Shown: positions 1 to 64,000 of the stretch, one piece after another
How positions within the stretch are numbered: the stretch's first letter is position 1
Layout: each line of letters begins with the position of its first letter
DNA from: Anthracocystis setariae
Lineage: Eukaryota > Basidiomycota > Ustilaginomycetes > Ustilaginales > Ustilaginaceae
DNA: 64,000 bases
Reading direction: 5' to 3'
NCBI GenBank assembly: GCA_928724745.1
Contig: CAKMXJ010000021.1
Location: forward strand, 372,001-436,000
Translations under genes and position numbers: made by a program
The notes under the pieces: generated by a model
The model's database searches: none
The model's input: the letters and a program-made list of their open reading frames with translations, nothing else
What the model was told of the DNA's origin: nothing

Positions 1-1294
1 CGGCGTGATGATCCTCGCCATCCTGTCCAAGTCCGAGAAGCAGTTTGGCCCACTCGAGCGCGGTGCGCCAAGTACCTCGTCGTCCCAAAAAGCCGATCTT
101 GCGATGGATCGCCAGATAGAACGCGCGGTTTTCGATCTTGTGAAAGTTGACCAACGGCGGACCGAAAGTGTTGCTGCTCAGGCAAGAAGTGAAGTAAGGC
201 GCCGCGGTTTTTTCCAGTGCGAACAGTGCGGCGTCGTTGAAATCGCCCGCCTGGCCCAGATCTCCCTGGTGACGCGAGTACTCGGACAGTTGCAGCAGCG
301 TGTCGATATGGTACGGGTAGACTCGGCGGAGCGCCATGAGTGCGTTGGGATCCATCGATCGTACCGCCTGCAAGAATTGCATCTGCACCTGCCGATACGC
401 TTTGCTGTGCTTCCATTCACAGATGCGGCCGTGGTGGGCCGACTCGAGAACATCCATGCTCATGCCGGTAAACGTGCGCGTGATGGGCGGCCAGTGCTCA
501 CTGGGTGTGCAGAGTAGACTGCGGAGCTTGAGATTGGGGTTGTTGGCTTGTGCTCTAGCTCGAGCACCTGATGCCGCAGACGAGGTTTCAGATGCGTAGG
601 CTTTGAGAGCCGCACTGCCGAACTGGCGTCGAAGTTCAACGGAAGGGTCGAGATTTCGCGGGTCGAGGCAAAGATGTGTTCGATATGCTGAAACGCGGGA
701 GACGTTGGCCCGGATGGTGGATGAGGACGACGAGTTTTGTGGGTCAGCGGAGGAAGTGGAGTTGTTGAGAGAGGCTTGGGAGGCGAGGAGAGCATCAAGC
801 TCATCGATCGACATCTCGGAGACATCTTTGCCTTTGGCATGGGTTGCAGCAGCAGCACCGGCGGAAGAAGAAGGAATCTTCTTCTTGGACTTCTTGCTGC
901 TTGTTTTCGGTCGTGAATCGGGTTGCGATGAAGACTGCTCTGGAACAGCAGCAGAATCATCGTCGGCGGCGGCGGCGGCGGCGGCCTTCTTTTTCTTTTT
1001 CTTGTTCTTCTTTTTGCTGCTCTTGACCGCTTGCTGAGCGGAAATGTCTTGATCGTCTTGCTCGGATTCGTCTTGATCGTCCTGTTCGTCTTGTGCTCCA
1101 TCACCAAGAGCCGCGAAAAGCGAGGTGGCGGTGGGCTTTTTGCTTGCCACCACTGGTTGCGCTTCTTCCACTTCGATGTCGCTCTGGGCGTCATCTGAAG
1201 TATCTGCTGAAGCTGTGGGGACAGGAACATGAGCGAGTTCATCGAGTTCCTGTTGTTCGCGCAGCTGGCGCTTGTTGAGCCTTTTAGCGCTCAT
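1..1294 (-). CDS. RQC1: TCF25/Rqc1-family ribosome quality-control protein, 5' part
   Basis: The reading frame opens at the ATG at 1294-1292 and stays open to the left window edge, giving about 431 residues; the C-terminus is outside. The first ~200 residues are charged and low complexity, with Lys-rich stretches next to an eight-Ala run, as in TCF25/Nulp1 proteins. The following region reads HLCLDPRNLDPSVELRRQFG, then a block with MSMDVLESAHHG, VRSMDPNALMALRRVYPYH and ENRAFYLAIHRKIGFLGRRG, which follow the conserved core of human TCF25 and yeast Rqc1 in order. Rqc1 is known to act in the ribosome quality-control complex, with Ltn1, Rqc2 and Cdc48, on stalled 60S subunits in the cytosol. The gene is divergent from SCO1 with about 230 bp between the start codons. 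Family assignment is by motif recall, not by a search. Confidence 0.85.
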   Translation of the reverse strand, partial: MSAKRLNKRQLREQQELDELAHVPVPTASADTSDDAQSDIEVEEAQPVVASKKPTATSLFAALGDGAQDEQDDQDESEQDDQDISAQQAVKSSKKKNKKKKKKAAAAAAADDDSAAVPEQSSSQPDSRPKTSSKKSKKKIPSSSAGAAAATHAKGKDVSEMSIDELDALLASQASLNNSTSSADPQNSSSSSTIRANVSRVSAYRTHLCLDPRNLDPSVELRRQFGSAALKAYASETSSAASGARARAQANNPNLKLRSLLCTPSEHWPPITRTFTGMSMDVLESAHHGRICEWKHSKAYRQVQMQFLQAVRSMDPNALMALRRVYPYHIDTLLQLSEYSRHQGDLGQAGDFNDAALFALEKTAAPYFTSCLSSNTFGPPLVNFHKIENRAFYLAIHRKIGFLGRRGTWRTALEWAKLLLGLGQDGEDHHA

Positions 1295-1522
1295 CGTGAC
1301 GTTGGTCGGTGAATCGATCGATGGTTGATTGAGCAGATGAATGAAGTTGTTTTCCCAGTAAAGAGGAAAAAGTGGAGGAAAGTAAAGCTCAGTTGCCAAG
1401 TCGCTCCTCCGAGTTCCGATATTTAATCCAGCGCTTAGCAGAGCCAAAAAGAAAAACAAACAAAAGTAGCCGTTGTCCTTCCTTGTTCGTTGTCCTCGAA
1501 CATTCCTTTCACCATCACATAC
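1295..1522. promoter_or_regulatory. shared divergent promoter interval
   Basis: Only 228 bp separate the start codons of the leftward TCF25/Rqc1 gene and the rightward SCO1 gene, so both promoters and 5' UTRs must lie here. A purine-rich A/G stretch precedes the SCO1 start. No clear TATA box was seen. Confidence 0.5.
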
Positions 1523-2419
1523 ATGGCAATCATCAACACCATGCGCGCTGCCTCTGCGATAGCTCGCTCTTCTCCCATGCCAATAAGGGGCCTGCAACTC
1601 TCTCGCACCCTTGCTCGATCCTCGGTTGCCCCCGTAGCTCGTCCTGGCCTTGCATCGCAACGTTTTTACTCGTCCGCTCGCGAGGAATCCGCCAAAGACC
1701 GCTTCGCTGTCGGCCCTTTCAACCTCAAAGCTGGTATCCTCTTCCTCGTCACAGGTGCCGGTCTACTCTACTACTTCCGCAACGAGAAGCAAAAAGTGGA
1801 GGAGCGACGAAAGGCCGAAACCGCTTCCGCTAAAGTAGGCCGACCTCGCATCGGAGGTCCGTTCGATCTCGTCACTTCCACCTCTCATCCTTTCACCCAC
1901 GAGGATCTGCTCGGCAGCTTCAGTCTCGTCTACTTTGGCTTCACCAACTGTCCAGACATCTGCCCGGAAGAGCTGGACAAGATGGGCGAGGTGGTGGACA
2001 GGATCGATGCCAAGTATGGCAGCAAGGTCATCAACCCCGTGTTCATCAGTTGCGATCCAGCCAGGGATACCGTGCCGCAGTTGGCGAGATATCTCGAAGA
2101 TTTCCATCCCAGGATGGTGGGTCTGACGGGCACTTTTGAGGCGGTAAAGCAAGCGTGCAAAGGGTATAGGGTTTACTTTAGCACACCACCGGGTGCTGAC
2201 CCCATGGGCGATTACTTGGTCGATCACAGCATCTTCTTCTACCTCATGGACCCAGAGGGCAAGTTTGTCGACGCTTTTGGCAGAAGTGTAGGGCCCCAAG
2301 AAACCTTCGAAAAAGTCGACACCTACGTCAAGCAGTGGTTGGATGCTGGATTGGACATCAAGGATGCAGACGCAAGGCAAAGAGTTCAAAACGATGGTCG
2401 TCAAAAAGTCACCCTCTGA
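1523..2419 (+). CDS. SCO1: SCO1-type copper chaperone for cytochrome c oxidase
   Basis: 298 residues from the ATG at 1523. An in-frame TTG upstream could extend the frame, but the ATG start gives a typical Arg/Ser/Ala-rich mitochondrial presequence, ending near the RFYSS at about 47-51. A single membrane segment lies at about 68-85, followed by a thioredoxin-like domain. The copper site is complete: Cys143 and Cys147 in FTNCPDICPEE and His235 in YLVDHSIFF. Sco1 is known to sit in the inner mitochondrial membrane facing the intermembrane space and to deliver Cu(I) to the CuA site of Cox2. No intron or frame break is visible. Its 3' end faces the EAF7-like gene across 161 bp. Confidence 0.93.
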   Translation: MAIINTMRAASAIARSSPMPIRGLQLSRTLARSSVAPVARPGLASQRFYSSAREESAKDRFAVGPFNLKAGILFLVTGAGLLYYFRNEKQKVEERRKAETASAKVGRPRIGGPFDLVTSTSHPFTHEDLLGSFSLVYFGFTNCPDICPEELDKMGEVVDRIDAKYGSKVINPVFISCDPARDTVPQLARYLEDFHPRMVGLTGTFEAVKQACKGYRVYFSTPPGADPMGDYLVDHSIFFYLMDPEGKFVDAFGRSVGPQETFEKVDTYVKQWLDAGLDIKDADARQRVQNDGRQKVTL

Positions 2420-2580
2420 TCAGCTGTCCGAATCAGATCCCAAGTTCACGAAACAGTGCAATATCCCAACCCCGAGTAATCAATCACTCCACTCAGTCTC
2501 GTGCGTTCGCTCAGCTCTATGAGGCGGTTGGTCATGGTTGCCAGCATGAAACTGTTGTGTTGTCGACAAGCTGATTTTAC

Positions 2581-4878
2581 TTAGCGACGAGGTGTGCGGC
2601 GCGTACTTCTGGCATCCGAGCTTGCCGAGCTTCTGGTAGTTGCCCTTGCGGATGCCGGCGTTCTCGGCGTCGGCGTACCTGTCTGTTCCTTTTGCTTATC
2701 ACTGCTTCCTCTCCTACTGATCGAGCCGGCTGGGGTGGCGGAGGATCGGCTTGACCTCGTCTGCTTTGTTGGTGTTGAAGCCGCTGGATTCCTGGCAGCA
2801 CTCGATCTTGAAACCACCGAGGCACGGGTAGAGCGTCCACCAGCCCCACCAGCCGCAGCTGCGCGTCGATTGGTGCGCGCATTCTTGCCGGAACCTTTTG
2901 TGCGACGAGATGGGGTGGCTTCGTCACCACTGCCACCGTCATCGTCTTCTTCGTCGTCCGAGCCGCCGTCGTCTCCTTCTGAATCTCCGTTCGAGGCTCC
3001 GTCTCCATCCTCACCCCCCTCGTCACCTGCCTCGGAACCTTGCTGTTGTTCTTCATCGTCGTCGCCCTGCTCAGATCCCGATTTGTCGTTGCCAGCCTCA
3101 CTACCAGCTTCGCTCTGCACTTCCTTGGCATCCGTCATTTCCTCGTCTTCGGCGGCCTCCACATCATCCGACTTGGAAGCTCTGCGACTGCTTCGACGAC
3201 GAACCGAAGGTCGAGATTCGGTATCTTCCTCATCGCTCGATGGCGGTCCCCTCTTCTTGAATGACGACCTGCGCGTCGATGCAGCCTGAGCTTTACTTGG
3301 TCGACGACGACCAGCAGCACCCTCCGCCTCGCTCTGTGTAGCGTCTTCCTCTTCCTCCTCGTCCACTTCGCTCGTTCCCGCCTTTTCTTCGCCAGCAGTT
3401 TCGTCGTCGGATGCTTCACCGCCTCGACGGCTGCGGCGAGTGGAGCGCGTGGGAGTCACCGTGCCCGAAGTGCTCTGGCGGCCCCCAGCACGGCGGGTGG
3501 AGGGCGTGGGCCCTTTGCGGCTTCCCCTGCGTGTGGTTACATGCTCTGTTTCGTCATTCTCCTCGGCTGCTGATTCGGCTTTGGCTTCGGCCTCATCTTC
3601 AGACTTGACTTTCGACTCAGCTTGTTCTTCTTCAAGGTCGCTCTGAGCCTCTGCAGTTTCGCGTGTTGAGCTGCGCTTGGATGGCTTGGCGTCCTGACCG
3701 CGACGAGAAGAGCGGCGTTTCGGCGATGGCTCCCTGGACTTTTCTGCATCTGTTTCAGGTTCGGATAGGTCTTCGTCCTCGTCGTCCTCTTTGACTCTTG
3801 CGTCCGATTCGGAACCGGCGTCCTCCTCCGTCTTGCCGCCATTGGAAGCGGCGACGGGAGTTGCGGATCGTCTATTAGGTTTTTTATCCGAGATTGGTTC
3901 TTCCGGTGCAGCGGATGCGTCACGGCTCTGGGCGGTCCCGTTCTCTTCCTGTTCGGTCTTTGCGATTCGACGCTCGGCGATGATCGGTTCGAACTCCTCC
4001 CATGGCCAGAGGTAAAAGTCACGCCTGGACATGCCGTCGCCTGTGCCGCGGACGTCGTCGCCATAGATCCAGTTCTGCGACTGGCTGGGTCTCGACTTGC
4101 GTTCGCGGTCCAAGTGGAAGTCGGGTGCGCCTGGATGTTCAAACACGCATCTGGACCAAACGTGTGCTGGAATCGAACGGGTCTTGTCTGAATTGGAGCG
4201 GCTGCGTTTGTGTTTCGAGGCAGCTGGCGAGGAGTGCGGCGTGGTTTCTGAACTGCTCGAGTCTCCGGCATCTGTGCTGGTACCTGCCTGGCTGGAGGAC
4301 TCAAAGATGGCACCTTCTTCCAACTCGTCCAACGCTTCGAGATCGAAGAGACTTTGCAGCTCGTTCCAGATCATCTCGGGCGTGACTTTGCGGTCCAAAC
4401 CCAGTGCGGCGATGGCGAGACGCGTTTCCTCGGTTTCCTGCTGACGCTCGCGTTGTTCTTCTTGATTATCCGTGTCGTCTTCGGTGCGGTCGCCGTCTTC
4501 TTCTGCGGGGTTGGAGCTGGCTACACTTGCGGAACGAGAGCGAGAGTGTTTGCGTGTAGAAGCAGCACCACGACGACTGCGCGATGCAGAGCCGGCGTTG
4601 CTAGCGGAGCTGGATGGCTTGGCTCTCTTATCGGCTGCGATGCTGGGTGGAGCTGCACTGCTGAGCTTGTCGAGTCGGGTGGAAAGGTATTGATAGCGAG
4701 CATCAAGAGCTCTTTGGGTGTCGACGACGATGGATAGCATCTTGAAATGCTTGTGCGGACCGATGGGTCGACGAAGCGAGACGGAACGCAGAAAGGCGAT
4801 TTGAACATCGTCGTCATCGGGCAGGGATGCCGAGCCATGCTGGGCAGAGGTGGATGCGTGCGCTGTTTCTACTGCCAT
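2581..4878 (-). CDS. EAF7: Eaf7/MRGBP-like NuA4 histone acetyltransferase subunit (CT20 family)
   Basis: 765 residues from the ATG at 4878. The N-terminal third carries the recognisable domain: VQIAFLRSV then RRPIGPHKHFKMLSIV at about 25-51, a helical segment with VTPEMIWNELQSLFDLEALD, and DFYLWPWEEFEPIIAERR further on. This order fits Eaf7/MRGBP, which ties the NuA4 acetyltransferase to its TINTIN module with Eaf3. The remaining ~450 residues are disordered: Asp/Glu runs alternate with RRSSRR-type basic blocks, which suits chromatin association but is not diagnostic. The protein is about twice the length of yeast Eaf7 because of this tail. Assignment depends on the short N-terminal domain only. 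Confidence 0.78.
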   Translation of the reverse strand: MAVETAHASTSAQHGSASLPDDDDVQIAFLRSVSLRRPIGPHKHFKMLSIVVDTQRALDARYQYLSTRLDKLSSAAPPSIAADKRAKPSSSASNAGSASRSRRGAASTRKHSRSRSASVASSNPAEEDGDRTEDDTDNQEEQRERQQETEETRLAIAALGLDRKVTPEMIWNELQSLFDLEALDELEEGAIFESSSQAGTSTDAGDSSSSETTPHSSPAASKHKRSRSNSDKTRSIPAHVWSRCVFEHPGAPDFHLDRERKSRPSQSQNWIYGDDVRGTGDGMSRRDFYLWPWEEFEPIIAERRIAKTEQEENGTAQSRDASAAPEEPISDKKPNRRSATPVAASNGGKTEEDAGSESDARVKEDDEDEDLSEPETDAEKSREPSPKRRSSRRGQDAKPSKRSSTRETAEAQSDLEEEQAESKVKSEDEAEAKAESAAEENDETEHVTTRRGSRKGPTPSTRRAGGRQSTSGTVTPTRSTRRSRRGGEASDDETAGEEKAGTSEVDEEEEEDATQSEAEGAAGRRRPSKAQAASTRRSSFKKRGPPSSDEEDTESRPSVRRRSSRRASKSDDVEAAEDEEMTDAKEVQSEAGSEAGNDKSGSEQGDDDEEQQQGSEAGDEGGEDGDGASNGDSEGDDGGSDDEEDDDGGSGDEATPSRRTKGSGKNARTNRRAAAAGGAGGRSTRASVVSRSSAARNPAASTPTKQTRSSRSSATPAGSISRRGSSDKQKEQTGTPTPRTPASARATTRSSASSDARSTRRTPRR

Positions 4879-5449
4879 GGTGTCTATGATATCGAGGAGA
4901 TGTGCGTATCAGATGGTCTGCTGAGTTGATCAACTGAGTAGAACAGTCGGGTCGATCCGACCGAGCTGAATAAGGGAGGTGTCGGTCTATCCGTGAACTG
5001 CAGACCGTCGTTGCGGACGCGAAAAGCGCGTGGGTATCTTGTCTTCTCGCGGTACTGTCACTGCCTCGGAAGGTGCCGAATGCTGGACTGAATGAGGCAG
5101 TGCAAACGTACGACGATAGCGGATGATGGATGCGAAGATGATCTGTCGAGATGCCGTGGATTGTAAATTGAGATTGACATGACTGAGCTGTTGGATTGAA
5201 GCGTTTCGTGTCGCAACTTCTTCCACTTACAGGAGATGGATCGGTTCAAAATCGGGCTTCTCCACTCTAATTTTTTTTTTCCCGATTTCTTGCGTTTCAC
5301 TCCTCGAGGACTTGATCGCTTTATTATACTCTTCGACTGTACTCTCCAATACTCATCCGCACCACCTCTCGCTCACACTTTCAGCTAATTCACTCTGCGA
5401 ATAGATGTAGTACGTAGCATTCACCACGAATCGAGATTCAGATTGGCAT
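4879..5449. other. intergenic, 571 bp
   Basis: Lies between the start of the EAF7-like gene and the stop of the acyl-CoA oxidase gene, both on the minus strand. It should hold the EAF7 promoter and the oxidase 3' UTR. A T-run of about ten bases occurs near 5270-5280. No convincing gene was seen. Confidence 0.5.
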
Positions 5450-7600
5450 TTACAGCTTTGCCTTTTCAGTGAATTGCACAGCTTCGCCCCTGATCAGCCT
5501 GCCAATTCCATGCTTGTAGCCCTTCAGCACTCCGTTTGCATCGCGGGCTCCCCTCTCACCGGTGTGGTTCAAGGGCTCGCTCTTCATCCACTCGATCATT
5601 CTCTCGTATGCTCGACCATCGCTGCTGCCCAGAGGTGAGCAGAGGTACCAGTCATCCATGTCGAAAGCCTCAACCAGACCGACGGCATCTCGTCGGATGG
5701 GCCCGGAGAGGAGGCTTGCTGACATGCTTCGAAGCGCGTCCAGTTGAGAGCAAGTGATCAGCCCGAGCTCGAGGTAGTCGCCGATGGAATCGTTGTTGAG
5801 GATACAGTTCTGAATCACATAGAAACGGAGCATGTTGTCGAGTGCGGTGACGTGGGTAGCATCGACAGAAAGGCCAAAGCGAGACTGAACCTCAGAGGAC
5901 GATGAGGCTTTGAGGTACTGCACCAGAGCATGGAAGGCGTAGCTGAGCAGATATGCGCCATGTGCGGTAGAGGCACGAACAGCAAGGTTGGTATCGATGT
6001 GCTTGTACACGCCGTCTTGGTTCTTGGCATTGGCACGGTGCTTGGCCAAACGATCCACCAAGAGCGCCGCACGGAACCCAAGCAAGTCAAGCAAGGCGGC
6101 CGGATCCTGGAGCTGCTGAAGACTGACACTCTGCGCACGCTTGGCGATCTCGCTGCCGGCATCTGTGGACCGTGCGATGAGCTCGAGGTACGCTAGCTCA
6201 GGCTGAGCCGCCTTGCCTTGAGACGTTGTCTGGTTGAGCTGCTTGACGAGGAAGTTGGCGGAGGGTCCGGCCAAAAGCATCGAGTTTTCTCCCTCGTAGA
6301 TGAGACCGGCATTGGGCTGGTTGCGCTCAAAGTCGAATCCGGAAGCTTGACTGAAGCCGTGTCCACCCATACTCCTTCTGCAACGCTCGATGCCAGCGAG
6401 CGACTCGTTGGTGCACACCGCCTTGAGAACGCTCGAGTAGCCGTGCACGATGGGCAGCAGGTCGCTGTTGCCTTGGGTTTCGATCTGGGCAATCATGCGG
6501 TTGTACATAGCGCGAAGGTGCTGGCTGACGAACGTGATGGCGTAGGCACTGGCGAGCGCGGTGAGAACGCGAGTCTGTACGGATGCGTAATCGAGGATCT
6601 TGGGCTCGAGCTGGTCCGGTTTGGTTGCAGACGTGCCTTGACGTCGGACGACGCCATATCGAACGGCGATGGTGGCGGCACGAGCTGCGTGGTGAGCGGC
6701 GATCTCGACAAGACCGACACGGACGAGCGTCATGGTGCCACGCGTCATGACCTGGGCTGCGGCGTTGCGCTTCTGGTACACGCCGTCTTTGGAAACGGTC
6801 TGGAAGCGTTGAAGCAGGTTGTTACGAGGAATGCGAACCGAGTCGAAGCAGATGTATCCGTTGTCCATGGCAGGTGCGCCAAGCTTGCATCCCATCTCCA
6901 TGATGCGACGACCAGGAAGCAAGGTGTGATTGTCGAGCGAGCGAAGGTGAACGAGGAAGGGATGCATACCATACGATTTGGCGTTGATGATCATGTTGGC
7001 CATCACGACACCGTAAGTGGCAGTGAGGCCGCTGCCTCCGATCCACACCTTGCCTGCGGAGGGCTCAGGGGTGTTGATGATCCACTGGTCGGTGGTTTGA
7101 TCGAGGGTGGCGGTGGTTCGAAGTGCAGAGAGGTTGGAACCGTGGGCGAGCTCGGTCTGCATGTAGCAGCCGAGCCAACGACCGGACCTGACGTATGGAC
7201 CCCATTCGGCCCACTGCTCCTGGCTGGCTTGGCGCATCAGTGTGGGCTGAGCCATACTCTCGGCGACTTGGATGGGAAGATACTCGTCGGTGTACAGTCG
7301 CAAGAGATCGGCATCCTTTTTTTCGAGACCGTGCTTGTTACGGATCTCAAAGTAGCGAAGAGCGATCTGCTGACCCTTGAAGAAGCGTTCGTTTCGGGAT
7401 TGGAAGACTCGATCCTCCTTGTCAAAGGTATGGTCAGGATCATTTTTCAGCAGAGACAGAAGCCAGCGTGCATTGTCACGTTCGGCTTTGGATCCCGGCA
7501 GGATGCACGACATGGTGTCGACGTTGAACGAGCATGCTGCACGCTCCTTCTGGATATCTTGTGGCTGCAAAGTTTCGGGAGCTGGTCTTGTGGAAGCCAT
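5450..7600 (-). CDS. POX1: peroxisomal acyl-CoA oxidase
   Basis: 716 residues from the ATG at 7600-7598, which begins MASTRPAPETLQ. The frame stays open further upstream, but that part looks like translated promoter DNA. Acyl-CoA oxidases catalyse the first step of peroxisomal beta-oxidation, making trans-2-enoyl-CoA and H2O2. Seen in order: the N-terminal acyl-CoA oxidase region with ERFFKGQQIALRYFEIRN, the FAD/substrate region with MEMGCKLGAPAMDNG and FDSVRIPRNNLL, the GGHGFSQASGF motif, and IYEGENSMLL with the glutamate that is the catalytic base in this family. The protein ends in AKL, a type 1 peroxisomal targeting signal. Length agrees with fungal Pox1. The choice among acyl-CoA oxidase paralogues is not resolved. 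Confidence 0.93.
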   Translation of the reverse strand: MASTRPAPETLQPQDIQKERAACSFNVDTMSCILPGSKAERDNARWLLSLLKNDPDHTFDKEDRVFQSRNERFFKGQQIALRYFEIRNKHGLEKKDADLLRLYTDEYLPIQVAESMAQPTLMRQASQEQWAEWGPYVRSGRWLGCYMQTELAHGSNLSALRTTATLDQTTDQWIINTPEPSAGKVWIGGSGLTATYGVVMANMIINAKSYGMHPFLVHLRSLDNHTLLPGRRIMEMGCKLGAPAMDNGYICFDSVRIPRNNLLQRFQTVSKDGVYQKRNAAAQVMTRGTMTLVRVGLVEIAAHHAARAATIAVRYGVVRRQGTSATKPDQLEPKILDYASVQTRVLTALASAYAITFVSQHLRAMYNRMIAQIETQGNSDLLPIVHGYSSVLKAVCTNESLAGIERCRRSMGGHGFSQASGFDFERNQPNAGLIYEGENSMLLAGPSANFLVKQLNQTTSQGKAAQPELAYLELIARSTDAGSEIAKRAQSVSLQQLQDPAALLDLLGFRAALLVDRLAKHRANAKNQDGVYKHIDTNLAVRASTAHGAYLLSYAFHALVQYLKASSSSEVQSRFGLSVDATHVTALDNMLRFYVIQNCILNNDSIGDYLELGLITCSQLDALRSMSASLLSGPIRRDAVGLVEAFDMDDWYLCSPLGSSDGRAYERMIEWMKSEPLNHTGERGARDANGVLKGYKHGIGRLIRGEAVQFTEKAKL

Positions 7601-8294
7601 GATTGCGTAGGAAGGATGGGTGGATGGGTGGGGGGGGTGGAAGGGTACGAGTAGGGCAAGACGGCTAACCACAAATGTGGAATTGCGTTTAATGTATTGC
7701 TTCGTACAGTACAGTACTGTACAACTGCCGACAATCCTATACTGTTCAGCTGGGCTGCAGTACCATGTGGCGAAGGGAAGCCGGGCAACGATGCTTTTCG
7801 GCGGTCTGGTGCTATGTATACCCGGCAGATCGGAGAGCGCGTGGACCGGTCGCTCGCCGATTAACGCCGACCCCAGCAGTGCAGGATGACCCCTTTTTCC
7901 TCTGCGAGGGTTCCTAGACTCAGCGCAAGGCCATACTACAGGATTTACAGTGTATTCAAAGATCATCGAGCTCAATGTTCAATGTATGTCAGCCTTTGAT
8001 GTCGTTGCTCGGAAGATGTTTGCTCCGTGGAGCGTAGAAGCGGGGCAAATCGTGATTTATGGGCACCTTTTTGTGCCACAATTTTCCAGTTATTTTCTTC
8101 AGGATTATCATTATTTTTTTGATTGGCGCCATCGTTGACGTGGATGCTGATCATGGCTGAGTCGATGTCACTCAGCTTTGGAACGGGTACAGTGAATCAG
8201 ACCATGGCTCTTGGTCAGTATCGACTCGGTCTTCCGTTCCTAACGCCCACCCTACCAACATCTCTCTGACCGAAAAGCTAACTTACGTATCACC
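7601..8294. other. intergenic with a GTACAGTACTGTAC palindrome
   Basis: Promoter side of the acyl-CoA oxidase gene, 694 bp. It holds a G-rich stretch just upstream of the oxidase start (about 7620-7640) and the self-complementary run GTACAGTACAGTACTGTAC at 7704-7722, one of a dispersed set of similar motifs in this window. No gene was recognised. Confidence 0.5.
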
Positions 8295-8549
8295 ATGTCG
8301 CACTGGGATACGAAGACCAAGATCCTCCTCTTCGAAACTAGCCACAGCCCTCGCCCTATGGCTGTCAAGAATCGCTTTCCGCCTTCACAGCCTATCCCTG
8401 CCCAGCAATCTATATCCGAGATCCTTGCTCGCCTTCAAGCAGGTACCGTAGAGTATGATAGCATCGAAATCAACGTCAAAGGAGTCAGACGTCAAGATGT
8501 TTTCAGATTGTTTACCGGCAATGACGACCCCGAAGCGATTGAACGTTGA
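8295..8549 (+). CDS. small hypothetical protein, 84 aa
   Basis: ATG-initiated frame beginning MSHWDTKTKILLFETSHSP and ending GNDDPEAIER. I do not recognise it. Composition is ordinary, with a mixed helical-looking middle (ISEILARLQAG) and no signal peptide, membrane segment or cysteine motif. GT/AG sites just downstream leave open a further exon, but none is convincing. It stands alone between acyl-CoA oxidase and a methyltransferase gene. It could be a real smut-specific gene or a chance frame. Confidence 0.3.
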   Translation: MSHWDTKTKILLFETSHSPRPMAVKNRFPPSQPIPAQQSISEILARLQAGTVEYDSIEINVKGVRRQDVFRLFTGNDDPEAIER

Positions 8550-9176
8550 CGCTGTTGAGAACGGCCTCATGCATTCGACACTGTCATTGTAGGTTCCCCA
8601 TCACTTTTGGACAGGCACAGCTCACTGATCCCTCTTCCATTTCACGCAGGCGCAACCTAATGTTGTTGGCCGATGAACTCCAGTTGTCGGACCTAGATGT
8701 ACTGCACACAAAACCACAGTACTGAACTGTAATGTGACTGGCCAACATGATTGTCTGATGCCCCTCCTATTGTGTGACGACCTAGTCATGGAAGTGAATG
8801 TGACTCTCCGAAACCTTCAAATTCGAGGGTTTGAGGCATACTACTTTTGCTTTCGTGACGCTGGTCATTATTCTACTGGACCCTGCAGAAAGCACCCCAA
8901 GTCGGTGGTACTGTACTGTACTCTGTCCAGTATGCATCAACTCCGTAGGCTCGGATGACAAGTTTCCGGGCGAGCTGGCATGTCGCAACTCGAGTCACAC
9001 ACCATTCTCACTTCATCTTGCAAACATCTTGCTCTTCGGTCTCTTCGGTCACTTCTACGAATCATCTACTCTAGGCGTAGGAGTGTCGCTCAGAAGAGAA
9101 CAGAAAAGTATCCAACTTGCTCGGACCAAAGCGGATCGGACGAAACAGAGTCCACACAAACCGACCTGAACCAACG
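8550..9176. other. intergenic, 627 bp
   Basis: Upstream of the methyltransferase gene. Contains further short motifs of the TACTGTACTGT type near 8718 and 8910-8922. No gene was recognised. Confidence 0.45.
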
Positions 9177-10142
9177 ATGACAACCACCAAAGCCGAACAA
9201 CTTTTCCATCTGAAAGCGGTAGATGTTGCCGCATTGCACATCCAGCCCGACATCCAAAAAGGCAAACCGGATTCCATTCAAAGCATTCAGACTTCGCACC
9301 GGTTGGATTTGCTTTACACATGGCTCACGGGCAAAGACCCGCTTGCTTCGAATTCCGAGACCCAAGATGCGAAACCTGAATGGGATCTGATTCGCGGCAC
9401 TGTAATGGATCTAGGTTGCGGACAAGGCGATCAGACCGGAGCGTTGGCTGCGCTCATGGCCAAGCAAGAATTGGGCACTGTGGTCGGAGTTGATCCCGCT
9501 CCGGAAACCTATGGAGCGCCTTACACTCTTAAGCAAGCTCAGCAACACATGATTGCACAAGACCAGTTTCAGGGAATCTTGTACTTCATGCTAGGTCAAA
9601 CCGCACCAGAGGCACTCAAGCAGCGAAAGTACGATACCGTGATCATGTCGCACTGTCTTTGGTACTTTCCCTCGGCACAAGTACTTAAGCAGACCTTTCA
9701 AGCGATCAAAGACGCCGGTGTCAAACATCTCCTACTGGCGGAATGGGGCATGACGGCTTCGCATCCAAACTCGTCCCCTCACCTGCTCGCCGTTCTGATC
9801 CAAGGACAATCTCCGCTCGATAGCGGAAATATTCAGACGCCGCTCAGTCCAGCCCAGATCAAGGAGCTAGCACTGGACGCTGGATGGCATCTCGATCGAG
9901 AAATCACTTTTGCACCCACCGAAAAGCTACACGACGGTGCATGGGAAGTCCACATGGCCTACGACGCTATCAAGAACGTAGAAACCCTCGTCGAATCCAA
10001 AACCCTCACCCAAGGCACCATCCAACACAAACAGGCCCAGATCGTCCTATCGACCAAATACGCCTTGGAGGAGGCAGCCAAGAGAGTAGGCAAAAACATC
10101 AGATGTATGGACGTCTGGACCGCTGTGCTCACCCCTTTTTAG
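9177..10142 (+). CDS. SAM-dependent methyltransferase
   Basis: 321 residues from the ATG at 9177. The Rossmann-type motif I is clear (VMDLGCGQGDQTG), followed at the expected distance by VVGVDPAPETYG for the acidic ribose-binding position and by YDTVIMSHCLWYF as motif post-II. The C-terminal third ends IRCMDVWTAVLTPF. This is a class I methyltransferase of the small-molecule type found widely in fungi. Substrate and pathway cannot be read from the sequence. There is no signal peptide or membrane segment, so it is probably cytosolic. The neighbours give no operon-like hint. It is convergent with the pantothenate kinase gene, 180 bp apart. Confidence 0.82.
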   Translation: MTTTKAEQLFHLKAVDVAALHIQPDIQKGKPDSIQSIQTSHRLDLLYTWLTGKDPLASNSETQDAKPEWDLIRGTVMDLGCGQGDQTGALAALMAKQELGTVVGVDPAPETYGAPYTLKQAQQHMIAQDQFQGILYFMLGQTAPEALKQRKYDTVIMSHCLWYFPSAQVLKQTFQAIKDAGVKHLLLAEWGMTASHPNSSPHLLAVLIQGQSPLDSGNIQTPLSPAQIKELALDAGWHLDREITFAPTEKLHDGAWEVHMAYDAIKNVETLVESKTLTQGTIQHKQAQIVLSTKYALEEAAKRVGKNIRCMDVWTAVLTPF

Positions 10143-10322
10143 CTAAAGGATGTCCACACATCTCAAGAGGCCGCTCGATGCTTGTGGGATTGGAGACCAA
10201 GCAGTTGGCTATGGCTAATTGATTCGATCCATCCTTGAAATAGAATAGGGAAAACAGTGTAGCAATACAATTGAAATGTCTCTTGTGCAGATCATGACCC
10301 ACCTCGGAGTTTGAAGCTTTAT

Positions 10323-12656
10323 CTATCTGACACGGTCGACAGCCTGCTGTGCAATCGACTGGGCCTCTTGGTTCGCAATCAATGTGTCGAGCGAAGAAAG
10401 CAGATTGTCCAGCTTACCTTCGAGCCCACCCACCACTTCCTCGGTCTGCTCCAAATTGGCCAAGAGGCTCAAGATTTCGTTGCGCTCTACCGAAGCTGCA
10501 TCGACGCCATCGCTTGTGGGTATCTTTAATGAGTTGAGCGAGGCGAGAATCTCTTGCAGCTGTGCGGCTTCGGCCTGGCCCGGTGCCGACGTTTCGTCTG
10601 CCGAATCCTCGTCTGCCTCGACGCCGTTTGCCTGGAACTGCGACTGCGATTGCAAAGGTGCGCCTGATGAGCGTGGCAGCTGGCTTTGTTGCGACATGAC
10701 GCCGTTGAGGAAGTCCAGGTCAGATTGCTGCGATCCGAGCAGCTTCTCCTGTTGGCTTGATTCTTGCGTCGGCGTCTTGTTGTCCGCCGAGGCCGCCTCT
10801 TGTTCGCGGAGACGGGTCAGTTGACGATTGACCAGCAGTTCCGAGGTGCTGGACGCTGCTGGCTCGGGCAGCCCGTCGCTATTGAGGATGGGATGACCTA
10901 GAGATGCAGCCTGAATCTGAGCCCAGTCCAACGGCTCGTCGGACGAAGATGCCGGGGAAATGGATCGGCCTAGACCGGAGGGGACAGACGGTGTGGACTT
11001 GCCATGCGCGCCTGTACCTGCAAACGAGGCAGCCATGGCATGTGCAGCCGCTCGAGCTTGGGCGTTGCTTGTCGACGAACCAGGATCCTGAGAAACATGC
11101 TTGATCCAGGCACCGATGGCGCCAAGGTAGCCTTCGTGACGCAAGAAGAAGGCACGCTTGGTGCCTTTGCTCCAGAAGCGAATGGCGTAAGACAGAGTGC
11201 TGATGGTGGCCTGGTGTCCGCGAATGAAGCAACCACCAAAGTAGATACGATCGAGATTGTATTTTTCGGCGTTCATGTAGGCGATTTGGCCGATGTTGTT
11301 GGAAATGGCGTAGAGAAGCGACTTGCAGATGTCCTCGGAGCGGAATTTCTTGCGACGCTCTTCGGCGTTGCGAGGGTTGGAACCCTTTGGATCTTTACGG
11401 AAGACTTTGCCGAAAGACGAAGCGATGGTGGAGCTCTTGAGACCGAGATGGTTGAGACCGACGGAACCGTAGATGTCACCTACCAACATGTCGACGTTTG
11501 CATTGTCGCCCTGCTCGGAGAGTTCAAGCATCTCGTCGAAACTGTCTGCATCGGTGAGCAGCGAGAGCAGACCCCAAAGCGTTCCTCCGCCGAGCGAAGT
11601 GCCCGAGACACGCTCAAACTTGCCGAAGTCGTCGACTTTGATGATCGAGACGCCGGAACCGATGTTGACGAGCAGGCATGGCAGCTTGGGAGAAGGATGC
11701 GAGTCGAACACGGGTGCATATAGGGGCGGGTTGGGCGAAGGTCGAGGTAAAGGATGCTGCAGGGGTACCGAGGAACGTAGCGCCTGTGCATCGGCTCTAG
11801 CTTCGGGATTTTGCGGGAGGGGCGAATGCAAAGCTGCTACGAGCTCGTCGGAATACCAGAAGACCTCATCGGGGATCAGAGTGATGAAGTTGAGACCGGT
11901 GATCAAGCATCCCATCTCGTCTTCCTTGTGCACCTCGATTCCGAGTTGTTGCTCGAAGAGGTCGTACATGAGATGAGCACCACCGCCGGTTGCCATGAGC
12001 TTGACGCCCTTACGCATATCTTGTATCGAGACTTGATTGACGGCAGCGGATCGCTCGATGAGTTCGCGTAGGAAAGCAATGCAGTCTTCGATGTTGTTGG
12101 TCTCGAACTTGATGAAGTTGAGCCTTCCTCCCGGTAGTGCTGCGGGCAAGGAGCGTCTCCTGAGAAGGGTGGAGTGGATGGCGGAGGCCGAGGCGATCTG
12201 TGGAGAGCCAAGGATGGCAGTGGGCGTCAATGTGCCGGATGCAACGGGATAGTCGGTGGAGGGCGGAGTGCGGAAGCCACTGGCTGCACTTGTCGAGGCG
12301 TTGGAAGACGGTTGTCGAGATCGAAAGTTGGAAGTGCTCGGCCTTGGTGAAAGAGTGTGGGGGTTGGAGGAAGAGGCTGAAGCCAAGGGTAGCGATGCTG
12401 CGAAGCTGGCTGGGGAGGAAGCTGTAGGAGAAGCTGGGAGGGATTCGGAGCGTAGACGGGTGAAGTAGACGACCTTGGCTAAGGAGCCGCCTACGTCGAC
12501 TGCGATATGCGAAACAGCTTCGATGTGGTTGGGAAGATAGATGTCGCGACTATCTCTCTGGTCGGGACTGGAGGCGCCATCTTCCATGATCTTTGCTCCT
12601 CTTGTGTCGACGAAGATCTCGACGGGAGGAGCAGGAAAAGGTTGGTTGCTGTTCAT
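10323..12656 (-). CDS. CAB1: pantothenate kinase (eukaryotic PanK type)
   Basis: 777 residues from the ATG at 12656. PanK phosphorylates pantothenate in the first step of coenzyme A synthesis. The family signatures are present in order: HIAVDVGGSLAKVVYF (nucleotide-binding loop), LMATGGGAHLMYDLFEQ, EDEMGCLITGLNF, LLVNIGSGVSIIKVD, GTSLGGGTLWGLL and DRIYFGGCFIRG. The core is interrupted by a Ser/Pro-rich insertion of about 110 residues after the first motif. It carries a C-terminal extension of about 200 residues that is Gln/Ser-rich and ends in a predicted coiled coil (LLANLEQTEEVVGGLEGKLDN). Yeast Cab1 is less than half this length. The catalytic part looks complete, and the role of the extension is unknown. 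Confidence 0.92.
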   Translation of the reverse strand: MNSNQPFPAPPVEIFVDTRGAKIMEDGASSPDQRDSRDIYLPNHIEAVSHIAVDVGGSLAKVVYFTRLRSESLPASPTASSPASFAASLPLASASSSNPHTLSPRPSTSNFRSRQPSSNASTSAASGFRTPPSTDYPVASGTLTPTAILGSPQIASASAIHSTLLRRRSLPAALPGGRLNFIKFETNNIEDCIAFLRELIERSAAVNQVSIQDMRKGVKLMATGGGAHLMYDLFEQQLGIEVHKEDEMGCLITGLNFITLIPDEVFWYSDELVAALHSPLPQNPEARADAQALRSSVPLQHPLPRPSPNPPLYAPVFDSHPSPKLPCLLVNIGSGVSIIKVDDFGKFERVSGTSLGGGTLWGLLSLLTDADSFDEMLELSEQGDNANVDMLVGDIYGSVGLNHLGLKSSTIASSFGKVFRKDPKGSNPRNAEERRKKFRSEDICKSLLYAISNNIGQIAYMNAEKYNLDRIYFGGCFIRGHQATISTLSYAIRFWSKGTKRAFFLRHEGYLGAIGAWIKHVSQDPGSSTSNAQARAAAHAMAASFAGTGAHGKSTPSVPSGLGRSISPASSSDEPLDWAQIQAASLGHPILNSDGLPEPAASSTSELLVNRQLTRLREQEAASADNKTPTQESSQQEKLLGSQQSDLDFLNGVMSQQSQLPRSSGAPLQSQSQFQANGVEADEDSADETSAPGQAEAAQLQEILASLNSLKIPTSDGVDAASVERNEILSLLANLEQTEEVVGGLEGKLDNLLSSLDTLIANQEAQSIAQQAVDRVR

Positions 12657-12997
12657 CGTAGCGAGTTGGGGCTGCTGGGGTAGCTGGTCGGTCTTGGTTC
12701 CTGAGAGGGCTCGATATCAAGATGAGCGAGTTCGCCGTTCGTAGAGGTCTCGATACCGATGGCTGTCCGTGCTCGGGAATGGAGCCCCGCTTGACAAGAG
12801 GACGATGTTTGCCGAGAAGCAGCAGCCAAAGAGAGATGCTGCGATATGATACCGACGACCACAAGGAGCGTGGGTTCGAGTTTGGCTGGAAAGCGACGGA
12901 GGTCTTGAGGAGACGGATGGGAAGGACCAACCAACGAGTTGAGGCAACCACCGGCGCAGATCGAATCCAGCCAATCGTGAACGCGCTGTAGATTGTG

Positions 12998-13041
12998 ATA
13001 GGCGGAGGAGGAGGCGGCGGCGGCGGCGGCGGCGGCGGCGA
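12998..13041. repeat. GGA/GGC trinucleotide microsatellite
   Basis: Tandem GGA then GGC triplets, about 14 units, in the interval upstream of pantothenate kinase. On the minus strand it reads GCC/TCC toward the gene start. Confidence 0.85.
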
Positions 13042-13305
13042 CGATGTGGTGTTGCCGAAAGCAGTACAGTGCAGTACTATAGTTGCTTGGTTGGTTGGAC
13101 TCAATCACAACTTACTACTCTACTGCTTCACCCACGGAAACTCCGGATTCTTTTGCCATGCAACGCTCGCTTTGCCAAGGTCGGATCGGCAATAATACTC
13201 GCTCTCTGCTCTCTGCAGTTTGCAATAATGCTATGCGCCCTGTGCTTCTGCTTCTCAGTAGTGTCAAACTCAACTACAGCAATCGGCTGCACACATCTGC
13301 ACACG

Positions 13306-13309
<4 letters not shown>

Positions 13310-13353
<44 letters not shown>
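13310..13353. repeat. 44-nt T homopolymer
   Basis: Uninterrupted T from 13310 to 13353. Its exact length in the genome is uncertain because such runs are error-prone in sequencing. It could be a remnant poly-A tail of a minus-strand retroposed sequence, but I saw no recognisable source beside it. Confidence 0.85.
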
Positions 13354-13355
<2 letters not shown>

Positions 13356-13435
13356 CCATGAGCCCTGTTTCGCAAGCAAAGCTCCCCAAAGAAGGGGAAA
13401 AAAAAAGCCAACCACACAACGCACACACAGTTCAA

Positions 13436-13486
13436 GGGGGACGTGTCTCTCAGAACTGAAAATTGGATCTGAGAGACACGTCCCCC
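13436..13486. repeat. perfect 19-bp inverted repeat with 13-nt loop
   Basis: Left arm 13436-13454 and right arm 13468-13486 are exact reverse complements, starting GGGGGACGTGTC and ending GACACGTCCCCC. The arms contain ACGTG-type (E-box/G-box-like) cores. It can fold as a stable hairpin in DNA or RNA. Confidence 0.9.
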
Positions 13487-14124
13487 ACTGTGCTGTGCTG
13501 CCTAAAATTCCTGCAGGAATTTGGGCCTCCAGGAACTTGGAAATTAGAAATTCTCACTCTGCTCACCTGTACGCTAGCCTCACGTTGATCATCAATCAAG
13601 CACCCTTCAACTCACACGGTCACACACAGATCGGATTGCCCGCACAGATCCCCGCCCACCATTTCCTTCCTGTCCAGAAAACCAAAAAAAAAAAAAAAAC
13701 CAAAACTACTCTGCTCGTCCGAGCCATCCTCCGGTTCCTACAGCCGGATCCACGGATCTAAGGTTGTGTTCGAGTCCGGTCAGGAATCGACACACTACTT
13801 GGCACCGGCAATGCTTTCTTCTACTCTGCTGGTCTGTTATCCAACTGAGATCGTCGATGGTCCCATCTCTCCTCTCAGATCAGTATACTGCAAAGCCACA
13901 TCTCAACTACTTTCGACGCCAGGCCATGTCCACGATGCACACCGCACGCATCGTTGATGAAATCTCGAGTTGTGTTGTAGAGGGGTGATGGGTGCTATTA
14001 TTATTGGTATATGCGAATGACCAAAGGCTCTAAAGTTTGTACTGTACTGTGCCGTGATGATGATGTTCAGGCGAAACCAATTGTCGACATCTATACGCTG
14101 GGTGAATTGATTGTGATATTGGCA

Positions 14125-16239
14125 CTACTTGGCGCGAGCGTCGGCTTCTCCGCGCAGGATTCGGCTGATCAGCGAGTTGTATGGTTTTGGGTTGTCCAGA
14201 TAGATGTGATGCCCACTGCTTGGCACCACAAAGCAATTGGTCTTGTCGTTGCCCTGTTGGCGCAGACGTTTGACCGCCTCCTTACCACCACGCACATCCA
14301 TCCAGTCGTGCTCGCCGTACAAGAAGCTCATAGGCATCTTGAGATGTTCAATACGATCCACCATCGGTCGACGAGCATATGCACCTGGCGCCAGAATGTG
14401 TGCAAGACAGTACTCGCCCGATCCTTTGCTCATAAAGATGCTTTGGCAGTACGCGTGCAACGATCGCAGCTCGTCCTCTGGCAGAGCTCCGAATCTCCTT
14501 GATGTGTAGCGCCCAGCAAACATGGGTCCCAGGAATAGCGAGCCACGCAGCAGCCCAAACGGTGAAAAGTTCTGCTCCCACAGGAACCCGAACACCGCTC
14601 GCGTACGCTTCGAAATCTTTGGCGGTTCGTGCGACCCCTTTTCACCAACCTCGGACTGACCCGAGCGCGGCACCTTGGCCGAGTCGACCGTCTCGGATCG
14701 CTCGAGCGGCTGAGGCGTCGAGACAACTGTGCCCGTGCCCGTGCCCGTGCCAGTGCTCTTACCCTCCATCGTGGCGTTGCTTCGGTTCTGTGCGGCTTGG
14801 CGTGCCATATTGTTGGCGGTGTTGGTATCTTTCAACTCCTGTGCCGCCGAGTTGGGTGCTACCTCTTGTTGCGGCTTGCTCACCTCTTGCTCTACCGCGT
14901 CCCGGTTCTTGGGTGAAAACGTGCTGCCGGTTTGCTGCTCTGGTGGAGCATGCGGAATGCCAACAGGGCTCACCAGCACCAGCCTCTCAACGCGCGACGG
15001 ATAGCGTAGCGCGTAGGCCAACGACAAGTAGCCGCCCAAGCTGTGACCCACCAGCACCATCTTCTCCAGCCCCATCTTTTGTCGCCAATCTTCCAGACTG
15101 CTTATGAAGAAGTTTTCGGCAGCTGCAACACGTCTATCTACGCTCTTGGTCTCGGACGAAGCAATGTGGAATGTGGGACGCGAAGAACGTCCCATTCCTA
15201 GCCAGTCGAGCACGTACAGGCGGGAATTGGGAACCTTGGCCATCGACTCGATGTTTTGGAAGAAAAATGCGCTGCCAGCTCCGTAACCGTGCGCCAGCAC
15301 GATCTTGGTCTCGTTTTGGATCTCTTGCTCCTTGTCTTTCGAGTAGGGGATCCCGATTTCGAGCATGTTGAGCTTGCGGCCTGAGGGGGGAACGTACGGC
15401 TTGATGCCGTCCATAGGCCTCGGCTCCGTCTCCAAGTTGTCATTCAGGACCGGCTGATCCGACGGAGCAGAAGCACCGGCGTCGGATGCTGTCTTGATGG
15501 CAGCAGTCGCGGTACCAGAGGAAGCTGCAGAGCTGCTCGACGCGTCACCAAGGTCTACTAGACGGATGCATCCCACCTTGCCATCTGCGGCTGGCGCAAG
15601 GCCGATGGTCATGGTGGATGGCTCCTTGTGCCTGTTGAATGGCCAAAATTTGAGCGTCTGGAAAAGAGCGTTGGAGGAGGGAGAGCCCGAGGTAGCAGCA
15701 TCGATCGTGCCCCCCGTGCTTGCTCGTCGGGCCCATCCCAGGCCGTTAGCGAGACCTTTGCCATCGCGTACTTGGTCGTTTTCGCAAATGACATTGTTGA
15801 CCGTGGCGCCTTGAAAGTATCCGGTGGGACGGTAGAGGTGGAGCTCGGCTTCGGCTGCATCCGTCACTGGATTCGACTTCCACCAAGCCGCAAACGAAGT
15901 CTTGATGCTCGAAGGAATCGGAGGAGCAACGTATGCAGCCACTTCGGCTGTCGGGATGGTCTGCGTCGAAGTGAGAGAGGATGCTTGGCGCTGGTGTGCC
16001 GGTGCTGGAATTTGAGGCGAGGAGGTACTGGAAGGAACCGATGCGGCGCTTTGTGCCGTTGTTGTTTGGGTTTGCGTCATGGTGACGATACGGTTGGGGA
16101 TCAAGGTGCGAAGAGATCGTCGTCTAGGGACAAGTCGATCGAGTTGCGAGGCGCAGGGTCCGATAGCGCACAAAGCTGGATGGGGAGTTCGAAAAGACGT
16201 GTTCACGCAGCGACCAAGATGACGCAGCGTAGTGAGCAT
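14125..16239 (-). CDS. alpha/beta hydrolase of the ABHD4/5-Cld1-Ict1 family
   Basis: 704 residues from the ATG at 16239. The first ~50 residues are Arg/Leu/Ser-rich and lack acids, like a mitochondrial presequence. The fold markers are VLAHGYGAGSAFFFQNI (oxyanion region, about 314-330), LYVLDWLGMGRSSRP, the nucleophile elbow VLVGHSLGGYLSLAYALRYP with Ser400, MSFLYGEHDWMD for the acid, and SGHHIYLDNP for the histidine. The YCLAHILAPGAYARRPM block is typical of the ABHD5/Cld1 group, which includes the yeast cardiolipin deacylase Cld1 and the lysophosphatidate acyltransferase Ict1. A Ser/Gly/Thr-rich insertion of about 120 residues with a GT repeat sits after the nucleophile strand, making the protein much longer than Cld1. 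Exact substrate is not settled. Confidence 0.82.
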   Translation of the reverse strand: MLTTLRHLGRCVNTSFRTPHPALCAIGPCASQLDRLVPRRRSLRTLIPNRIVTMTQTQTTTAQSAASVPSSTSSPQIPAPAHQRQASSLTSTQTIPTAEVAAYVAPPIPSSIKTSFAAWWKSNPVTDAAEAELHLYRPTGYFQGATVNNVICENDQVRDGKGLANGLGWARRASTGGTIDAATSGSPSSNALFQTLKFWPFNRHKEPSTMTIGLAPAADGKVGCIRLVDLGDASSSSAASSGTATAAIKTASDAGASAPSDQPVLNDNLETEPRPMDGIKPYVPPSGRKLNMLEIGIPYSKDKEQEIQNETKIVLAHGYGAGSAFFFQNIESMAKVPNSRLYVLDWLGMGRSSRPTFHIASSETKSVDRRVAAAENFFISSLEDWRQKMGLEKMVLVGHSLGGYLSLAYALRYPSRVERLVLVSPVGIPHAPPEQQTGSTFSPKNRDAVEQEVSKPQQEVAPNSAAQELKDTNTANNMARQAAQNRSNATMEGKSTGTGTGTGTVVSTPQPLERSETVDSAKVPRSGQSEVGEKGSHEPPKISKRTRAVFGFLWEQNFSPFGLLRGSLFLGPMFAGRYTSRRFGALPEDELRSLHAYCQSIFMSKGSGEYCLAHILAPGAYARRPMVDRIEHLKMPMSFLYGEHDWMDVRGGKEAVKRLRQQGNDKTNCFVVPSSGHHIYLDNPKPYNSLISRILRGEADARAK

Positions 16240-17219
16240 CCGCTGGCTGAGCTAGAACGATCGCGGTCTTGCGGTCGAAGGCAAGCAATCACCACTCGGA
16301 TGCGTCGGTCGAAACAAGTGAGCTACAGCGACAACAGCAGCGTGGTGATGGGAGGCACCAAGAATGCGGACGAACACGGATGAGAGGGGGGCGAAGTGTG
16401 GATGAAGGTGGAGAGAGAACAAGCAAGATCAGGCACGTTTCTTGGTCCGGAGGCAAGGAAGAAGTTGTGTCGTTTTAAGGATGGCATCCGCCCAGATCCC
16501 GAGGAAGCAGCCAGCAACAAAGGTGAATCAGGGTCGAAGTCAGCGAGCGAATCTCGTTTGGCTTTTGACACCCTAAGAAGACACAACAGCTAGATAGGCG
16601 TCGGGGCATGCAGTGGAGGACGGCTTGAGGACGGCTTGGTTCCTCCACCTCACTTACGCCTCCTGCTTGCCGTTGCGTGCTGAGATCCGACAGCATTCGT
16701 GCGTGCAAGCCAGCTAGCTCCAGACAGCGAACGCCGCGGAATCATCAAAAAAAAAGGAACCCTACTACTACTACTACGACTCTACTACTCTAACTCCACT
16801 TCCGGGATGTCTCTTTGTTGAGTTTCAAGTTGTGGCACAAACGTGTACCTAAACTACCACTGTGCTACTGTATCATATGCAGCGGCAAGCTAGAAAAGGT
16901 TGTTGTTGGCAGCAAGCTCGTGGTTGGCTTGAACGCGTCATCTCACCTTTCACCGCCTCAAGCCTCAACTTTCGGCTTCCTGCTCCGCGGACTTGTAGAT
17001 TCACCGGAACTCGATCTACAAATCAACCAATCAACCCAAAATCCACCAAGCCTCCTGTTCCGAGGTGGAGGTCCAGTACAACATGCAAGCATTGTTCAAG
17101 CGCAAAATACAGTACAGTACAGTACAGTACAGCACAGTTTTCACCTTGCTGTTGTGGTCGTATGGCCATACTGGCTACATTCGCTTGATACCAAGACCCC
17201 CCAAAAAAAATTGAGCTTA
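16240..17219. other. intergenic, 980 bp
   Basis: Promoter side of the ABHD-type gene and 3' flank of the tRNA gene. It contains a CTA/TAC triplet repeat near 16763-16792 and a TACAG repeat at 17108-17130. No protein gene was recognised. Confidence 0.45.
17108..17130. repeat. TACAG pentanucleotide repeat
   Basis: About four and a half uninterrupted TACAG units followed by an imperfect CAGCACAG. It is the longest member of a dispersed motif set in this window and lies about 90 bp from the tRNA gene. Confidence 0.85.
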
Positions 17220-17303
17220 TGGAGACTGCATGAGTCGAACACGCGACCTTTCGCAAATTAGACCGATGCTAAGCGAACGCTCTACCAACTGAGCTAAACC
17301 CCC
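17220..17303 (-). tRNA. tRNA-Ala (anticodon AGC) with an 11-nt intron
   Basis: Read on the minus strand, the sequence folds as a full cloverleaf: acceptor GGGGGTT with AGTCTCC (three G-U pairs), D arm GCTC/GAGC with loop AGTTGGTA, anticodon stem TTCGC/GCGAA, T arm GCGTG/CATGC with loop TTCGACT, and discriminator A. The anticodon loop begins TTAGCA, giving AGC. Eleven extra bases follow position 37, the canonical place for eukaryotic tRNA introns; without them the tRNA is 73 nt. Both internal promoter boxes (TTAGCTCAGTTGG and GTTCGACTC) are present. Confidence 0.93.
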
Positions 17304-17803
17304 GATCGATGGACGGCGGGCAACCACTATGACACAGAATCACGCGCATGCTTGCTGTAAGCTTAGTACAGTAGTGATGTTAGTAGTGTAGTGATTGCGT
17401 AGTTTGGAGTGCGGATGACCCGTGCTGCAGCGATCCGAGCCTTGAGGTGTGGAGCAGCAGCGTGGTCGCAGCGCCCAAAAATACAGTACACGGCTGAAAG
17501 GCATGCATCGCGACCCTTTTCTGTGCGCGGCCCATCCGAGCGAACATGCTTACTTGTCTCGTCCACCTTCCATCCTCTAACTGACCGGAACGCCACAATC
17601 CCCATCTTGAATCACCAGCCAACGAACCATACGTCCATCCCGCCACCACAAACGCTCGATACCACCCTCAATCAATTCGGATCCCCCGGAATCGCACGTG
17701 TTCCAGCTTCTCTCCCGTCGCGACTTTGATCGTCTCGTCAAACCCGCCCGCCCACAACAAGTTCCACACCACAAAGAAATACGTTCGCTGCGCTACTATC
17801 ACC

Positions 17804-18691
17804 ATGTCTGAGCTCTTCGACAGCTACGCATCTGACCTTCAGCAGCTCAAGGACGGTGTTCGAAACAAGCTCGAACAGGCAAAATCCCAAAATGGCGAGG
17901 CGAAAAAGTCGACCCTGCGTCGAGCAGAGATGGAGCTAGAGGAAGCCGACGAAGTCATTTCACAGATGGATATCGAAGTTCAGGGTTTTCCACAATCGGT
18001 ACGCTCACGCTTTGCCGTCCAAGTCAGAGGCTTCAAGCAAGAGGTTCAAACCTTGTCAAAACAAGTCAACGCCGGCCTTTCTTCTGCCGGTGCCTCACGC
18101 GGTGGATATGACGCTGCATATGCCCCTGACGACGACGATCTAGAAGCTGCCGACTCTGCAACCGCCAACCGGCAAAGATTGCTTCAAGGGACAGCATCGC
18201 TCGAAGATGGAACAAGGAGGCTCGAAGAGTCCAATCGTCTTGCACTCGAGACAGAAGATCTTGGAGCCGACATCCTTCGCGACCTTCGAAGTCAGAGAGA
18301 GCAGATCGAGAACTCGAGAGATACCGTAAGTATCGCACAGGTAGCCAAATTATTCATACCAAATGGTATCCGCATTCCGCGCCTCTTTACTGACCCTCCG
18401 TAATCCCTCTACACAATTGGTGGGCACATCCACAGCTTCGACAAGCGGACCAGAGCATTGATCGCTCGTCAAAGACGCTTTCCAAGATGATCCGACGGTA
18501 CGTTTTCTTTCTGCGTTGAATTCCTCCTCCGTTTGGGCGTGGTTTGCTGACTGGTCTTCTGCTTGCGTCCCTTTCTCGATTCCACCTCTTCGTTGCGCTG
18601 CAGGGCCAAACAGCAAAAACTGGTTACCGGGGGCATAGTCGTTTGCCTCGTCCTCCTCATCCTTCTCATCCTGTACAACAAGCTGTTCTAA
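17804..18691 (+). CDS. VTI1: Vti1-type SNARE
   Basis: Three exons: 17804-18325, 18436-18497 and 18604-18691, joined through GTAAGT/CAG and GTACGT/CAG introns of 110 and 106 nt, giving 223 residues. The N-terminus (MSELFDSYASDLQQL) and three-helix region match Vti1. A coiled-coil SNARE motif with a central Gln (LRQADQSIDRSSKTLSKMI) follows, crossing both splice sites. The protein ends in a C-terminal membrane anchor of about 17 hydrophobic residues and a short YNKLF tail. Vti1 is a Qb-SNARE for Golgi, endosome and vacuole fusion. The intron positions are supported by continuity of the SNARE heptads and by length agreement with yeast Vti1 (217). Confidence 0.93.
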
Positions 18692-18918
18692 GCTACCCTA
18701 CCGACTTGCTCGACCATCGCTGTCAAGCATCCACACGCTATCCTGTAACTAACGCTTGCAATTCGCATCTTTACACCCTTTGGCGCATTCACAAGTGACT
18801 GAGATGAGCATCGAGCTGCGCACCCTCACAAAGTCGCAATGGCATGTTTGCAAATTTGAGCCAACATAGATGGTTGATGTTTGTCTCTTACTTGAGTTGG
18901 TATCCATTGGTACATGCA

Positions 18919-21900
18919 TCAAGACTGAAGAACGCCCAACGGGTCCAAAGTGAAAGCTGAACTAGAACTCTGACTCTCATCCACTTTGGGCTCTTTGGCA
19001 CCCGGCACAGAGGTCTGGTCGACAACATGCGTCTCGGCAGTCTTCCAGCCTTGCTGCCTCGCGTCGGTTCCAGCTCCTTTCGCTCCAAATCCTGGCTGGG
19101 CAGCAAGCAACTTGCCCCCAGTACCACTACCCAGAGGAGCGCGCATTGCCACATGCTCTTGTTGCATCTCGGCGCGCACTCTGACGTTGGCTGCCCACGG
19201 ATTGTAACCGTTCGGACCAGGCTGCGCTGACGCTCCGTGTCTATAGCTTTGCTCTGCCGGCCAGCCGTACGCACCTTGGCCCACATTTCCACGTAACGCA
19301 AGCGGATCTGACCCGCCGGATGTGCCCTGGCGATTAACGGTTTGCGGACTTCGTGACGGTTTGGATGGACTTTCAGGTCGCGACGCTGATTGGGTAGACC
19401 CGGGCTCAAGTGGTGAGCTTGTGGATGCAGGCGCGGTCATAGCTTCCTGTATACGTCCCCAGCCACCGATCAAGAGGTTTTTCATGCGGTTGGTCGCGGC
19501 GTCGGCAGCATTCGAGACGTTGTTAGCCATGGCAGCTGCGGAATCAGAAGGAGTCAGTGAAGCGGAAGATGCAGAGGCATCCAACGGCTGGGAGCGTGCT
19601 CGCGGCTGTCTTGCTTCGTACGCTAAGCGTGTCGGGTCGATGTTCCCATTACCAGTAAGGTCAACAGCGCCTGGTACACCGGAGGTAGCGACGCTGTTGC
19701 TCTGTGACGCTGTTGTTGTGCCATTTGCGCTCACCGCGAGCGGGTCCAGGACAGGGTCTGGGTCACCTGCTCCGACCACTGCAATGGCCGGGTCTGACTT
19801 GTCGAGCTCGCCTCCACCAGAATGCTTCAAGGCTGGTGCATGGGATTGCGCAGAGGCGATTTTGGGTGCTGGCGTTTCCACTGGTGAAGCAGTAGACTCT
19901 CCACGAACGGCACGCTCTAGACGTTCTCGAGCGCGGCGCCTCTCGTCAGCTTCCTTGTCGAGCGCAGCGTTCATATCTCCGTTGGCTCGGTGGAAGAGCT
20001 GCTCAAAGTAGCGTACGTCGCGAGGATCGGCAATCAGAACTCCCATGTCGGTCCCCTTGCGCTTGGGATCGCGGTCATCCAGCTCCGGCTGGTATCGTGA
20101 ATTTCGATGCTTGTTCTTGGTTTCAGGACTCAGAAGGTAGGACCAGGCGCTGACGGTGCGCGTCGATAGAGCGGGCAACACTCTGCCGTCGTCGTCCTGG
20201 GGCCGCTGGCGCTGACGCTCATTGTCCATGAGGAAAGTGCCATATTTGCACTCTTGCACGACTTGAAGAAGCTCGACGAGATAGGTCGATTGATATTCGA
20301 AACGTTGGGGAAACTGACGCATGATCTGCCACATGCAGTCAAGGAATTGATGGAAGACCGGACAAGTCTCCTTGATGTTGGATCCCTTTTTCGCGCCAGA
20401 GGCGGCACCGGACGTGGCGGCGGAGAAGTTGGCAGTGATCGACTTGGTGAAGCCCCAGAAGGCGTTGGCAGCCGCGTGGGAGTCGAAGCCGCTACCGGTG
20501 TTGGTCTTTTCCAGCTCTGGATCGGTGTCGTTTCCATCGCTTTCGTCATCGTTGTTGGAAGAACCGTAGCTATGCTTGGAAGCGACGGTAAAATAGCGAT
20601 CGGAACCCTTGAGACCATTCCTATCGTTGAATTTATGGCCAAAGCTGAGCCAATCCTTCTCGATGAGCACGGCGAGACCATCGAAGGTGCGGAAGTACGG
20701 ATCGAGGCACACTTGGGCGATAGCGGCCAACTGTGAGGTGCGATCCCAACCGTCCGAGCAATGGATGAGGACATGGGAACTGTTGATGTGGACATTGCGA
20801 ACGATTGCCATGGAGCCTTCGAGAAGACATTGAATGTGCTTGAGCCACATGGACTTACGCAGCGCGGCGGAGTCGACAGGGGTAGGATTCAGCCGTAACA
20901 CCGAGCCCGTACCGTCGGTGACCGCATCGCCTGTCGAGGCATCGCCGACCGCTTCGACGCGCATTCCAAACGTCGCAATGGGTTCGCTTTCTCGTAACGC
21001 ATCTGTGAGCTTGTTGAGGCTATCACGCATGACGTGAATGTTTTCGATACCGAGATACGACTTTTTGCAGCCCTTGTAGTATTCCATGTTCTCTGTGCCT
21101 GCACCTTTGGCTACATTGGCCATGGCGTTGGTGGTGGAGCGTGCATCGACGATCAGATTGGTGGTGGTAGCGCCATAGACAGTTGCAGGGGCAGGGGCAG
21201 GGGCACCGGATGGCGTTGAGGCCGCACCGCCCGAGGCTTCAACGGCAGCTTTTGCAAGGATGGACTCGGGATCGGCAAAGTGATGCGATGTAAAGATGGC
21301 TTCGATCAGCTTTTCGTCCTGGATGGAACGTGCATTCTTCAGGCCGACCATGGGTTGGCTGGAGCGTGTGATGGATGCATGGTTGGCCCAGTGTAGATAG
21401 GTGAGGGCGGGAACGCGGGCTTTGCTGCGGTACTTGGCGGCGTAGCTGAGGGTAGTGTCGCTGATGCGCGAAGGTACAGCCATAAGAGCAGGGTAGGTGG
21501 GGCAGAAGGCATACTGTGCGTTGATGTCGGTGAAGCGCCAAGCTTTGGAGCGTATACCGAGGCCCTGACGCGCAAATTCGGATTTGGGCTCATAGATGCG
21601 GCTTGCATGCCCTTGGCGAGGAGCTTCCAGCGGTGAGGGCTGGTAGTAGAATGCATAGAGTTGCGATATATCGGTGAGGACGGCGCATTCTCTAAGACTG
21701 TCAAAGACGGCGAGCTGATCATGCTCGGACTGGAACGCAAAGGCGGACGAATCAAAGTTCTTGTAGAAGAGCGTGATGGGATAGATGCGTTGCGACGGTT
21801 GGCCTGCTTGGGCGGAGATACGCAGAGATGGTATGCGCGTTGCCTTGAGGATGAGCGACAGTGGGATGAGGTGGCATCTCGACGGCCGATCAGTGTTGTT

Positions 21901-22077
21901 GGAAGCTACCTTGTATTCGAAGATGCAGTGGTGCGATGTCAGACGCAGAGCGCCTCGATGGCAACTGGATTCACCCTTTCTTTGAAACCAGACATCCGCG
22001 ATATGCTCCACCTTGGGCTGTGGTAGAGGTGTTGTCGAGATCGCTGTCGAAGTGGAAGCACCAGATGCCATCATCAT
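18919..22077 (-). CDS. YMR1: myotubularin-family phosphoinositide 3-phosphatase
   Basis: 1052 residues from the first of three consecutive ATGs at 22077. An N-terminal PH-GRAM-like part (VWFQRKGESSCHRGALRLTS onward) is followed by the myotubularin phosphatase domain: IYEPKSEFARQGL, WRFTDINAQYAFCPTYP, LTYLHWANHASITRSSQPMVG and the catalytic loop HCSDGWDRTSQL with Cys440 and Arg446 (CX5R). Active enzymes of this family remove the 3-phosphate of PI3P and PI(3,5)P2 on endosomal membranes. The loop residues are intact, so activity is expected. The C-terminal ~400 residues are Ser/Ala/Pro-rich and disordered. Yeast Ymr1 is 688 residues; the excess here is this tail and two internal insertions. Confidence 0.92.
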   Translation of the reverse strand: MMMASGASTSTAISTTPLPQPKVEHIADVWFQRKGESSCHRGALRLTSHHCIFEYKVASNNTDRPSRCHLIPLSLILKATRIPSLRISAQAGQPSQRIYPITLFYKNFDSSAFAFQSEHDQLAVFDSLRECAVLTDISQLYAFYYQPSPLEAPRQGHASRIYEPKSEFARQGLGIRSKAWRFTDINAQYAFCPTYPALMAVPSRISDTTLSYAAKYRSKARVPALTYLHWANHASITRSSQPMVGLKNARSIQDEKLIEAIFTSHHFADPESILAKAAVEASGGAASTPSGAPAPAPATVYGATTTNLIVDARSTTNAMANVAKGAGTENMEYYKGCKKSYLGIENIHVMRDSLNKLTDALRESEPIATFGMRVEAVGDASTGDAVTDGTGSVLRLNPTPVDSAALRKSMWLKHIQCLLEGSMAIVRNVHINSSHVLIHCSDGWDRTSQLAAIAQVCLDPYFRTFDGLAVLIEKDWLSFGHKFNDRNGLKGSDRYFTVASKHSYGSSNNDDESDGNDTDPELEKTNTGSGFDSHAAANAFWGFTKSITANFSAATSGAASGAKKGSNIKETCPVFHQFLDCMWQIMRQFPQRFEYQSTYLVELLQVVQECKYGTFLMDNERQRQRPQDDDGRVLPALSTRTVSAWSYLLSPETKNKHRNSRYQPELDDRDPKRKGTDMGVLIADPRDVRYFEQLFHRANGDMNAALDKEADERRRARERLERAVRGESTASPVETPAPKIASAQSHAPALKHSGGGELDKSDPAIAVVGAGDPDPVLDPLAVSANGTTTASQSNSVATSGVPGAVDLTGNGNIDPTRLAYEARQPRARSQPLDASASSASLTPSDSAAAMANNVSNAADAATNRMKNLLIGGWGRIQEAMTAPASTSSPLEPGSTQSASRPESPSKPSRSPQTVNRQGTSGGSDPLALRGNVGQGAYGWPAEQSYRHGASAQPGPNGYNPWAANVRVRAEMQQEHVAMRAPLGSGTGGKLLAAQPGFGAKGAGTDARQQGWKTAETHVVDQTSVPGAKEPKVDESQSSSSAFTLDPLGVLQS

Positions 22078-23157
22078 CGACTGACTGCGCCGAATGGATC
22101 ACCTGAGCAGGTTGAAAGACCCAAAATAAACCCTCTCCCCGCCAGATCGGAAGAAGCGAAGCGATGATTGGATTTGGCTTGGACGGCGTGGGAAAGCTCG
22201 ATGCTGCCAGTGGTCGGATTCTTGCCCGAAGCAACTGCTTTCAACGGATGTGATCCGTTGGAGATGCTATGGTTATGAATGTAGCCTGCGCGAAACAAAC
22301 GGGTGGTGATGTGTATGTGGTGATAAGAAAGGTCAATTCGCGATCAGTGGAATACCCGAACGACATGCAGGGTGGTGATGGTCAGTAGTGTTGGAGACGA
22401 CGCGGCTGTTCCGTACTGTAGCGCCTGCAGTCACAGTGTACTGACTGACTGACTGACTGTCTGTACCCAAGGGAAATTCAGGGTCTCGTGAATTGTGTCT
22501 CACGCCCTGCAGTTTGCGAGCTTCCCCTGAAGCTCACAACCTACTGCACTCTAACACACAAAAAAAAAGAGTATGGACAAACACGCCGGAATGGGTGGTG
22601 AGCTTGACCTTGGCGGGCTCGTGCCCAATTTGCTGTGCTGTGCCGTGCTGTGCCCCACTACCGTATTCCACTCCACCCCACTCCACTCCACTTTGATTGT
22701 ATTTTTCCGCCCGCTGATGCTAGCCTGTCTTTTTTGGAATGCGATCGCCCGTGGCCAGAAAAGAGAGGAACTGCACAACGGCTTAAGCCAACATACTGTA
22801 CAGAACTTTATCAACGAAACCGCAGTCTCCTATCTAATCTTGAGAGCGCAGGGACGAGCCATTTTTAGAAATCTCTCGTTAGTGATCCACGTGCGTCGAG
22901 CCAAAACACAAGAGTATACAGTACAGTGACTGCACAGCGTTGCGACTGCAGCAAGAACGCAAGCGTGCCAAACTGACATGCGCAGCATCCGAGGCACAGG
23001 TCAGCAAAAGAAACCAAAAAGCTTACTACAGTACTACTCACTTACTACATCTCTAATCTCGCGTCGACATCCTTCCGACCACGACCTCCAACGGGATCGC
23101 CGACTCTGGTTTTGAACCAGAGCATAGATCAGAATCGCGTTGGTCACGCCCACCGCC
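22078..23157. other. divergent intergenic region, 1080 bp
   Basis: Separates the leftward myotubularin and rightward CDF transporter genes, so both promoters are here. It holds a TGAC tetranucleotide repeat around 22439-22460, an A9 run near 22560, a CCACT repeat near 22668-22692, and TACAGTAC-type motifs near 22790-22800, 22917 and 23029. No gene was recognised. Confidence 0.5.
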
Positions 23158-25608
23158 ATGAGCAAGCCAATCAATGCGACATCTGCCATCCGAGCATCGC
23201 GGCGTGATGCCAATGCGGACAACGCTCAACAAGCTCAATCCTCTTCTGTCACATCCGTACCCCGTTCCTACTCGGCGCGCTTCTCGAACCAAGACGTCCA
23301 GGTAGAAGCAGACACAACCGATGGCGGCACCACTCCGAAACCCTCTTCTAGGTCGTCAAGTCGCGAAAGGACCGGCAGCTACGGCATCCAGCACGCCAGC
23401 TCGGACGCCGAAGATGGAGATCCTCAGTTCTCGAGCTCCTACACCGACAACGGTCGCAGGTCGAGCTCGTTCGGCATCCCTCCACCCTCCCACGGCTTCC
23501 CTTCTTCGTCTGCCTACAACTACAAGGCAATGATCAGCAAGCATGGCCACGGTTTCCCTGACAGAGCCGAGTCCGTTCGCAACATCTCTGCCCTCGCCAA
23601 CCTGGTCGACTACCGCTCCAACTACTACGAGGACCATCGCATCACTGAAGAGGAGATCAAGCACCGTACAAAGCATCTGGGCTGGGCCAAAGCATCGGCG
23701 GTGTGCGACTATTACGAACGTCTCAACCAAACTCTCGATGGATGGAGGGAGGTGGACGAGATCCTCGACTCGCGCTTCCCGGATGAAGTGATGCGACGCT
23801 TTGAGGAGCAACACGAGCTTGAAGCCAAGAGACAGCGACGCAGTCAACACAAGGGTAAGCGCCGAATCAAGCATCATCATCACCATCACCATCACAATCA
23901 CAATCACAGCGCACGCCCGAAGCCTGTGGAGAGCGACGGCAATGTATCGGACGAAGAGGAGACCGAAGAGGATGAGCGCGGCAGGTCTAGAAGCGCTCTC
24001 AAGCGAAGCTTCAGTGCCAAGGCCATCGATGCCTTTCAGGGCTGGTTTGGTGCCTCCGGCAGTCCCCGCGCATCGAGCCGACCTGACATCGAGCGCGGAA
24101 GACCTCCGCGTTCTAGCCGACACGATCACCATCGGCCCAAAGGCAGGGCTTTCGACTTGGCCTCCGCTACCGAAGAGGATGAGCCTGACCAGCAAGATCT
24201 ACGTGGCGAGCACAACGGCCAGACAGTCCAAAGTCCTCCCGCAAGCATGGATGATAGCCGAGCACAATCTGTCCGCCGCGACTACGGCGCCACCGCTTCC
24301 ACCGCCGGTCAACTCTTCGACAAGCTTCGTCGCCAAGGTCGAATCGAGCAAATGCGTCGTTCAGAGTCGCAGCTTGCCTTATCATCTGGCGCCAACACTC
24401 CCGGCACAGCCAGCGGCACTCAAACGCCTCAAGAGGGCATCCCCGCACCGCCTTCCAGATCCAACACCATCCGCCCAAACCAGGTCGAAAACATCCCCGA
24501 GCATGGAAATCCTTCGATCCCCTACGGCGACTCTTCACGATTCGAAAACGGAAAGATCATTCGCACCTCAACTAACAAGGGCAGTCTGGATCGCGACCTT
24601 AGCCTCGAGCGTCACCATCGTCCCTACGCTTCCCAAGAAGAAGAAAGGCAAGCTTTGCTCAGCACCGTTCCCAATCGTGCCAAGGAAGAAGAGACGTCTC
24701 GCTCCGTCCAGTTTGCTATCAACATCAACTTGCTAGTCAACATCTTGCTGCTCGGCGGTAAAGGCGTTGCCGTTCTCTCGTCCAACTCAGTCTCTCTCAT
24801 CGCCTCGTTCGTCGATAGCGCCCTCGACCTCCTGTCGACCATCATCATCTTTGCCACTTCGAAAGCCATCGCGTATCGATCCTGGAGGACCATCTACAAG
24901 TATCCCGTCGGTAAGCAACGACTCGAGCCTCTTGGAGTCGTCATCTTTTCCGTCCTCATGATTGCATCGTTCGTCCAGGTCTTCATCGAATCCGTAGGCA
25001 GACTTCGCCAGGTCCTCGCAACGGGACATAAGGATCCCGAATCGGCCGCCAGCCTGCCTTTGATCGGCGTAGCTTTTATGCTGGCCACGATCGGCATCAA
25101 GACCGTCATGTGGCTGCTATATCGGTCTTCCAAGTCTTCGGGTGTTCGAGCCGTGGCCCAAGATGCCGAGAACGATGTCGTCTTCAACGTCGCATCGCTC
25201 ATCTTCCCCATCCTAGGCTCGAAACTTGGCTGGCCCGCACTCGATCCTATTGGTGGTGTGGTTTTGTCCATCTACATCATTTACGAGTGGGTCGAGACTT
25301 TGTGGGAGACGGTCAGCAAGCTTTCGGGCGCAGTTGCCTCGGCTACCGAGATCTCAAAGTGCCTCTACTGCGTTGTACGCTTCAACTCGGTCAATAGCGT
25401 CTCGGCATTTGAACTCTTCCACTCGGGCGACAACCTCATCGTCGAAGCTGACGTTGTGCTGCCGCACTCGATCTCACTCAAGGAGTCCCACGATCTTGGC
25501 GAGATCATCACCTACTGCACAGAAAACATCAGTGGAGTCGAACGATCCTACATCCATCTCGACTACAATCCCAAGGGCCAAGCAGGTCACCTTACCCAAC
25601 GAGGCTAG
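23158..25608 (+). CDS. cation diffusion facilitator, Mn-type
   Basis: 816 residues from the ATG at 23158 (MSKPINATSA). The N-terminal ~490 residues are cytosolic: a conserved block (DYRSNYYEDHRITEEEIKHR), a His-rich run (eight His plus alternating Asn/His, near 23871-23910) and a long Ser/Arg-rich segment. The membrane domain follows, with about six segments. Metal-site signatures are DSALD in the second segment (about 24814-24828) and DAEND (about 25162-25176), both DxxxD. That pattern is known for Mn-transporting CDFs, whereas Zn-CDFs use HxxxD. A C-terminal cytosolic CDF domain ends near YIHLDYNPKG. It probably moves Mn2+ out of the cytosol. Metal preference is inferred from the motifs only. 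Confidence 0.87.
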   Translation: MSKPINATSAIRASRRDANADNAQQAQSSSVTSVPRSYSARFSNQDVQVEADTTDGGTTPKPSSRSSSRERTGSYGIQHASSDAEDGDPQFSSSYTDNGRRSSSFGIPPPSHGFPSSSAYNYKAMISKHGHGFPDRAESVRNISALANLVDYRSNYYEDHRITEEEIKHRTKHLGWAKASAVCDYYERLNQTLDGWREVDEILDSRFPDEVMRRFEEQHELEAKRQRRSQHKGKRRIKHHHHHHHHNHNHSARPKPVESDGNVSDEEETEEDERGRSRSALKRSFSAKAIDAFQGWFGASGSPRASSRPDIERGRPPRSSRHDHHRPKGRAFDLASATEEDEPDQQDLRGEHNGQTVQSPPASMDDSRAQSVRRDYGATASTAGQLFDKLRRQGRIEQMRRSESQLALSSGANTPGTASGTQTPQEGIPAPPSRSNTIRPNQVENIPEHGNPSIPYGDSSRFENGKIIRTSTNKGSLDRDLSLERHHRPYASQEEERQALLSTVPNRAKEEETSRSVQFAININLLVNILLLGGKGVAVLSSNSVSLIASFVDSALDLLSTIIIFATSKAIAYRSWRTIYKYPVGKQRLEPLGVVIFSVLMIASFVQVFIESVGRLRQVLATGHKDPESAASLPLIGVAFMLATIGIKTVMWLLYRSSKSSGVRAVAQDAENDVVFNVASLIFPILGSKLGWPALDPIGGVVLSIYIIYEWVETLWETVSKLSGAVASATEISKCLYCVVRFNSVNSVSAFELFHSGDNLIVEADVVLPHSISLKESHDLGEIITYCTENISGVERSYIHLDYNPKGQAGHLTQRG

Positions 25609-25887
25609 CCGTTGTGCTAGATCGCTCCATCGCTACCAGGCGATGAAAATCATCCCTCATAGAATGGCACTCTTCTGCACCAGGATCAGACCCGGAAGCT
25701 CCTCTCCTTTATCGCTCGTTATATTTTTAAGCGGGCAACTTGCACGCTTCTTTCGCAAAATCAAGACCACACCACAAACATGAGCTTGTCCTTATCCGGA
25801 CTGTTTCAGTTCCAATGTCGATCTCTGATGACGTGTTGATGAGATTGCAATCGCGCAGATTGAGTTGGCGAGCGGCTGCATCAATTG

Positions 25888-28800
25888 TTAGAAACCACTC
25901 GTCCGCTTCTTTTTATGAGGACGATCCGGCTTGGTTGGTCTTGCGCCAAAGCGGCCAGCCTGGATCTGTGTCGAGGCTGTTGGATAGGCCTGAGTCGATG
26001 GCCCCATCTGCGAGGGAGTTGGCGATGCAGTGGGCGTCAAGTCGCCGAAACTGCCTGCGAACCCGAACGGAGCTGGTCCAGGCTGGGACCACGCTGCCGA
26101 GGACGTTTGTCTGTCTGGTCTGTCGGCTCTGGCCGAGGTCGTGTGTGAAGATGGCGCAACGGCACTGCCCCGCTCAAGGCCTGGGATAGGGGCGCGGACA
26201 GGTTGCGAACGGGATCCGTCTGCTTCACGTTGCCTCTTGCGTCGAGAAGCTAGCGAAGGTGGTGCGCCAGAGAACGCGGAAGCGCCCGCAGGTTGACTAT
26301 GTGATACGACGGAGGATGGATACGACGAGGAATTCCTGCGGGAGGCAAAGGCATCGGGTTGGGACAAAGATGCTGGAATGGACGCATTTCGACTGCGGCT
26401 TCGACTTCTTGAGCGCTCGTCTGCGGAGGCGCTCGATGCGCGAGAGAAAGAGCGAGATCGTGCACGAGCAGTCGGTCCACGCAAACGACTCGCTCTTGGC
26501 AGCCTATGTAGACCCTCGAACGGATCGATGTACGTATAATCGATGGCATCTTCGCCTAGCTGCCACTCAGCCAACAGCAATCGAGCGGTGACCGAGGTAC
26601 TTGGAAGCAGCATGTCCAGCTCTGTCTCGCTAAGGTTCCTGCCGACGCCACTCTGGTCTTTGAGCGATTCGGCGGCGGCCTGCACGTCTCCGCTGCGGAC
26701 AGGGGCAAAAAAGGAAAGACCAACACTGCCGATGCTGGGCGGCGGAATGGTGGAACCTTGCTTTTCCACAAAGTTGTAGATTTCGCGATGCTCGAATGCC
26801 GTCCAATTGGTACCTTGTCTTTGTCGTGGTCGTTGTGTTGATGCGCCTTCGTCGAGAATGCGAACCTTTGCTCGGACAAACACTTCGGCTTCCAGTGCAA
26901 TATCCAATCTCATTTGGCGTGCGGCACTGCGCAAGGAATCTTGAAGTGCACGCTGCTCTTGCAATTGCCAGGACTGGACCGCATCCTTCGTGGGTAAGTA
27001 AGAAGCAACATGGTCCTGCCCATTTCCACTTAGTGCACGATCCACAACGTCGTTGTCCGACTCGGCTGAATTTGCTTGCCCTGCATCGCCGCGGTTGCTC
27101 TTGAGAGCATCGGCAGCGCACGACCAACCGAGACGCGCCGAGGAGATCCCAAGAGAAGGGAGTAGGTGGCGAGCATCTCTTCTGAAATCCAAGATGGCTT
27201 TCGCGGGAGCTTGGATGTTATCGTGAAACGATCCGATGTCCAATGCGTTCGACCACGGACGGGGCTCGAGGCCGCCCTTGCTTTGCTCTGGCTGCTGGTC
27301 TTGGCTGTGATAATTGAAACAATCCCGGAACAGTTGGCCGAGAGATATTGTGGCTGCGTTCGTGGAAGCAAACCCCTTTGATAAACCATTTTGCTTGTCT
27401 GCGAAATAGTCAATTGCGTTTGGTGCATCCGAGCTGTGAACGCCCTGGTCACTTGGACCAACGTCAAACAGATGGCGGTACAGCTGTCGGTAATCGAAGA
27501 GCTTGGTCTGCACATCACTGATGGGGTCTGTTACTTGTTTGATGTCAGCATCGTCGCTGAGGTAGAGCATCGTATCTTTGGGCGGTACATCCACCCGAAT
27601 ATCGAGCATAGTCTGGGAGGCTGCAAATCCCTCCCTTGGCGCGGCTGCAGCTTTATGGAGAAGCTGAGCCAAAAGAACTCCGTGTTCAGAGATGGCGAGG
27701 GTCAAGATGGAGGCTGAGCATTGTCCCTCGGCAAGAAGGTCGACTGTCTCGAGGAAAAGCGGAGGAGCACCCAGCTTATACGATTTGGAGAGTACACTGG
27801 GCAGAAGATGGGGTGCCTCGTCGAGCACTGCTCTCAAATGCAGAGATGCCTTCTGTCCGGCGGAAGCGTTCTGCCCGACGTGCCAGCTAGAATCGACAGA
27901 AGGCCGGACGATGACACTATAGCTGGAGATCATGCCGTTGCGAAGAGAAGACAGTGCCCATGTGGCGGTGCAGCTGCTTTGCTGATCCTGCTCTGACGCG
28001 GTCTGAGGAAGTATAGCCAGAGTCAATGTTGGGTCGTCGCCTCGATCATGAGCAGTAGCAAATAGGGGATGTGTTGGCTCGTTTAAATCTATCCAGTAGA
28101 TCGTGTCGGACGAGCAGACCGCCAATACAGCCTCGTCCAAACCTGGCATGAGCCACAAAGCCATGGAAAAGAATCGCGCCCGCCGAAACGAGCTGACGCA
28201 GAAACTTGTGCGCAACAGCGTCCTTGATCGAGGCGAAGTCTCGCCGTCGGATGCAGCGGTCGATGACGCATTGAGCTTGACATGCACAAGCGAGTGCCGC
28301 GAGAGGACCAGCAAGGAGCGCTCATCTGGACCAAAGGTGATTCGGAATGGCCCTGAGAAGGATGGCTCCCGACTTGACAAAGGCTGAGAATCTGCATGAG
28401 CATCCATCTCCGCATCGTGTTCGTCGACTTCGGTGAGCGGGACATAGTCCTGTATGCGCAGGCGCTCAACGGCCACCGAACAGGACGGAAACGGTTCTCT
28501 CGAAACCGAAGCATGTTGGTTGTGACTGAAATGGCCCCGACGAGATGAACCCAAGGTAACAGCGCCGTTGATAGGCGATCTTGAAGCTGGCGAGCACGAA
28601 CCAGCTTCAGCTTGAAGCTGGTCTGGTTGCTGGGTATCTTGGAATCGGACCAAGTCAAGGTTCCCCCATCGATCAATTGCAGCAGCAGCAGCGATCGGAG
28701 ATTTGGCGCTGAAGCAGATATCCTGATGCTGAGCGTACCCACCTTCTCCGTACCTGATACGATGGATTGTTTCAAGGAACAGGCGAGGTTGACCATGTTC

Positions 28801-29574
28801 GCTAGAACTGTGTCGCAACGAAAGAAAGGTTGTGGAAGTGTGGTTCCGTACGGCAAGGTGTTTCCGGTCGGCAGAAGCGACGATCTGAAGAATCGGAGTT
28901 TTGAACCTTCGAGCAGCCCGTTCTGTAGGGACGAAATGCAGTTGTGGCGAAGGGAGTTGTCGTCCCTTTCCTTTGCGGCTTGCCGTTGAATCGTGTGGCA
29001 GCTGTTCTTGCTCGACAGATGCGGTGTCAACATCAGCTTCAAGTCGATGAAGAAGCAGACAGTCTCGATTCAAGCCTCCGATGCAGGCAATCGCGTAGAT
29101 GCGCTTGTGTTGGTATTGGACAGGCCCGAGAAAGGCGACCGCCTGGGCATCAGCAAGGCCGAGAGATCCGTCGAGAGCGTGTGCTGTGTCTGCGATTTGC
29201 TTGGCATTGTCATCAATGACATCTGCAAGAACAAAGTCAGGGATCTCAATATCTGGATGATACTGCTCTAGAAACAGTTGCGCTGCGAGAATGTCGGCAT
29301 CCACGGAGGAGCCTTGCTCGGCTTCGTTGCCGGGATAGAGGCCGAGATGATGGCTGGTAGACGGAACCGTTGGAGGTGTGAGTTGTACGAGGGTCGAGGA
29401 CCCGGCTTTCGAGCGAAATCTGCCTAGCTCGAATCCTGGTGTCTGCGATGACAGTTGACGTTGAAACGACCATTGCTGCGAGGCAACGACGGGGTCATTC
29501 GACCCATCGCTGGAACGGGTTCCTTGGAGGTGGAGACGAACCGCTCCTCTTGAACCGGTCGGTAGCGAGTCCAT
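25888..29574 (-). CDS. RRN6: probable Rrn6/TAF1C-like RNA polymerase I core factor subunit
   Basis: 1228 residues from the ATG at 29574, with no intron needed. The N-terminal two thirds look like a beta-propeller, with a phrase resembling Rrn6 proteins (RFKTPILQIVASADRKHLAVRNHT). A helical region follows, then a Ser/Arg-rich disordered tail ending HKKKRTSGF; a basic cluster plus GF at the very end is a feature I associate with the Rrn6/TAF1C family. Rrn6 with Rrn7 and Rrn11 forms the Core Factor that recruits RNA polymerase I to the rDNA promoter in the nucleolus. The assignment rests on weak, short similarities. A different WD40-like nuclear protein is the alternative. Confidence 0.6.
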   Translation of the reverse strand: MDSLPTGSRGAVRLHLQGTRSSDGSNDPVVASQQWSFQRQLSSQTPGFELGRFRSKAGSSTLVQLTPPTVPSTSHHLGLYPGNEAEQGSSVDADILAAQLFLEQYHPDIEIPDFVLADVIDDNAKQIADTAHALDGSLGLADAQAVAFLGPVQYQHKRIYAIACIGGLNRDCLLLHRLEADVDTASVEQEQLPHDSTASRKGKGRQLPSPQLHFVPTERAARRFKTPILQIVASADRKHLAVRNHTSTTFLSLRHSSSEHGQPRLFLETIHRIRYGEGGYAQHQDICFSAKSPIAAAAAIDRWGNLDLVRFQDTQQPDQLQAEAGSCSPASRSPINGAVTLGSSRRGHFSHNQHASVSREPFPSCSVAVERLRIQDYVPLTEVDEHDAEMDAHADSQPLSSREPSFSGPFRITFGPDERSLLVLSRHSLVHVKLNASSTAASDGETSPRSRTLLRTSFCVSSFRRARFFSMALWLMPGLDEAVLAVCSSDTIYWIDLNEPTHPLFATAHDRGDDPTLTLAILPQTASEQDQQSSCTATWALSSLRNGMISSYSVIVRPSVDSSWHVGQNASAGQKASLHLRAVLDEAPHLLPSVLSKSYKLGAPPLFLETVDLLAEGQCSASILTLAISEHGVLLAQLLHKAAAAPREGFAASQTMLDIRVDVPPKDTMLYLSDDADIKQVTDPISDVQTKLFDYRQLYRHLFDVGPSDQGVHSSDAPNAIDYFADKQNGLSKGFASTNAATISLGQLFRDCFNYHSQDQQPEQSKGGLEPRPWSNALDIGSFHDNIQAPAKAILDFRRDARHLLPSLGISSARLGWSCAADALKSNRGDAGQANSAESDNDVVDRALSGNGQDHVASYLPTKDAVQSWQLQEQRALQDSLRSAARQMRLDIALEAEVFVRAKVRILDEGASTQRPRQRQGTNWTAFEHREIYNFVEKQGSTIPPPSIGSVGLSFFAPVRSGDVQAAAESLKDQSGVGRNLSETELDMLLPSTSVTARLLLAEWQLGEDAIDYTYIDPFEGLHRLPRASRLRGPTARARSRSFSRASSASADERSRSRSRSRNASIPASLSQPDAFASRRNSSSYPSSVVSHSQPAGASAFSGAPPSLASRRKRQREADGSRSQPVRAPIPGLERGSAVAPSSHTTSARADRPDRQTSSAAWSQPGPAPFGFAGSFGDLTPTASPTPSQMGPSTQAYPTASTQIQAGRFGARPTKPDRPHKKKRTSGF

Positions 29575-30221
29575 GGGAAGTCAAGAGCACCGATGAGGCC
29601 GCTTCATGTCTCAATTACCGTACTGAGGCTGCCAGAATGAGCCCAGCGCTGGAATCGATCAGATCAATGGAGGAGCAAGCAAGGTGAAGAAAGCGTGGCG
29701 GTTGAGAAAAAGCAACCCGAAGCTTTGGTGTGTGAATAATCAGGGTCCAAACCAACCAAGTATTAGATCCTACGTGCGTCTAATCACTGTTGCGTGGTGG
29801 GTAGACATTTGAGATTGATTGCAAACATGCAAGGACGCGTGTTTGCCGCGTCCCTTGATTCACTTCAAGCTGCAATCTTGGAAGTGTGTTTGGAATCACT
29901 AAATCAATTGTCAATCCTCTTCGGCGATAAGGCCAACGAGAACAAATTGAGATTGACCGCACTCGTCCAAGTGGGCGCTGTAGGTTAGGATGTTGAAATA
30001 TGCGGTCACCTACTGCGTCAGCCATTGGCATGACATTACAGATGTTGGTAGTCTCATAACTAGTGCGGAGTATTCCGACATAGTTGCCGACAATACAATT
30101 CCTCGGCACACGACTGCACGTCCGCGGAAGCCATGCACGTGCCAATGCCAATGCCGGCACTGTGCATTCCTACGTGATGTTGACATTGTGCCTCATCACA
30201 TTCCTGACCGGGATGTTTACT
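29575..30221. other. boundary interval between gene-rich and transposon-rich DNA
   Basis: 647 bp. The first part is the promoter side of the Rrn6-like gene. The rest has no recognised gene. Left of here every interval fits ordinary genes; right of here nearly everything is retrotransposon or the broken helicase-like gene. Confidence 0.5.
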
Positions 30222-30709
30222 TGTTGGATCATGTTATTGTCAACATTGTTGTTTATGTTGATGATCAACTGTTCTTTACACTTAGCGTAGAGTTTTGTCA
30301 CTAACGTTGTTGCTATAGGGTTCCCTACACCGCTACTAGCAATGATGATGTAGGGGACCAAGGTGTATTTATAGGGCGCACTTCGAGCGCACAGTTGATG
30401 ATCCCTTAATCGATTCATTACCAACTTCTCCGTATCATAACATTTGCTACTTACAGATCCTTACCGACGTCGCTACTGTTGTATCGACATAGGTCTCTCC
30501 CCTTTGTGTCTGCTGCCTAACGTCACCACCCACTCTTGGTCACGGATCTAACTGGTCTGACATAACAACAGAACTAGCTCTATACGCCCATCCACCAGTG
30601 TGAGGTCTGTAGCAACTTAGCTACCTGCTATAGTATCTTTGGCAGACGATAGACTCATTGTACCTGGCTGCCTACCGTCAAGGTTGCCCCTTGGCGCAGT
30701 TGACGCCCA
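30222..30709 (+). repeat. probable Ty1/copia LTR (5' side)
   Basis: Begins TGTTGGATCATG, a common copia LTR start, and ends in CA just before a primer-binding site and a copia gag frame. About 488 bp. No second copy lies in the window, so the limits are inferred from termini and context only. Confidence 0.45.
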
Positions 30710-30712
30710 ATA

Positions 30713-30724
30713 GGTTATGAGCCC
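30713..30724 (+). promoter_or_regulatory. primer-binding site for an initiator tRNA-Met half-molecule
   Basis: GGTTATGAGCCC is the exact complement of the initiator tRNA-Met anticodon-arm sequence GGGCTCATAACC, as in yeast iMet. The site used by Drosophila copia is of this kind, with a cleaved tRNA half as primer. The gag ATG lies inside this site. Confidence 0.65.
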
Positions 30725-31577
30725 AACGGCTTCACGACTGGGAGAATACCGGCGCTACAACACAAGAAACAATTCAGTAAGATCCCCTCTTTTGATTCCA
30801 GACGTCAGAGACCCAGTACCTCCTCAATCCGCACAATCGCGACGCTCAAGAGGCCATACAGTTCATAGTAACGAAAACACTGTTCCCGCTGAAGTGACCA
30901 GCGAAGTTTCACCTGCAACACAAAACATTGTTTCTGCTGTACAAGACAGCAAAGTTCCTATTCAAGAGCCCCTACCTTTGTCGGTACGCACGGTATCAAC
31001 CCCATTACAACCTTACAGATCTGTCAACATGTCTAAGGTTACTTCCAATTTTGCCACGCAGCTTCTCTCCAACGGGCAAAAACTCCCGGACCTTGACGGC
31101 TCTGTCGACTATTTCAAATGGCGTGCCACTTGCATCACAACTCTAATGCAAAAGGGCCCAGACATCTATGATGCCATCATGACAGAGACGCCTATACCTG
31201 CTCCTGGTACTGACGAGTATCGAGACTGGCGTTGTTACAACCTTATTGCTTGCGGTATCCTACTGTCGAGCATGTCACTCAAAATCGCAACCATGGTAAA
31301 CCACCATGAGACGGTGAAACAGACTAAAGACGGAACGGTAAAGAAGAATTTTGCTTGCAGGCCAGGATTTTTTGCTGGATGGGATGGTGGTGTGAAATTG
31401 ACTAACAGAGAGATCGATGACAAAGAAATTTGCCACCGAAATCTCGCGCAAAAAAAAAATTCGGAAATACAAAAAAAAGCTGAAGCCAGGAATCGAACTG
31501 AAGCTCATCCGTTGACAGTGCCCAACCAAAGAAAGGCTCCGTCCCGGAGTCGCTTCTGCAAATCGGGATTGGGTTAA
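30717..31577 (+). pseudogene. Ty1/copia gag fragment
   Basis: Frame from the ATG at 30717. The recognisable part is a copia-type gag N-terminus, with KLPDLDGSVDYFKWRATCIT, DIYDAIMTETPIPAP and a Trp-rich DWRCYNLIACGILLSS stretch. After about 31330 the frame continues but the sequence no longer looks like gag (repeated Lys, poly-A-coded Lys/Asn), and no protease, integrase or RT of this element follows. The element is therefore truncated, with the break near 31330-31470, and the opposite-strand gypsy element begins soon after. Confidence 0.65.
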
Positions 31578-31829
31578 GAATAAAATCAGAAAACGGGGAA
31601 AACGAAACACAGAGACGCTGGATGCGAAGTGTGAGCTGCGAACGAGTCGGGAAACGAACTTGCCGGAAATGATATCGATCTTGACTAGGTGTCCTAAGAC
31701 AGAAGTCAGAGAACTTCGGAATGCCTGGATAAGGGCTGGGCTGCAAGCATTGCTATCGTTGTTTGCGTTGAAGTGGTTGCGAACGTCAATTGCAGAGTAG
31801 CTTGATTTGGTAAACTAGGTATCATCGCT

Positions 31830-34800
31830 TCATTCTGGCCAATAAGGTTTGAGCCGGTCTTGGTGAACTCTTTCTTCTCGGCCATCAAGAAGATTGCAAA
31901 TGATATATGTTTTTCGTTGTTGGGATGAGATTTGATAGGGCCCTGACCATCTCAGAGCAAGCTTCGCATGCGTGGAATAAGTCGATTCCAGATGCGTTTG
32001 ATGACAAAGAACTAGGTCACCAGGTTTGTACTCCTGCAAAGATCAATAGGGTCTGCTGCGCTTAACTCGCTTAGCCTGCGTCTCTTCGAATACATTAGAG
32101 GCTTTGACCCGTAGAACATCGACAAATGCTCGCTGCCTCCTGATCGCTGCTTGATCCGATTGAGATGTTGCCGTGCTATGCCTAGCTTCTCTGAGAGTAA
32201 AGCCAAATTGCAGCTCTGTTGGTGACCAATTGCTCATGCCTTCAATCGGTCTGCGATTAAGTGCTCGTACTGCTGTGCCGAGATACGGATGCCATGCCAG
32301 GGTACTTGCTGAATCTTGATTGAGAGGCGTAACCACCAACTTTTGCAAAGTTTGTACAAGTAAACCATTATGCCGTTCCACCAAACCATTAACCCAAGGA
32401 GCATAAGCACTAACGATATGATGCTTGACTTGGTTTTCTGTCAAGAATGTTGCAACCTCTGCACAATTGAAGTGAGATGCTCCGTCCGTGATGATCTGCG
32501 CTGGTAGCACAGCTAGAGTATCGCGTAGACCTTCCAGGGCATCAACAACAATTTTGGCTTGTTGTTGTTGGCAGGCATATGCCCATACAAACTTGCTGAA
32601 GTAGTCAACTATGACTAAAACCTTGCTGCGATTGTGAGAAGTCGGCAGGCTAATGAAATCCATTGCCCAAACTTGCATAGGAGATGAGACGACAACTGGA
32701 TTGATAGTGCTGGAACGCCAAGGACCGAATTGCTGGCAGGATTGACATCTTTTGATGATATCGCAAACATCGCGCCACATAGCTGGCCACATAACGTTCT
32801 CCTGAAGGCGCAATATGTTGATAGTGATACCGATCCCAGCATGGCATTGATTATGGATTTCCTCCGCAAAGTGTTGAGCTTCCTTGCGCGGCAATACTTG
32901 CATGATTTGGTCGTCATGAACATAGCACAGTTGATTATCCGCTATGATATAGGACCCCTGGCGTCAAATCTTTGCACGACTAGTGAGTGAATCAGGTAAC
33001 TTGATAAGCAATAGGAAACAAAGTAGAGGTTCCAATTTGTCTCCCTTAAAGCGCTCCAAGAGCGGGCCTGCATGCTTGTCGAGTTCCAAATATCGCTCTG
33101 CTCTAGTAACGGGATCTTCTGCAAAGTATTCCACCGCCGCAACAAACAACTGGCCGTTGTCTTGTAAAGGAATCAAGTCTTGATCCTGGGTGGTTGAGGG
33201 ACGATGTGATAGCCCATGAGCAAGTTGATGCCTCCTTCCTGCACAATGCCTGACATCGATGATGTTATGAGCGAGAAGTTGTTCCCGCCATTGTGCATGA
33301 GCTAAAGGTAGCTTGTCGGAACGCAACACGTCTTGCAGTGCTGTGCAGTCGGTGACAAGAACGATTGGCTGGCCGAAAGTAAAAGGGACAAACTTGTCGA
33401 GAGCGAATTTGGCTGCTGCAAGCTCACCTAAATGAGCAGAATAGCGGGATTCCGATGGCAAGCACTTGCGACTTGCATAGGCAATGGGGTAAGCGATGCG
33501 TTTGCGAGAACTGCTGTTGTTGTTGGTTTTTGTTGGGCTGTCATCTTCGAGTTGCCATTGGCCTTGCGAATCCTTTGAGACATAGTATTCCTGCATAAGC
33601 ACGGCGCCCATGCCTTCAGCGCTCCAATCGCTTTGAACAATAAACGGCCTGTCATACCTTGGTTCTTTTAACACCTTTGAGTTGACAAGTGCTTGCTTGA
33701 TCTGCAAGAAAGCAGCATCATGCTTGCTGCTCCACTTAGATTCTAAGCTGCCATCGTAGTTATCGACTTGTTGTGTAAGTTCATCCATAGGAGCAAAGAT
33801 CTTTGCGAAACTTGGGATCTTCGACCTTAAGTATGAGCAAACACCCCAAAAAGTCATCAACTCTCTGACCGTCTTGGGTTTTGGCCAGTCGACTATAGCC
33901 TTCAGCCTGTTGGGATCAATCCGGATACCATGCATCCCAACCAACTGACCACAAAATGTTATGTCCTCCTGCAAGAATTGACACTTGCTGACGCTAAGTG
34001 TGAATCCTGTATCAATCGCCCTATCCAGGAATGCTCGCAACCATATAAAGTGCGCGCCAAAGTCATGATGTCCTGCCGCAACATCGTCCATCCAGAAATT
34101 GCTGTCCCTATCGAAGAGATCTCCAAATGCGGTGGTGATGAAGCGGTAATACAATGACAGGCCCACTTTAAATCCGAAGGGCATGACAGTATACCCGAAA
34201 AAGCCTAGGTCCTCGATGTAGGTGACTGAAAGAAGTGTAGCGAGGGGCAAACTGGCTACAATAAAGAACCCAGCGCACCCATCTCCCTTGAAGAGGTACT
34301 TCTTGTTGGCCAGCTTGGACGCTTTGACGGTAATATCTCCAGGTACAAAAGCGGAATCTTGCATATAATGGTTGATTGGTGCATAATTATGGACCAACCG
34401 ATACCGTGCCTTTGCTGATTTGCTGCTATCATTCTTTTTGTTGGTTGGTAATACCGGTGCTGGCATGTCAGAGTCATGTTCCAACCCAGCCCTCTTGAGT
34501 GAAACATTAACTTGACGTTTGAGTTCTTCGATGGAGACGTTTGATTCGATCTTGGCTGCTGGCTTAGGAACAATGCGAGTTTCCGAAATCCATCGTACTT
34601 TGTCTTCATCGATTTTGATGAGGAAGCCGTTGTTGATCAGATTGCGTACTTGTTGGTGCAGAAATTCCTTCTGAGGGGGTGACAACGCTTGGGTCTTAGA
34701 GCGCCTAGCAGTATTGGGTGGTTCTTCAATCAGCACAGGATCGCAAACTACTACCCGATTTTGCTTGCAATTGGCTGAAGTCTCTGCGAAAGCTATGTGT

Positions 34801-36407
34801 TTTGCTTTGAGTAATGTCCGCAAATGCTGACGTTCTGCTGGAGTACCTTGTGACCCAAACTGTTTCTCGAGGAGGGAAGCAATTTGTTCTGCCCTCTCTT
34901 CTGAAGTATCATCCTGCTTTCCACTGACGCGATAAGGTGCAAATTGCTTTTGCAGTTCCGTTCGTGCCGCAATATAGTCAGGGTTACAATCTTTGATGAC
35001 TAGCTTGCGCCTTAGATCTGCGATCTCTTCATCACTGGCTGGAAGATCGAACCGGACTTGCTGATGATCGGAAATTTTGTAGAGTTCTTGCGACCAAGCC
35101 TGAACATAGTCATCGCTTTCTTCTTTGGCTGAATCTGCTTTGATTTGAAACAGCTCTGAAGATGGTGCTTCTGGCTCATAAAGAGCCTCCAATTCTGCAA
35201 TGCTCGCTTTGATTGGATTTGCTGCAATAAGAAGTCGGGTTGCTTCCAATGGAGTCGAAGGAATAGGATGATGTGGAGCTTGATGTTGAGTAGAAATGAG
35301 TTGAATCCATCGTCGAAATGGACTAGGGCCACTTGTATCAGGAACATAGATGACGTCAAGCTCGTAGAAATGTAGTGCTCCGACTTGTGTTTTCCATGGT
35401 TTGCCCAGTAGCATCGAAGCAGGACACTCTGGCATCACCTCGAAGTTGCATTCTTGTTCCTGTGTGGCTCTGTTCTCTGCATCGAAGAGCTTTAGTGTCA
35501 AACGGACATATCCATCAGTTTGCACACAAGCTCCATTTGCCATGCGAACGATATTGTTGGTAGGTAAAGGTTCAAGACCTAGAGGTTGGATGAAGTCACA
35601 AGACACTACATTGACCAAAGCTCCGTCATCCACTACTGCTTGGCCAAATATCATTGTGCTATTATCGTCTTCCTCCTCTTGCGAGGTCGTTACTTGAACC
35701 TTAAGGGTAAAGAAGTTATGACAATGTAGGGCTGCACGCTGCTGAAGAACGAGCAAATTGGCCTTAACTTTCCTTCGCGACACTGATGGTGATTGTTGCT
35801 GCGGTTGCTTTTGCTGCTGCAATTGCTGTGATACTTGTTGCTGAGATGAATGACGCTGCTGCAAAGGAGGTGGTGAAGGAGTGCGAATTGATGGAGAAGG
35901 CGAGGTTTGCTGGTTTCGGGCTGAGCGCCTTAAATGATTGACCTGTGCCGCTGATTGCGTGCTGCCATTAGCTGTAACTGACTCCTGCGCAAGGGCCACT
36001 TTGTCCTGATTTTGAATTTTTCCTTCCGGGCGAGAATAAGATTTAGTTGGAACAGGCGATACCTGCTCCGAATTTTTGTTGGGCTCGGTTAAAGCTACTT
36101 GAGTTCCCTTAGACGGCTGATCCGTCAAAGTTTGTTGTGATCCTGATTGCGATCCTTCCTGAGATGATAAACTCGAAACTGAAACTGATTTTGGGAAACT
36201 TGATTGCAATGAGAACGTGACTGATTTTTTTCTCGACACAGGAGCTAGGGCTTCCTGCGGCGGCAACGGGACAGGCAATTTGGACCACTCGAGCTGGCCG
36301 TGGGAAGAAACTGAAACAAAAGGATTTTTGATCGAGGCTACAGTAATGAGACCCATCGCTGGCTGACCGGCCCTAGAGCTCGGGTCTTTGCAACTCAAGG
36401 GCCTCAA
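31830..36407 (-). pseudogene. gypsy pol with two in-frame stop codons
   Basis: One reading frame covers 36407 down to 31830 if two TGA codons, at about 32966-32964 and 32045-32043, are ignored. Domains in order: a Gln/Ser-rich start; a retropepsin-like segment with DDGALVNVVS instead of the usual DTGA/DSGA; RT with VMPFGFKVGLSLYYRFI and the FWMDDVA catalytic site; RNase H with FIVQSDWSAEGMGAVL and VTDCTALQDVL; an integrase zinc domain (HFAEEIHNQCH then CQSCQQFG); the integrase core; and a GPY-type C-terminal part (LRWSGPYQISS). The first TGA lies between RNase H and integrase, the second between the integrase core and the GPY part. Confidence 0.82.
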
Positions 36408-37525
36408 GCATTTTCCGAACGGCGTCTGTCACGGGAGCTTGCCCCATACATGCGCCTATAGGTTTGCTCGAGTTGGGGGACGGGCTGGTTGGTACAGTTA
36501 TCGGCAAAGTGACCCCTATGCCCACACCTGTGACATTTGTTGCTGCCTGCCGCTTGAGTGCCAGGGGTAAGTGGGTAAGGCTCGTCAATAGGGGGTTGTG
36601 TATACACGCGAGGATGCTGCTTCCCAAAATCCTGTAGTGCTTGCTCATACTGCTTGCGTCCCTCGGATGTATCAGGGAATGTCATTTGGCGAATCTCCAT
36701 GAAACGATCCTTAGGTGGCAAAGGCAGATAATAAACATTGGATGGCGCTGGAAGAGTCTTGAACCTGCCATGGTTGAGGCCCTGCTCCGGAGGCGGCGAA
36801 GGAGGAAAATGCTGGAACGTACCATTGGCACCCTTGCGTAGTTCAGCAATTTCATTTCGAAGCCTCTTTTCCAACTCGCTTTCCCTCTGTTGTTGAGCTC
36901 GGAGTTGTTTAGCAATATCTCTTTGCTGATCATGATCTGCAATAATGCGATCATAAGCTGGCCAAGAAGTCCTTCGGCATAGGTTGACCAATTCAGCGAC
37001 AGTGCCTTTATCATTTGGGGCAGGAATGATAGACTGAACTTCCGGAGGGAGCGAGGACCAAGCGTTATAAGCTAAAGGCCCTGGAAGTGAGTACTCAGCC
37101 GGTACTTCGCTTGCAAGCTGAAGCAGCTGCAAAAGCCATTCATCCCAAGCCTTTTCGTCACGGATGAGATCGAGAGAAGGATGAAGATGAGCATTGAAGC
37201 GAGCCAGGCTTGCTGCTCCCATACCTTCAGAGCCTTCTTCGGTATCAAAGTATTTGAGGAATGCATCCTGAAGTTTGTCCCAAGAGTTCTTGGTAGCGCT
37301 ATCAAGCGTCTTATACCAGGACTCAGCAGCCTTCTGCATTCGGGTCTTGAAGACTCGACAAGCTGCGGCTTCGTTATCAATGAGATCTTTTTCGACTAGG
37401 TACATCTCGAAGTCAGCCAAATAAGACTTTGCAGACGGACCAGTAGGCAAATTAGTGAAAGGTGTGATTCCTAGCCCTAGGCCGTGGTGCGCCGGCTGCA
37501 CGCGACGGTCAAATCCGTCGCCCAT
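36404..37525 (-). CDS. gypsy gag with one zinc knuckle
   Basis: 373 residues from the ATG at 37525 (MGDGFDRRVQ). The capsid-like part includes YLADFEMYLVEKDLIDNE and KNSWDKLQDAFLKYF. A helical Gln/Arg/Glu-rich linker follows, then a CCHC zinc knuckle, CHRCGHRGHFADNC, near the C-terminus. The frame is intact. The stop codon overlaps the pol reading frame, which is shifted by -1 and is open for only about 24 nt upstream of it, so pol expression would need a -1 shift in that short overlap. Confidence 0.8.
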   Translation of the reverse strand: MGDGFDRRVQPAHHGLGLGITPFTNLPTGPSAKSYLADFEMYLVEKDLIDNEAAACRVFKTRMQKAAESWYKTLDSATKNSWDKLQDAFLKYFDTEEGSEGMGAASLARFNAHLHPSLDLIRDEKAWDEWLLQLLQLASEVPAEYSLPGPLAYNAWSSLPPEVQSIIPAPNDKGTVAELVNLCRRTSWPAYDRIIADHDQQRDIAKQLRAQQQRESELEKRLRNEIAELRKGANGTFQHFPPSPPPEQGLNHGRFKTLPAPSNVYYLPLPPKDRFMEIRQMTFPDTSEGRKQYEQALQDFGKQHPRVYTQPPIDEPYPLTPGTQAAGSNKCHRCGHRGHFADNCTNQPVPQLEQTYRRMYGASSRDRRRSENA

Positions 37526-38243
37526 TTCCCTGCCAAATGGCAGGCCCCTCCTTTTGTACGTCACCCCAATGGACAGCCAAATTTACACTGCTCCAGTGCA
37601 GCAACGTCAAACGCCAGATTTTAGCAGGAGCAACGGGCTACGGGCAACGGACGCGTCAAAATTGCCAGGAAATTGGCTGGGCAATGGTCAAAGTGGAGGA
37701 CTGGTCCAGTGCCTGATGTACAGATCCAACTTTGACACTGGTGCCGTGCCCAAAGTACAGATCCAGTGAGCGTATCCGTGGGTGCATCAACTCCAGGTCA
37801 GCACCTTTTTTCCCGTCTGTCAGACCGCCAGCACGTCAATTGACCAGCACATTCATTTTCTTTGACTGTCAGACCGCCATCAAGTCTATTGATCAAGTCT
37901 ATTGATCAGCGCATCAGCTTTTCAGCGGGTCAGTTAAACTGTCCGGACTGGATCCCTTTGTTCACCACCACACAATGCCATTGCCAACACCATCTCCCTT
38001 TGTCCTTGTCCATGGCGTGACATGCCTATCCAACTTATCAGCATGCGTCCAGTCAAACATTCCCTTTGTTCTCACGCTCAGCCATTGTTTGGGCTGGGGC
38101 AAGTACAGCGGTTGTGTGCAAAATTTTTCACTGCGCTTGCCTGGCAGACTGTCCTGCCAGGTACATGCTTTGTCCGTACTACATTGTCTGTGAGTCACGC
38201 ACACTGAATGGCGTTGCTGAGCTGGCTGGACGGGCCTCAGTGG
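37526..38243. other. interval upstream of the zinc-finger/recombinase/helicase gene
   Basis: About 700 bp with no gene. A direct repeat of TGTCAGACCGCCA with a following TCAATTGA-type segment occurs near 37820-37845 and again near 37866-37915, where GTCTATTGATCAA is itself doubled. The interval probably holds the promoter of the downstream gene. Confidence 0.45.
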
Positions 38244-38250
38244 TATATAG
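38244..38250 (+). promoter_or_regulatory. TATA box candidate
   Basis: TATATAG, 107 bp upstream of the ATG at 38357, in a sensible place for transcription of the downstream gene. Confidence 0.45.
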
Positions 38251-38356
38251 ATGGGTGCCTGTTCTGCAGAGGACATCACATCCTCATCCTCTCTGTACCA
38301 ATCTCACTTGAATCTCTACGCCCATCATCAACGCAGACTGCTCAACATCTCCAATC

Positions 38357-40474
38357 ATGACTTCACAGTCACCGCCTCCTGCCAACAACAGCCAAGTTGA
38401 CGGCAACATCAGCGCAGCACTTGACAACGAGTCAGTGGAAATTCCCTTGCTTGAAACGTAAGCTTTTTGTGTCCTGTCCCCACGCATCACCAGCAATTAG
38501 CGTGTTTCTGATACATGTGTCTTTCTCCAACACAGTCCTGTCTTACCTGCTGCAAACCAGCTGGCCGCCAATGCTGCTGCTGTACCCAACATTGCAGCTG
38601 CTGACAGCCGTGCTGCTGCTGCCCCCCAAGGCGCTGACCTTGGCCGCTTCTATCTCCGCTTGGTCAATCACCCGCAGTTGCTTGTCTGCACACGTGTTGG
38701 CTGCACTCTTGGAGTCCCGCTAACACCCTCATTCAAAGATGTTACTGCTCACGTGCAGCGTTTCCATCACCAGCCTCTTGGTGACGCTTCACGCCGCGCT
38801 ATCCAGGCCATGCTTGATCAGCTTGACCTGCCGCTTCCCAAGGATGTCACTGTGGACCAAGATCGGCTGCCTGTGCCCAAGATCAAGGAGCTGCCGGTGG
38901 TCACAGACGGTTACCAGTGCAACCACTGCTCCTATGCCATCTTTGCCAGGAATGCCATGTACGCTCACCTCAAGGACAAACATGCAGACCTGAAGGTCAA
39001 AGCCAAGTCTACGCACCCTGTCCTGCTGCAGGTCATCCAGGAACATGGCAAGAACAAGCGCTACGTCTATGTGCAGGACAAGGAGCTGGACCCCACGCCT
39101 CCACAAGCCATCCTCAACCCCAACTTGGATGCACGCCAGCTGGACGATGCCATCAAAGCCAAGGCTGCTGCATTCATCCAGCAGGATCAAGATGCTCTCC
39201 GTGATGCAGGTCTGCTCAACCCTGTTGTGGACACCTCCATGCGCACCGGCAACATTGGTCCCTGGGCCAAGCAGCTCAAGTGGCGCTCCTACTGGGCAGG
39301 CAAGCCGCTGACTGCCATTGGCGCCTTGGGCACAGACACGTCAAGCTGGCCCGGCGCTCACAGTGACTTTGTTCACTGGCTGGCTAGAATGACCAAAGCC
39401 TTTGCTCTGCATTGGATGCAGGCCTTTATGGACTCTGGCCGCTACATGCAGCAGACATTCCGTGCCTACAGTGACAAGCCGTCCGAGCCCTACAACCTCC
39501 AGCCTCCCACCATCAAGAAGCGTGCTGACATGTGGGGCAATGTCCTTGCTCTACTTGCACACCTTGCCTTGGACGGTGAGGCCCTCCACTATCACGGCAG
39601 CAGGACAGAGGAGCAGCATCTGGTGGTCACAGAAGAGGCCACAGAGGCCATTCTACACCTGCGTGACTTGTCAACGCTCTTTGACAATGACAATGATGCC
39701 AGCGCCAACACCAGTGCACTTGCAGCTGCAGAGCACCAGCAACACATTCATGAGGTCACCCTTGCAGTGGAAGAAGCGCTGCTCAGCCTGTCCCACCAGC
39801 TCATCACGCAGCGGCCAGCAAAGCACGGTCAGACAGATGAGCTGATGCTGGTGCGTCTCTTCATGCACATGTGTGTGGACAGGGAAGGCATGCCCAAAGC
39901 CGTCAGCGCTGCCACCTCCATCATTGCCAGCCTGGAGTTCTGCATGCGCGCTGTGTTGCACCACTACCTCTTCAATGACACCAACGGTCAGCTCTTGAAG
40001 ATGTCTCCATCTCAGACGGACAAGGCCATGCGCAAGCACCTCAAGGAGAATGTCTACCACAACAGCAACTCTGCCAGCGCCCACCTCCAGTCTCTCCACC
40101 GCTACGGCAAGGTGCTTGCTCAGGATGAAGTCACGCCATTCATCTGTTCTTGGGCGCATGACCTCAGCCACATCAAGTATGGAACAGAGGAGATCCAGAT
40201 CACACGCCTCCAAGCTCTGATGCAGGGTGCACAGGAACAGGCAGAGCGTCACCTGCGTCAGCTGTGTCTGCTCCCAGAGGACGCCACGCTGGCCATCAAC
40301 CTCAAACACATCCAAGATGATCACCGCAACATGCAACCAGGCTTCAACTTTGTCTCCGCCTCCCCAGAGCTCAGCAACCTCAGCACTGTCCTCTGCCGTG
40401 CCGTTGCTGGCAACGCCCCACCAGCGCAACCGTTGCTGGATGCCTACAGTGAAGAGCTGGAGTTTGATGCAGAA
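38357..40474 (+). pseudogene. 5' half of an OrsD zinc finger / tyrosine-recombinase-like / RecQ helicase gene
   Basis: Exon 1 is 38357-38457. A 78-nt intron (GTAAGC...CACAG) follows, then exon 2 from 38536 to the retrotransposon insertion at 40474. Together they encode 680 codons, exactly in frame at the break. The N-terminal part is Ala/Pro/Asn-rich. Two zinc-finger-like units follow: LLVCTRVGCTLG with HVQRFHH, and GYQCNHCSYAIF with HLKDKH, which fit the OrsD/DUF3505 pattern found in large fungal helicase-like proteins. The rest is helical, with a WAKQLKWRSYWAGKPL block, and I do not recognise it further. The frame then enters the LTR and stops. The gene continues after the insertion, at 50170. 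The fragment lacks decay, so the insertion may be recent. Confidence 0.78.
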
Positions 40475-41587
40475 TGTCAGCGGTCGGGCGCCTGGTAAAT
40501 AGGCCGATCTTGTTTCGAGAGCGGTGCGGTCCTGTTGGGCTGGGCCGCCGAGTTTGGGTTACGCGCCTGCGCAACTGGGTAGTACGAGGTGGGTTGCGCA
40601 GATACGTCGGCGGTCCGATAACGACGACTGGGCCGCACTCAACTCGACGGCGGTGGAGTGTGGGCCTCTCAACCGCGTTCGACCTATTACCGACTGACGC
40701 TGTTGGCGCTCCGTTCAGCGGCAGCACGGCGTACTCGGTATTACAGTGTGTTAGCTTGGTGTCCCGCGAGCGCTCTTGACGAGACAGGAAGCTGTTTAGA
40801 TGATTAGGTGAACACTGGGAGTGATCACCAAGCTGTTACGGCGACGGCTTAGGGCCTGACGTCCCGATGTCAGCTTGTAGGCAGCGTTTACGCGCTGCGG
40901 TGTCGATACCGGTACCGACGAGGTCTAGCTGTTCTCCGACTTGAACGGAGGCACGCGAGGAAGCTGCAATGCTACTTGTATTGCAACTTACTGAACTAGA
41001 AACTGAATGATCGTGAAGACGTCGTTAAGAATAGATACTGAGCTGAAGACTGGTGTTATAAGAAGTAGAGTGGATGAGGAGCTCATCCACTACGAGCCAG
41101 ATGAGTAGGCCTTAAGTATGACTGCTCCAAGCCCCTATGACAAGGCTGATCCGGCGCTAGCCTATTGTCTAGCTGCACGGCCGGCGTGTGCGCATGTACT
41201 GACCGTGGTACAAGCGGCTGATCACCTCCAAGCCTCTGAGAGCGCCTAAGATGGTGTCCCTTGACTGTTGATCACCTCGAGATGGCGTTGTCGCGATCCG
41301 GCGTCTCTGCGCTGTCGAACGGCCGCAATCCGACTGCTATGGACGAAAACGGCTGAGAGAGACCTTTTGAGCCGCACTCACTCCGAGGGCGGCCGAAAAG
41401 CGTGTTTTCCACCGCTCCAACTTTGCCCCCCGTGAGTAACGCCACTACTAAATTCGGCGCACTGCTGGTCACGCAGCTCCCCTCACCCGAATGCGAGGGC
41501 GGTTGACTATAGCCCTCTTAACCGCGCTTGAACCGAAGGCGGCCGGAAAACCAGTTCTCCGCCGCCTCAGCTTCGCTGCCTGTAACA
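40475..41587 (-). repeat. element D 3' LTR
   Basis: 1113 bp, downstream LTR in the element's orientation, with the same TG...CA termini. It matches the other LTR exactly over 40475-40569 and 41059-41587 and diverges in between. Confidence 0.93.
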
Positions 41588-41635
41588 TTACCCCCCTTCC
41601 GAGAACCGAGCTCCTGCAAGGTGAAATGAAATGGG

Positions 41636-41695
41636 CTGCGCATCTTCCAGCCGCCGTGAGCTCGTCTGCGCATCTTCCAGCCGCTGTGAGCTCGT
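41636..41695. repeat. 30-bp tandem duplication
   Basis: Two copies of a 30-bp unit containing CTGCGCATCTTCCAGCCGC, differing at one base, just inside the 3' LTR and upstream of the antisense gene start. It could be part of that gene's promoter or leader. Confidence 0.75.
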
Positions 41696-41762
41696 CGGCG
41701 GCTGAGTGAGAAGACCACTGAGCTACCATCATCACCCCAGAACCTCCTCGTCACCATCCACG

Positions 41763-43366
41763 ATGGCGCCCAAGAAGAACCCCTCGACTGCGCCCGCTGT
41801 TCCTTCACGTCGGTCGGCTCGGCTGGCCAAGCCACCGGCCGATACTGCTCCTCACTCCGACTCGTCGTCCGGCGCTAGTCAAGCCCCGGCGGAGTCTACT
41901 ACCCTCACCACGCCTGCTGTCGTCGTCGTCGCCGCTGCTGTTGACGCACCCGACACCATGACTGTGGCTGCCGCTGTAGCCCCACCTGCTGCAGTGGCCG
42001 TGACTGCTGCTGCTGCCGCGCCGGCCGTCATGGCCGTAGATGTTGTCGCTGCCGCGTCCGACCCCGTGGTTACAGCTCCTATTGTCACCACCTCTGACGC
42101 CATCGCGACTCCTGCTGGTGTTGCTGTGCCAATCGCTCTGACCCCGCCACAAGTCCGGATCTCAACTTGTGTAGCCGGTTCACCATTGGTACCGTTATTC
42201 CTTGGTCCCTCGTCGCGATCTCCGTCGTCGAGTGGGTCGATTTCGCCGCCTCGTTCACCTGTTTACGTGCGTCCTTCGCCGGAACTGTACGTACCATCCT
42301 CCCCTCCTGCGCAAGTTCCCTCCTCCCTGGGTAGATTTACAGCCAAGGAGCTGCGTGCGATGACAAGCGCGCAGCTCCATGATCATGGTCTGACACCGGC
42401 CTCGCCGCCCGCGGAGTCTCGTTCGCCGATCTATGGTGCTGAGGCGGATGCTAGTCCTAGACTCGCCCACACGCCTGACATCGGCCTGCCACTAGGATCG
42501 CCTGGCCGCCGAACACCCGAAATCGGCCCGCCACCTATTCGTCGGCCCGAGGACGTGGTGCTGTCACGCGTGGGTCCTCGTAAACCCTCTCTGGTCGAAA
42601 TGCTGGAGTGGACAGAGCGATACACCGCCCCTGCTCTGCTCATCGCGATTGTCAACGAGGCCTGGGACCGCGAGTGGCAGCTCGACGATGCCGGGAAGAT
42701 CTGGTTACACCGAACGATGGTGCGCCGCTTGACTGAGGGTAGTTTGCCGTGGCCGAACTACAGCTGCCAGCACTGTGCTGATCTCGATGTACCGTAAGTA
42801 ACCCTTCCGACATGTATGGCTCGGGCAGCGCTGACGACCCGCCTCTCTCCTTTCTTGATTTCGATAGATGCTTTCCTGTCACCTACGGTGACCCAACCGG
42901 TCCTCGTCCCCGTCCCGCAGCTTCGTCCTGCTGCCACTGCCTGACGACCAAGAAGAAGTGTGGCGGCCGTACGATCTGGCGCGCCACTCGCCACGAGTAC
43001 GTCGGCGATAGCCCTTACTCGACGTTGAGCACAAACGAGCGGGCTGTGGTGCGTGCCCACCTCTCGTACCCTGGTGGTCCCGGCTTGGGCATGGCGTGGC
43101 GTCGCGACCGCCTGGTGGACTGGTTCAAGGAGCGAACCTTCCACCTCGACGCTCGCAATGCCTTCTTGACGGAGGGCACGATCGGGACGCAAGTTCGTGA
43201 GACCCTGGCGCGTTACCGTCGTGAGAACCGTTCCTTACTTGGCCAGTACCTGCCGTGTGAAGTTATGGAGGAGGAGTCGAACTTCGAGGGTCTTGGCTGG
43301 TTCGTGGAAAGCCGTGGTGACGACGAAGAGGAGGTGCGGTACCACCGCCCTGAGATCTTCCGCTAG
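41763..43366 (+). CDS. antisense accessory gene inside element D
   Basis: On the strand opposite gag-pol, between the pol stop and the 3' LTR. Exons are 41763-42793 and 42868-43366, joined by a 74-nt GTAAGT/TAG intron, giving 509 residues. The first ~240 residues are Ala/Pro/Val/Ser-rich with RRSARLAKPP near the start. The remainder is an ordinary globular-looking sequence: FTAKELRAMTSAQLHDHGLT, LVEMLEWTERYTAP, WQLDDAGKIWLHRTMVRRL, and cysteine pairs CQHC (just before the splice) and CCHCLTTKKKC (just after). These could form a metal site across the splice junction. I do not recognise the protein. Splicing in frame across a conserved-looking Cys region argues that the frame is real. Antisense ORFs in this position are known in some plant gypsy elements. 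Confidence 0.65.
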
Positions 43367-43572
43367 CTGTCGTTTAGCAATCCAAGTCGTTTCTGTTGTG
43401 CTTGAACACTTTATGAATTGGTCGTGATGTCTTTGAGATTTGAGAAAAGAGTGTGAGTGTGTGGCGACGGGTGTCGATGGCGGCCAATTGAATATGCCAA
43501 CGCACCGCGGTCACGTCACGGCGGCTCAATGACCAGTACCGCGCCGCCAAATTTTCAGGCGCGGTCGGATAT

Positions 43573-46500
43573 CTAATTTGTTTGCCGCCGTCCCGTTACT
43601 CGAGGAGGTTGCCCCCCCCGCTTTTCCTCATACTCCTGGATGAGGTCGGGGCAGGCCAGAAGTTTGACGTATTCCCAGGAAGCCTGTTCCTCAGGGTAGC
43701 CCTTCCAAAGGACGCGATATTGGAGCCTTCCAGCGATGGTACGGCGACCCGTGATAGCTTCGACCTCGTACTCAAGATCTTCGTCATGTAGCTGTGGCAC
43801 TGCCACACGCTCATCCCTACCCTCAATCTTGCTGGACCTCAACTTCTTGAGCATCAAGACGTGGAAGACATCATGAACGCGGAGCGACGCCGGCAACTGA
43901 AGACGGTACGCTCTGGCGCCGATGCGCTCGATGATGGGGTACGGCCCAGCGAAGCGAGTGTCGAGCTTGGGACTCGGTCGACGAGTCTTCCAGTTGCGTC
44001 GATTGACGTAGACAAGTTCACCAACCTTGAACTCGACGTCGAGGCGTTTCTTGTTGTACTGCTCGACAGCACGAGTTTGAGCCAATCGTACTTGGTCTTG
44101 TAGATAAGCTGTGAGGTCTGCTTCTGAACGAGCGAACTCCGCTCGTTGAGGGTCGAGCACGCCAGCACGTTCTGGTACTTCAGGATGCATTTTGGGGTTC
44201 CACCCGTAGCACGCAAAGAAGGGTGAGACGCCGAGACTGCTATGTACCACATTGTTGTAGACGAACTCGGCATTGGCTAGTAGCGAGGCCCAGTTGTCCT
44301 GCTCGAAATTGCAATACATACGGAGGTACTGCTCAACGACTTGGTTGACTCGCTCCGTCTGACCGTCTGTTTGAGGATGATACGCCGTCGACAGCGAGTG
44401 CTGGATGGCGTGGAAATCGGTGTACCGTTTCCAGACCGCGGAGATGAACTGACAACCGCGGTCGGAAACGATATGCTCGGGTGTTCCAAACCGGCGAAAC
44501 ACGTGTTGCTGGAGGAGCTCAGCAGTGCCAGCCGATGTGATGGTTTTGACCGTCGGCGTGAGCACCGCGAGCTTGGTAAGCCGATCGACGACGACCAGAA
44601 TCGAGTCGTAGCCGTCGGAGAGTGGCAAGCCCTCGATAAAGTCCATGGATACCGATCCCCATGGTCTTGAGGGAGTGGCCAACGGCTTGAGCAGGCCGTA
44701 CGGCCGATGACGGGGAGCCTTGTAGCGAGCGCAGACCGGGCAGCTCGCTACGTAATCGGCGATCCAAGCACGCATTCCTGGCCACCAGTAATGCCGCTGG
44801 GTGAGGGATAACGTTGCATCCCGACCTGGATGGCCGGCGGTGATGCCGTCGTGACATTGTGTCATCACCATGAAACGCAAGTGTTCCACTGAGAGCGACT
44901 GTTCGCTGGCAATCTTGGCTGAGCGTGTGTCGCGGCGGCCCTGCTTTCCGGCCAACGTGACCCTGGGAATGACGAGTCGGCCATCGCGGTGCCAGAGACC
45001 GTCTTTGACCTCGAAAGGCATGTGCTTGTGGAGCGCCTGGAGCTCGGTGTCGAGAGGTTGGAAAATGCGGGCTAGCTCCGGCAGGCCGCCCTTTACTATT
45101 GCCGCCATCGACGAACGCGGCTGAATAGCCTCCACTAGGCCGGAGTCGGATCGTAATCGGTCCGGTGACCTATTTTCCGGCAATGCAGTTTCGAAATTGC
45201 GGGGGTGGAGGAGCTGCCGTACGTTGTGTTCACGCTCCTCTGCCGACGGCTCCATATCGTTGCGTCGCGTCAAGGAGTCGGGCTCACCAGCCTTGTCTCC
45301 TGGTCGGTACTGAACGACGAAATCGAAGTCGGCCAGTAATACAGCCCACCGAGCCTGTCGTCCGCTAATGCGTCGTTGCACTGTGAAGTACTTGAGCGCC
45401 TCGTGATCCGAGAGAACGGAGAACCGAGACGGGAGCCCCGCCAGCATGTGTCGCCACTGATGGAGGCAGGCGACGATGGCGAGGAGCTCTTTGTCATGGA
45501 TCTCGTAGTTTCTCTCAGCTGACGTCATCTTGCGCGAGTAGAACGCCACGGGATGCCATCTGTTCTCCGTCTCCTGTTTGAGAACGCCGGCAATGGCGAA
45601 GTCGCTGGCGTCAGTCTCGAGGCGGGTTGACTTGTGATAATCGAAATGTCGCAGTACTCCAGCTGTAGTGAAAGCCTCGATGAGCTTGTGGAAAGCCTCA
45701 ACCGCCTCCTCCGACAACTGGAACTTCTTGAAGCGCTCCGTAGGCTTGATGAGCGATGTGAGAGGCCTCGAGATGCGAGCGAAGTGTGATATGAACCGGC
45801 GATAGAAGTTCGCGAACCCAAGGAAGCGCTGGATATCATGAACCGTCTGCGGCAACGGCCACTCTTTGATGATTCGTACCTTCTCTTGATCCATTTCGAT
45901 ACCTCCTGGCGTGATGACGTAGCCGAGGAACTCGACGGTGTCTGTGTGGAAGATGCACTTTGACAGCTTGGCGAAGAGACGGTTCAATTTCAAACGCCGC
46001 AGTACTTCGCGGACGTGCTCAACATGCTCATCCTCGTTGTTGCTGAAGATGAGGAAATCATCGAGATACACCACGACATAGATTCCGATGATGTCGCGGA
46101 AGATGCCGTTGACAAGAGACTGGAAATGCGAGGGCGCGTTTGCCAGCCCGAAAGGCATGACAAGGTACTCATACAAGCCGAGCTGGGTGCCGAACGCCGT
46201 CTTCCATTCGTCGCCGTCAGCTATGCGTACCAGGTTGTAGGCCGCCTTGAGATCGAGCTTACTGAACACCTTAGCATTCCTTAGGAGGAACAGCTGCTCC
46301 TCGATGAGCGGCAGCGGCGCTCGATTCTTGACAGTGACCTCGTTGAGCCCTCGGTAGTCGACACAGAGGCGGAGGCCGCCGTCCTTCTTCGGCACAAACA
46401 GCACTGGCGAGCGCGCTGGGCTCTTTGATGGCCGAATGAATCCCTTCGCAAGATTCTCGTCGAGGTACTTGCGTAGTTCCTCCATCTCCTTAGGCCCCTT

Positions 46501-47343
46501 GAGATAGAGTGGGCCCTGCGGAGGTTTGGCCCCCGGCACGAGCTCGATGGGCAAGTCCGTGCTGGTGCGAGGAGGCAGCTTGTCGGCCTCGACTTCACTG
46601 AAGACCGCCTCGAGATCCCGGTATTGCTCTGGGATCGACACTGGAGTCGGTGGTTCAGGCTCCACCTCAATCTCGATGCCCTTGTCTTCGCCGGTAGGGA
46701 CGAAGCCGAAGCTTGGCAGCGAGGAGGGTGGAGCATCGATCAGCATAATGCCAATTGGTCCGTCCTGATAGGACGCTTGGACGAGCTGTTGGAATGAGAC
46801 GAACTCGTTTCCGTGGACCGTGATACCCGGCTCGTTAGAGGGTAAGGCGCGGCTGATGACACTAAGTGACGGACCGAGGTCGTGTTTAACGCGGCCTAGT
46901 GGATCCCGCTGCGCCGCGGTGAATTTAATTCGGCCCAAAGTCCAGTCGATCCTCGGCTGAAGTGTGCGAAGTTCCTGGTAGCCGATAATGAGATCGAAAT
47001 CGCTGATGTCCGCGACATAGGCCTGCAGCGGCGGTAAAGTTTGCTCGCCGATGTTGACCGTCAGCGTCGCATCGTGAGTGATGGCTAGACGATGGCCGCT
47101 GACGCCGTGGACTGCAGTGGGCTGGGGAGTGGTCTTGATGTTAATACAATATGTGCGGGCGTAAGCGCTTGAGAGAAGAGACAGTGAAGCTCCGGTGTCG
47201 GCCAGGATGCGCGCCGGGCACCCGTTGATGGTGCCGGTAACTTCGAGGACCGATGTATTGGAGTTGGCCGAGAAACACAATGAACAGTTCCGATATATAC
47301 AGGGTGATGGCGAGGGCGGTTGCAGGGCAAGACAAGCCATCAT
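43573..47343 (-). CDS. element D pol: protease, RT, RNase H, integrase, chromodomain
   Basis: 1256 residues from the ATG at 47343. Domains in order: retropepsin with the active-site LADTGASLSLLS; RT with PFGLANAPSHFQ and VVYLDDFLIFS; RNase H with RLETDASDFAIAGVL and the EIHDKELLAIV helix; integrase zinc domain (GHPG, H, then CPVCARYK); and the integrase core with MDFIEGLP, SDRGCQF and YHPQTDGQTERVN. A GPY-type region with FAGPYPIIERIG and a C-terminal chromodomain (LEYEVEAITGRR, YRVLWKGYPEEQASWE) finish the protein. The chromodomain places it among the chromoviruses, which can target silent chromatin. All catalytic residues are present and the frame is unbroken, so the element may be competent. 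Confidence 0.95.
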   Translation of the reverse strand: MMACLALQPPSPSPCIYRNCSLCFSANSNTSVLEVTGTINGCPARILADTGASLSLLSSAYARTYCINIKTTPQPTAVHGVSGHRLAITHDATLTVNIGEQTLPPLQAYVADISDFDLIIGYQELRTLQPRIDWTLGRIKFTAAQRDPLGRVKHDLGPSLSVISRALPSNEPGITVHGNEFVSFQQLVQASYQDGPIGIMLIDAPPSSLPSFGFVPTGEDKGIEIEVEPEPPTPVSIPEQYRDLEAVFSEVEADKLPPRTSTDLPIELVPGAKPPQGPLYLKGPKEMEELRKYLDENLAKGFIRPSKSPARSPVLFVPKKDGGLRLCVDYRGLNEVTVKNRAPLPLIEEQLFLLRNAKVFSKLDLKAAYNLVRIADGDEWKTAFGTQLGLYEYLVMPFGLANAPSHFQSLVNGIFRDIIGIYVVVYLDDFLIFSNNEDEHVEHVREVLRRLKLNRLFAKLSKCIFHTDTVEFLGYVITPGGIEMDQEKVRIIKEWPLPQTVHDIQRFLGFANFYRRFISHFARISRPLTSLIKPTERFKKFQLSEEAVEAFHKLIEAFTTAGVLRHFDYHKSTRLETDASDFAIAGVLKQETENRWHPVAFYSRKMTSAERNYEIHDKELLAIVACLHQWRHMLAGLPSRFSVLSDHEALKYFTVQRRISGRQARWAVLLADFDFVVQYRPGDKAGEPDSLTRRNDMEPSAEEREHNVRQLLHPRNFETALPENRSPDRLRSDSGLVEAIQPRSSMAAIVKGGLPELARIFQPLDTELQALHKHMPFEVKDGLWHRDGRLVIPRVTLAGKQGRRDTRSAKIASEQSLSVEHLRFMVMTQCHDGITAGHPGRDATLSLTQRHYWWPGMRAWIADYVASCPVCARYKAPRHRPYGLLKPLATPSRPWGSVSMDFIEGLPLSDGYDSILVVVDRLTKLAVLTPTVKTITSAGTAELLQQHVFRRFGTPEHIVSDRGCQFISAVWKRYTDFHAIQHSLSTAYHPQTDGQTERVNQVVEQYLRMYCNFEQDNWASLLANAEFVYNNVVHSSLGVSPFFACYGWNPKMHPEVPERAGVLDPQRAEFARSEADLTAYLQDQVRLAQTRAVEQYNKKRLDVEFKVGELVYVNRRNWKTRRPSPKLDTRFAGPYPIIERIGARAYRLQLPASLRVHDVFHVLMLKKLRSSKIEGRDERVAVPQLHDEDLEYEVEAITGRRTIAGRLQYRVLWKGYPEEQASWEYVKLLACPDLIQEYEEKRGGQPPRVTGRRQTN

Positions 47344-49013
47344 TCGGTTGTCCCACGCCCGTTTCCCTCAACGTCGTGATCATCATCGGCCCCGTCGTCG
47401 TCAGCGAGGGGTGGGAGATCTTCATAACCAAGTGCCTCCTCCTCATCTTGGTCTTCGACGTCCTCTTGTGCTACGGCATCCTCTTGTGCCACGTAGGCTC
47501 GAGGTCCAGGTCGTCGTGGCGCTCCGGTGGCCGTCTCCCGGGCCGGCTGAGGGCAGTCACGCACCCAATGACCCTCCTTACCGCATCGCTTGCACGTGGT
47601 GGAGCCGAAAGTCGTCGGCGAACGATCGTAGACGACGGGCAGGCGTTGGGCCAGATGGGGCGGTAACGGCCGAGGGCGCGCTGGGGAGGGCGTGGCTGCA
47701 GCCGGCCGTGCCTCCACGGCGGACGGTGCCAATACCCGCCCGGCCGCTTTTGCACCGTCGGCGGTCGGGGCGTGAGTTCTTCCAGCCGCCGAGGGGAAAT
47801 CGTACCGCAATGAGTTTGAGATCGGCTGAGCGAGGGTCGCTGCACCGCCTTGGTACGTCTGTTGCGCTAAGACCCGGTTGCGGTCCAAATCCTCCACCTC
47901 GCGGTAGAACTCCCACAACGTCTTCGGCGACGTACGCTCGAATTGACGCTGGAGAACTGGAGTCAAGCCCCGCCGGAAAAGGTGGAGTTTGAGGTGCTTG
48001 TCACTCATACCAGCTCGCTCCTCGAGGGTCCTGAACGCTTCGACGTACTCGCTTGCAGCGCCTGGCTTGTCGGTTGCGAGGCGCAGGGCGTAGAGCTTAT
48101 TGAAGGCATCCAGCTTCTCGTCGTGAACGCCGTAGAGCTGCTTGAGCCGGTTGACGAAAAGGGTCCAGTCACCGAACAATGCGCCCGACTGGGATGGATC
48201 GGCACGTAGTTTGGACCGGTACCAAGTGAGAGCCCGACCCTTGAGATGCGGTCCCAGGAATTGGATCCTCTTGCGGCCGTCGGACATCTCCTGATACCGG
48301 AACCAGGCCTCGACCTGGATGAGCGACATCTCCAAGTCATTCTCTTGCCAGTCGGGGAAGTCAAGCTTCGGGTCGCTCTTGGCAGTATTGCGCTCGAAGG
48401 TTGCTTCCCGTGCCGTCATGGTGGGATGGTCCCAGGCGGGGCGTCGGCCGGTGGAGGTCGAATACAAGTCCTCCTGACTGTACTCTTCGTTCCAGCGTAG
48501 GGCTGACGCCACTGGTCGACGGGCAGGGGTAGAGCTACCCAACGGAGCAGAGCGCCGAGGGTCATCATGCATGCTGTACGACCTCTCCTCGTGCGCTTCG
48601 TGTCCAGGGGCGACGGCGGCGACCTCTGGCTCACCCCCTCGGCGTAGAGCTGGCTTGATCAGCTCCCTGAGGTCTGCGATCTCGGCCTTGAGCGCGAGGA
48701 TCTCCTCCTGTTGCGCCGTGAGGGGTCGCGACGTAGCTGGAGTAGCTATCAGGGGCGTGGACGACGACTTGAAGCCGGTCGCCTGGTCCATAAGTGTGTA
48801 GAGCTTCTCCTGGAAGCGGAGTCGGTCCTGACTCTCTTTCAGCATGGCCTCCTGTCGACTAGCTTCGTAAACCATGCGTTGATTATGGACCTCCTTCATC
48901 TGAAGTCGGATGTCCTCAATTAAGCCTTGCAGCAATGGTTCCGGATTCGCTGCAGGAGGCGACGAAGCCCGGCTGCGAGGAGTGCTGCCTCGCGGCGCGG
49001 CTGCGTCGGACAT
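47340..49013 (-). CDS. element D gag
   Basis: 557 residues from the ATG at 49013, which is only 38 nt from the 5' LTR. An N-terminal coiled coil (RLQMKEVHNQRMVYEAS and ALKAEIADLRELI) precedes the gag capsid core with WYRSKLRADPSQSG, LKQLYGVHDEKLDAFN and EYVEAFRTLEERAGMS. A CCHC zinc knuckle, CKRCGKEGHWVRDC, and an acidic tail follow. The TGA stop is part of an ATGA in which the pol ATG begins, so pol may be made by termination and re-initiation. The frame is intact. Confidence 0.92.
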   Translation of the reverse strand: MSDAAAPRGSTPRSRASSPPAANPEPLLQGLIEDIRLQMKEVHNQRMVYEASRQEAMLKESQDRLRFQEKLYTLMDQATGFKSSSTPLIATPATSRPLTAQQEEILALKAEIADLRELIKPALRRGGEPEVAAVAPGHEAHEERSYSMHDDPRRSAPLGSSTPARRPVASALRWNEEYSQEDLYSTSTGRRPAWDHPTMTAREATFERNTAKSDPKLDFPDWQENDLEMSLIQVEAWFRYQEMSDGRKRIQFLGPHLKGRALTWYRSKLRADPSQSGALFGDWTLFVNRLKQLYGVHDEKLDAFNKLYALRLATDKPGAASEYVEAFRTLEERAGMSDKHLKLHLFRRGLTPVLQRQFERTSPKTLWEFYREVEDLDRNRVLAQQTYQGGAATLAQPISNSLRYDFPSAAGRTHAPTADGAKAAGRVLAPSAVEARPAAATPSPARPRPLPPHLAQRLPVVYDRSPTTFGSTTCKRCGKEGHWVRDCPQPARETATGAPRRPGPRAYVAQEDAVAQEDVEDQDEEEALGYEDLPPLADDDGADDDHDVEGNGRGTTE

Positions 49014-49050
49014 GTCGAGTACGAGGCGCTGCTTGAACGATCCACTCTAA

Positions 49051-50164
49051 TGTCAGCGGTCGGGCGCCTGGTAAATAGGCCGATCTTGTTTCGAGAGCGG
49101 TGCGGTCCTGTTGGGCTGGGCCGCCGAGTTTGGGTTACGCGCCTGGTCAACTGGGTAGTACAAGGTGGGTTGCGCAGATACGTCGGCGGTCCGATGAGGA
49201 CGACTGGGCCGCACTCGACTTAGCGGCGGTGGAGAGTGGGCTTCTCGACCGCGTTCGACCTATTACCGACTGACGCTGTTGGCGCTCCGTTCAGCGGCAG
49301 CACGACGTACTCGGTATTATGGCGTGATAGCCTGGTGTCTCGCGAGCGCTCTTGGCGAAACAGAAGGCTGGTTGACTATCTAGGTGAACACTGGGAGTGA
49401 TCACCAAGCTGTTACGGTGACGGCTTATGGTCTGACGTACCGGTGTCAGCTTGTCTGCAGCTGTCAAGCGCTACAGTGCCGATACGGGTGCTGACGAGAT
49501 CTAGTTGTTCTCCGACTCGAACGGAGGCACGTGAGAAGCTGCAATGCTTACTGTATTGCAACTTACTAAACTAGATACTGGAATGATCGTGAAGAAGACG
49601 TTAAGAAGCTATACTGAGCTGAGAGACTGGTGTTGTAAGAAGTAGAGTGGATGAGGAGCTCATCCACTACGAGCCAGATGAGTAGGCCTTAAGTATGACT
49701 GCTCCAAGCCCCTATGACAAGGCTGATCCGGCGCTAGCCTATTGTCTAGCTGCACGGCCGGCGTGTGCGCATGTACTGACCGTGGTACAAGCGGCTGATC
49801 ACCTCCAAGCCTCTGAGAGCGCCTAAGATGGTGTCCCTTGACTGTTGATCACCTCGAGATGGCGTTGTCGCGATCCGGCGTCTCTGCGCTGTCGAACGGC
49901 CGCAATCCGACTGCTATGGACGAAAACGGCTGAGAGAGACCTTTTGAGCCGCACTCACTCCGAGGGCGGCCGAAAAGCGTGTTTTCCACCGCTCCAACTT
50001 TGCCCCCCGTGAGTAACGCCACTACTAAATTCGGCGCACTGCTGGTCACGCAGCTCCCCTCACCCGAATGCGAGGGCGGTTGACTATAGCCCTCTTAACC
50101 GCGCTTGAACCGAAGGCGGCCGGAAAACCAGTTCTCCGCCGCCTCAGCTTCGCTGCCTGTAACA
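49051..50164 (-). repeat. element D 5' LTR
   Basis: 1114 bp, upstream LTR in the element's own orientation. Its element-5' half (49636-50164) is identical to the other LTR over 529 bp, while 49146-49635 differs at more than 40 positions. Confidence 0.93.
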
Positions 50165-51307
50165 CAGAAGCAGCACAGTCCTACTTCAGCACGCACAACG
50201 AGTTCATCAAGCTGCTTGCCGTTCTCATTGAACTGGGCAGCGGTCTGCCAGCAAGAGGTACAGAACTGATGCAGCTTCAGCACACCAACACGCTCATGGG
50301 TCCACGCAACATCTTTGTCCATGATGGCAGCGTCTTCACGGCACTGCCCACCAACAAGGGCTCAGGGCGGCAAAGGATCATCCCACGCTTCCTGCCTCAT
50401 GCAGTTGGCTGCATGGTGGTCTACTACGTCTCTCAGGTGGCGCCCTTTGTCCATCTGCTTCACAACGCCATCATCAAGCCCCGCCCAGCCTGCCACATGC
50501 TTCTTTCTACGCACAGCGGACAGCCGCTGGACACCAACACCGTCAGCAAGATGCTGCAGGCGCTCCATCAGCAGCACATCAGCTCTGTCTCCAGCGGCAT
50601 GACCATGCGCATGTGGCGTCAGGTTGCGGTAGCCATTGACCGCAAGCTCATCCGTCCAGGCTCTGCAAGCATGTCCAGCAAGGAAACAGATCAAGACAAC
50701 GAGCATGATCTCCAAGCAGGTCACTTGACCAGCACCGCAGAGCAGCACTACGGCCTGGATGCAAGCATGCTCTACCAGCTCACGCAGGAAAGCATGGACC
50801 GCATGCTGGCGGTGTCAGAGCGCTGGCACACATTCTGGAGGATGCGCACGCGCTTTCAAGAGGACACACAGCCGTTCAACCAACTTGTTGAGCTTGGAAG
50901 CGGTGCAGACCACGCACAGGAGCTCAGAGGCATCAAGCGCAAGTTGGAGCTGGTAGAAGAGAGCGTGCTCACCATCAGATGCAAGCTGGAACACCACACT
51001 CCACCATCAGCGCACAGCACTGGCGGCAGCCTGCAGCTCAGCGGTGCTTCACGCTCTGCTGTGCTCCCACCAGCGGTCAGCAGGGCCCTCTTCCAGATTA
51101 CCGGCAGCCACCGCACCAAGACACTGGAGCAGGCATATGCACTCAATGCCATTCACGCCAAGGAGTCTCCACTGATCATCATCATGGCCACTGGATCCGG
51201 CAAGTCTGCACTCTTCATGGCTCCACTGCACTGGCTGCCAGAGCGGTCTGTCATCATTGTGGTGGTGCCCTTCATTGCGCTGACAGATGACCTCCTGCAA
51301 GACTGAA
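50165..51307 (+). pseudogene. 3' half of the same gene: recombinase-like core and start of RecQ/DEAD helicase
   Basis: Positions 50165-50169 are the duplicated target CAGAA; coding sequence resumes at 50170 in the frame of the upstream half. The first ~200 codons carry a tyrosine-recombinase-like set: SGLPARGTELMQLQ (box I Arg), TNKGSGRQRIIP (Lys), MTMRMWRQVAVAI (box II Arg, with Met in place of His) and AGHLTSTAEQHYG (His and Tyr). A helical linker with RGIKRKLELVEESVLTIRCK follows. The RecQ/DEAD helicase then begins, with KESPLIIIMATGSGKSALF (Walker A) and IIVVVPFIALTDDLLQ (motif Ia). It ends at a TGA at 51304, immediately before retrotransposon A. Helicase motifs II to VI are missing and should lie beyond the nest. 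The recombinase reading is inference from motif order and spacing. Confidence 0.75.
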
Positions 51308-51520
51308 TGTTATGAACATCAGTGCCGGGCAGGAACATAATTGTGTGACAAGCGGGAGGGGGCTTTCCCGATCCGCATTGTGGATCGGGGTCCAGGGTGG
51401 AACTGCGGCAATCTCCGGGAGGGGCTCCCGGAAGTCATACCGAAGATCCTCCCTGCAACTAACTCACGTTCAGACGTCGATTGTATTTTAGCTTACTCAC
51501 TATAGTAGGTGGAAATATCA
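51308..51520 (+). repeat. element A 5' LTR
   Basis: 213 bp, TGTTATGAACATC to GGAAATATCA. Repeated at 54111-54323 with one seen substitution. Confidence 0.85.
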
Positions 51521-51704
51521 GACCTTCTCCCGATCTCTCGCTCACCCGCTCCGCTATCTAGGCAACGATCCCGGGAACAACACCCGGTACCACGCCCCTG
51601 GCCTCGATCCAGACGCACCGCCACGTTCCGAGGTTCCCAGACCCCAGGAGCATAACATTACAATCGACCTCCCCGTTGCCGTCAACGCGGAGACTCCAGC
51701 TACC

Positions 51705-54110
51705 ATGCAAACCCGTAGCCAGCATCGTCCCGGCTCCCCGGACTCTGTTACGAGCTCGGGCAGCCCTACCCCCGATTCGGGAGTCGACCCCGTCCAGGGA
51801 CTAGTTGCCGCCGTGCAGAACCTAACCGCCCTGGTCGGAGGACTCGCCGACCAGATCCGGCTGCTCAACAGCGGCCGAGCCCCCGACCCCACCGTCCCGA
51901 CCCCGGCAGAACCGGGCCTCCCGCCCATGGAGCACCCGGGAGACCTTTCTCCGGAACGCGAGACCTCGGAGGAAAGGTACGCCCGCGCTACTCGCCTTAT
52001 GGGCGAGCGCGGGGCCAATCCCCAGCCGGTGCCCCCCGGGAGCTCCCGTCGTAGCTACCAACTGGGACCCTACGGAGGACTACTCCTCCCGGGTCAAGGC
52101 CCCGGAAGTTAGCGTCGCCGCCCCTTCCTGGGACGGCAAGCGCGACGAGCTGGAGGCTTTCATCGAACAATGCACCCTCCACTTCGATCTTAACCCGGCA
52201 CGTTTCCCCTCCGACCCCCCGCCGGGTCTTATGGGCCCTAGCCCATATCTCGGGTGTACCCCGGGAGCGACTCCGCAACCTGCGCCAGGCCCGCCCGGAA
52301 ATCAACCTATTCCACAAATGGGATACGTTCTGTGCCGATCTTCGCCGCACCTATGGGGATCCTAACCCGGGACACACCGCCCGGGTCAAGCTCCAGCGGC
52401 TGCGTCAATCGGGAAGCGTTAGCGCTCATGCTGCCGAGTTCTTGGCCTTAGCCACTAAGGCTAACGCTACCGACAATCAGCAATTGCTGACGACCTTCCA
52501 GCTTAGCCTCCGGGAGAGCCTCCGGCAGAAGCTCCTCCACGTGGAGACCTACGACCTGCACGAGTACATTGACACCGCTATCCGAACCGAGCAGCGAATG
52601 TACGAAATCGGCCTGGTGACCCCGGGTCATTCGGACACCCCGGGTCGCCCGGAACGCCGCCCCGAACCTCGGGGTGGTCGCCCACCCAATTCGATGGTAC
52701 CCCGTCGCGAGACCCCCAACAAGCGGGGTGATCCGCCCCGCCCCGGGCTGGCCAGCCGGGAGCTTCCCGACGAGGTCCGCAAGTACCGTCGGGAAAACAA
52801 CCTCTGCTACGGGTGCGGGGGCCCTCACGCAGTCCGGGACTGCCCAAAGGCCGCCCAGACTCGGCCCCTCCGGGCCAATGTGGCTATCCTGGACCCCGCC
52901 AACGGCGAGCTTTTGGTCCAACCCCTGGTCCCGGACGTCCCGGAGATCCGGTGGTCCGGTGAGGACAAAGCCACACCTATCAACGGCGAGGATGACCTAC
53001 CCGATGACCGCTCCGTTCTTTCCTATGACCCGGAGTGGGACCCCGAGTCCACCGACCATCCTCAGTCTCTCCCGGTGAGGGCCAACATTGCCCAACTTTG
53101 CCAGGACCCGGGACTCGTGGATCTCAGGAGCCATGTAGCGGCCCTCATCCCTCCCGCCGAGCCGGTGATCAGCGGGGACACCATCCGAGTACACCGACAC
53201 CCCAGCATCCCGGTGTATGAGTGCTGGGTCACGCTGGCCGGGTGCCGTGCCCGGGCCCTCATTGACGGGGGCGCCACCGCGTCTTTTGTGGACAGGGCCA
53301 TGCTGGATCGGGAGGTGGGCGTCCCGGAGGCCCTCCGGGCCCCGATGCGCACGGCAACCTTCGATTCCCATTCAGAGGACATCACCCACACCCTCCGGGC
53401 AACGGTCAGCCTCGCGGGCGTCCCGGTTACCCCGAATCATCAATTCTACGTCGCACCCCGCATCTCCGATTATGATATCATCCTGGGAATGGATTGGATT
53501 GAGAAGACCGAACCGGTACTAAATTATCAAACCCAAACCATGCACTTCCCGCTCCCGGGAGGAGGGGGCTACGCCACCACCCCGGTTCAACCTACCGGCC
53601 CTCCGCTGCTTACCAATGGACAGGATCCCGTCCCGGGGGAGAACTGTTTCGCTATCCACCCCAACCCTTTGGGGCCACCCCGGGCCCCAGGCCTCCCGGA
53701 AGAGTATCGGGACTTCTCGGACGTGTTCGATGAGGTCAACGCCGACGTGCTCCCTCCTCGCCGGTCTCACGACCACCAGATTAACCTCCTTCCCGGAGCC
53801 CAGATCCCACATGGCGCACTATACTCCCTCTCCGGGAGAGAAATGGAGGAACTTAAGACCTATCTTGATAAGATGCTTGAGATAGGGTTCATCCGGCCGT
53901 CCAAGAGCCCGGCAGCCGCCCCTATCATCTTCGTCCCGAAGAAAGATGGCAAACTCCGCCTTTGCGTCGACTACCGGGCCCTCAACAGCATCACCGTCAA
54001 AGACAAGTACCCGATTCCCCTGATCTCCGAGCACCTGGACTGCCTCTCCCGGGCTAAGATTTACACGAAATTAGATCTTAAGGGGGCCTACAATCTGGTC
54101 CGCATCGCGG
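51705..54110 (+). pseudogene. element A gag-pol, frameshifted and truncated
   Basis: The frame opens at the ATG at 51705 (MQTRSQHRPGS) and is broken twice by single extra C residues in C-runs, at about 52032-52037 and 52215-52220, relative to element B. Downstream the frame is open to 54110. Gag zinc knuckle CYGCGGPHAVRDC, protease with LIDGGATASFVDRAML, then the RT N-terminus with FIRPSKSPAAAPIIFVPKKD. It is cut at the NLVRIA of the RT, where element B begins. Gag and pol share one frame in this family. Confidence 0.85.
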
Positions 54111-54323
54111 TGTTATGAACATCAGTGCCGGGCAGGAACATAATTGTGTGACAAGCGGGAGGGGGCTTTCCCGATCCGCGTTGTGGATCGGGGTCCAGGG
54201 TGGAACTGCGGCAATCTCCGGGAGGGGCTCCCGGAAGTCATACCGAAGATCCTCCCTGCAACTAACTCACGTTCAGACGTCGATTGTATTTTAGCTTACT
54301 CACTATAGTAGGTGGAAATATCA
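54111..54323 (+). repeat. element B 5' LTR
   Basis: 213 bp, same termini as the element A LTR (TGTTATGAAC, ATATCA); directly preceded by CGCGG of element A's RT. Confidence 0.85.
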
Positions 54324-54507
54324 GACCTTCTCCCGATCTCTCGCTCACCCGCTCCGCTATCTAGGCAACGATCCCGGGAACAACACCCGGTACCACGCCC
54401 CTGGCCTCGATCCAGACGCACCGCCACGTTCCGAGGTTCCCAGACCCCAGGAGCATAACATTACAATCGACCTCCCCGTTGCCGTCAACGCGGAGACTCC
54501 AGCTACC

Positions 54508-57297
54508 ATGCAAACCCGTAGCCAGCATCGTCCCGGCTCCCCGGACTCTGTTACGAGCTCGGGCAGCCCTACCCCCGATTCGGGAGTCGACCCCGTCCAG
54601 GGACTAGTTGCCGCCGTGCAGAACCTAACCGCCCTGGTCGGAGGACTCGCCGACCAGATCCGGCTGCTCAACAGCGGCCGAGCCCCCGACCCCACCGTCC
54701 CGACCCCGGCAGAACCGGGCCTCCCGCCCATGGAGCACCCGGGAGACCTTTCTCCGGAACGCGAGACCTCGGAGGAAAGGTACGCCCGCGCTACTCGCCT
54801 TATGGGCGAGCGCGGGGCCAATCCCCAGCCGGTGCCCCCGGGAGCTCCCGTCGTAGCTACCAACTGGGACCCTACGGAGGACTACTCCTCCCGGGTCAAG
54901 GCCCCGGAAGTTAGCGTCGCCGCCCCTTCCTGGGACGGCAAGCGCGACGAGCTGGAGGCTTTCATCGAACAATGCACCCTCCACTTCGATCTTAACCCGG
55001 CACGTTTCCCCTCCGACCCCCGCCGGGTCTTATGGGCCCTAGCCCATATCTCGGGTGTACCCCGGGAGCGACTCCGCAACCTGCGCCAGGCCCGCCCGGA
55101 AATCAACCTATTCCACAAATGGGATACGTTCTGTGCCGATCTTCGCCGCACCTATGGGGATCCTAACCCGGGACACACCGCCCGGGTCAAGCTCCAGCGG
55201 CTGCGTCAATCGGGAAGCGTTAGCGCTCATGCTGCCGAGTTCTTGGCCTTAGCCACTAAGGCTAACGCTACCGACAATCAGCAATTGCTGACGACCTTCC
55301 AGCTTAGCCTCCGGGAGAGCCTCCGGCAGAAGCTCCTCCACGTGGAGACCTACGACCTGCACGAGTACATTGACACCGCTATCCGAACCGAGCAGCGAAT
55401 GTACGAAATCGGCCTGGTGACCCCGGGTCATTCGGACACCCCGGGTCGCCCGGAACGCCGCCCCGAACCTCGGGGTGGTCGCCCACCCAATTCGATGGTA
55501 CCCCGTCGCGAGACCCCCAACAAGCGGGGTGATCCGCCCCGCCCCGGGCTGGCCAGCCGGGAGCTTCCCGACGAGGTCCGCAAGTACCGTCGGGAAAACA
55601 ACCTCTGCTACGGGTGCGGGGGCCCTCACGCAGTCCGGGACTGCCCAAAGGCCGCCCAGACTCGGCCCCTCCGGGCCAACGTGGCTATCCTGGACCCCGC
55701 CAACGGCGAGCTTTTGGTCCAACCCCTGGTCCCGGACGTCCCGGAGATCCGGTGGTCCGGTGAGGACGAAGCCACACCTATCAACGGCGAGGATGACCTA
55801 CCCGATGACCGCTCCGTTCTTTCCTATGACCCGGAGTGGGACCCCGAGTCCACCGACCATCCTCAGTCTCTCCCGGTGAGGGCCAACATTGCCCAACTTC
55901 GCCAGGACCCGGGACTCGTGGATCTCAGGAGCCATGTAGCGGCCCTCATCCCTCCCGCCGAGCCGGTGATCAGCGGGGACACCATCCGAGTACACCGACA
56001 CCCCAGCATCCCGGTGTATGAGTGCTGGGTCACGCTGGCCGGGTGCTGTGCCCGGGCCCTCATTGACGGGGGCGCCACCGCGTCTTTTGTGGACAGGGCC
56101 ATGCTGGATCGGGAGGTGGGCGTCCCGGAGGCCCTCCGGGCCCCGATGCGCACGGCAACCTTCGATTCCCATTCAGAGGACATCACCCACACCCTCCGGG
56201 CAACGGTCAGCCTCGCGGGCGTCCCGGTTACCCCGAATCATCAATTCTACGTCGCACCCCGCATCTCCGATTATGATATCATCCTGGGAATGGATTGGAT
56301 TGAGAAGACCGAACCGGTACTAAATTATCAAACCCAAACCATGCACTTCCCGCTCCCGGGAGGAGGGGGCTACGCCACCACCCCGGTTCAACCTACCGGC
56401 CCTCCGCTGCTTACCAATGGACAGGATCCCGTCCCCGGGGGAGAACTGTTTCGCTATCCACCCCAACCCTTTGGGGCCACCCCGGGCCCCAGGCCTCCCG
56501 GAAGAGTATCGGGACTTCTCGGACGTGTTCGATGAGGTCAACGCCGACGTGCTCCCTCCTCGCCGGTCTCACGACCACCAGATTAACCTCCTTCCCGGAG
56601 CCCAGATCCCACATGGCGCACTATACTCCCTCTCCGGGAGAGAAATGGAGGAACTTAAGACCTATCTTGATAAGATGCTTGAGATAGGGTTCATCCGGCC
56701 GTCCAAGAGCCCGGCAGCCGCCCCTATCATCTTCGTCCCGAAGAAAGATGGCAAACTCCGCCTTTGCGTCGACTACCGGGCCCTCAACAGCATCACCGTC
56801 AAAGACAAGTACCCGATTCCCCTGATCTCCGAGCACCTGGACTGCCTCTCCCGGGCTAAGATTTACACGAAATTAGATCTTAAGGGGGCCTACAATCTGG
56901 TCCGCATCGCGGAGGGCGACGAATGGAAAACAGCCTTCCGGACCAGGTACGGGAGCTACGAATACTTAGTTATGCCCTTTGGACTATGTAACGCTCCGTC
57001 TACCTTCCAGCGTCTTATGAACCACGTCCTCCACGATCTCTTGGATGTTACCGTAATAGTATATTTGGACGATATCCTCATATTCTCGGTTGACCCCGCA
57101 GAACACACCTCTCACGTCCGGGAGGTGCTAAGGCGCCTCCGGGACCACAAGCTGTACTGTGCCCCGGAGAAATGCGACTTCAGGACCTCGTCTGTCGAGT
57201 TCCTCGGGTACCGGGTCAGTCCCGGGGGGATCAGCATGGACCCCGGCAAGGTAGACGCGGTGACGTCTTGGCCAGAACCGGTCACCGTCCGGGACAT
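54508..57297 (+). pseudogene. element B gag-pol, one frameshift, truncated in RT
   Basis: The frame from the ATG at 54508 is unbroken through gag, the zinc knuckle CYGCGGPHAVRDC and the protease (LIDGGATASF) up to about 56433. There an extra C in a C-run shifts it, and it resumes in another frame through RT with LVMPFGLCNAPSTFQRLMN and VIVYLDDILIFS. The RT continues to a point just past SPGGISMDPGKVDAV and is then cut by element C. Where A is broken B is intact and the reverse, so the two copies together show a single uninterrupted gag-pol in the parent. Confidence 0.87.
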
Positions 57298-57646
57298 TGT
57301 TACGGCTGGGCGAAGGCTCTCAACCAGCGTGCTGTCCGACGGCCGCGCTGGGGAGAGGGCGTGCCACGCGGGGTGTTACCATTAAGGGGCGAGCTACGGG
57401 GGATGCTGGGAATGGAGGAGCGCGCCGCGCGTCGCTTCCTGAAGAGGGAGGCGCGCCGCGCAGCGTTCGACACAGGGGCCCAACCCATATGTCGTGAATC
57501 GGGGCCGCGCGCGAGCCGCGTGTTTCCAGGAAGAGGCGCGCGGCGCGTGGCACGCGTGATGCCTTATAAGGTGGGGGCCGCGCGCCACCTCCTTGTTGTC
57601 CGCCGTCGAATGTATTCTTAGTTACTTTGAGTAATAGCGAATATCA
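57298..57646 (+). repeat. element C 5' LTR
   Basis: 349 bp, dominated by GCGCGC-type runs. The end is set by analogy with elements A and B (ATATCA followed by GACC), as no second copy is in the window. Confidence 0.7.
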
Positions 57647-57830
57647 GACCCAACGGTAGAACCGTTAACCTCAGGATCGTGCTCGGTGACTCTCGTGGCC
57701 ACCACCCCCGCCACGCGCTCCCAAGCCCAAGCCTCGCGCACCGCGTGCCACGCCGCACAGTCAGGAGGTTGTCAGACCCTTGGCGCTTAACATTACATTC
57801 GACCTACCCGTCACCCCGCACGCTCAAACA

Positions 57831-60800
57831 ATGCTCCCCATGCCGGTGACTCGCAGCCAGGTCGCCAACCAAAACCCCTTGGACGACTGGTCCTCCGCCG
57901 GGGAAGACCCTCCCATGGTCGCCGCACCCTCCTCGGCGAGCGCGACCACCACCAACTCCCCCGCGCCCACCCCGGAGGCCGCCGTCCCGCTGATGGCGGT
58001 GCTCCAGGAGCAAATGGCCGTCCTACAGGAATTGGTCCTGGAGATGCGCGCGTTGCGCCGCGAGCAAAGGGGCCAACCACCCCCCGCGGCTACCCCCTCC
58101 CAGCGTTCGCCCAGGGCCGCCGAAGCGGAGCCCCCCAGAGAGGCTCCCAACCCGGTGACGGATCGCGAGACATCCGAGCAGCGCTACGAGCGAGCCACCC
58201 GCCGGATGGAGCAGGACCCCCACCACGCCCGCGAGTCGCAGCCCGGGTACTCCCTCCCGGTCCCTCCTCTGGTGCCGTGGACCGCTCCCCTGGACGCGAG
58301 CCTCGACAAAGCTCCCGAACTCCGCATCGCTGCCCCCGACTGGGACGGTAAGCGGGAAGAGCTGGAGGCCTACATTGAGCAGTGCGAGCTGCACTTCGAC
58401 CTCAACCCGGCACGCTTTGCCACAGACAACCGCCGGGTCCTCTGGGCCCTGGCACACGTGGGTGGCGCGCCTCGCGACCACCTGCGCAACATGCGCCAGG
58501 CGAGCCCCCACGACCCGATCTTCCACGACTGGCCGCGCTACTGCGGTTCCCTACGCCGCACGTACGGCGATCCTCACCCAGGACATACGGCCAGGATGCA
58601 GCTGCAGAAGCTGCGTCAAACCGGGAGCGTCAGCCGCTTCGCTGCCGAGTTTCAGGCGCTGGCCACGCGAGCCAACGCTACCGACAAGCAGCAGCTGCTC
58701 ACTACGTTCCAGCTGGGACTCCGGGAGACGTTCCGGCGCCACCTCCTACATGTGCAGACCCACGACCTGCAGGAGTACATCAACGCTGCTGTACGCACCG
58801 AGCAGCAGATGCTCGAAACCGGCCTCGACTCGGCCGGAACCGCCCACATTCCGGGCCGCGCTACGGGCCGCAATGACGAGCGCCCCCGACCGGAGCCCGG
58901 TACGACCCCGACGGGAGCCCCGACTGGTGGGCTGAACGCCGCCCGCCCCGCCGCCGCCCCGGCCGCCGCGCGCCCAACTTTCCATGCTCCGGCCCGCGCC
59001 AACACGGCTTTGCAGAAGCTCACGGAGGACACACGCCGCTACCGGCGCGAGAACAACCTGTGCTACACCTGTGGCGAGAAGCACCTCGCGCGCGATTGCC
59101 CACAGGCCACGCAGGAGCGCGCGCTGCGCGCTAATGTCATTACGGTTGAGCCCACTACAGGCAACTACCTCCTGCCGCCCGAAGGAGAAGATCCCGCTTC
59201 AGACCACGCGCCTACCGAATGCGACCCCCCGGCCGAAAGGGATGCCTACGACGAGGCGGTCTACGACCCCACCCTCGACCCCCTGGGTTTTGAGGACGCC
59301 CTTTTCCCTCCGCGCGCGGCCGTGGCTCAACTACTGACTCACCCCGATTGGTTCCCACTCCGCACGCATGTCGCCGCACTGGAACCCATCGCGGAGCCAT
59401 CTGTTCAGGGCGACCACATCCGTGTGAGTCGCCACCCCAGCATTCCGGCCTACGAGTGCTGGGTCACCATTGACCACCTGCGGGCGCGCGCTCTCATCGA
59501 CGGCGGCGCTACCGCGTCCTTCGTGGCGAAGGATCTCCTCGAGGGCGCGGGCATCGACCTGCACGGGTTGGCCACCCCGGTTAAGACAGCGACGTTTGAC
59601 GCAGCCTCGGAGCCCATCACTCATACCTGCAGGGCAGCCGTGGGGCTGGCGGGCCTCACTGTCGCCCCCCACCACCGCTTCTTCGTGGCCCCGCGCATAT
59701 CGAGCTACGACGCCATCTTAGGCTTGGACTGGATCGAGGCCACGCGCCCCGTCCTCGACTACGAGGCTCGCGCTATGCGATTTCCACTGCCCGGGCAAGG
59801 CGAGCACGAGGCCGTGACGCCCCCGGCCGGGGCCATCCCCTCGCCGCCGTTTACCGACAATACCGCCGAACACTGCGCCCTCGTCCAGGCGCACGCGGAC
59901 GAGCTCGCCGCCGTACCATCGCCTAAGGACATCCCCGCTGCGTACCAGGAGTTTGCGGAGGTGTTCAACGAGGCCAACGCCGACATCCTGCCGCGCCCGC
60001 GCCCCCAGGACCACGAGATCAACCTCCTGCCGGGAGCCAAGATCCCACACGGGCCACTATACTCTCTGTCCGCACGCGAGCTCGACGAGCTCAAGAAGTA
60101 CATTGACAAGATGCTCGCTATTGGCTTCATTCGGGAATCGCAGAGCCCCGCCGCGGCCCCTATCATCTTTGTACCTAAGAAAGACGGTCGCCTCCGACCA
60201 TGTGTAGACTACCGCGCGCTCAACAGCGTGACCATCAAAGACAAGTACCCCATACCCCTCATCGCCGAACACTTGGACTGCCTCGCGCGAGCGCGCGTCT
60301 TCACCAAACTCGACCTGAAGGGGGCGTACAACCTCCTCCGTATCAAGGAGGGGCACGAATGGAAAACGGCATTCCGCACGCGCTACGGTAGTTTCGAATA
60401 CATGGTAATGCCATTCGGGTTGTGCAACGCGCCATCTACGTTCCAGCGCTTAATGAACCACATCCTGCACGACCTGCTCGACGTGTCCGTGGTGGTGTAC
60501 CTGGACGACATCCTCGTGTTCTCCCGCGATCCCGCCGAGCACGACACACACGTGCGCGAGGTACTCCGCCGTTTGCGCCATAACCAGCTATATTGCGCCG
60601 CCGACAAGTGCGAATTTGGGGTCACCTCGGTGGAGTTCCTGGGCTACCGAGTCAGCCCGGCCGGCATCTCCATGGACCCGGCGAAGGTCGAGGCCGTAAC
60701 TACCTGGCCCGCACCCACGACCATTCGTGACATCCAGGTATTCCTTGGCTTTGCCAACTTCTACCGACGATTCATCAAGCACTATTCGCGCGTGGCTCGC

Positions 60801-62828
60801 CCGCTCACAGACCGCCTCAAGGGCAAAGCAAGCGGGCGCATCTCCTTAGAGCCCTCCGAGCTGGCCGCATTCGAGACCCTCAAGCGCGCCTTCACCACGG
60901 CCCCTATCCTGCAACATTTTGACCCGGCGCTGCCCACAGTAGTGGAAACCGACGCCAGCGACTACGTCGTGGCGGCCGTCCTGTCCCAATGGTACCCAAT
61001 CAACCCCGCCACTACAACAGCGCCGCGCCCGAGCACGCACCGTCTCCACCCAGTGGCGTATTGGTCACGGAAGATGCAGCCCGCCGAGCGCAACTACGAG
61101 ATCCACGATAAGGAGCTCCTGGCCATCGTCGACTCCCTTCAAGCGTGGCGCCACTACTTACACGGGCTGCACGCACCGTTTGATGTCCTCACGGACCACC
61201 AAGCTCTCCAGTACTTCCAAACCAAGCGCCAGCTCAATCGCCGTCAGGCCCGTTGGGGCATCGCCCTGGCGGAGTTCGCATTCTCCATCACCTACCGCCC
61301 GGGCACAGAGGCCGCGCGGCCGGACGCCCTGTCACGCCGATCCGATGGCCACCCAAACCTCGCGGACGCCCAACGCCACGGCGACCCCGCTAACGTAGCT
61401 ACCCTCTTGCCGCCCTCCCTGTTCATCCACCCCGAGACAACCGGCGTCGACCCCGTCGACTTCCCGGCCCCGGCCGCGCGCCGCGCGGCTCTCCTCCCGG
61501 CGACCGCCCTTCCGGCCACCCCTTCTAGCGCGGCTGACATCGCCGCCATCCTGTCCCGCTATCATGACCACCCCACCGCGGGGCACCCCGGCGTGGCTAC
61601 TACCACCGCGCTCGTCCGCCGCCACCACAGCTGGCCCACCCTCGCGCAAGATGTTGTCACCTACGTCGCCACCTGCTCTGCCTGCAAGCGCGCCAAAGCC
61701 CCGCGCCATAAACCTTATGGGCTGCTACTCCCGTTGGGCGCGCCCGATCGGCCGTTCGGGTCCATCTCCATGGATCACATCGAGGGCCTCCCCGCTCGCG
61801 CGTGGGCGGCACACTCTTCGATTCCATCCTTGTAGTCGTAGACCGCCTCACCAAGTTTGTGATTTTTATCCCAGCTCGGCAATCCGACACCGTTCCCGAC
61901 CTCGCACGCATGCTCTTTACAAGTGTGTTTTGCTATTTTGGATTGCCTGACCAGATTGTCTCCGACCGCGGGCGCACTTTCATCGCCTCCCTCTGGCGAG
62001 CAGTGCTGCAACAACTCCAGGTCCGCCCGGCGCTATCCACCGCCTATCACCCTCAAACCGACGGCCAGACCGAGCGCACCAATCAAACCCTGGAGGTCTT
62101 TTTGCGCCTCTACGTCAACTACCAGCAAGATGACTGGGCCGCGTGGCTCCCGCACGCGCAGCTCGCCATCAACAACCGCCCCGCTGGCGCTACCGGTCTC
62201 CCATCCACCCTCCCCCTTTTCGGGTTTACGCCCAAAACGCTCCCAGGTTCCCCCGCGCTCGCCCCCGATGGTGCGCCACCCTCCCCGGCTTCCCTGCAAA
62301 TGCTCATCGCGTTCTGCCAAGACAACATCGCGCGTGCCGCGCGCACCATGGCGAGCCTCGCAAACCGATCCAGGACGGATCGGTCTTACACCGGGGGTGA
62401 CCAAGTACTGCTGCGCACCAGACACCTGCGCCAGGACAGACCGTCCAAGAAGCTGTCCAACCCCCTCGCCGGACCATTTACGGTTCTAGAGGCCGTGGGC
62501 CAGCGCGCGTACAGGTTGGACCTGCCAGCAGGCTCCCGCGTTCACCCGGTGTTCCATGTGAGCTTGCTCGAGCCATACCCAGCGGGCGCGCGCGCCCACG
62601 GAGCACGCGCCACAAGCCACCAACCTCCAAGACGACCGCCAAGACTTCGAGGTGGAACGCCTGCTGGAGGCACGGACGAGCAGACGGGGCCTCGAGTACC
62701 AGGTCAAGTGGGCCGGTTATGACGAGCCCACATGGGAGCCGGCGCATCACCTCGCCAATAGCCAAGAGCTGGTGGACGAGTTCCACAGGTCACACCCAGG
62801 AGCGCCCACAAGACGAAGGCAGGCCTGA
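57831..62828 (+). pseudogene. element C gag-pol with two frame changes
   Basis: From the ATG at 57831. Gag core with WDGKREELEAYIEQCELHF and LLTTFQLGLRETF; zinc knuckle CYTCGEKHLARDC; protease LIDGGATASFVAKDLL; RT with FVPKKDGRLRPCVDYRALN and VVVYLDDILVFS; RNase H with VVETDASDYVVAAVL; integrase zinc domain GHPG...CSACKRAK and SMDHIEGLP. At about 61800 the frame shifts by one base. The integrase core (DSILVVVDRLTKF, SDRGRTF, YHPQTDGQTERTN) is in the second frame to about 62600. The original frame then resumes for a C-terminal chromodomain (VERLLEARTSR, YQVKWAGYDEPTWEP), ending at 62828. As written it cannot make integrase unless the shifts are sequence errors or programmed. Confidence 0.88.
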
Positions 62829-63262
62829 CGGTGGCCGGGGGCAAGCGGCAACCTCATAATGCCGCGCGCTCCCTCAGGGCGAGCTCCTGACCCGCCTCGC
62901 GTTGTCACACTCATGGCGCGCTCGTCACCCGCGTCGGCGCGGCGCACCCCCCAGGACGGGCTCCCAACCCGCCTCGCGTCGTCTCGCTCACGGCGCGCTC
63001 GTCACCCTTGCTGGCGTGCCCGACACCCTTACACAGCTCCCCAGTACCGCGCGGCTCGCCAGAGATCCCGCAACCCCGCGCGCCACAGCACCCACCGGAT
63101 CCCGCCACGCTCAAGCCTCACTTTTACTCAGACACGAACGCAAGGGCACAAGCACAACAACACGGGGAACATTTTGGATTTCAAGGCCGACTACGGGGTT
63201 ACCGGAGCCGGCCAACAGACATTGGAGCAACAGAGCAAGGGGCGCGCGGCACAGCTAGAGAC
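62829..63262. other. element C 3' region, no gene seen
   Basis: 434 bp after the pol stop, strongly GC-rich, with repeated GCGCGCTC/GTCACCC phrases (GCTCGTCACCCGCGTCGGCG and a variant near 62923 and 62996). No frame here looks like a protein. Confidence 0.45.
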
Positions 63263-63733
63263 TCAGGCCGGGCCCGCGCCTTCTCCACCACCAGGGAGTG
63301 CTTGCCGGCGCGGACGCTTGGGCGTGCGAGGGGCCTCCGCCACCAAGGGAGACGAGGGCGATGCGCGGCGCGCGGGCACCACAGCGACGGGAGAGCCAGC
63401 GGCCGGATGCGGGGCGCTAGCCGGCGGCGCGTGGTCCAGGAGGCGCCCAACACGCTCGCGAGCGGCGGCAACGTGGGACGCGCTGTCCGAGTCCGACGAG
63501 TCCGAGGCGATCAGATACGCGGGCCCGCTCACCCGCCAGTAGTCGACGAGCTCGTGCAGCGTCGTTCGCAGAGCAGCGGGCGTAGACTCCAGCATCATCA
63601 GGTGCCGCTTCATGGTGGACGACTGCACGTCCATACCCTCCAGCAGGCCAGCGGCAGCGCACTGCCGAATCGTAACCTTGAGGTCGTCGAGCGCGCGCTC
63701 GATGGCCTCCGTACTACGTTGAAGATGCACCGC
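63263..63733 (-). CDS. antisense ORF in the 3' region of element C (possible exon 2)
   Basis: Minus-strand frame ending at 63263. From 63733 leftward it encodes AVHLQRSTEAIERALDDLKV, MDVQSSTMKRHLMMLESTPA, LHELVDYWRVSGPAYLIASD and a Pro/Arg/Ala-rich basic tail, about 156 codons. No ATG starts the open frame, and a TGA lies at about 63841. A CAG acceptor just right of 63733 and a GTGAGC donor at about 63842 would fit an intron, with exon 1 to the right. I do not recognise the protein. Its place and strand parallel the antisense gene of element D, but no clear sequence similarity was seen. Confidence 0.4.
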   Translation of the reverse strand, partial: AVHLQRSTEAIERALDDLKVTIRQCAAAGLLEGMDVQSSTMKRHLMMLESTPAALRTTLHELVDYWRVSGPAYLIASDSSDSDSASHVAAARERVGRLLDHAPPASAPHPAAGSPVAVVPARRASPSSPLVAEAPRTPKRPRRQALPGGGEGAGPA

Positions 63734-64000
63734 CTGTTTCCGGTAAGAGGCCGATGGCGCCGGCGGATTGGAACCCAGGGTAGACGACCCCCCCAGCTTC
63801 CTCGTCACGGTTGCGCGGCGTCGCGCGAACAGTAGCGCTCACCCCCCGGAAGGGCGCTGAGCGGCTTGCGCGCAGCAGCAGCGGCGGGGACGAGGGGCCT
63901 TGGGGGAGCCCAGAGGGCGGGGACGGTCGGCAGCGCGGCCTCGGGTGGTACGGGTCGCGCGGGGACTGGGAGTGGCGGGCTCGCGCCCCCCCTCTACAGA
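63734..64000 (-). other. possible intron and Pro/Arg-rich upstream exon of the antisense ORF
   Basis: On the minus strand, the frame right of about 63842 reads as Pro/Arg/Ala-rich peptide up to a possible donor. The evidence is splice-site shape only. Confidence 0.2.

Follow-up and report, generated by a model that had tools for sequence, protein, structure and literature searches.

The window, by which we mean the whole stretch of 64,000 nucleotides analysed here (C20:372001-436000, in a genome of 21.47 Mb in 36 contigs), contains a copy of a telomere-linked helicase (TLH) gene that is interrupted by an LTR element and cut at 51307 by another gypsy-type element. The features that bear on this gene are as follows.

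30500..30606, minus strand: uninterrupted relative of the C26:32282- target (91% over 111 bases, then CCTCAC; the junction reads CCT)
32043..37469, minus strand: AT-richer gypsy-type element, whose gag-like frame the left end of the TLH unit interrupts (frames 32043-37582(-) by reading; GC about 0.47-0.50)
37470..38356, plus strand: left end of the proposed mobile unit (CCTAGCCCTAGGC...), with the non-coding leader upstream of the gene; homology among copies begins here
38357..38457, plus strand: exon 1 of the TLH gene as predicted, running from the ATG to a splice donor, in a frame matching exon 2
38536..40474, plus strand: TLH piece A, OrsD zinc-finger region and predicted upstream (core-binding) recombinase part (open frame, Pfam PF12013, paralogs)
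38672..38983, plus strand: OrsD, two C2H2-like zinc-finger units (Pfam PF12013, E 8.3e-8)
40475..50164, minus strand: Ty3/gypsy LTR retrotransposon within the TLH gene (LTRs, target duplication, Pfam domains)
50165..51307, plus strand: TLH piece B, predicted tyrosine-recombinase (YR) catalytic domain, linker and start of the RecQ/DEAD helicase (open frame 50167-51303(+), Pfam, paralogs, predicted fold)
50167..50919, plus strand: predicted YR catalytic domain (R 50254, E 50263, K 50356, R 50617, H 50722, Y 50749)
51127..51300, plus strand: Walker A and motif Ia of the RecQ/DEAD helicase (Pfam PF00270, E 4.3e-6, residues 321-378)
51308..57385, plus strand: second gypsy-type element, partly duplicated, truncating the TLH gene (repeat pairs 51308/54111; gag-pol-like open frames, by reading)

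Piece A lies in a stop-to-stop open frame at 38501-40498(+), and a small intron predicted at 38458-38535 would join it to the first exon in frame. OrsD covers residues 58-161 of this piece and scores 33.1 bits (cut-off 26.6), and the remainder probably includes a core-binding part, as the structural model of the relative P0043 suggests. The Ty3/gypsy insert has an LTR pair 94.5% identical, gag at 47340-49013 and pol at 43573-47343 on the minus strand, and two further frames on the opposite strand; it is flanked by a 5-bp duplication, CAGAA (40470-40474 and 50165-50169), which belongs to this insert and not to the TLH unit. Pieces A and B were searched separately, without joining, and we treat them as one gene because paralogs with unbroken frames continue across the insertion point. 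The initial annotation had read here two zinc-finger units, then an R/K/R/H/Y series, then Walker A, in a single frame once the inserted element is removed; the open frames and Pfam place all of these in pieces A and B in that order, and the paralogs uphold the single frame. Being broken twice, the window copy is itself no working gene.

Six open-frame paralogs of 1,619-1,625 aa lie near contig ends of the same genome. A second subfamily is about 65% identical to piece B of the window gene and 43% to its piece A, includes one frame of 1,673 aa, and scores 24.1 bits for OrsD, below the Pfam cut-off of 26.6; the remaining TLH copies are shorter or broken. Both paralogs scanned with Pfam carry complete DEAD and Helicase_C domains, and so the full-length copies with helicase domains anticipated from the truncated window gene do exist. 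In a PDB profile search the family profile is closest to BLM and RECQ5. The TLH family is thus multicopy and located near contig ends. Exact TTAGGG 18-mers occur 449 times in the genome and never in a reversed control, and among the matches listed (the first 100 of 449, on C2-C8) arrays lie at or near several TLH-bearing contig ends, which are therefore chromosome ends.

Several lines of evidence suggest that the middle of the protein is a YR domain. Sequence searches found none: Pfam gave no match to Phage_integrase in the window protein or its paralogs, the PDB profile search gave no YR, and the two together returned only OrsD, helicase or noise. Of the two profiles that the initial annotation had named for checking, Phage_integrase and DUF3435, neither gave a match in Pfam, and fold prediction was undertaken because the sequence searches had found no YR. 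The fold predicted for 50167-50919 is YR-like rather than unlike a YR catalytic domain, and in the model of P0043 both the upstream and the catalytic parts align with XerH and Cre; absence from the matches listed in these comparisons was not counted as the absence of a family. The YR stretch of 251 residues is 94% identical to the Kalmanozyma brasiliensis protein P0002, which suggests as host a smut related to that species. Three homology searches (21, the best 120 of 136, and 46 rows) yielded 185 relatives, many of which carry OrsD and DEAD/Helicase_C and are annotated as 'DNA 3'-5' helicase' or hypothetical. The named ones come from smuts, Boletales, Agaricales, other mushrooms and Ascomycota (Pyrenophora, Epicoccum, Alternaria, Villophora, Gaeumannomyces). 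Many others are metagenome proteins, and one labelled Staphylococcus equorum is probably fungal contamination.

In alignments that took in all 140 and later all 185 proteins, with gaps excluded column by column, the catalytic residues are among the best conserved of 262 columns: K is kept in 184/184 (rank 1), Y in 165/166 (rank 3), E in 176/178 (rank 7), H in 161/167 (rank 11), the first R in 168/178 (rank 14) and the second R in 154/167 (rank 17). That R, K, R, H and Y all fall within the top 17 has a hypergeometric probability of 6e-7, the cut at 17 having been chosen post hoc; since these residues had been named from one sequence and were then found among the most conserved columns, we regard the agreement as beyond chance. 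Furthermore, comparison inside this genome gives a pN/pS of 0.123 for the YR domain (9 copies), 0.117 for the linker and helicase start (9 copies) and 0.189 for piece A (8 copies), and the YR domain is thus under purifying selection like the helicase. The proposal that the middle part is a YR-type domain is accordingly supported by a YR-like predicted fold and by family-wide conservation of the five positions, and the window copy does have Met where HxxR would have its first His.

The sequence upstream of the gene in the window matches 12 other copies of its own subfamily, and 10 of the 12 begin matching at one point (window 37459, 37467 or 37470), C12 and C14 doing so only further in. The sequence common to these copies opens with CCTAGCCCTAGGC and the flanks that precede it are unlike, except that some of them have subtelomeric repeats in common, in a shifted register. 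In C18 and C23, which represent the second subfamily, the same 13 bases open the unit, after which the sequence differs. These 13 bases occur 40 times in the genome, once in the window, and twice in the reversed control. Orientation is biased: on contigs of known length 35/40 point toward the nearer contig end and 2/40 away from it (C26, C30), the other 3/40 lying on further contigs; 38/40 lie less than 50 kb from the contig end at which they point (median 10.9 kb). The 33 left ends that were read (33/40) form 28 flank clusters, and their median pairwise identity is 0.37 outside the left end and 0.95 inside it; TTAGGG lies within 60 bp in 4 of these flanks. A left end stands 1.1-1.4 kb upstream of 21/23 TLH N-terminal matches, and the 19 left ends with no such match nearby presumably mark truncated units. 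The left end forms an inverted repeat, CCTAG-CC-CTAGG. This repeat resembles two telomere repeats, with CCCTAG for CCCTAA.

Ten of the 33 flanks were used to look across the whole genome for uninterrupted targets, and 7/10 have an uninterrupted copy elsewhere: those of the window, C10:20195, C23 (second subfamily), C17, C15, C26:17374 (only 39 bases aligned) and C10:765207. The C6, C26- and C18 flanks matched only themselves in this search. All seven empty targets read CCT (CCTGCC, CCTTTG, CCTTGT, CCTGAA, CCTACT, CCTCTG and CCTAAC), and where the empty target has CCT the filled site has CCTAGCCCTAGG. The 300-bp flank of the window copy, for example, continues uninterrupted at C5:847219 (98%) and then reads CCTGCC. 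Relatives of two more targets lie within the window, that of C26:32282- at 30500..30606 and, for C10:813483, a gypsy pol copy that is 89% identical and reads CCC, so that CCT is found at the junction in 8/9.

The distal side behaves differently from the left end. For the three insertions in the window, at C10:20195 and at C10:765207, the distal half of the target (140, 99 and 196 bases) is present elsewhere in the genome and is absent from the insertion-bearing contig in 3/3, the right-hand parts having been read to points short of the chromosome ends. One interstitial copy has 58 kb between its right point and the contig end, and its distal target is still absent. We found no target continuation adjoining the unit in the neighbouring stretches read, and no right junction to target sequence. 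Among fam-1 copies homology breaks 93 bp past the stop codon in C7 and is followed by one of two blocks; the last 16 bases before this point have 7 exact matches, all with that point and then either block. We do not accept the 93-bp point as a right end. In C18 the first distal block is likewise found beyond the copy of the second subfamily. Varied left flanks combined with a common distal side are therefore the pattern of chromosome ends passed on whole. A T-arm-like motif downstream of the gene raised the possibility of a tRNA as integrase target, and this was rejected after ARAGORN detected no tRNA in five loci.

What was computed, then, is a YR-like fold, conserved residues, purifying selection, an exact left end, unlike flanks, a body directed toward the contig end and a CCT junction. 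Based on these data it seems probable that the window gene is a broken telomere-linked RecQ helicase with a YR middle and forms the coding portion of a mobile unit that has one end; as part of this reading, held just as probable, we propose a gene layout in which OrsD zinc fingers are followed by a YR with core-binding and catalytic domains and then by the RecQ helicase. The YR would cut within the CCTAGCCCTAGG inverted-repeat end and stay linked to the 3' phosphate through its tyrosine; the element strand would be left with a free 5' end, to be joined to a chromosome opened at CCT. The RecQ part would unwind toward the telomere, and the donor end could then be transferred by copying or by reciprocal exchange, the recipient's distal arm being lost or swapped. 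The zinc fingers may recognise the unit's end or telomere-like DNA. Such a mechanism would explain the exact left end, the fixed orientation, the missing distal target and the location. The initial annotation suggested that chromosome-end DNA may be mobilised or maintained by this protein, and strong but indirect support for that comes from the exact left end, from the empty sites and from flanks that vary between copies.

The reading that comes nearest to the one we favor is a two-ended YR transposon of the Crypton kind, of which a circle would integrate at CCT, the distal half of the target being lost later or lying beyond a longer right part. A YR acting on a short core common to element and target is how two-ended YR elements work, and the fam-1 copies do have a second common point, 93 bp past the C7 stop, in all 7 exact matches. 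However, the distal target half is missing from the whole contig in each of the three cases, even where, as in the interstitial copy, 58 kb remain before the contig end, and a right junction to target sequence was not found; we therefore consider such a transposon unlikely. Rather less probable is passive spread of the subtelomere by homologous recombination or break-induced replication, with the YR serving separately, for example in resolving telomere intermediates. Fungal subtelomeres exchange, and near-identical copies, distal blocks common to both subfamilies and flanks with common subtelomeric repeats in shifted register are all consistent with this, but homology-driven exchange would not begin at one base beside 28 flank clusters, and in most of the nine cases CCT alone is common to target and end.

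It could also be held that the middle domain keeps a YR fold without recombinase activity, as a DNA-binding relic. His replaces the second Arg in 2/20 sequences of the first alignment, and in the full set of 185 the first Arg is lost in 10/178, the second in 13/167 and the His in 6/167. Yet K, Y, E, H, R and R rank 1, 3, 7, 11, 14 and 17 among the 262 columns, the Arg losses shown are mainly to C, H, Q and W, matching what is expected from CpG decay, and the low pN/pS points the same way, so that we think a relic the most improbable of these readings.

The proposed TLH unit differs from the systems that it resembles. With known TLH genes (Ustilago UTASa, Magnaporthe TLH, S. pombe tlh1/2) it shares a RecQ core, multiple copies and a subtelomeric position, and OrsD has been named for U. 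maydis UTASb in the accessible part of PMC10532341. The TLH literature, in its accessible portions, describes no exact mobile end or target. Cryptons are fungal YR DNA transposons without reverse transcriptase and, like the TLH unit, have a YR as presumed mobility enzyme, whereas the TLH unit is fused to RecQ and OrsD, has one fixed end and a fixed orientation, and lacks the distal target half on the three contigs searched; Pfam found no GCR1_C-type DNA-binding domain in the window gene or paralogs. Starship captains (DUF3435 YR) also move fungal DNA; in contrast to them TLH has a helicase fusion and a chromosome-end location, and DUF3435 had no Pfam match in the window gene or paralogs. Helitrons, which combine an HUH Rep nuclease with a Pif1 helicase, offer an analogy of joiner and helicase in one protein with one constant end, but here YR stands for HUH, RecQ for Pif1, and the target is CCT; Pfam matched DEAD/Helicase_C and no Helitron or PIF1 domain. 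KolobokH, and similarly AcademH, pairs a DDE transposase with RecQ, and no DDE transposase was matched by Pfam in the window gene or paralogs. The labels Crypton, DUF3435, Helitron and DDE were set aside on these Pfam results. Telomeric retrotransposons (HeT-A, MoTeR, FoTeR) likewise reside at chromosome ends, whereas they depend on reverse transcription, for which Pfam found no domain in the TLH gene. FoTeRs often adjoin TLH genes, according to the part of PMC12857005 available.

A TLH helicase with a tyrosine recombinase is not described in any title or abstract opening listed by the literature searches, which in two cases covered the best 20 of 171 and 15 of 17 records and which leave subscription literature mostly outside, so that an earlier description is possible. 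In their accessible parts, two papers on U. maydis name RecQ (PMC10532341 and PMC7593156), the former also OrsD, and neither contains 'recombinase'; nor does the corresponding text on Fusarium TLH (PMC12857005). For M. graminicola, 13 subtelomeric RecQ copies are treated as a gene family in what is available of PMC4522978, and the available text of PMC10799480 has 'RecQ' and 'tyrosine recombinase' once each, the former in a reference title.

Beyond this genome, we lean somewhat toward the hypothesis that the telomere-linked helicases of Dikarya are YR-RecQ enzymes of a distinct one-ended class of elements, which would recognise their own telomere-like inverted-repeat left end, CCTAG-CC-CTAGG, join it to CCT and put their own body and telomere in place of the remaining arm, as a mobile chromosome end acting in a Helitron-like manner. 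This would pair a joining enzyme with a helicase, a combination for which we found no parallel in the accessible portions of the literature searched. TLH genes have been described near chromosome ends in many fungi, where they are usually taken for helicases that aid telomeres. If our reading is true, the combination of a concealed strand-exchange domain with an exact, recognised end and CCT as target makes TLH a mobile system that rebuilds chromosome ends; a single protein, a single DNA end and a single catalytic tyrosine would then suffice to test why TLH genes sit there and how subtelomeres spread and reshuffle.

The telomere-linked RecQ helicase (TLH) gene is followed on its right by a block beginning GGGGATTGCC at four loci (L075, L076, L077 and L099). 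All four exact genome matches to the first bases of this block adjoin the TLH gene, and inverted copies, AGCAATCCCC, are present at three of the four loci. The left end, that is, the shared 5' boundary of the proposed TLH mobile unit, is reduced to ~32 bp at C28:21150 and C30:24388 (L096 and L097), and the sequence downstream of both contains telomere-like TTAGGGTTTG. These short left ends represent either a minimal end or a scar.

Repeat arrays are found on two further contigs. At C5:911577, 913368 and 915185 (L081–L083), a ~1.8-kb unit consisting of flank and a truncated TLH end occurs in tandem. Among the matches listed, the right contig end of C3 (L050–L070) carries TTAGGG stretches every ~446 bp across ~10 kb, which form a satellite-like array.

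Two features concern the gypsy-type elements that interrupt and truncate the TLH gene:

Window 51308–57385, + strand: gypsy-type element with doubled LTR and gag region (from repeat pairs)
Window 41706–43366, + strand: two frames, 363 and 184 aa, opposite the gag-pol strand of the inserted gypsy element (from reading frames)

In the former, two near-identical copies of the LTR and gag region lie 2.8 kb apart, a partial tandem duplication. In the latter, a splice-donor-like GTAAGT separates the frames, for which a Pfam scan returned zero families above the cut-off; they are possibly an accessory gene belonging to the element.

Among the TLH-family proteins, P0176 comes from a record named as a Staphylococcus equorum MAG, which is probably fungal contamination. 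In family alignments, where a catalytic Arg of the predicted YR domain is lost (P0010, P0014 and others), it is replaced mainly by C, H, Q or W, as CpG transition decay in inactive copies would give.
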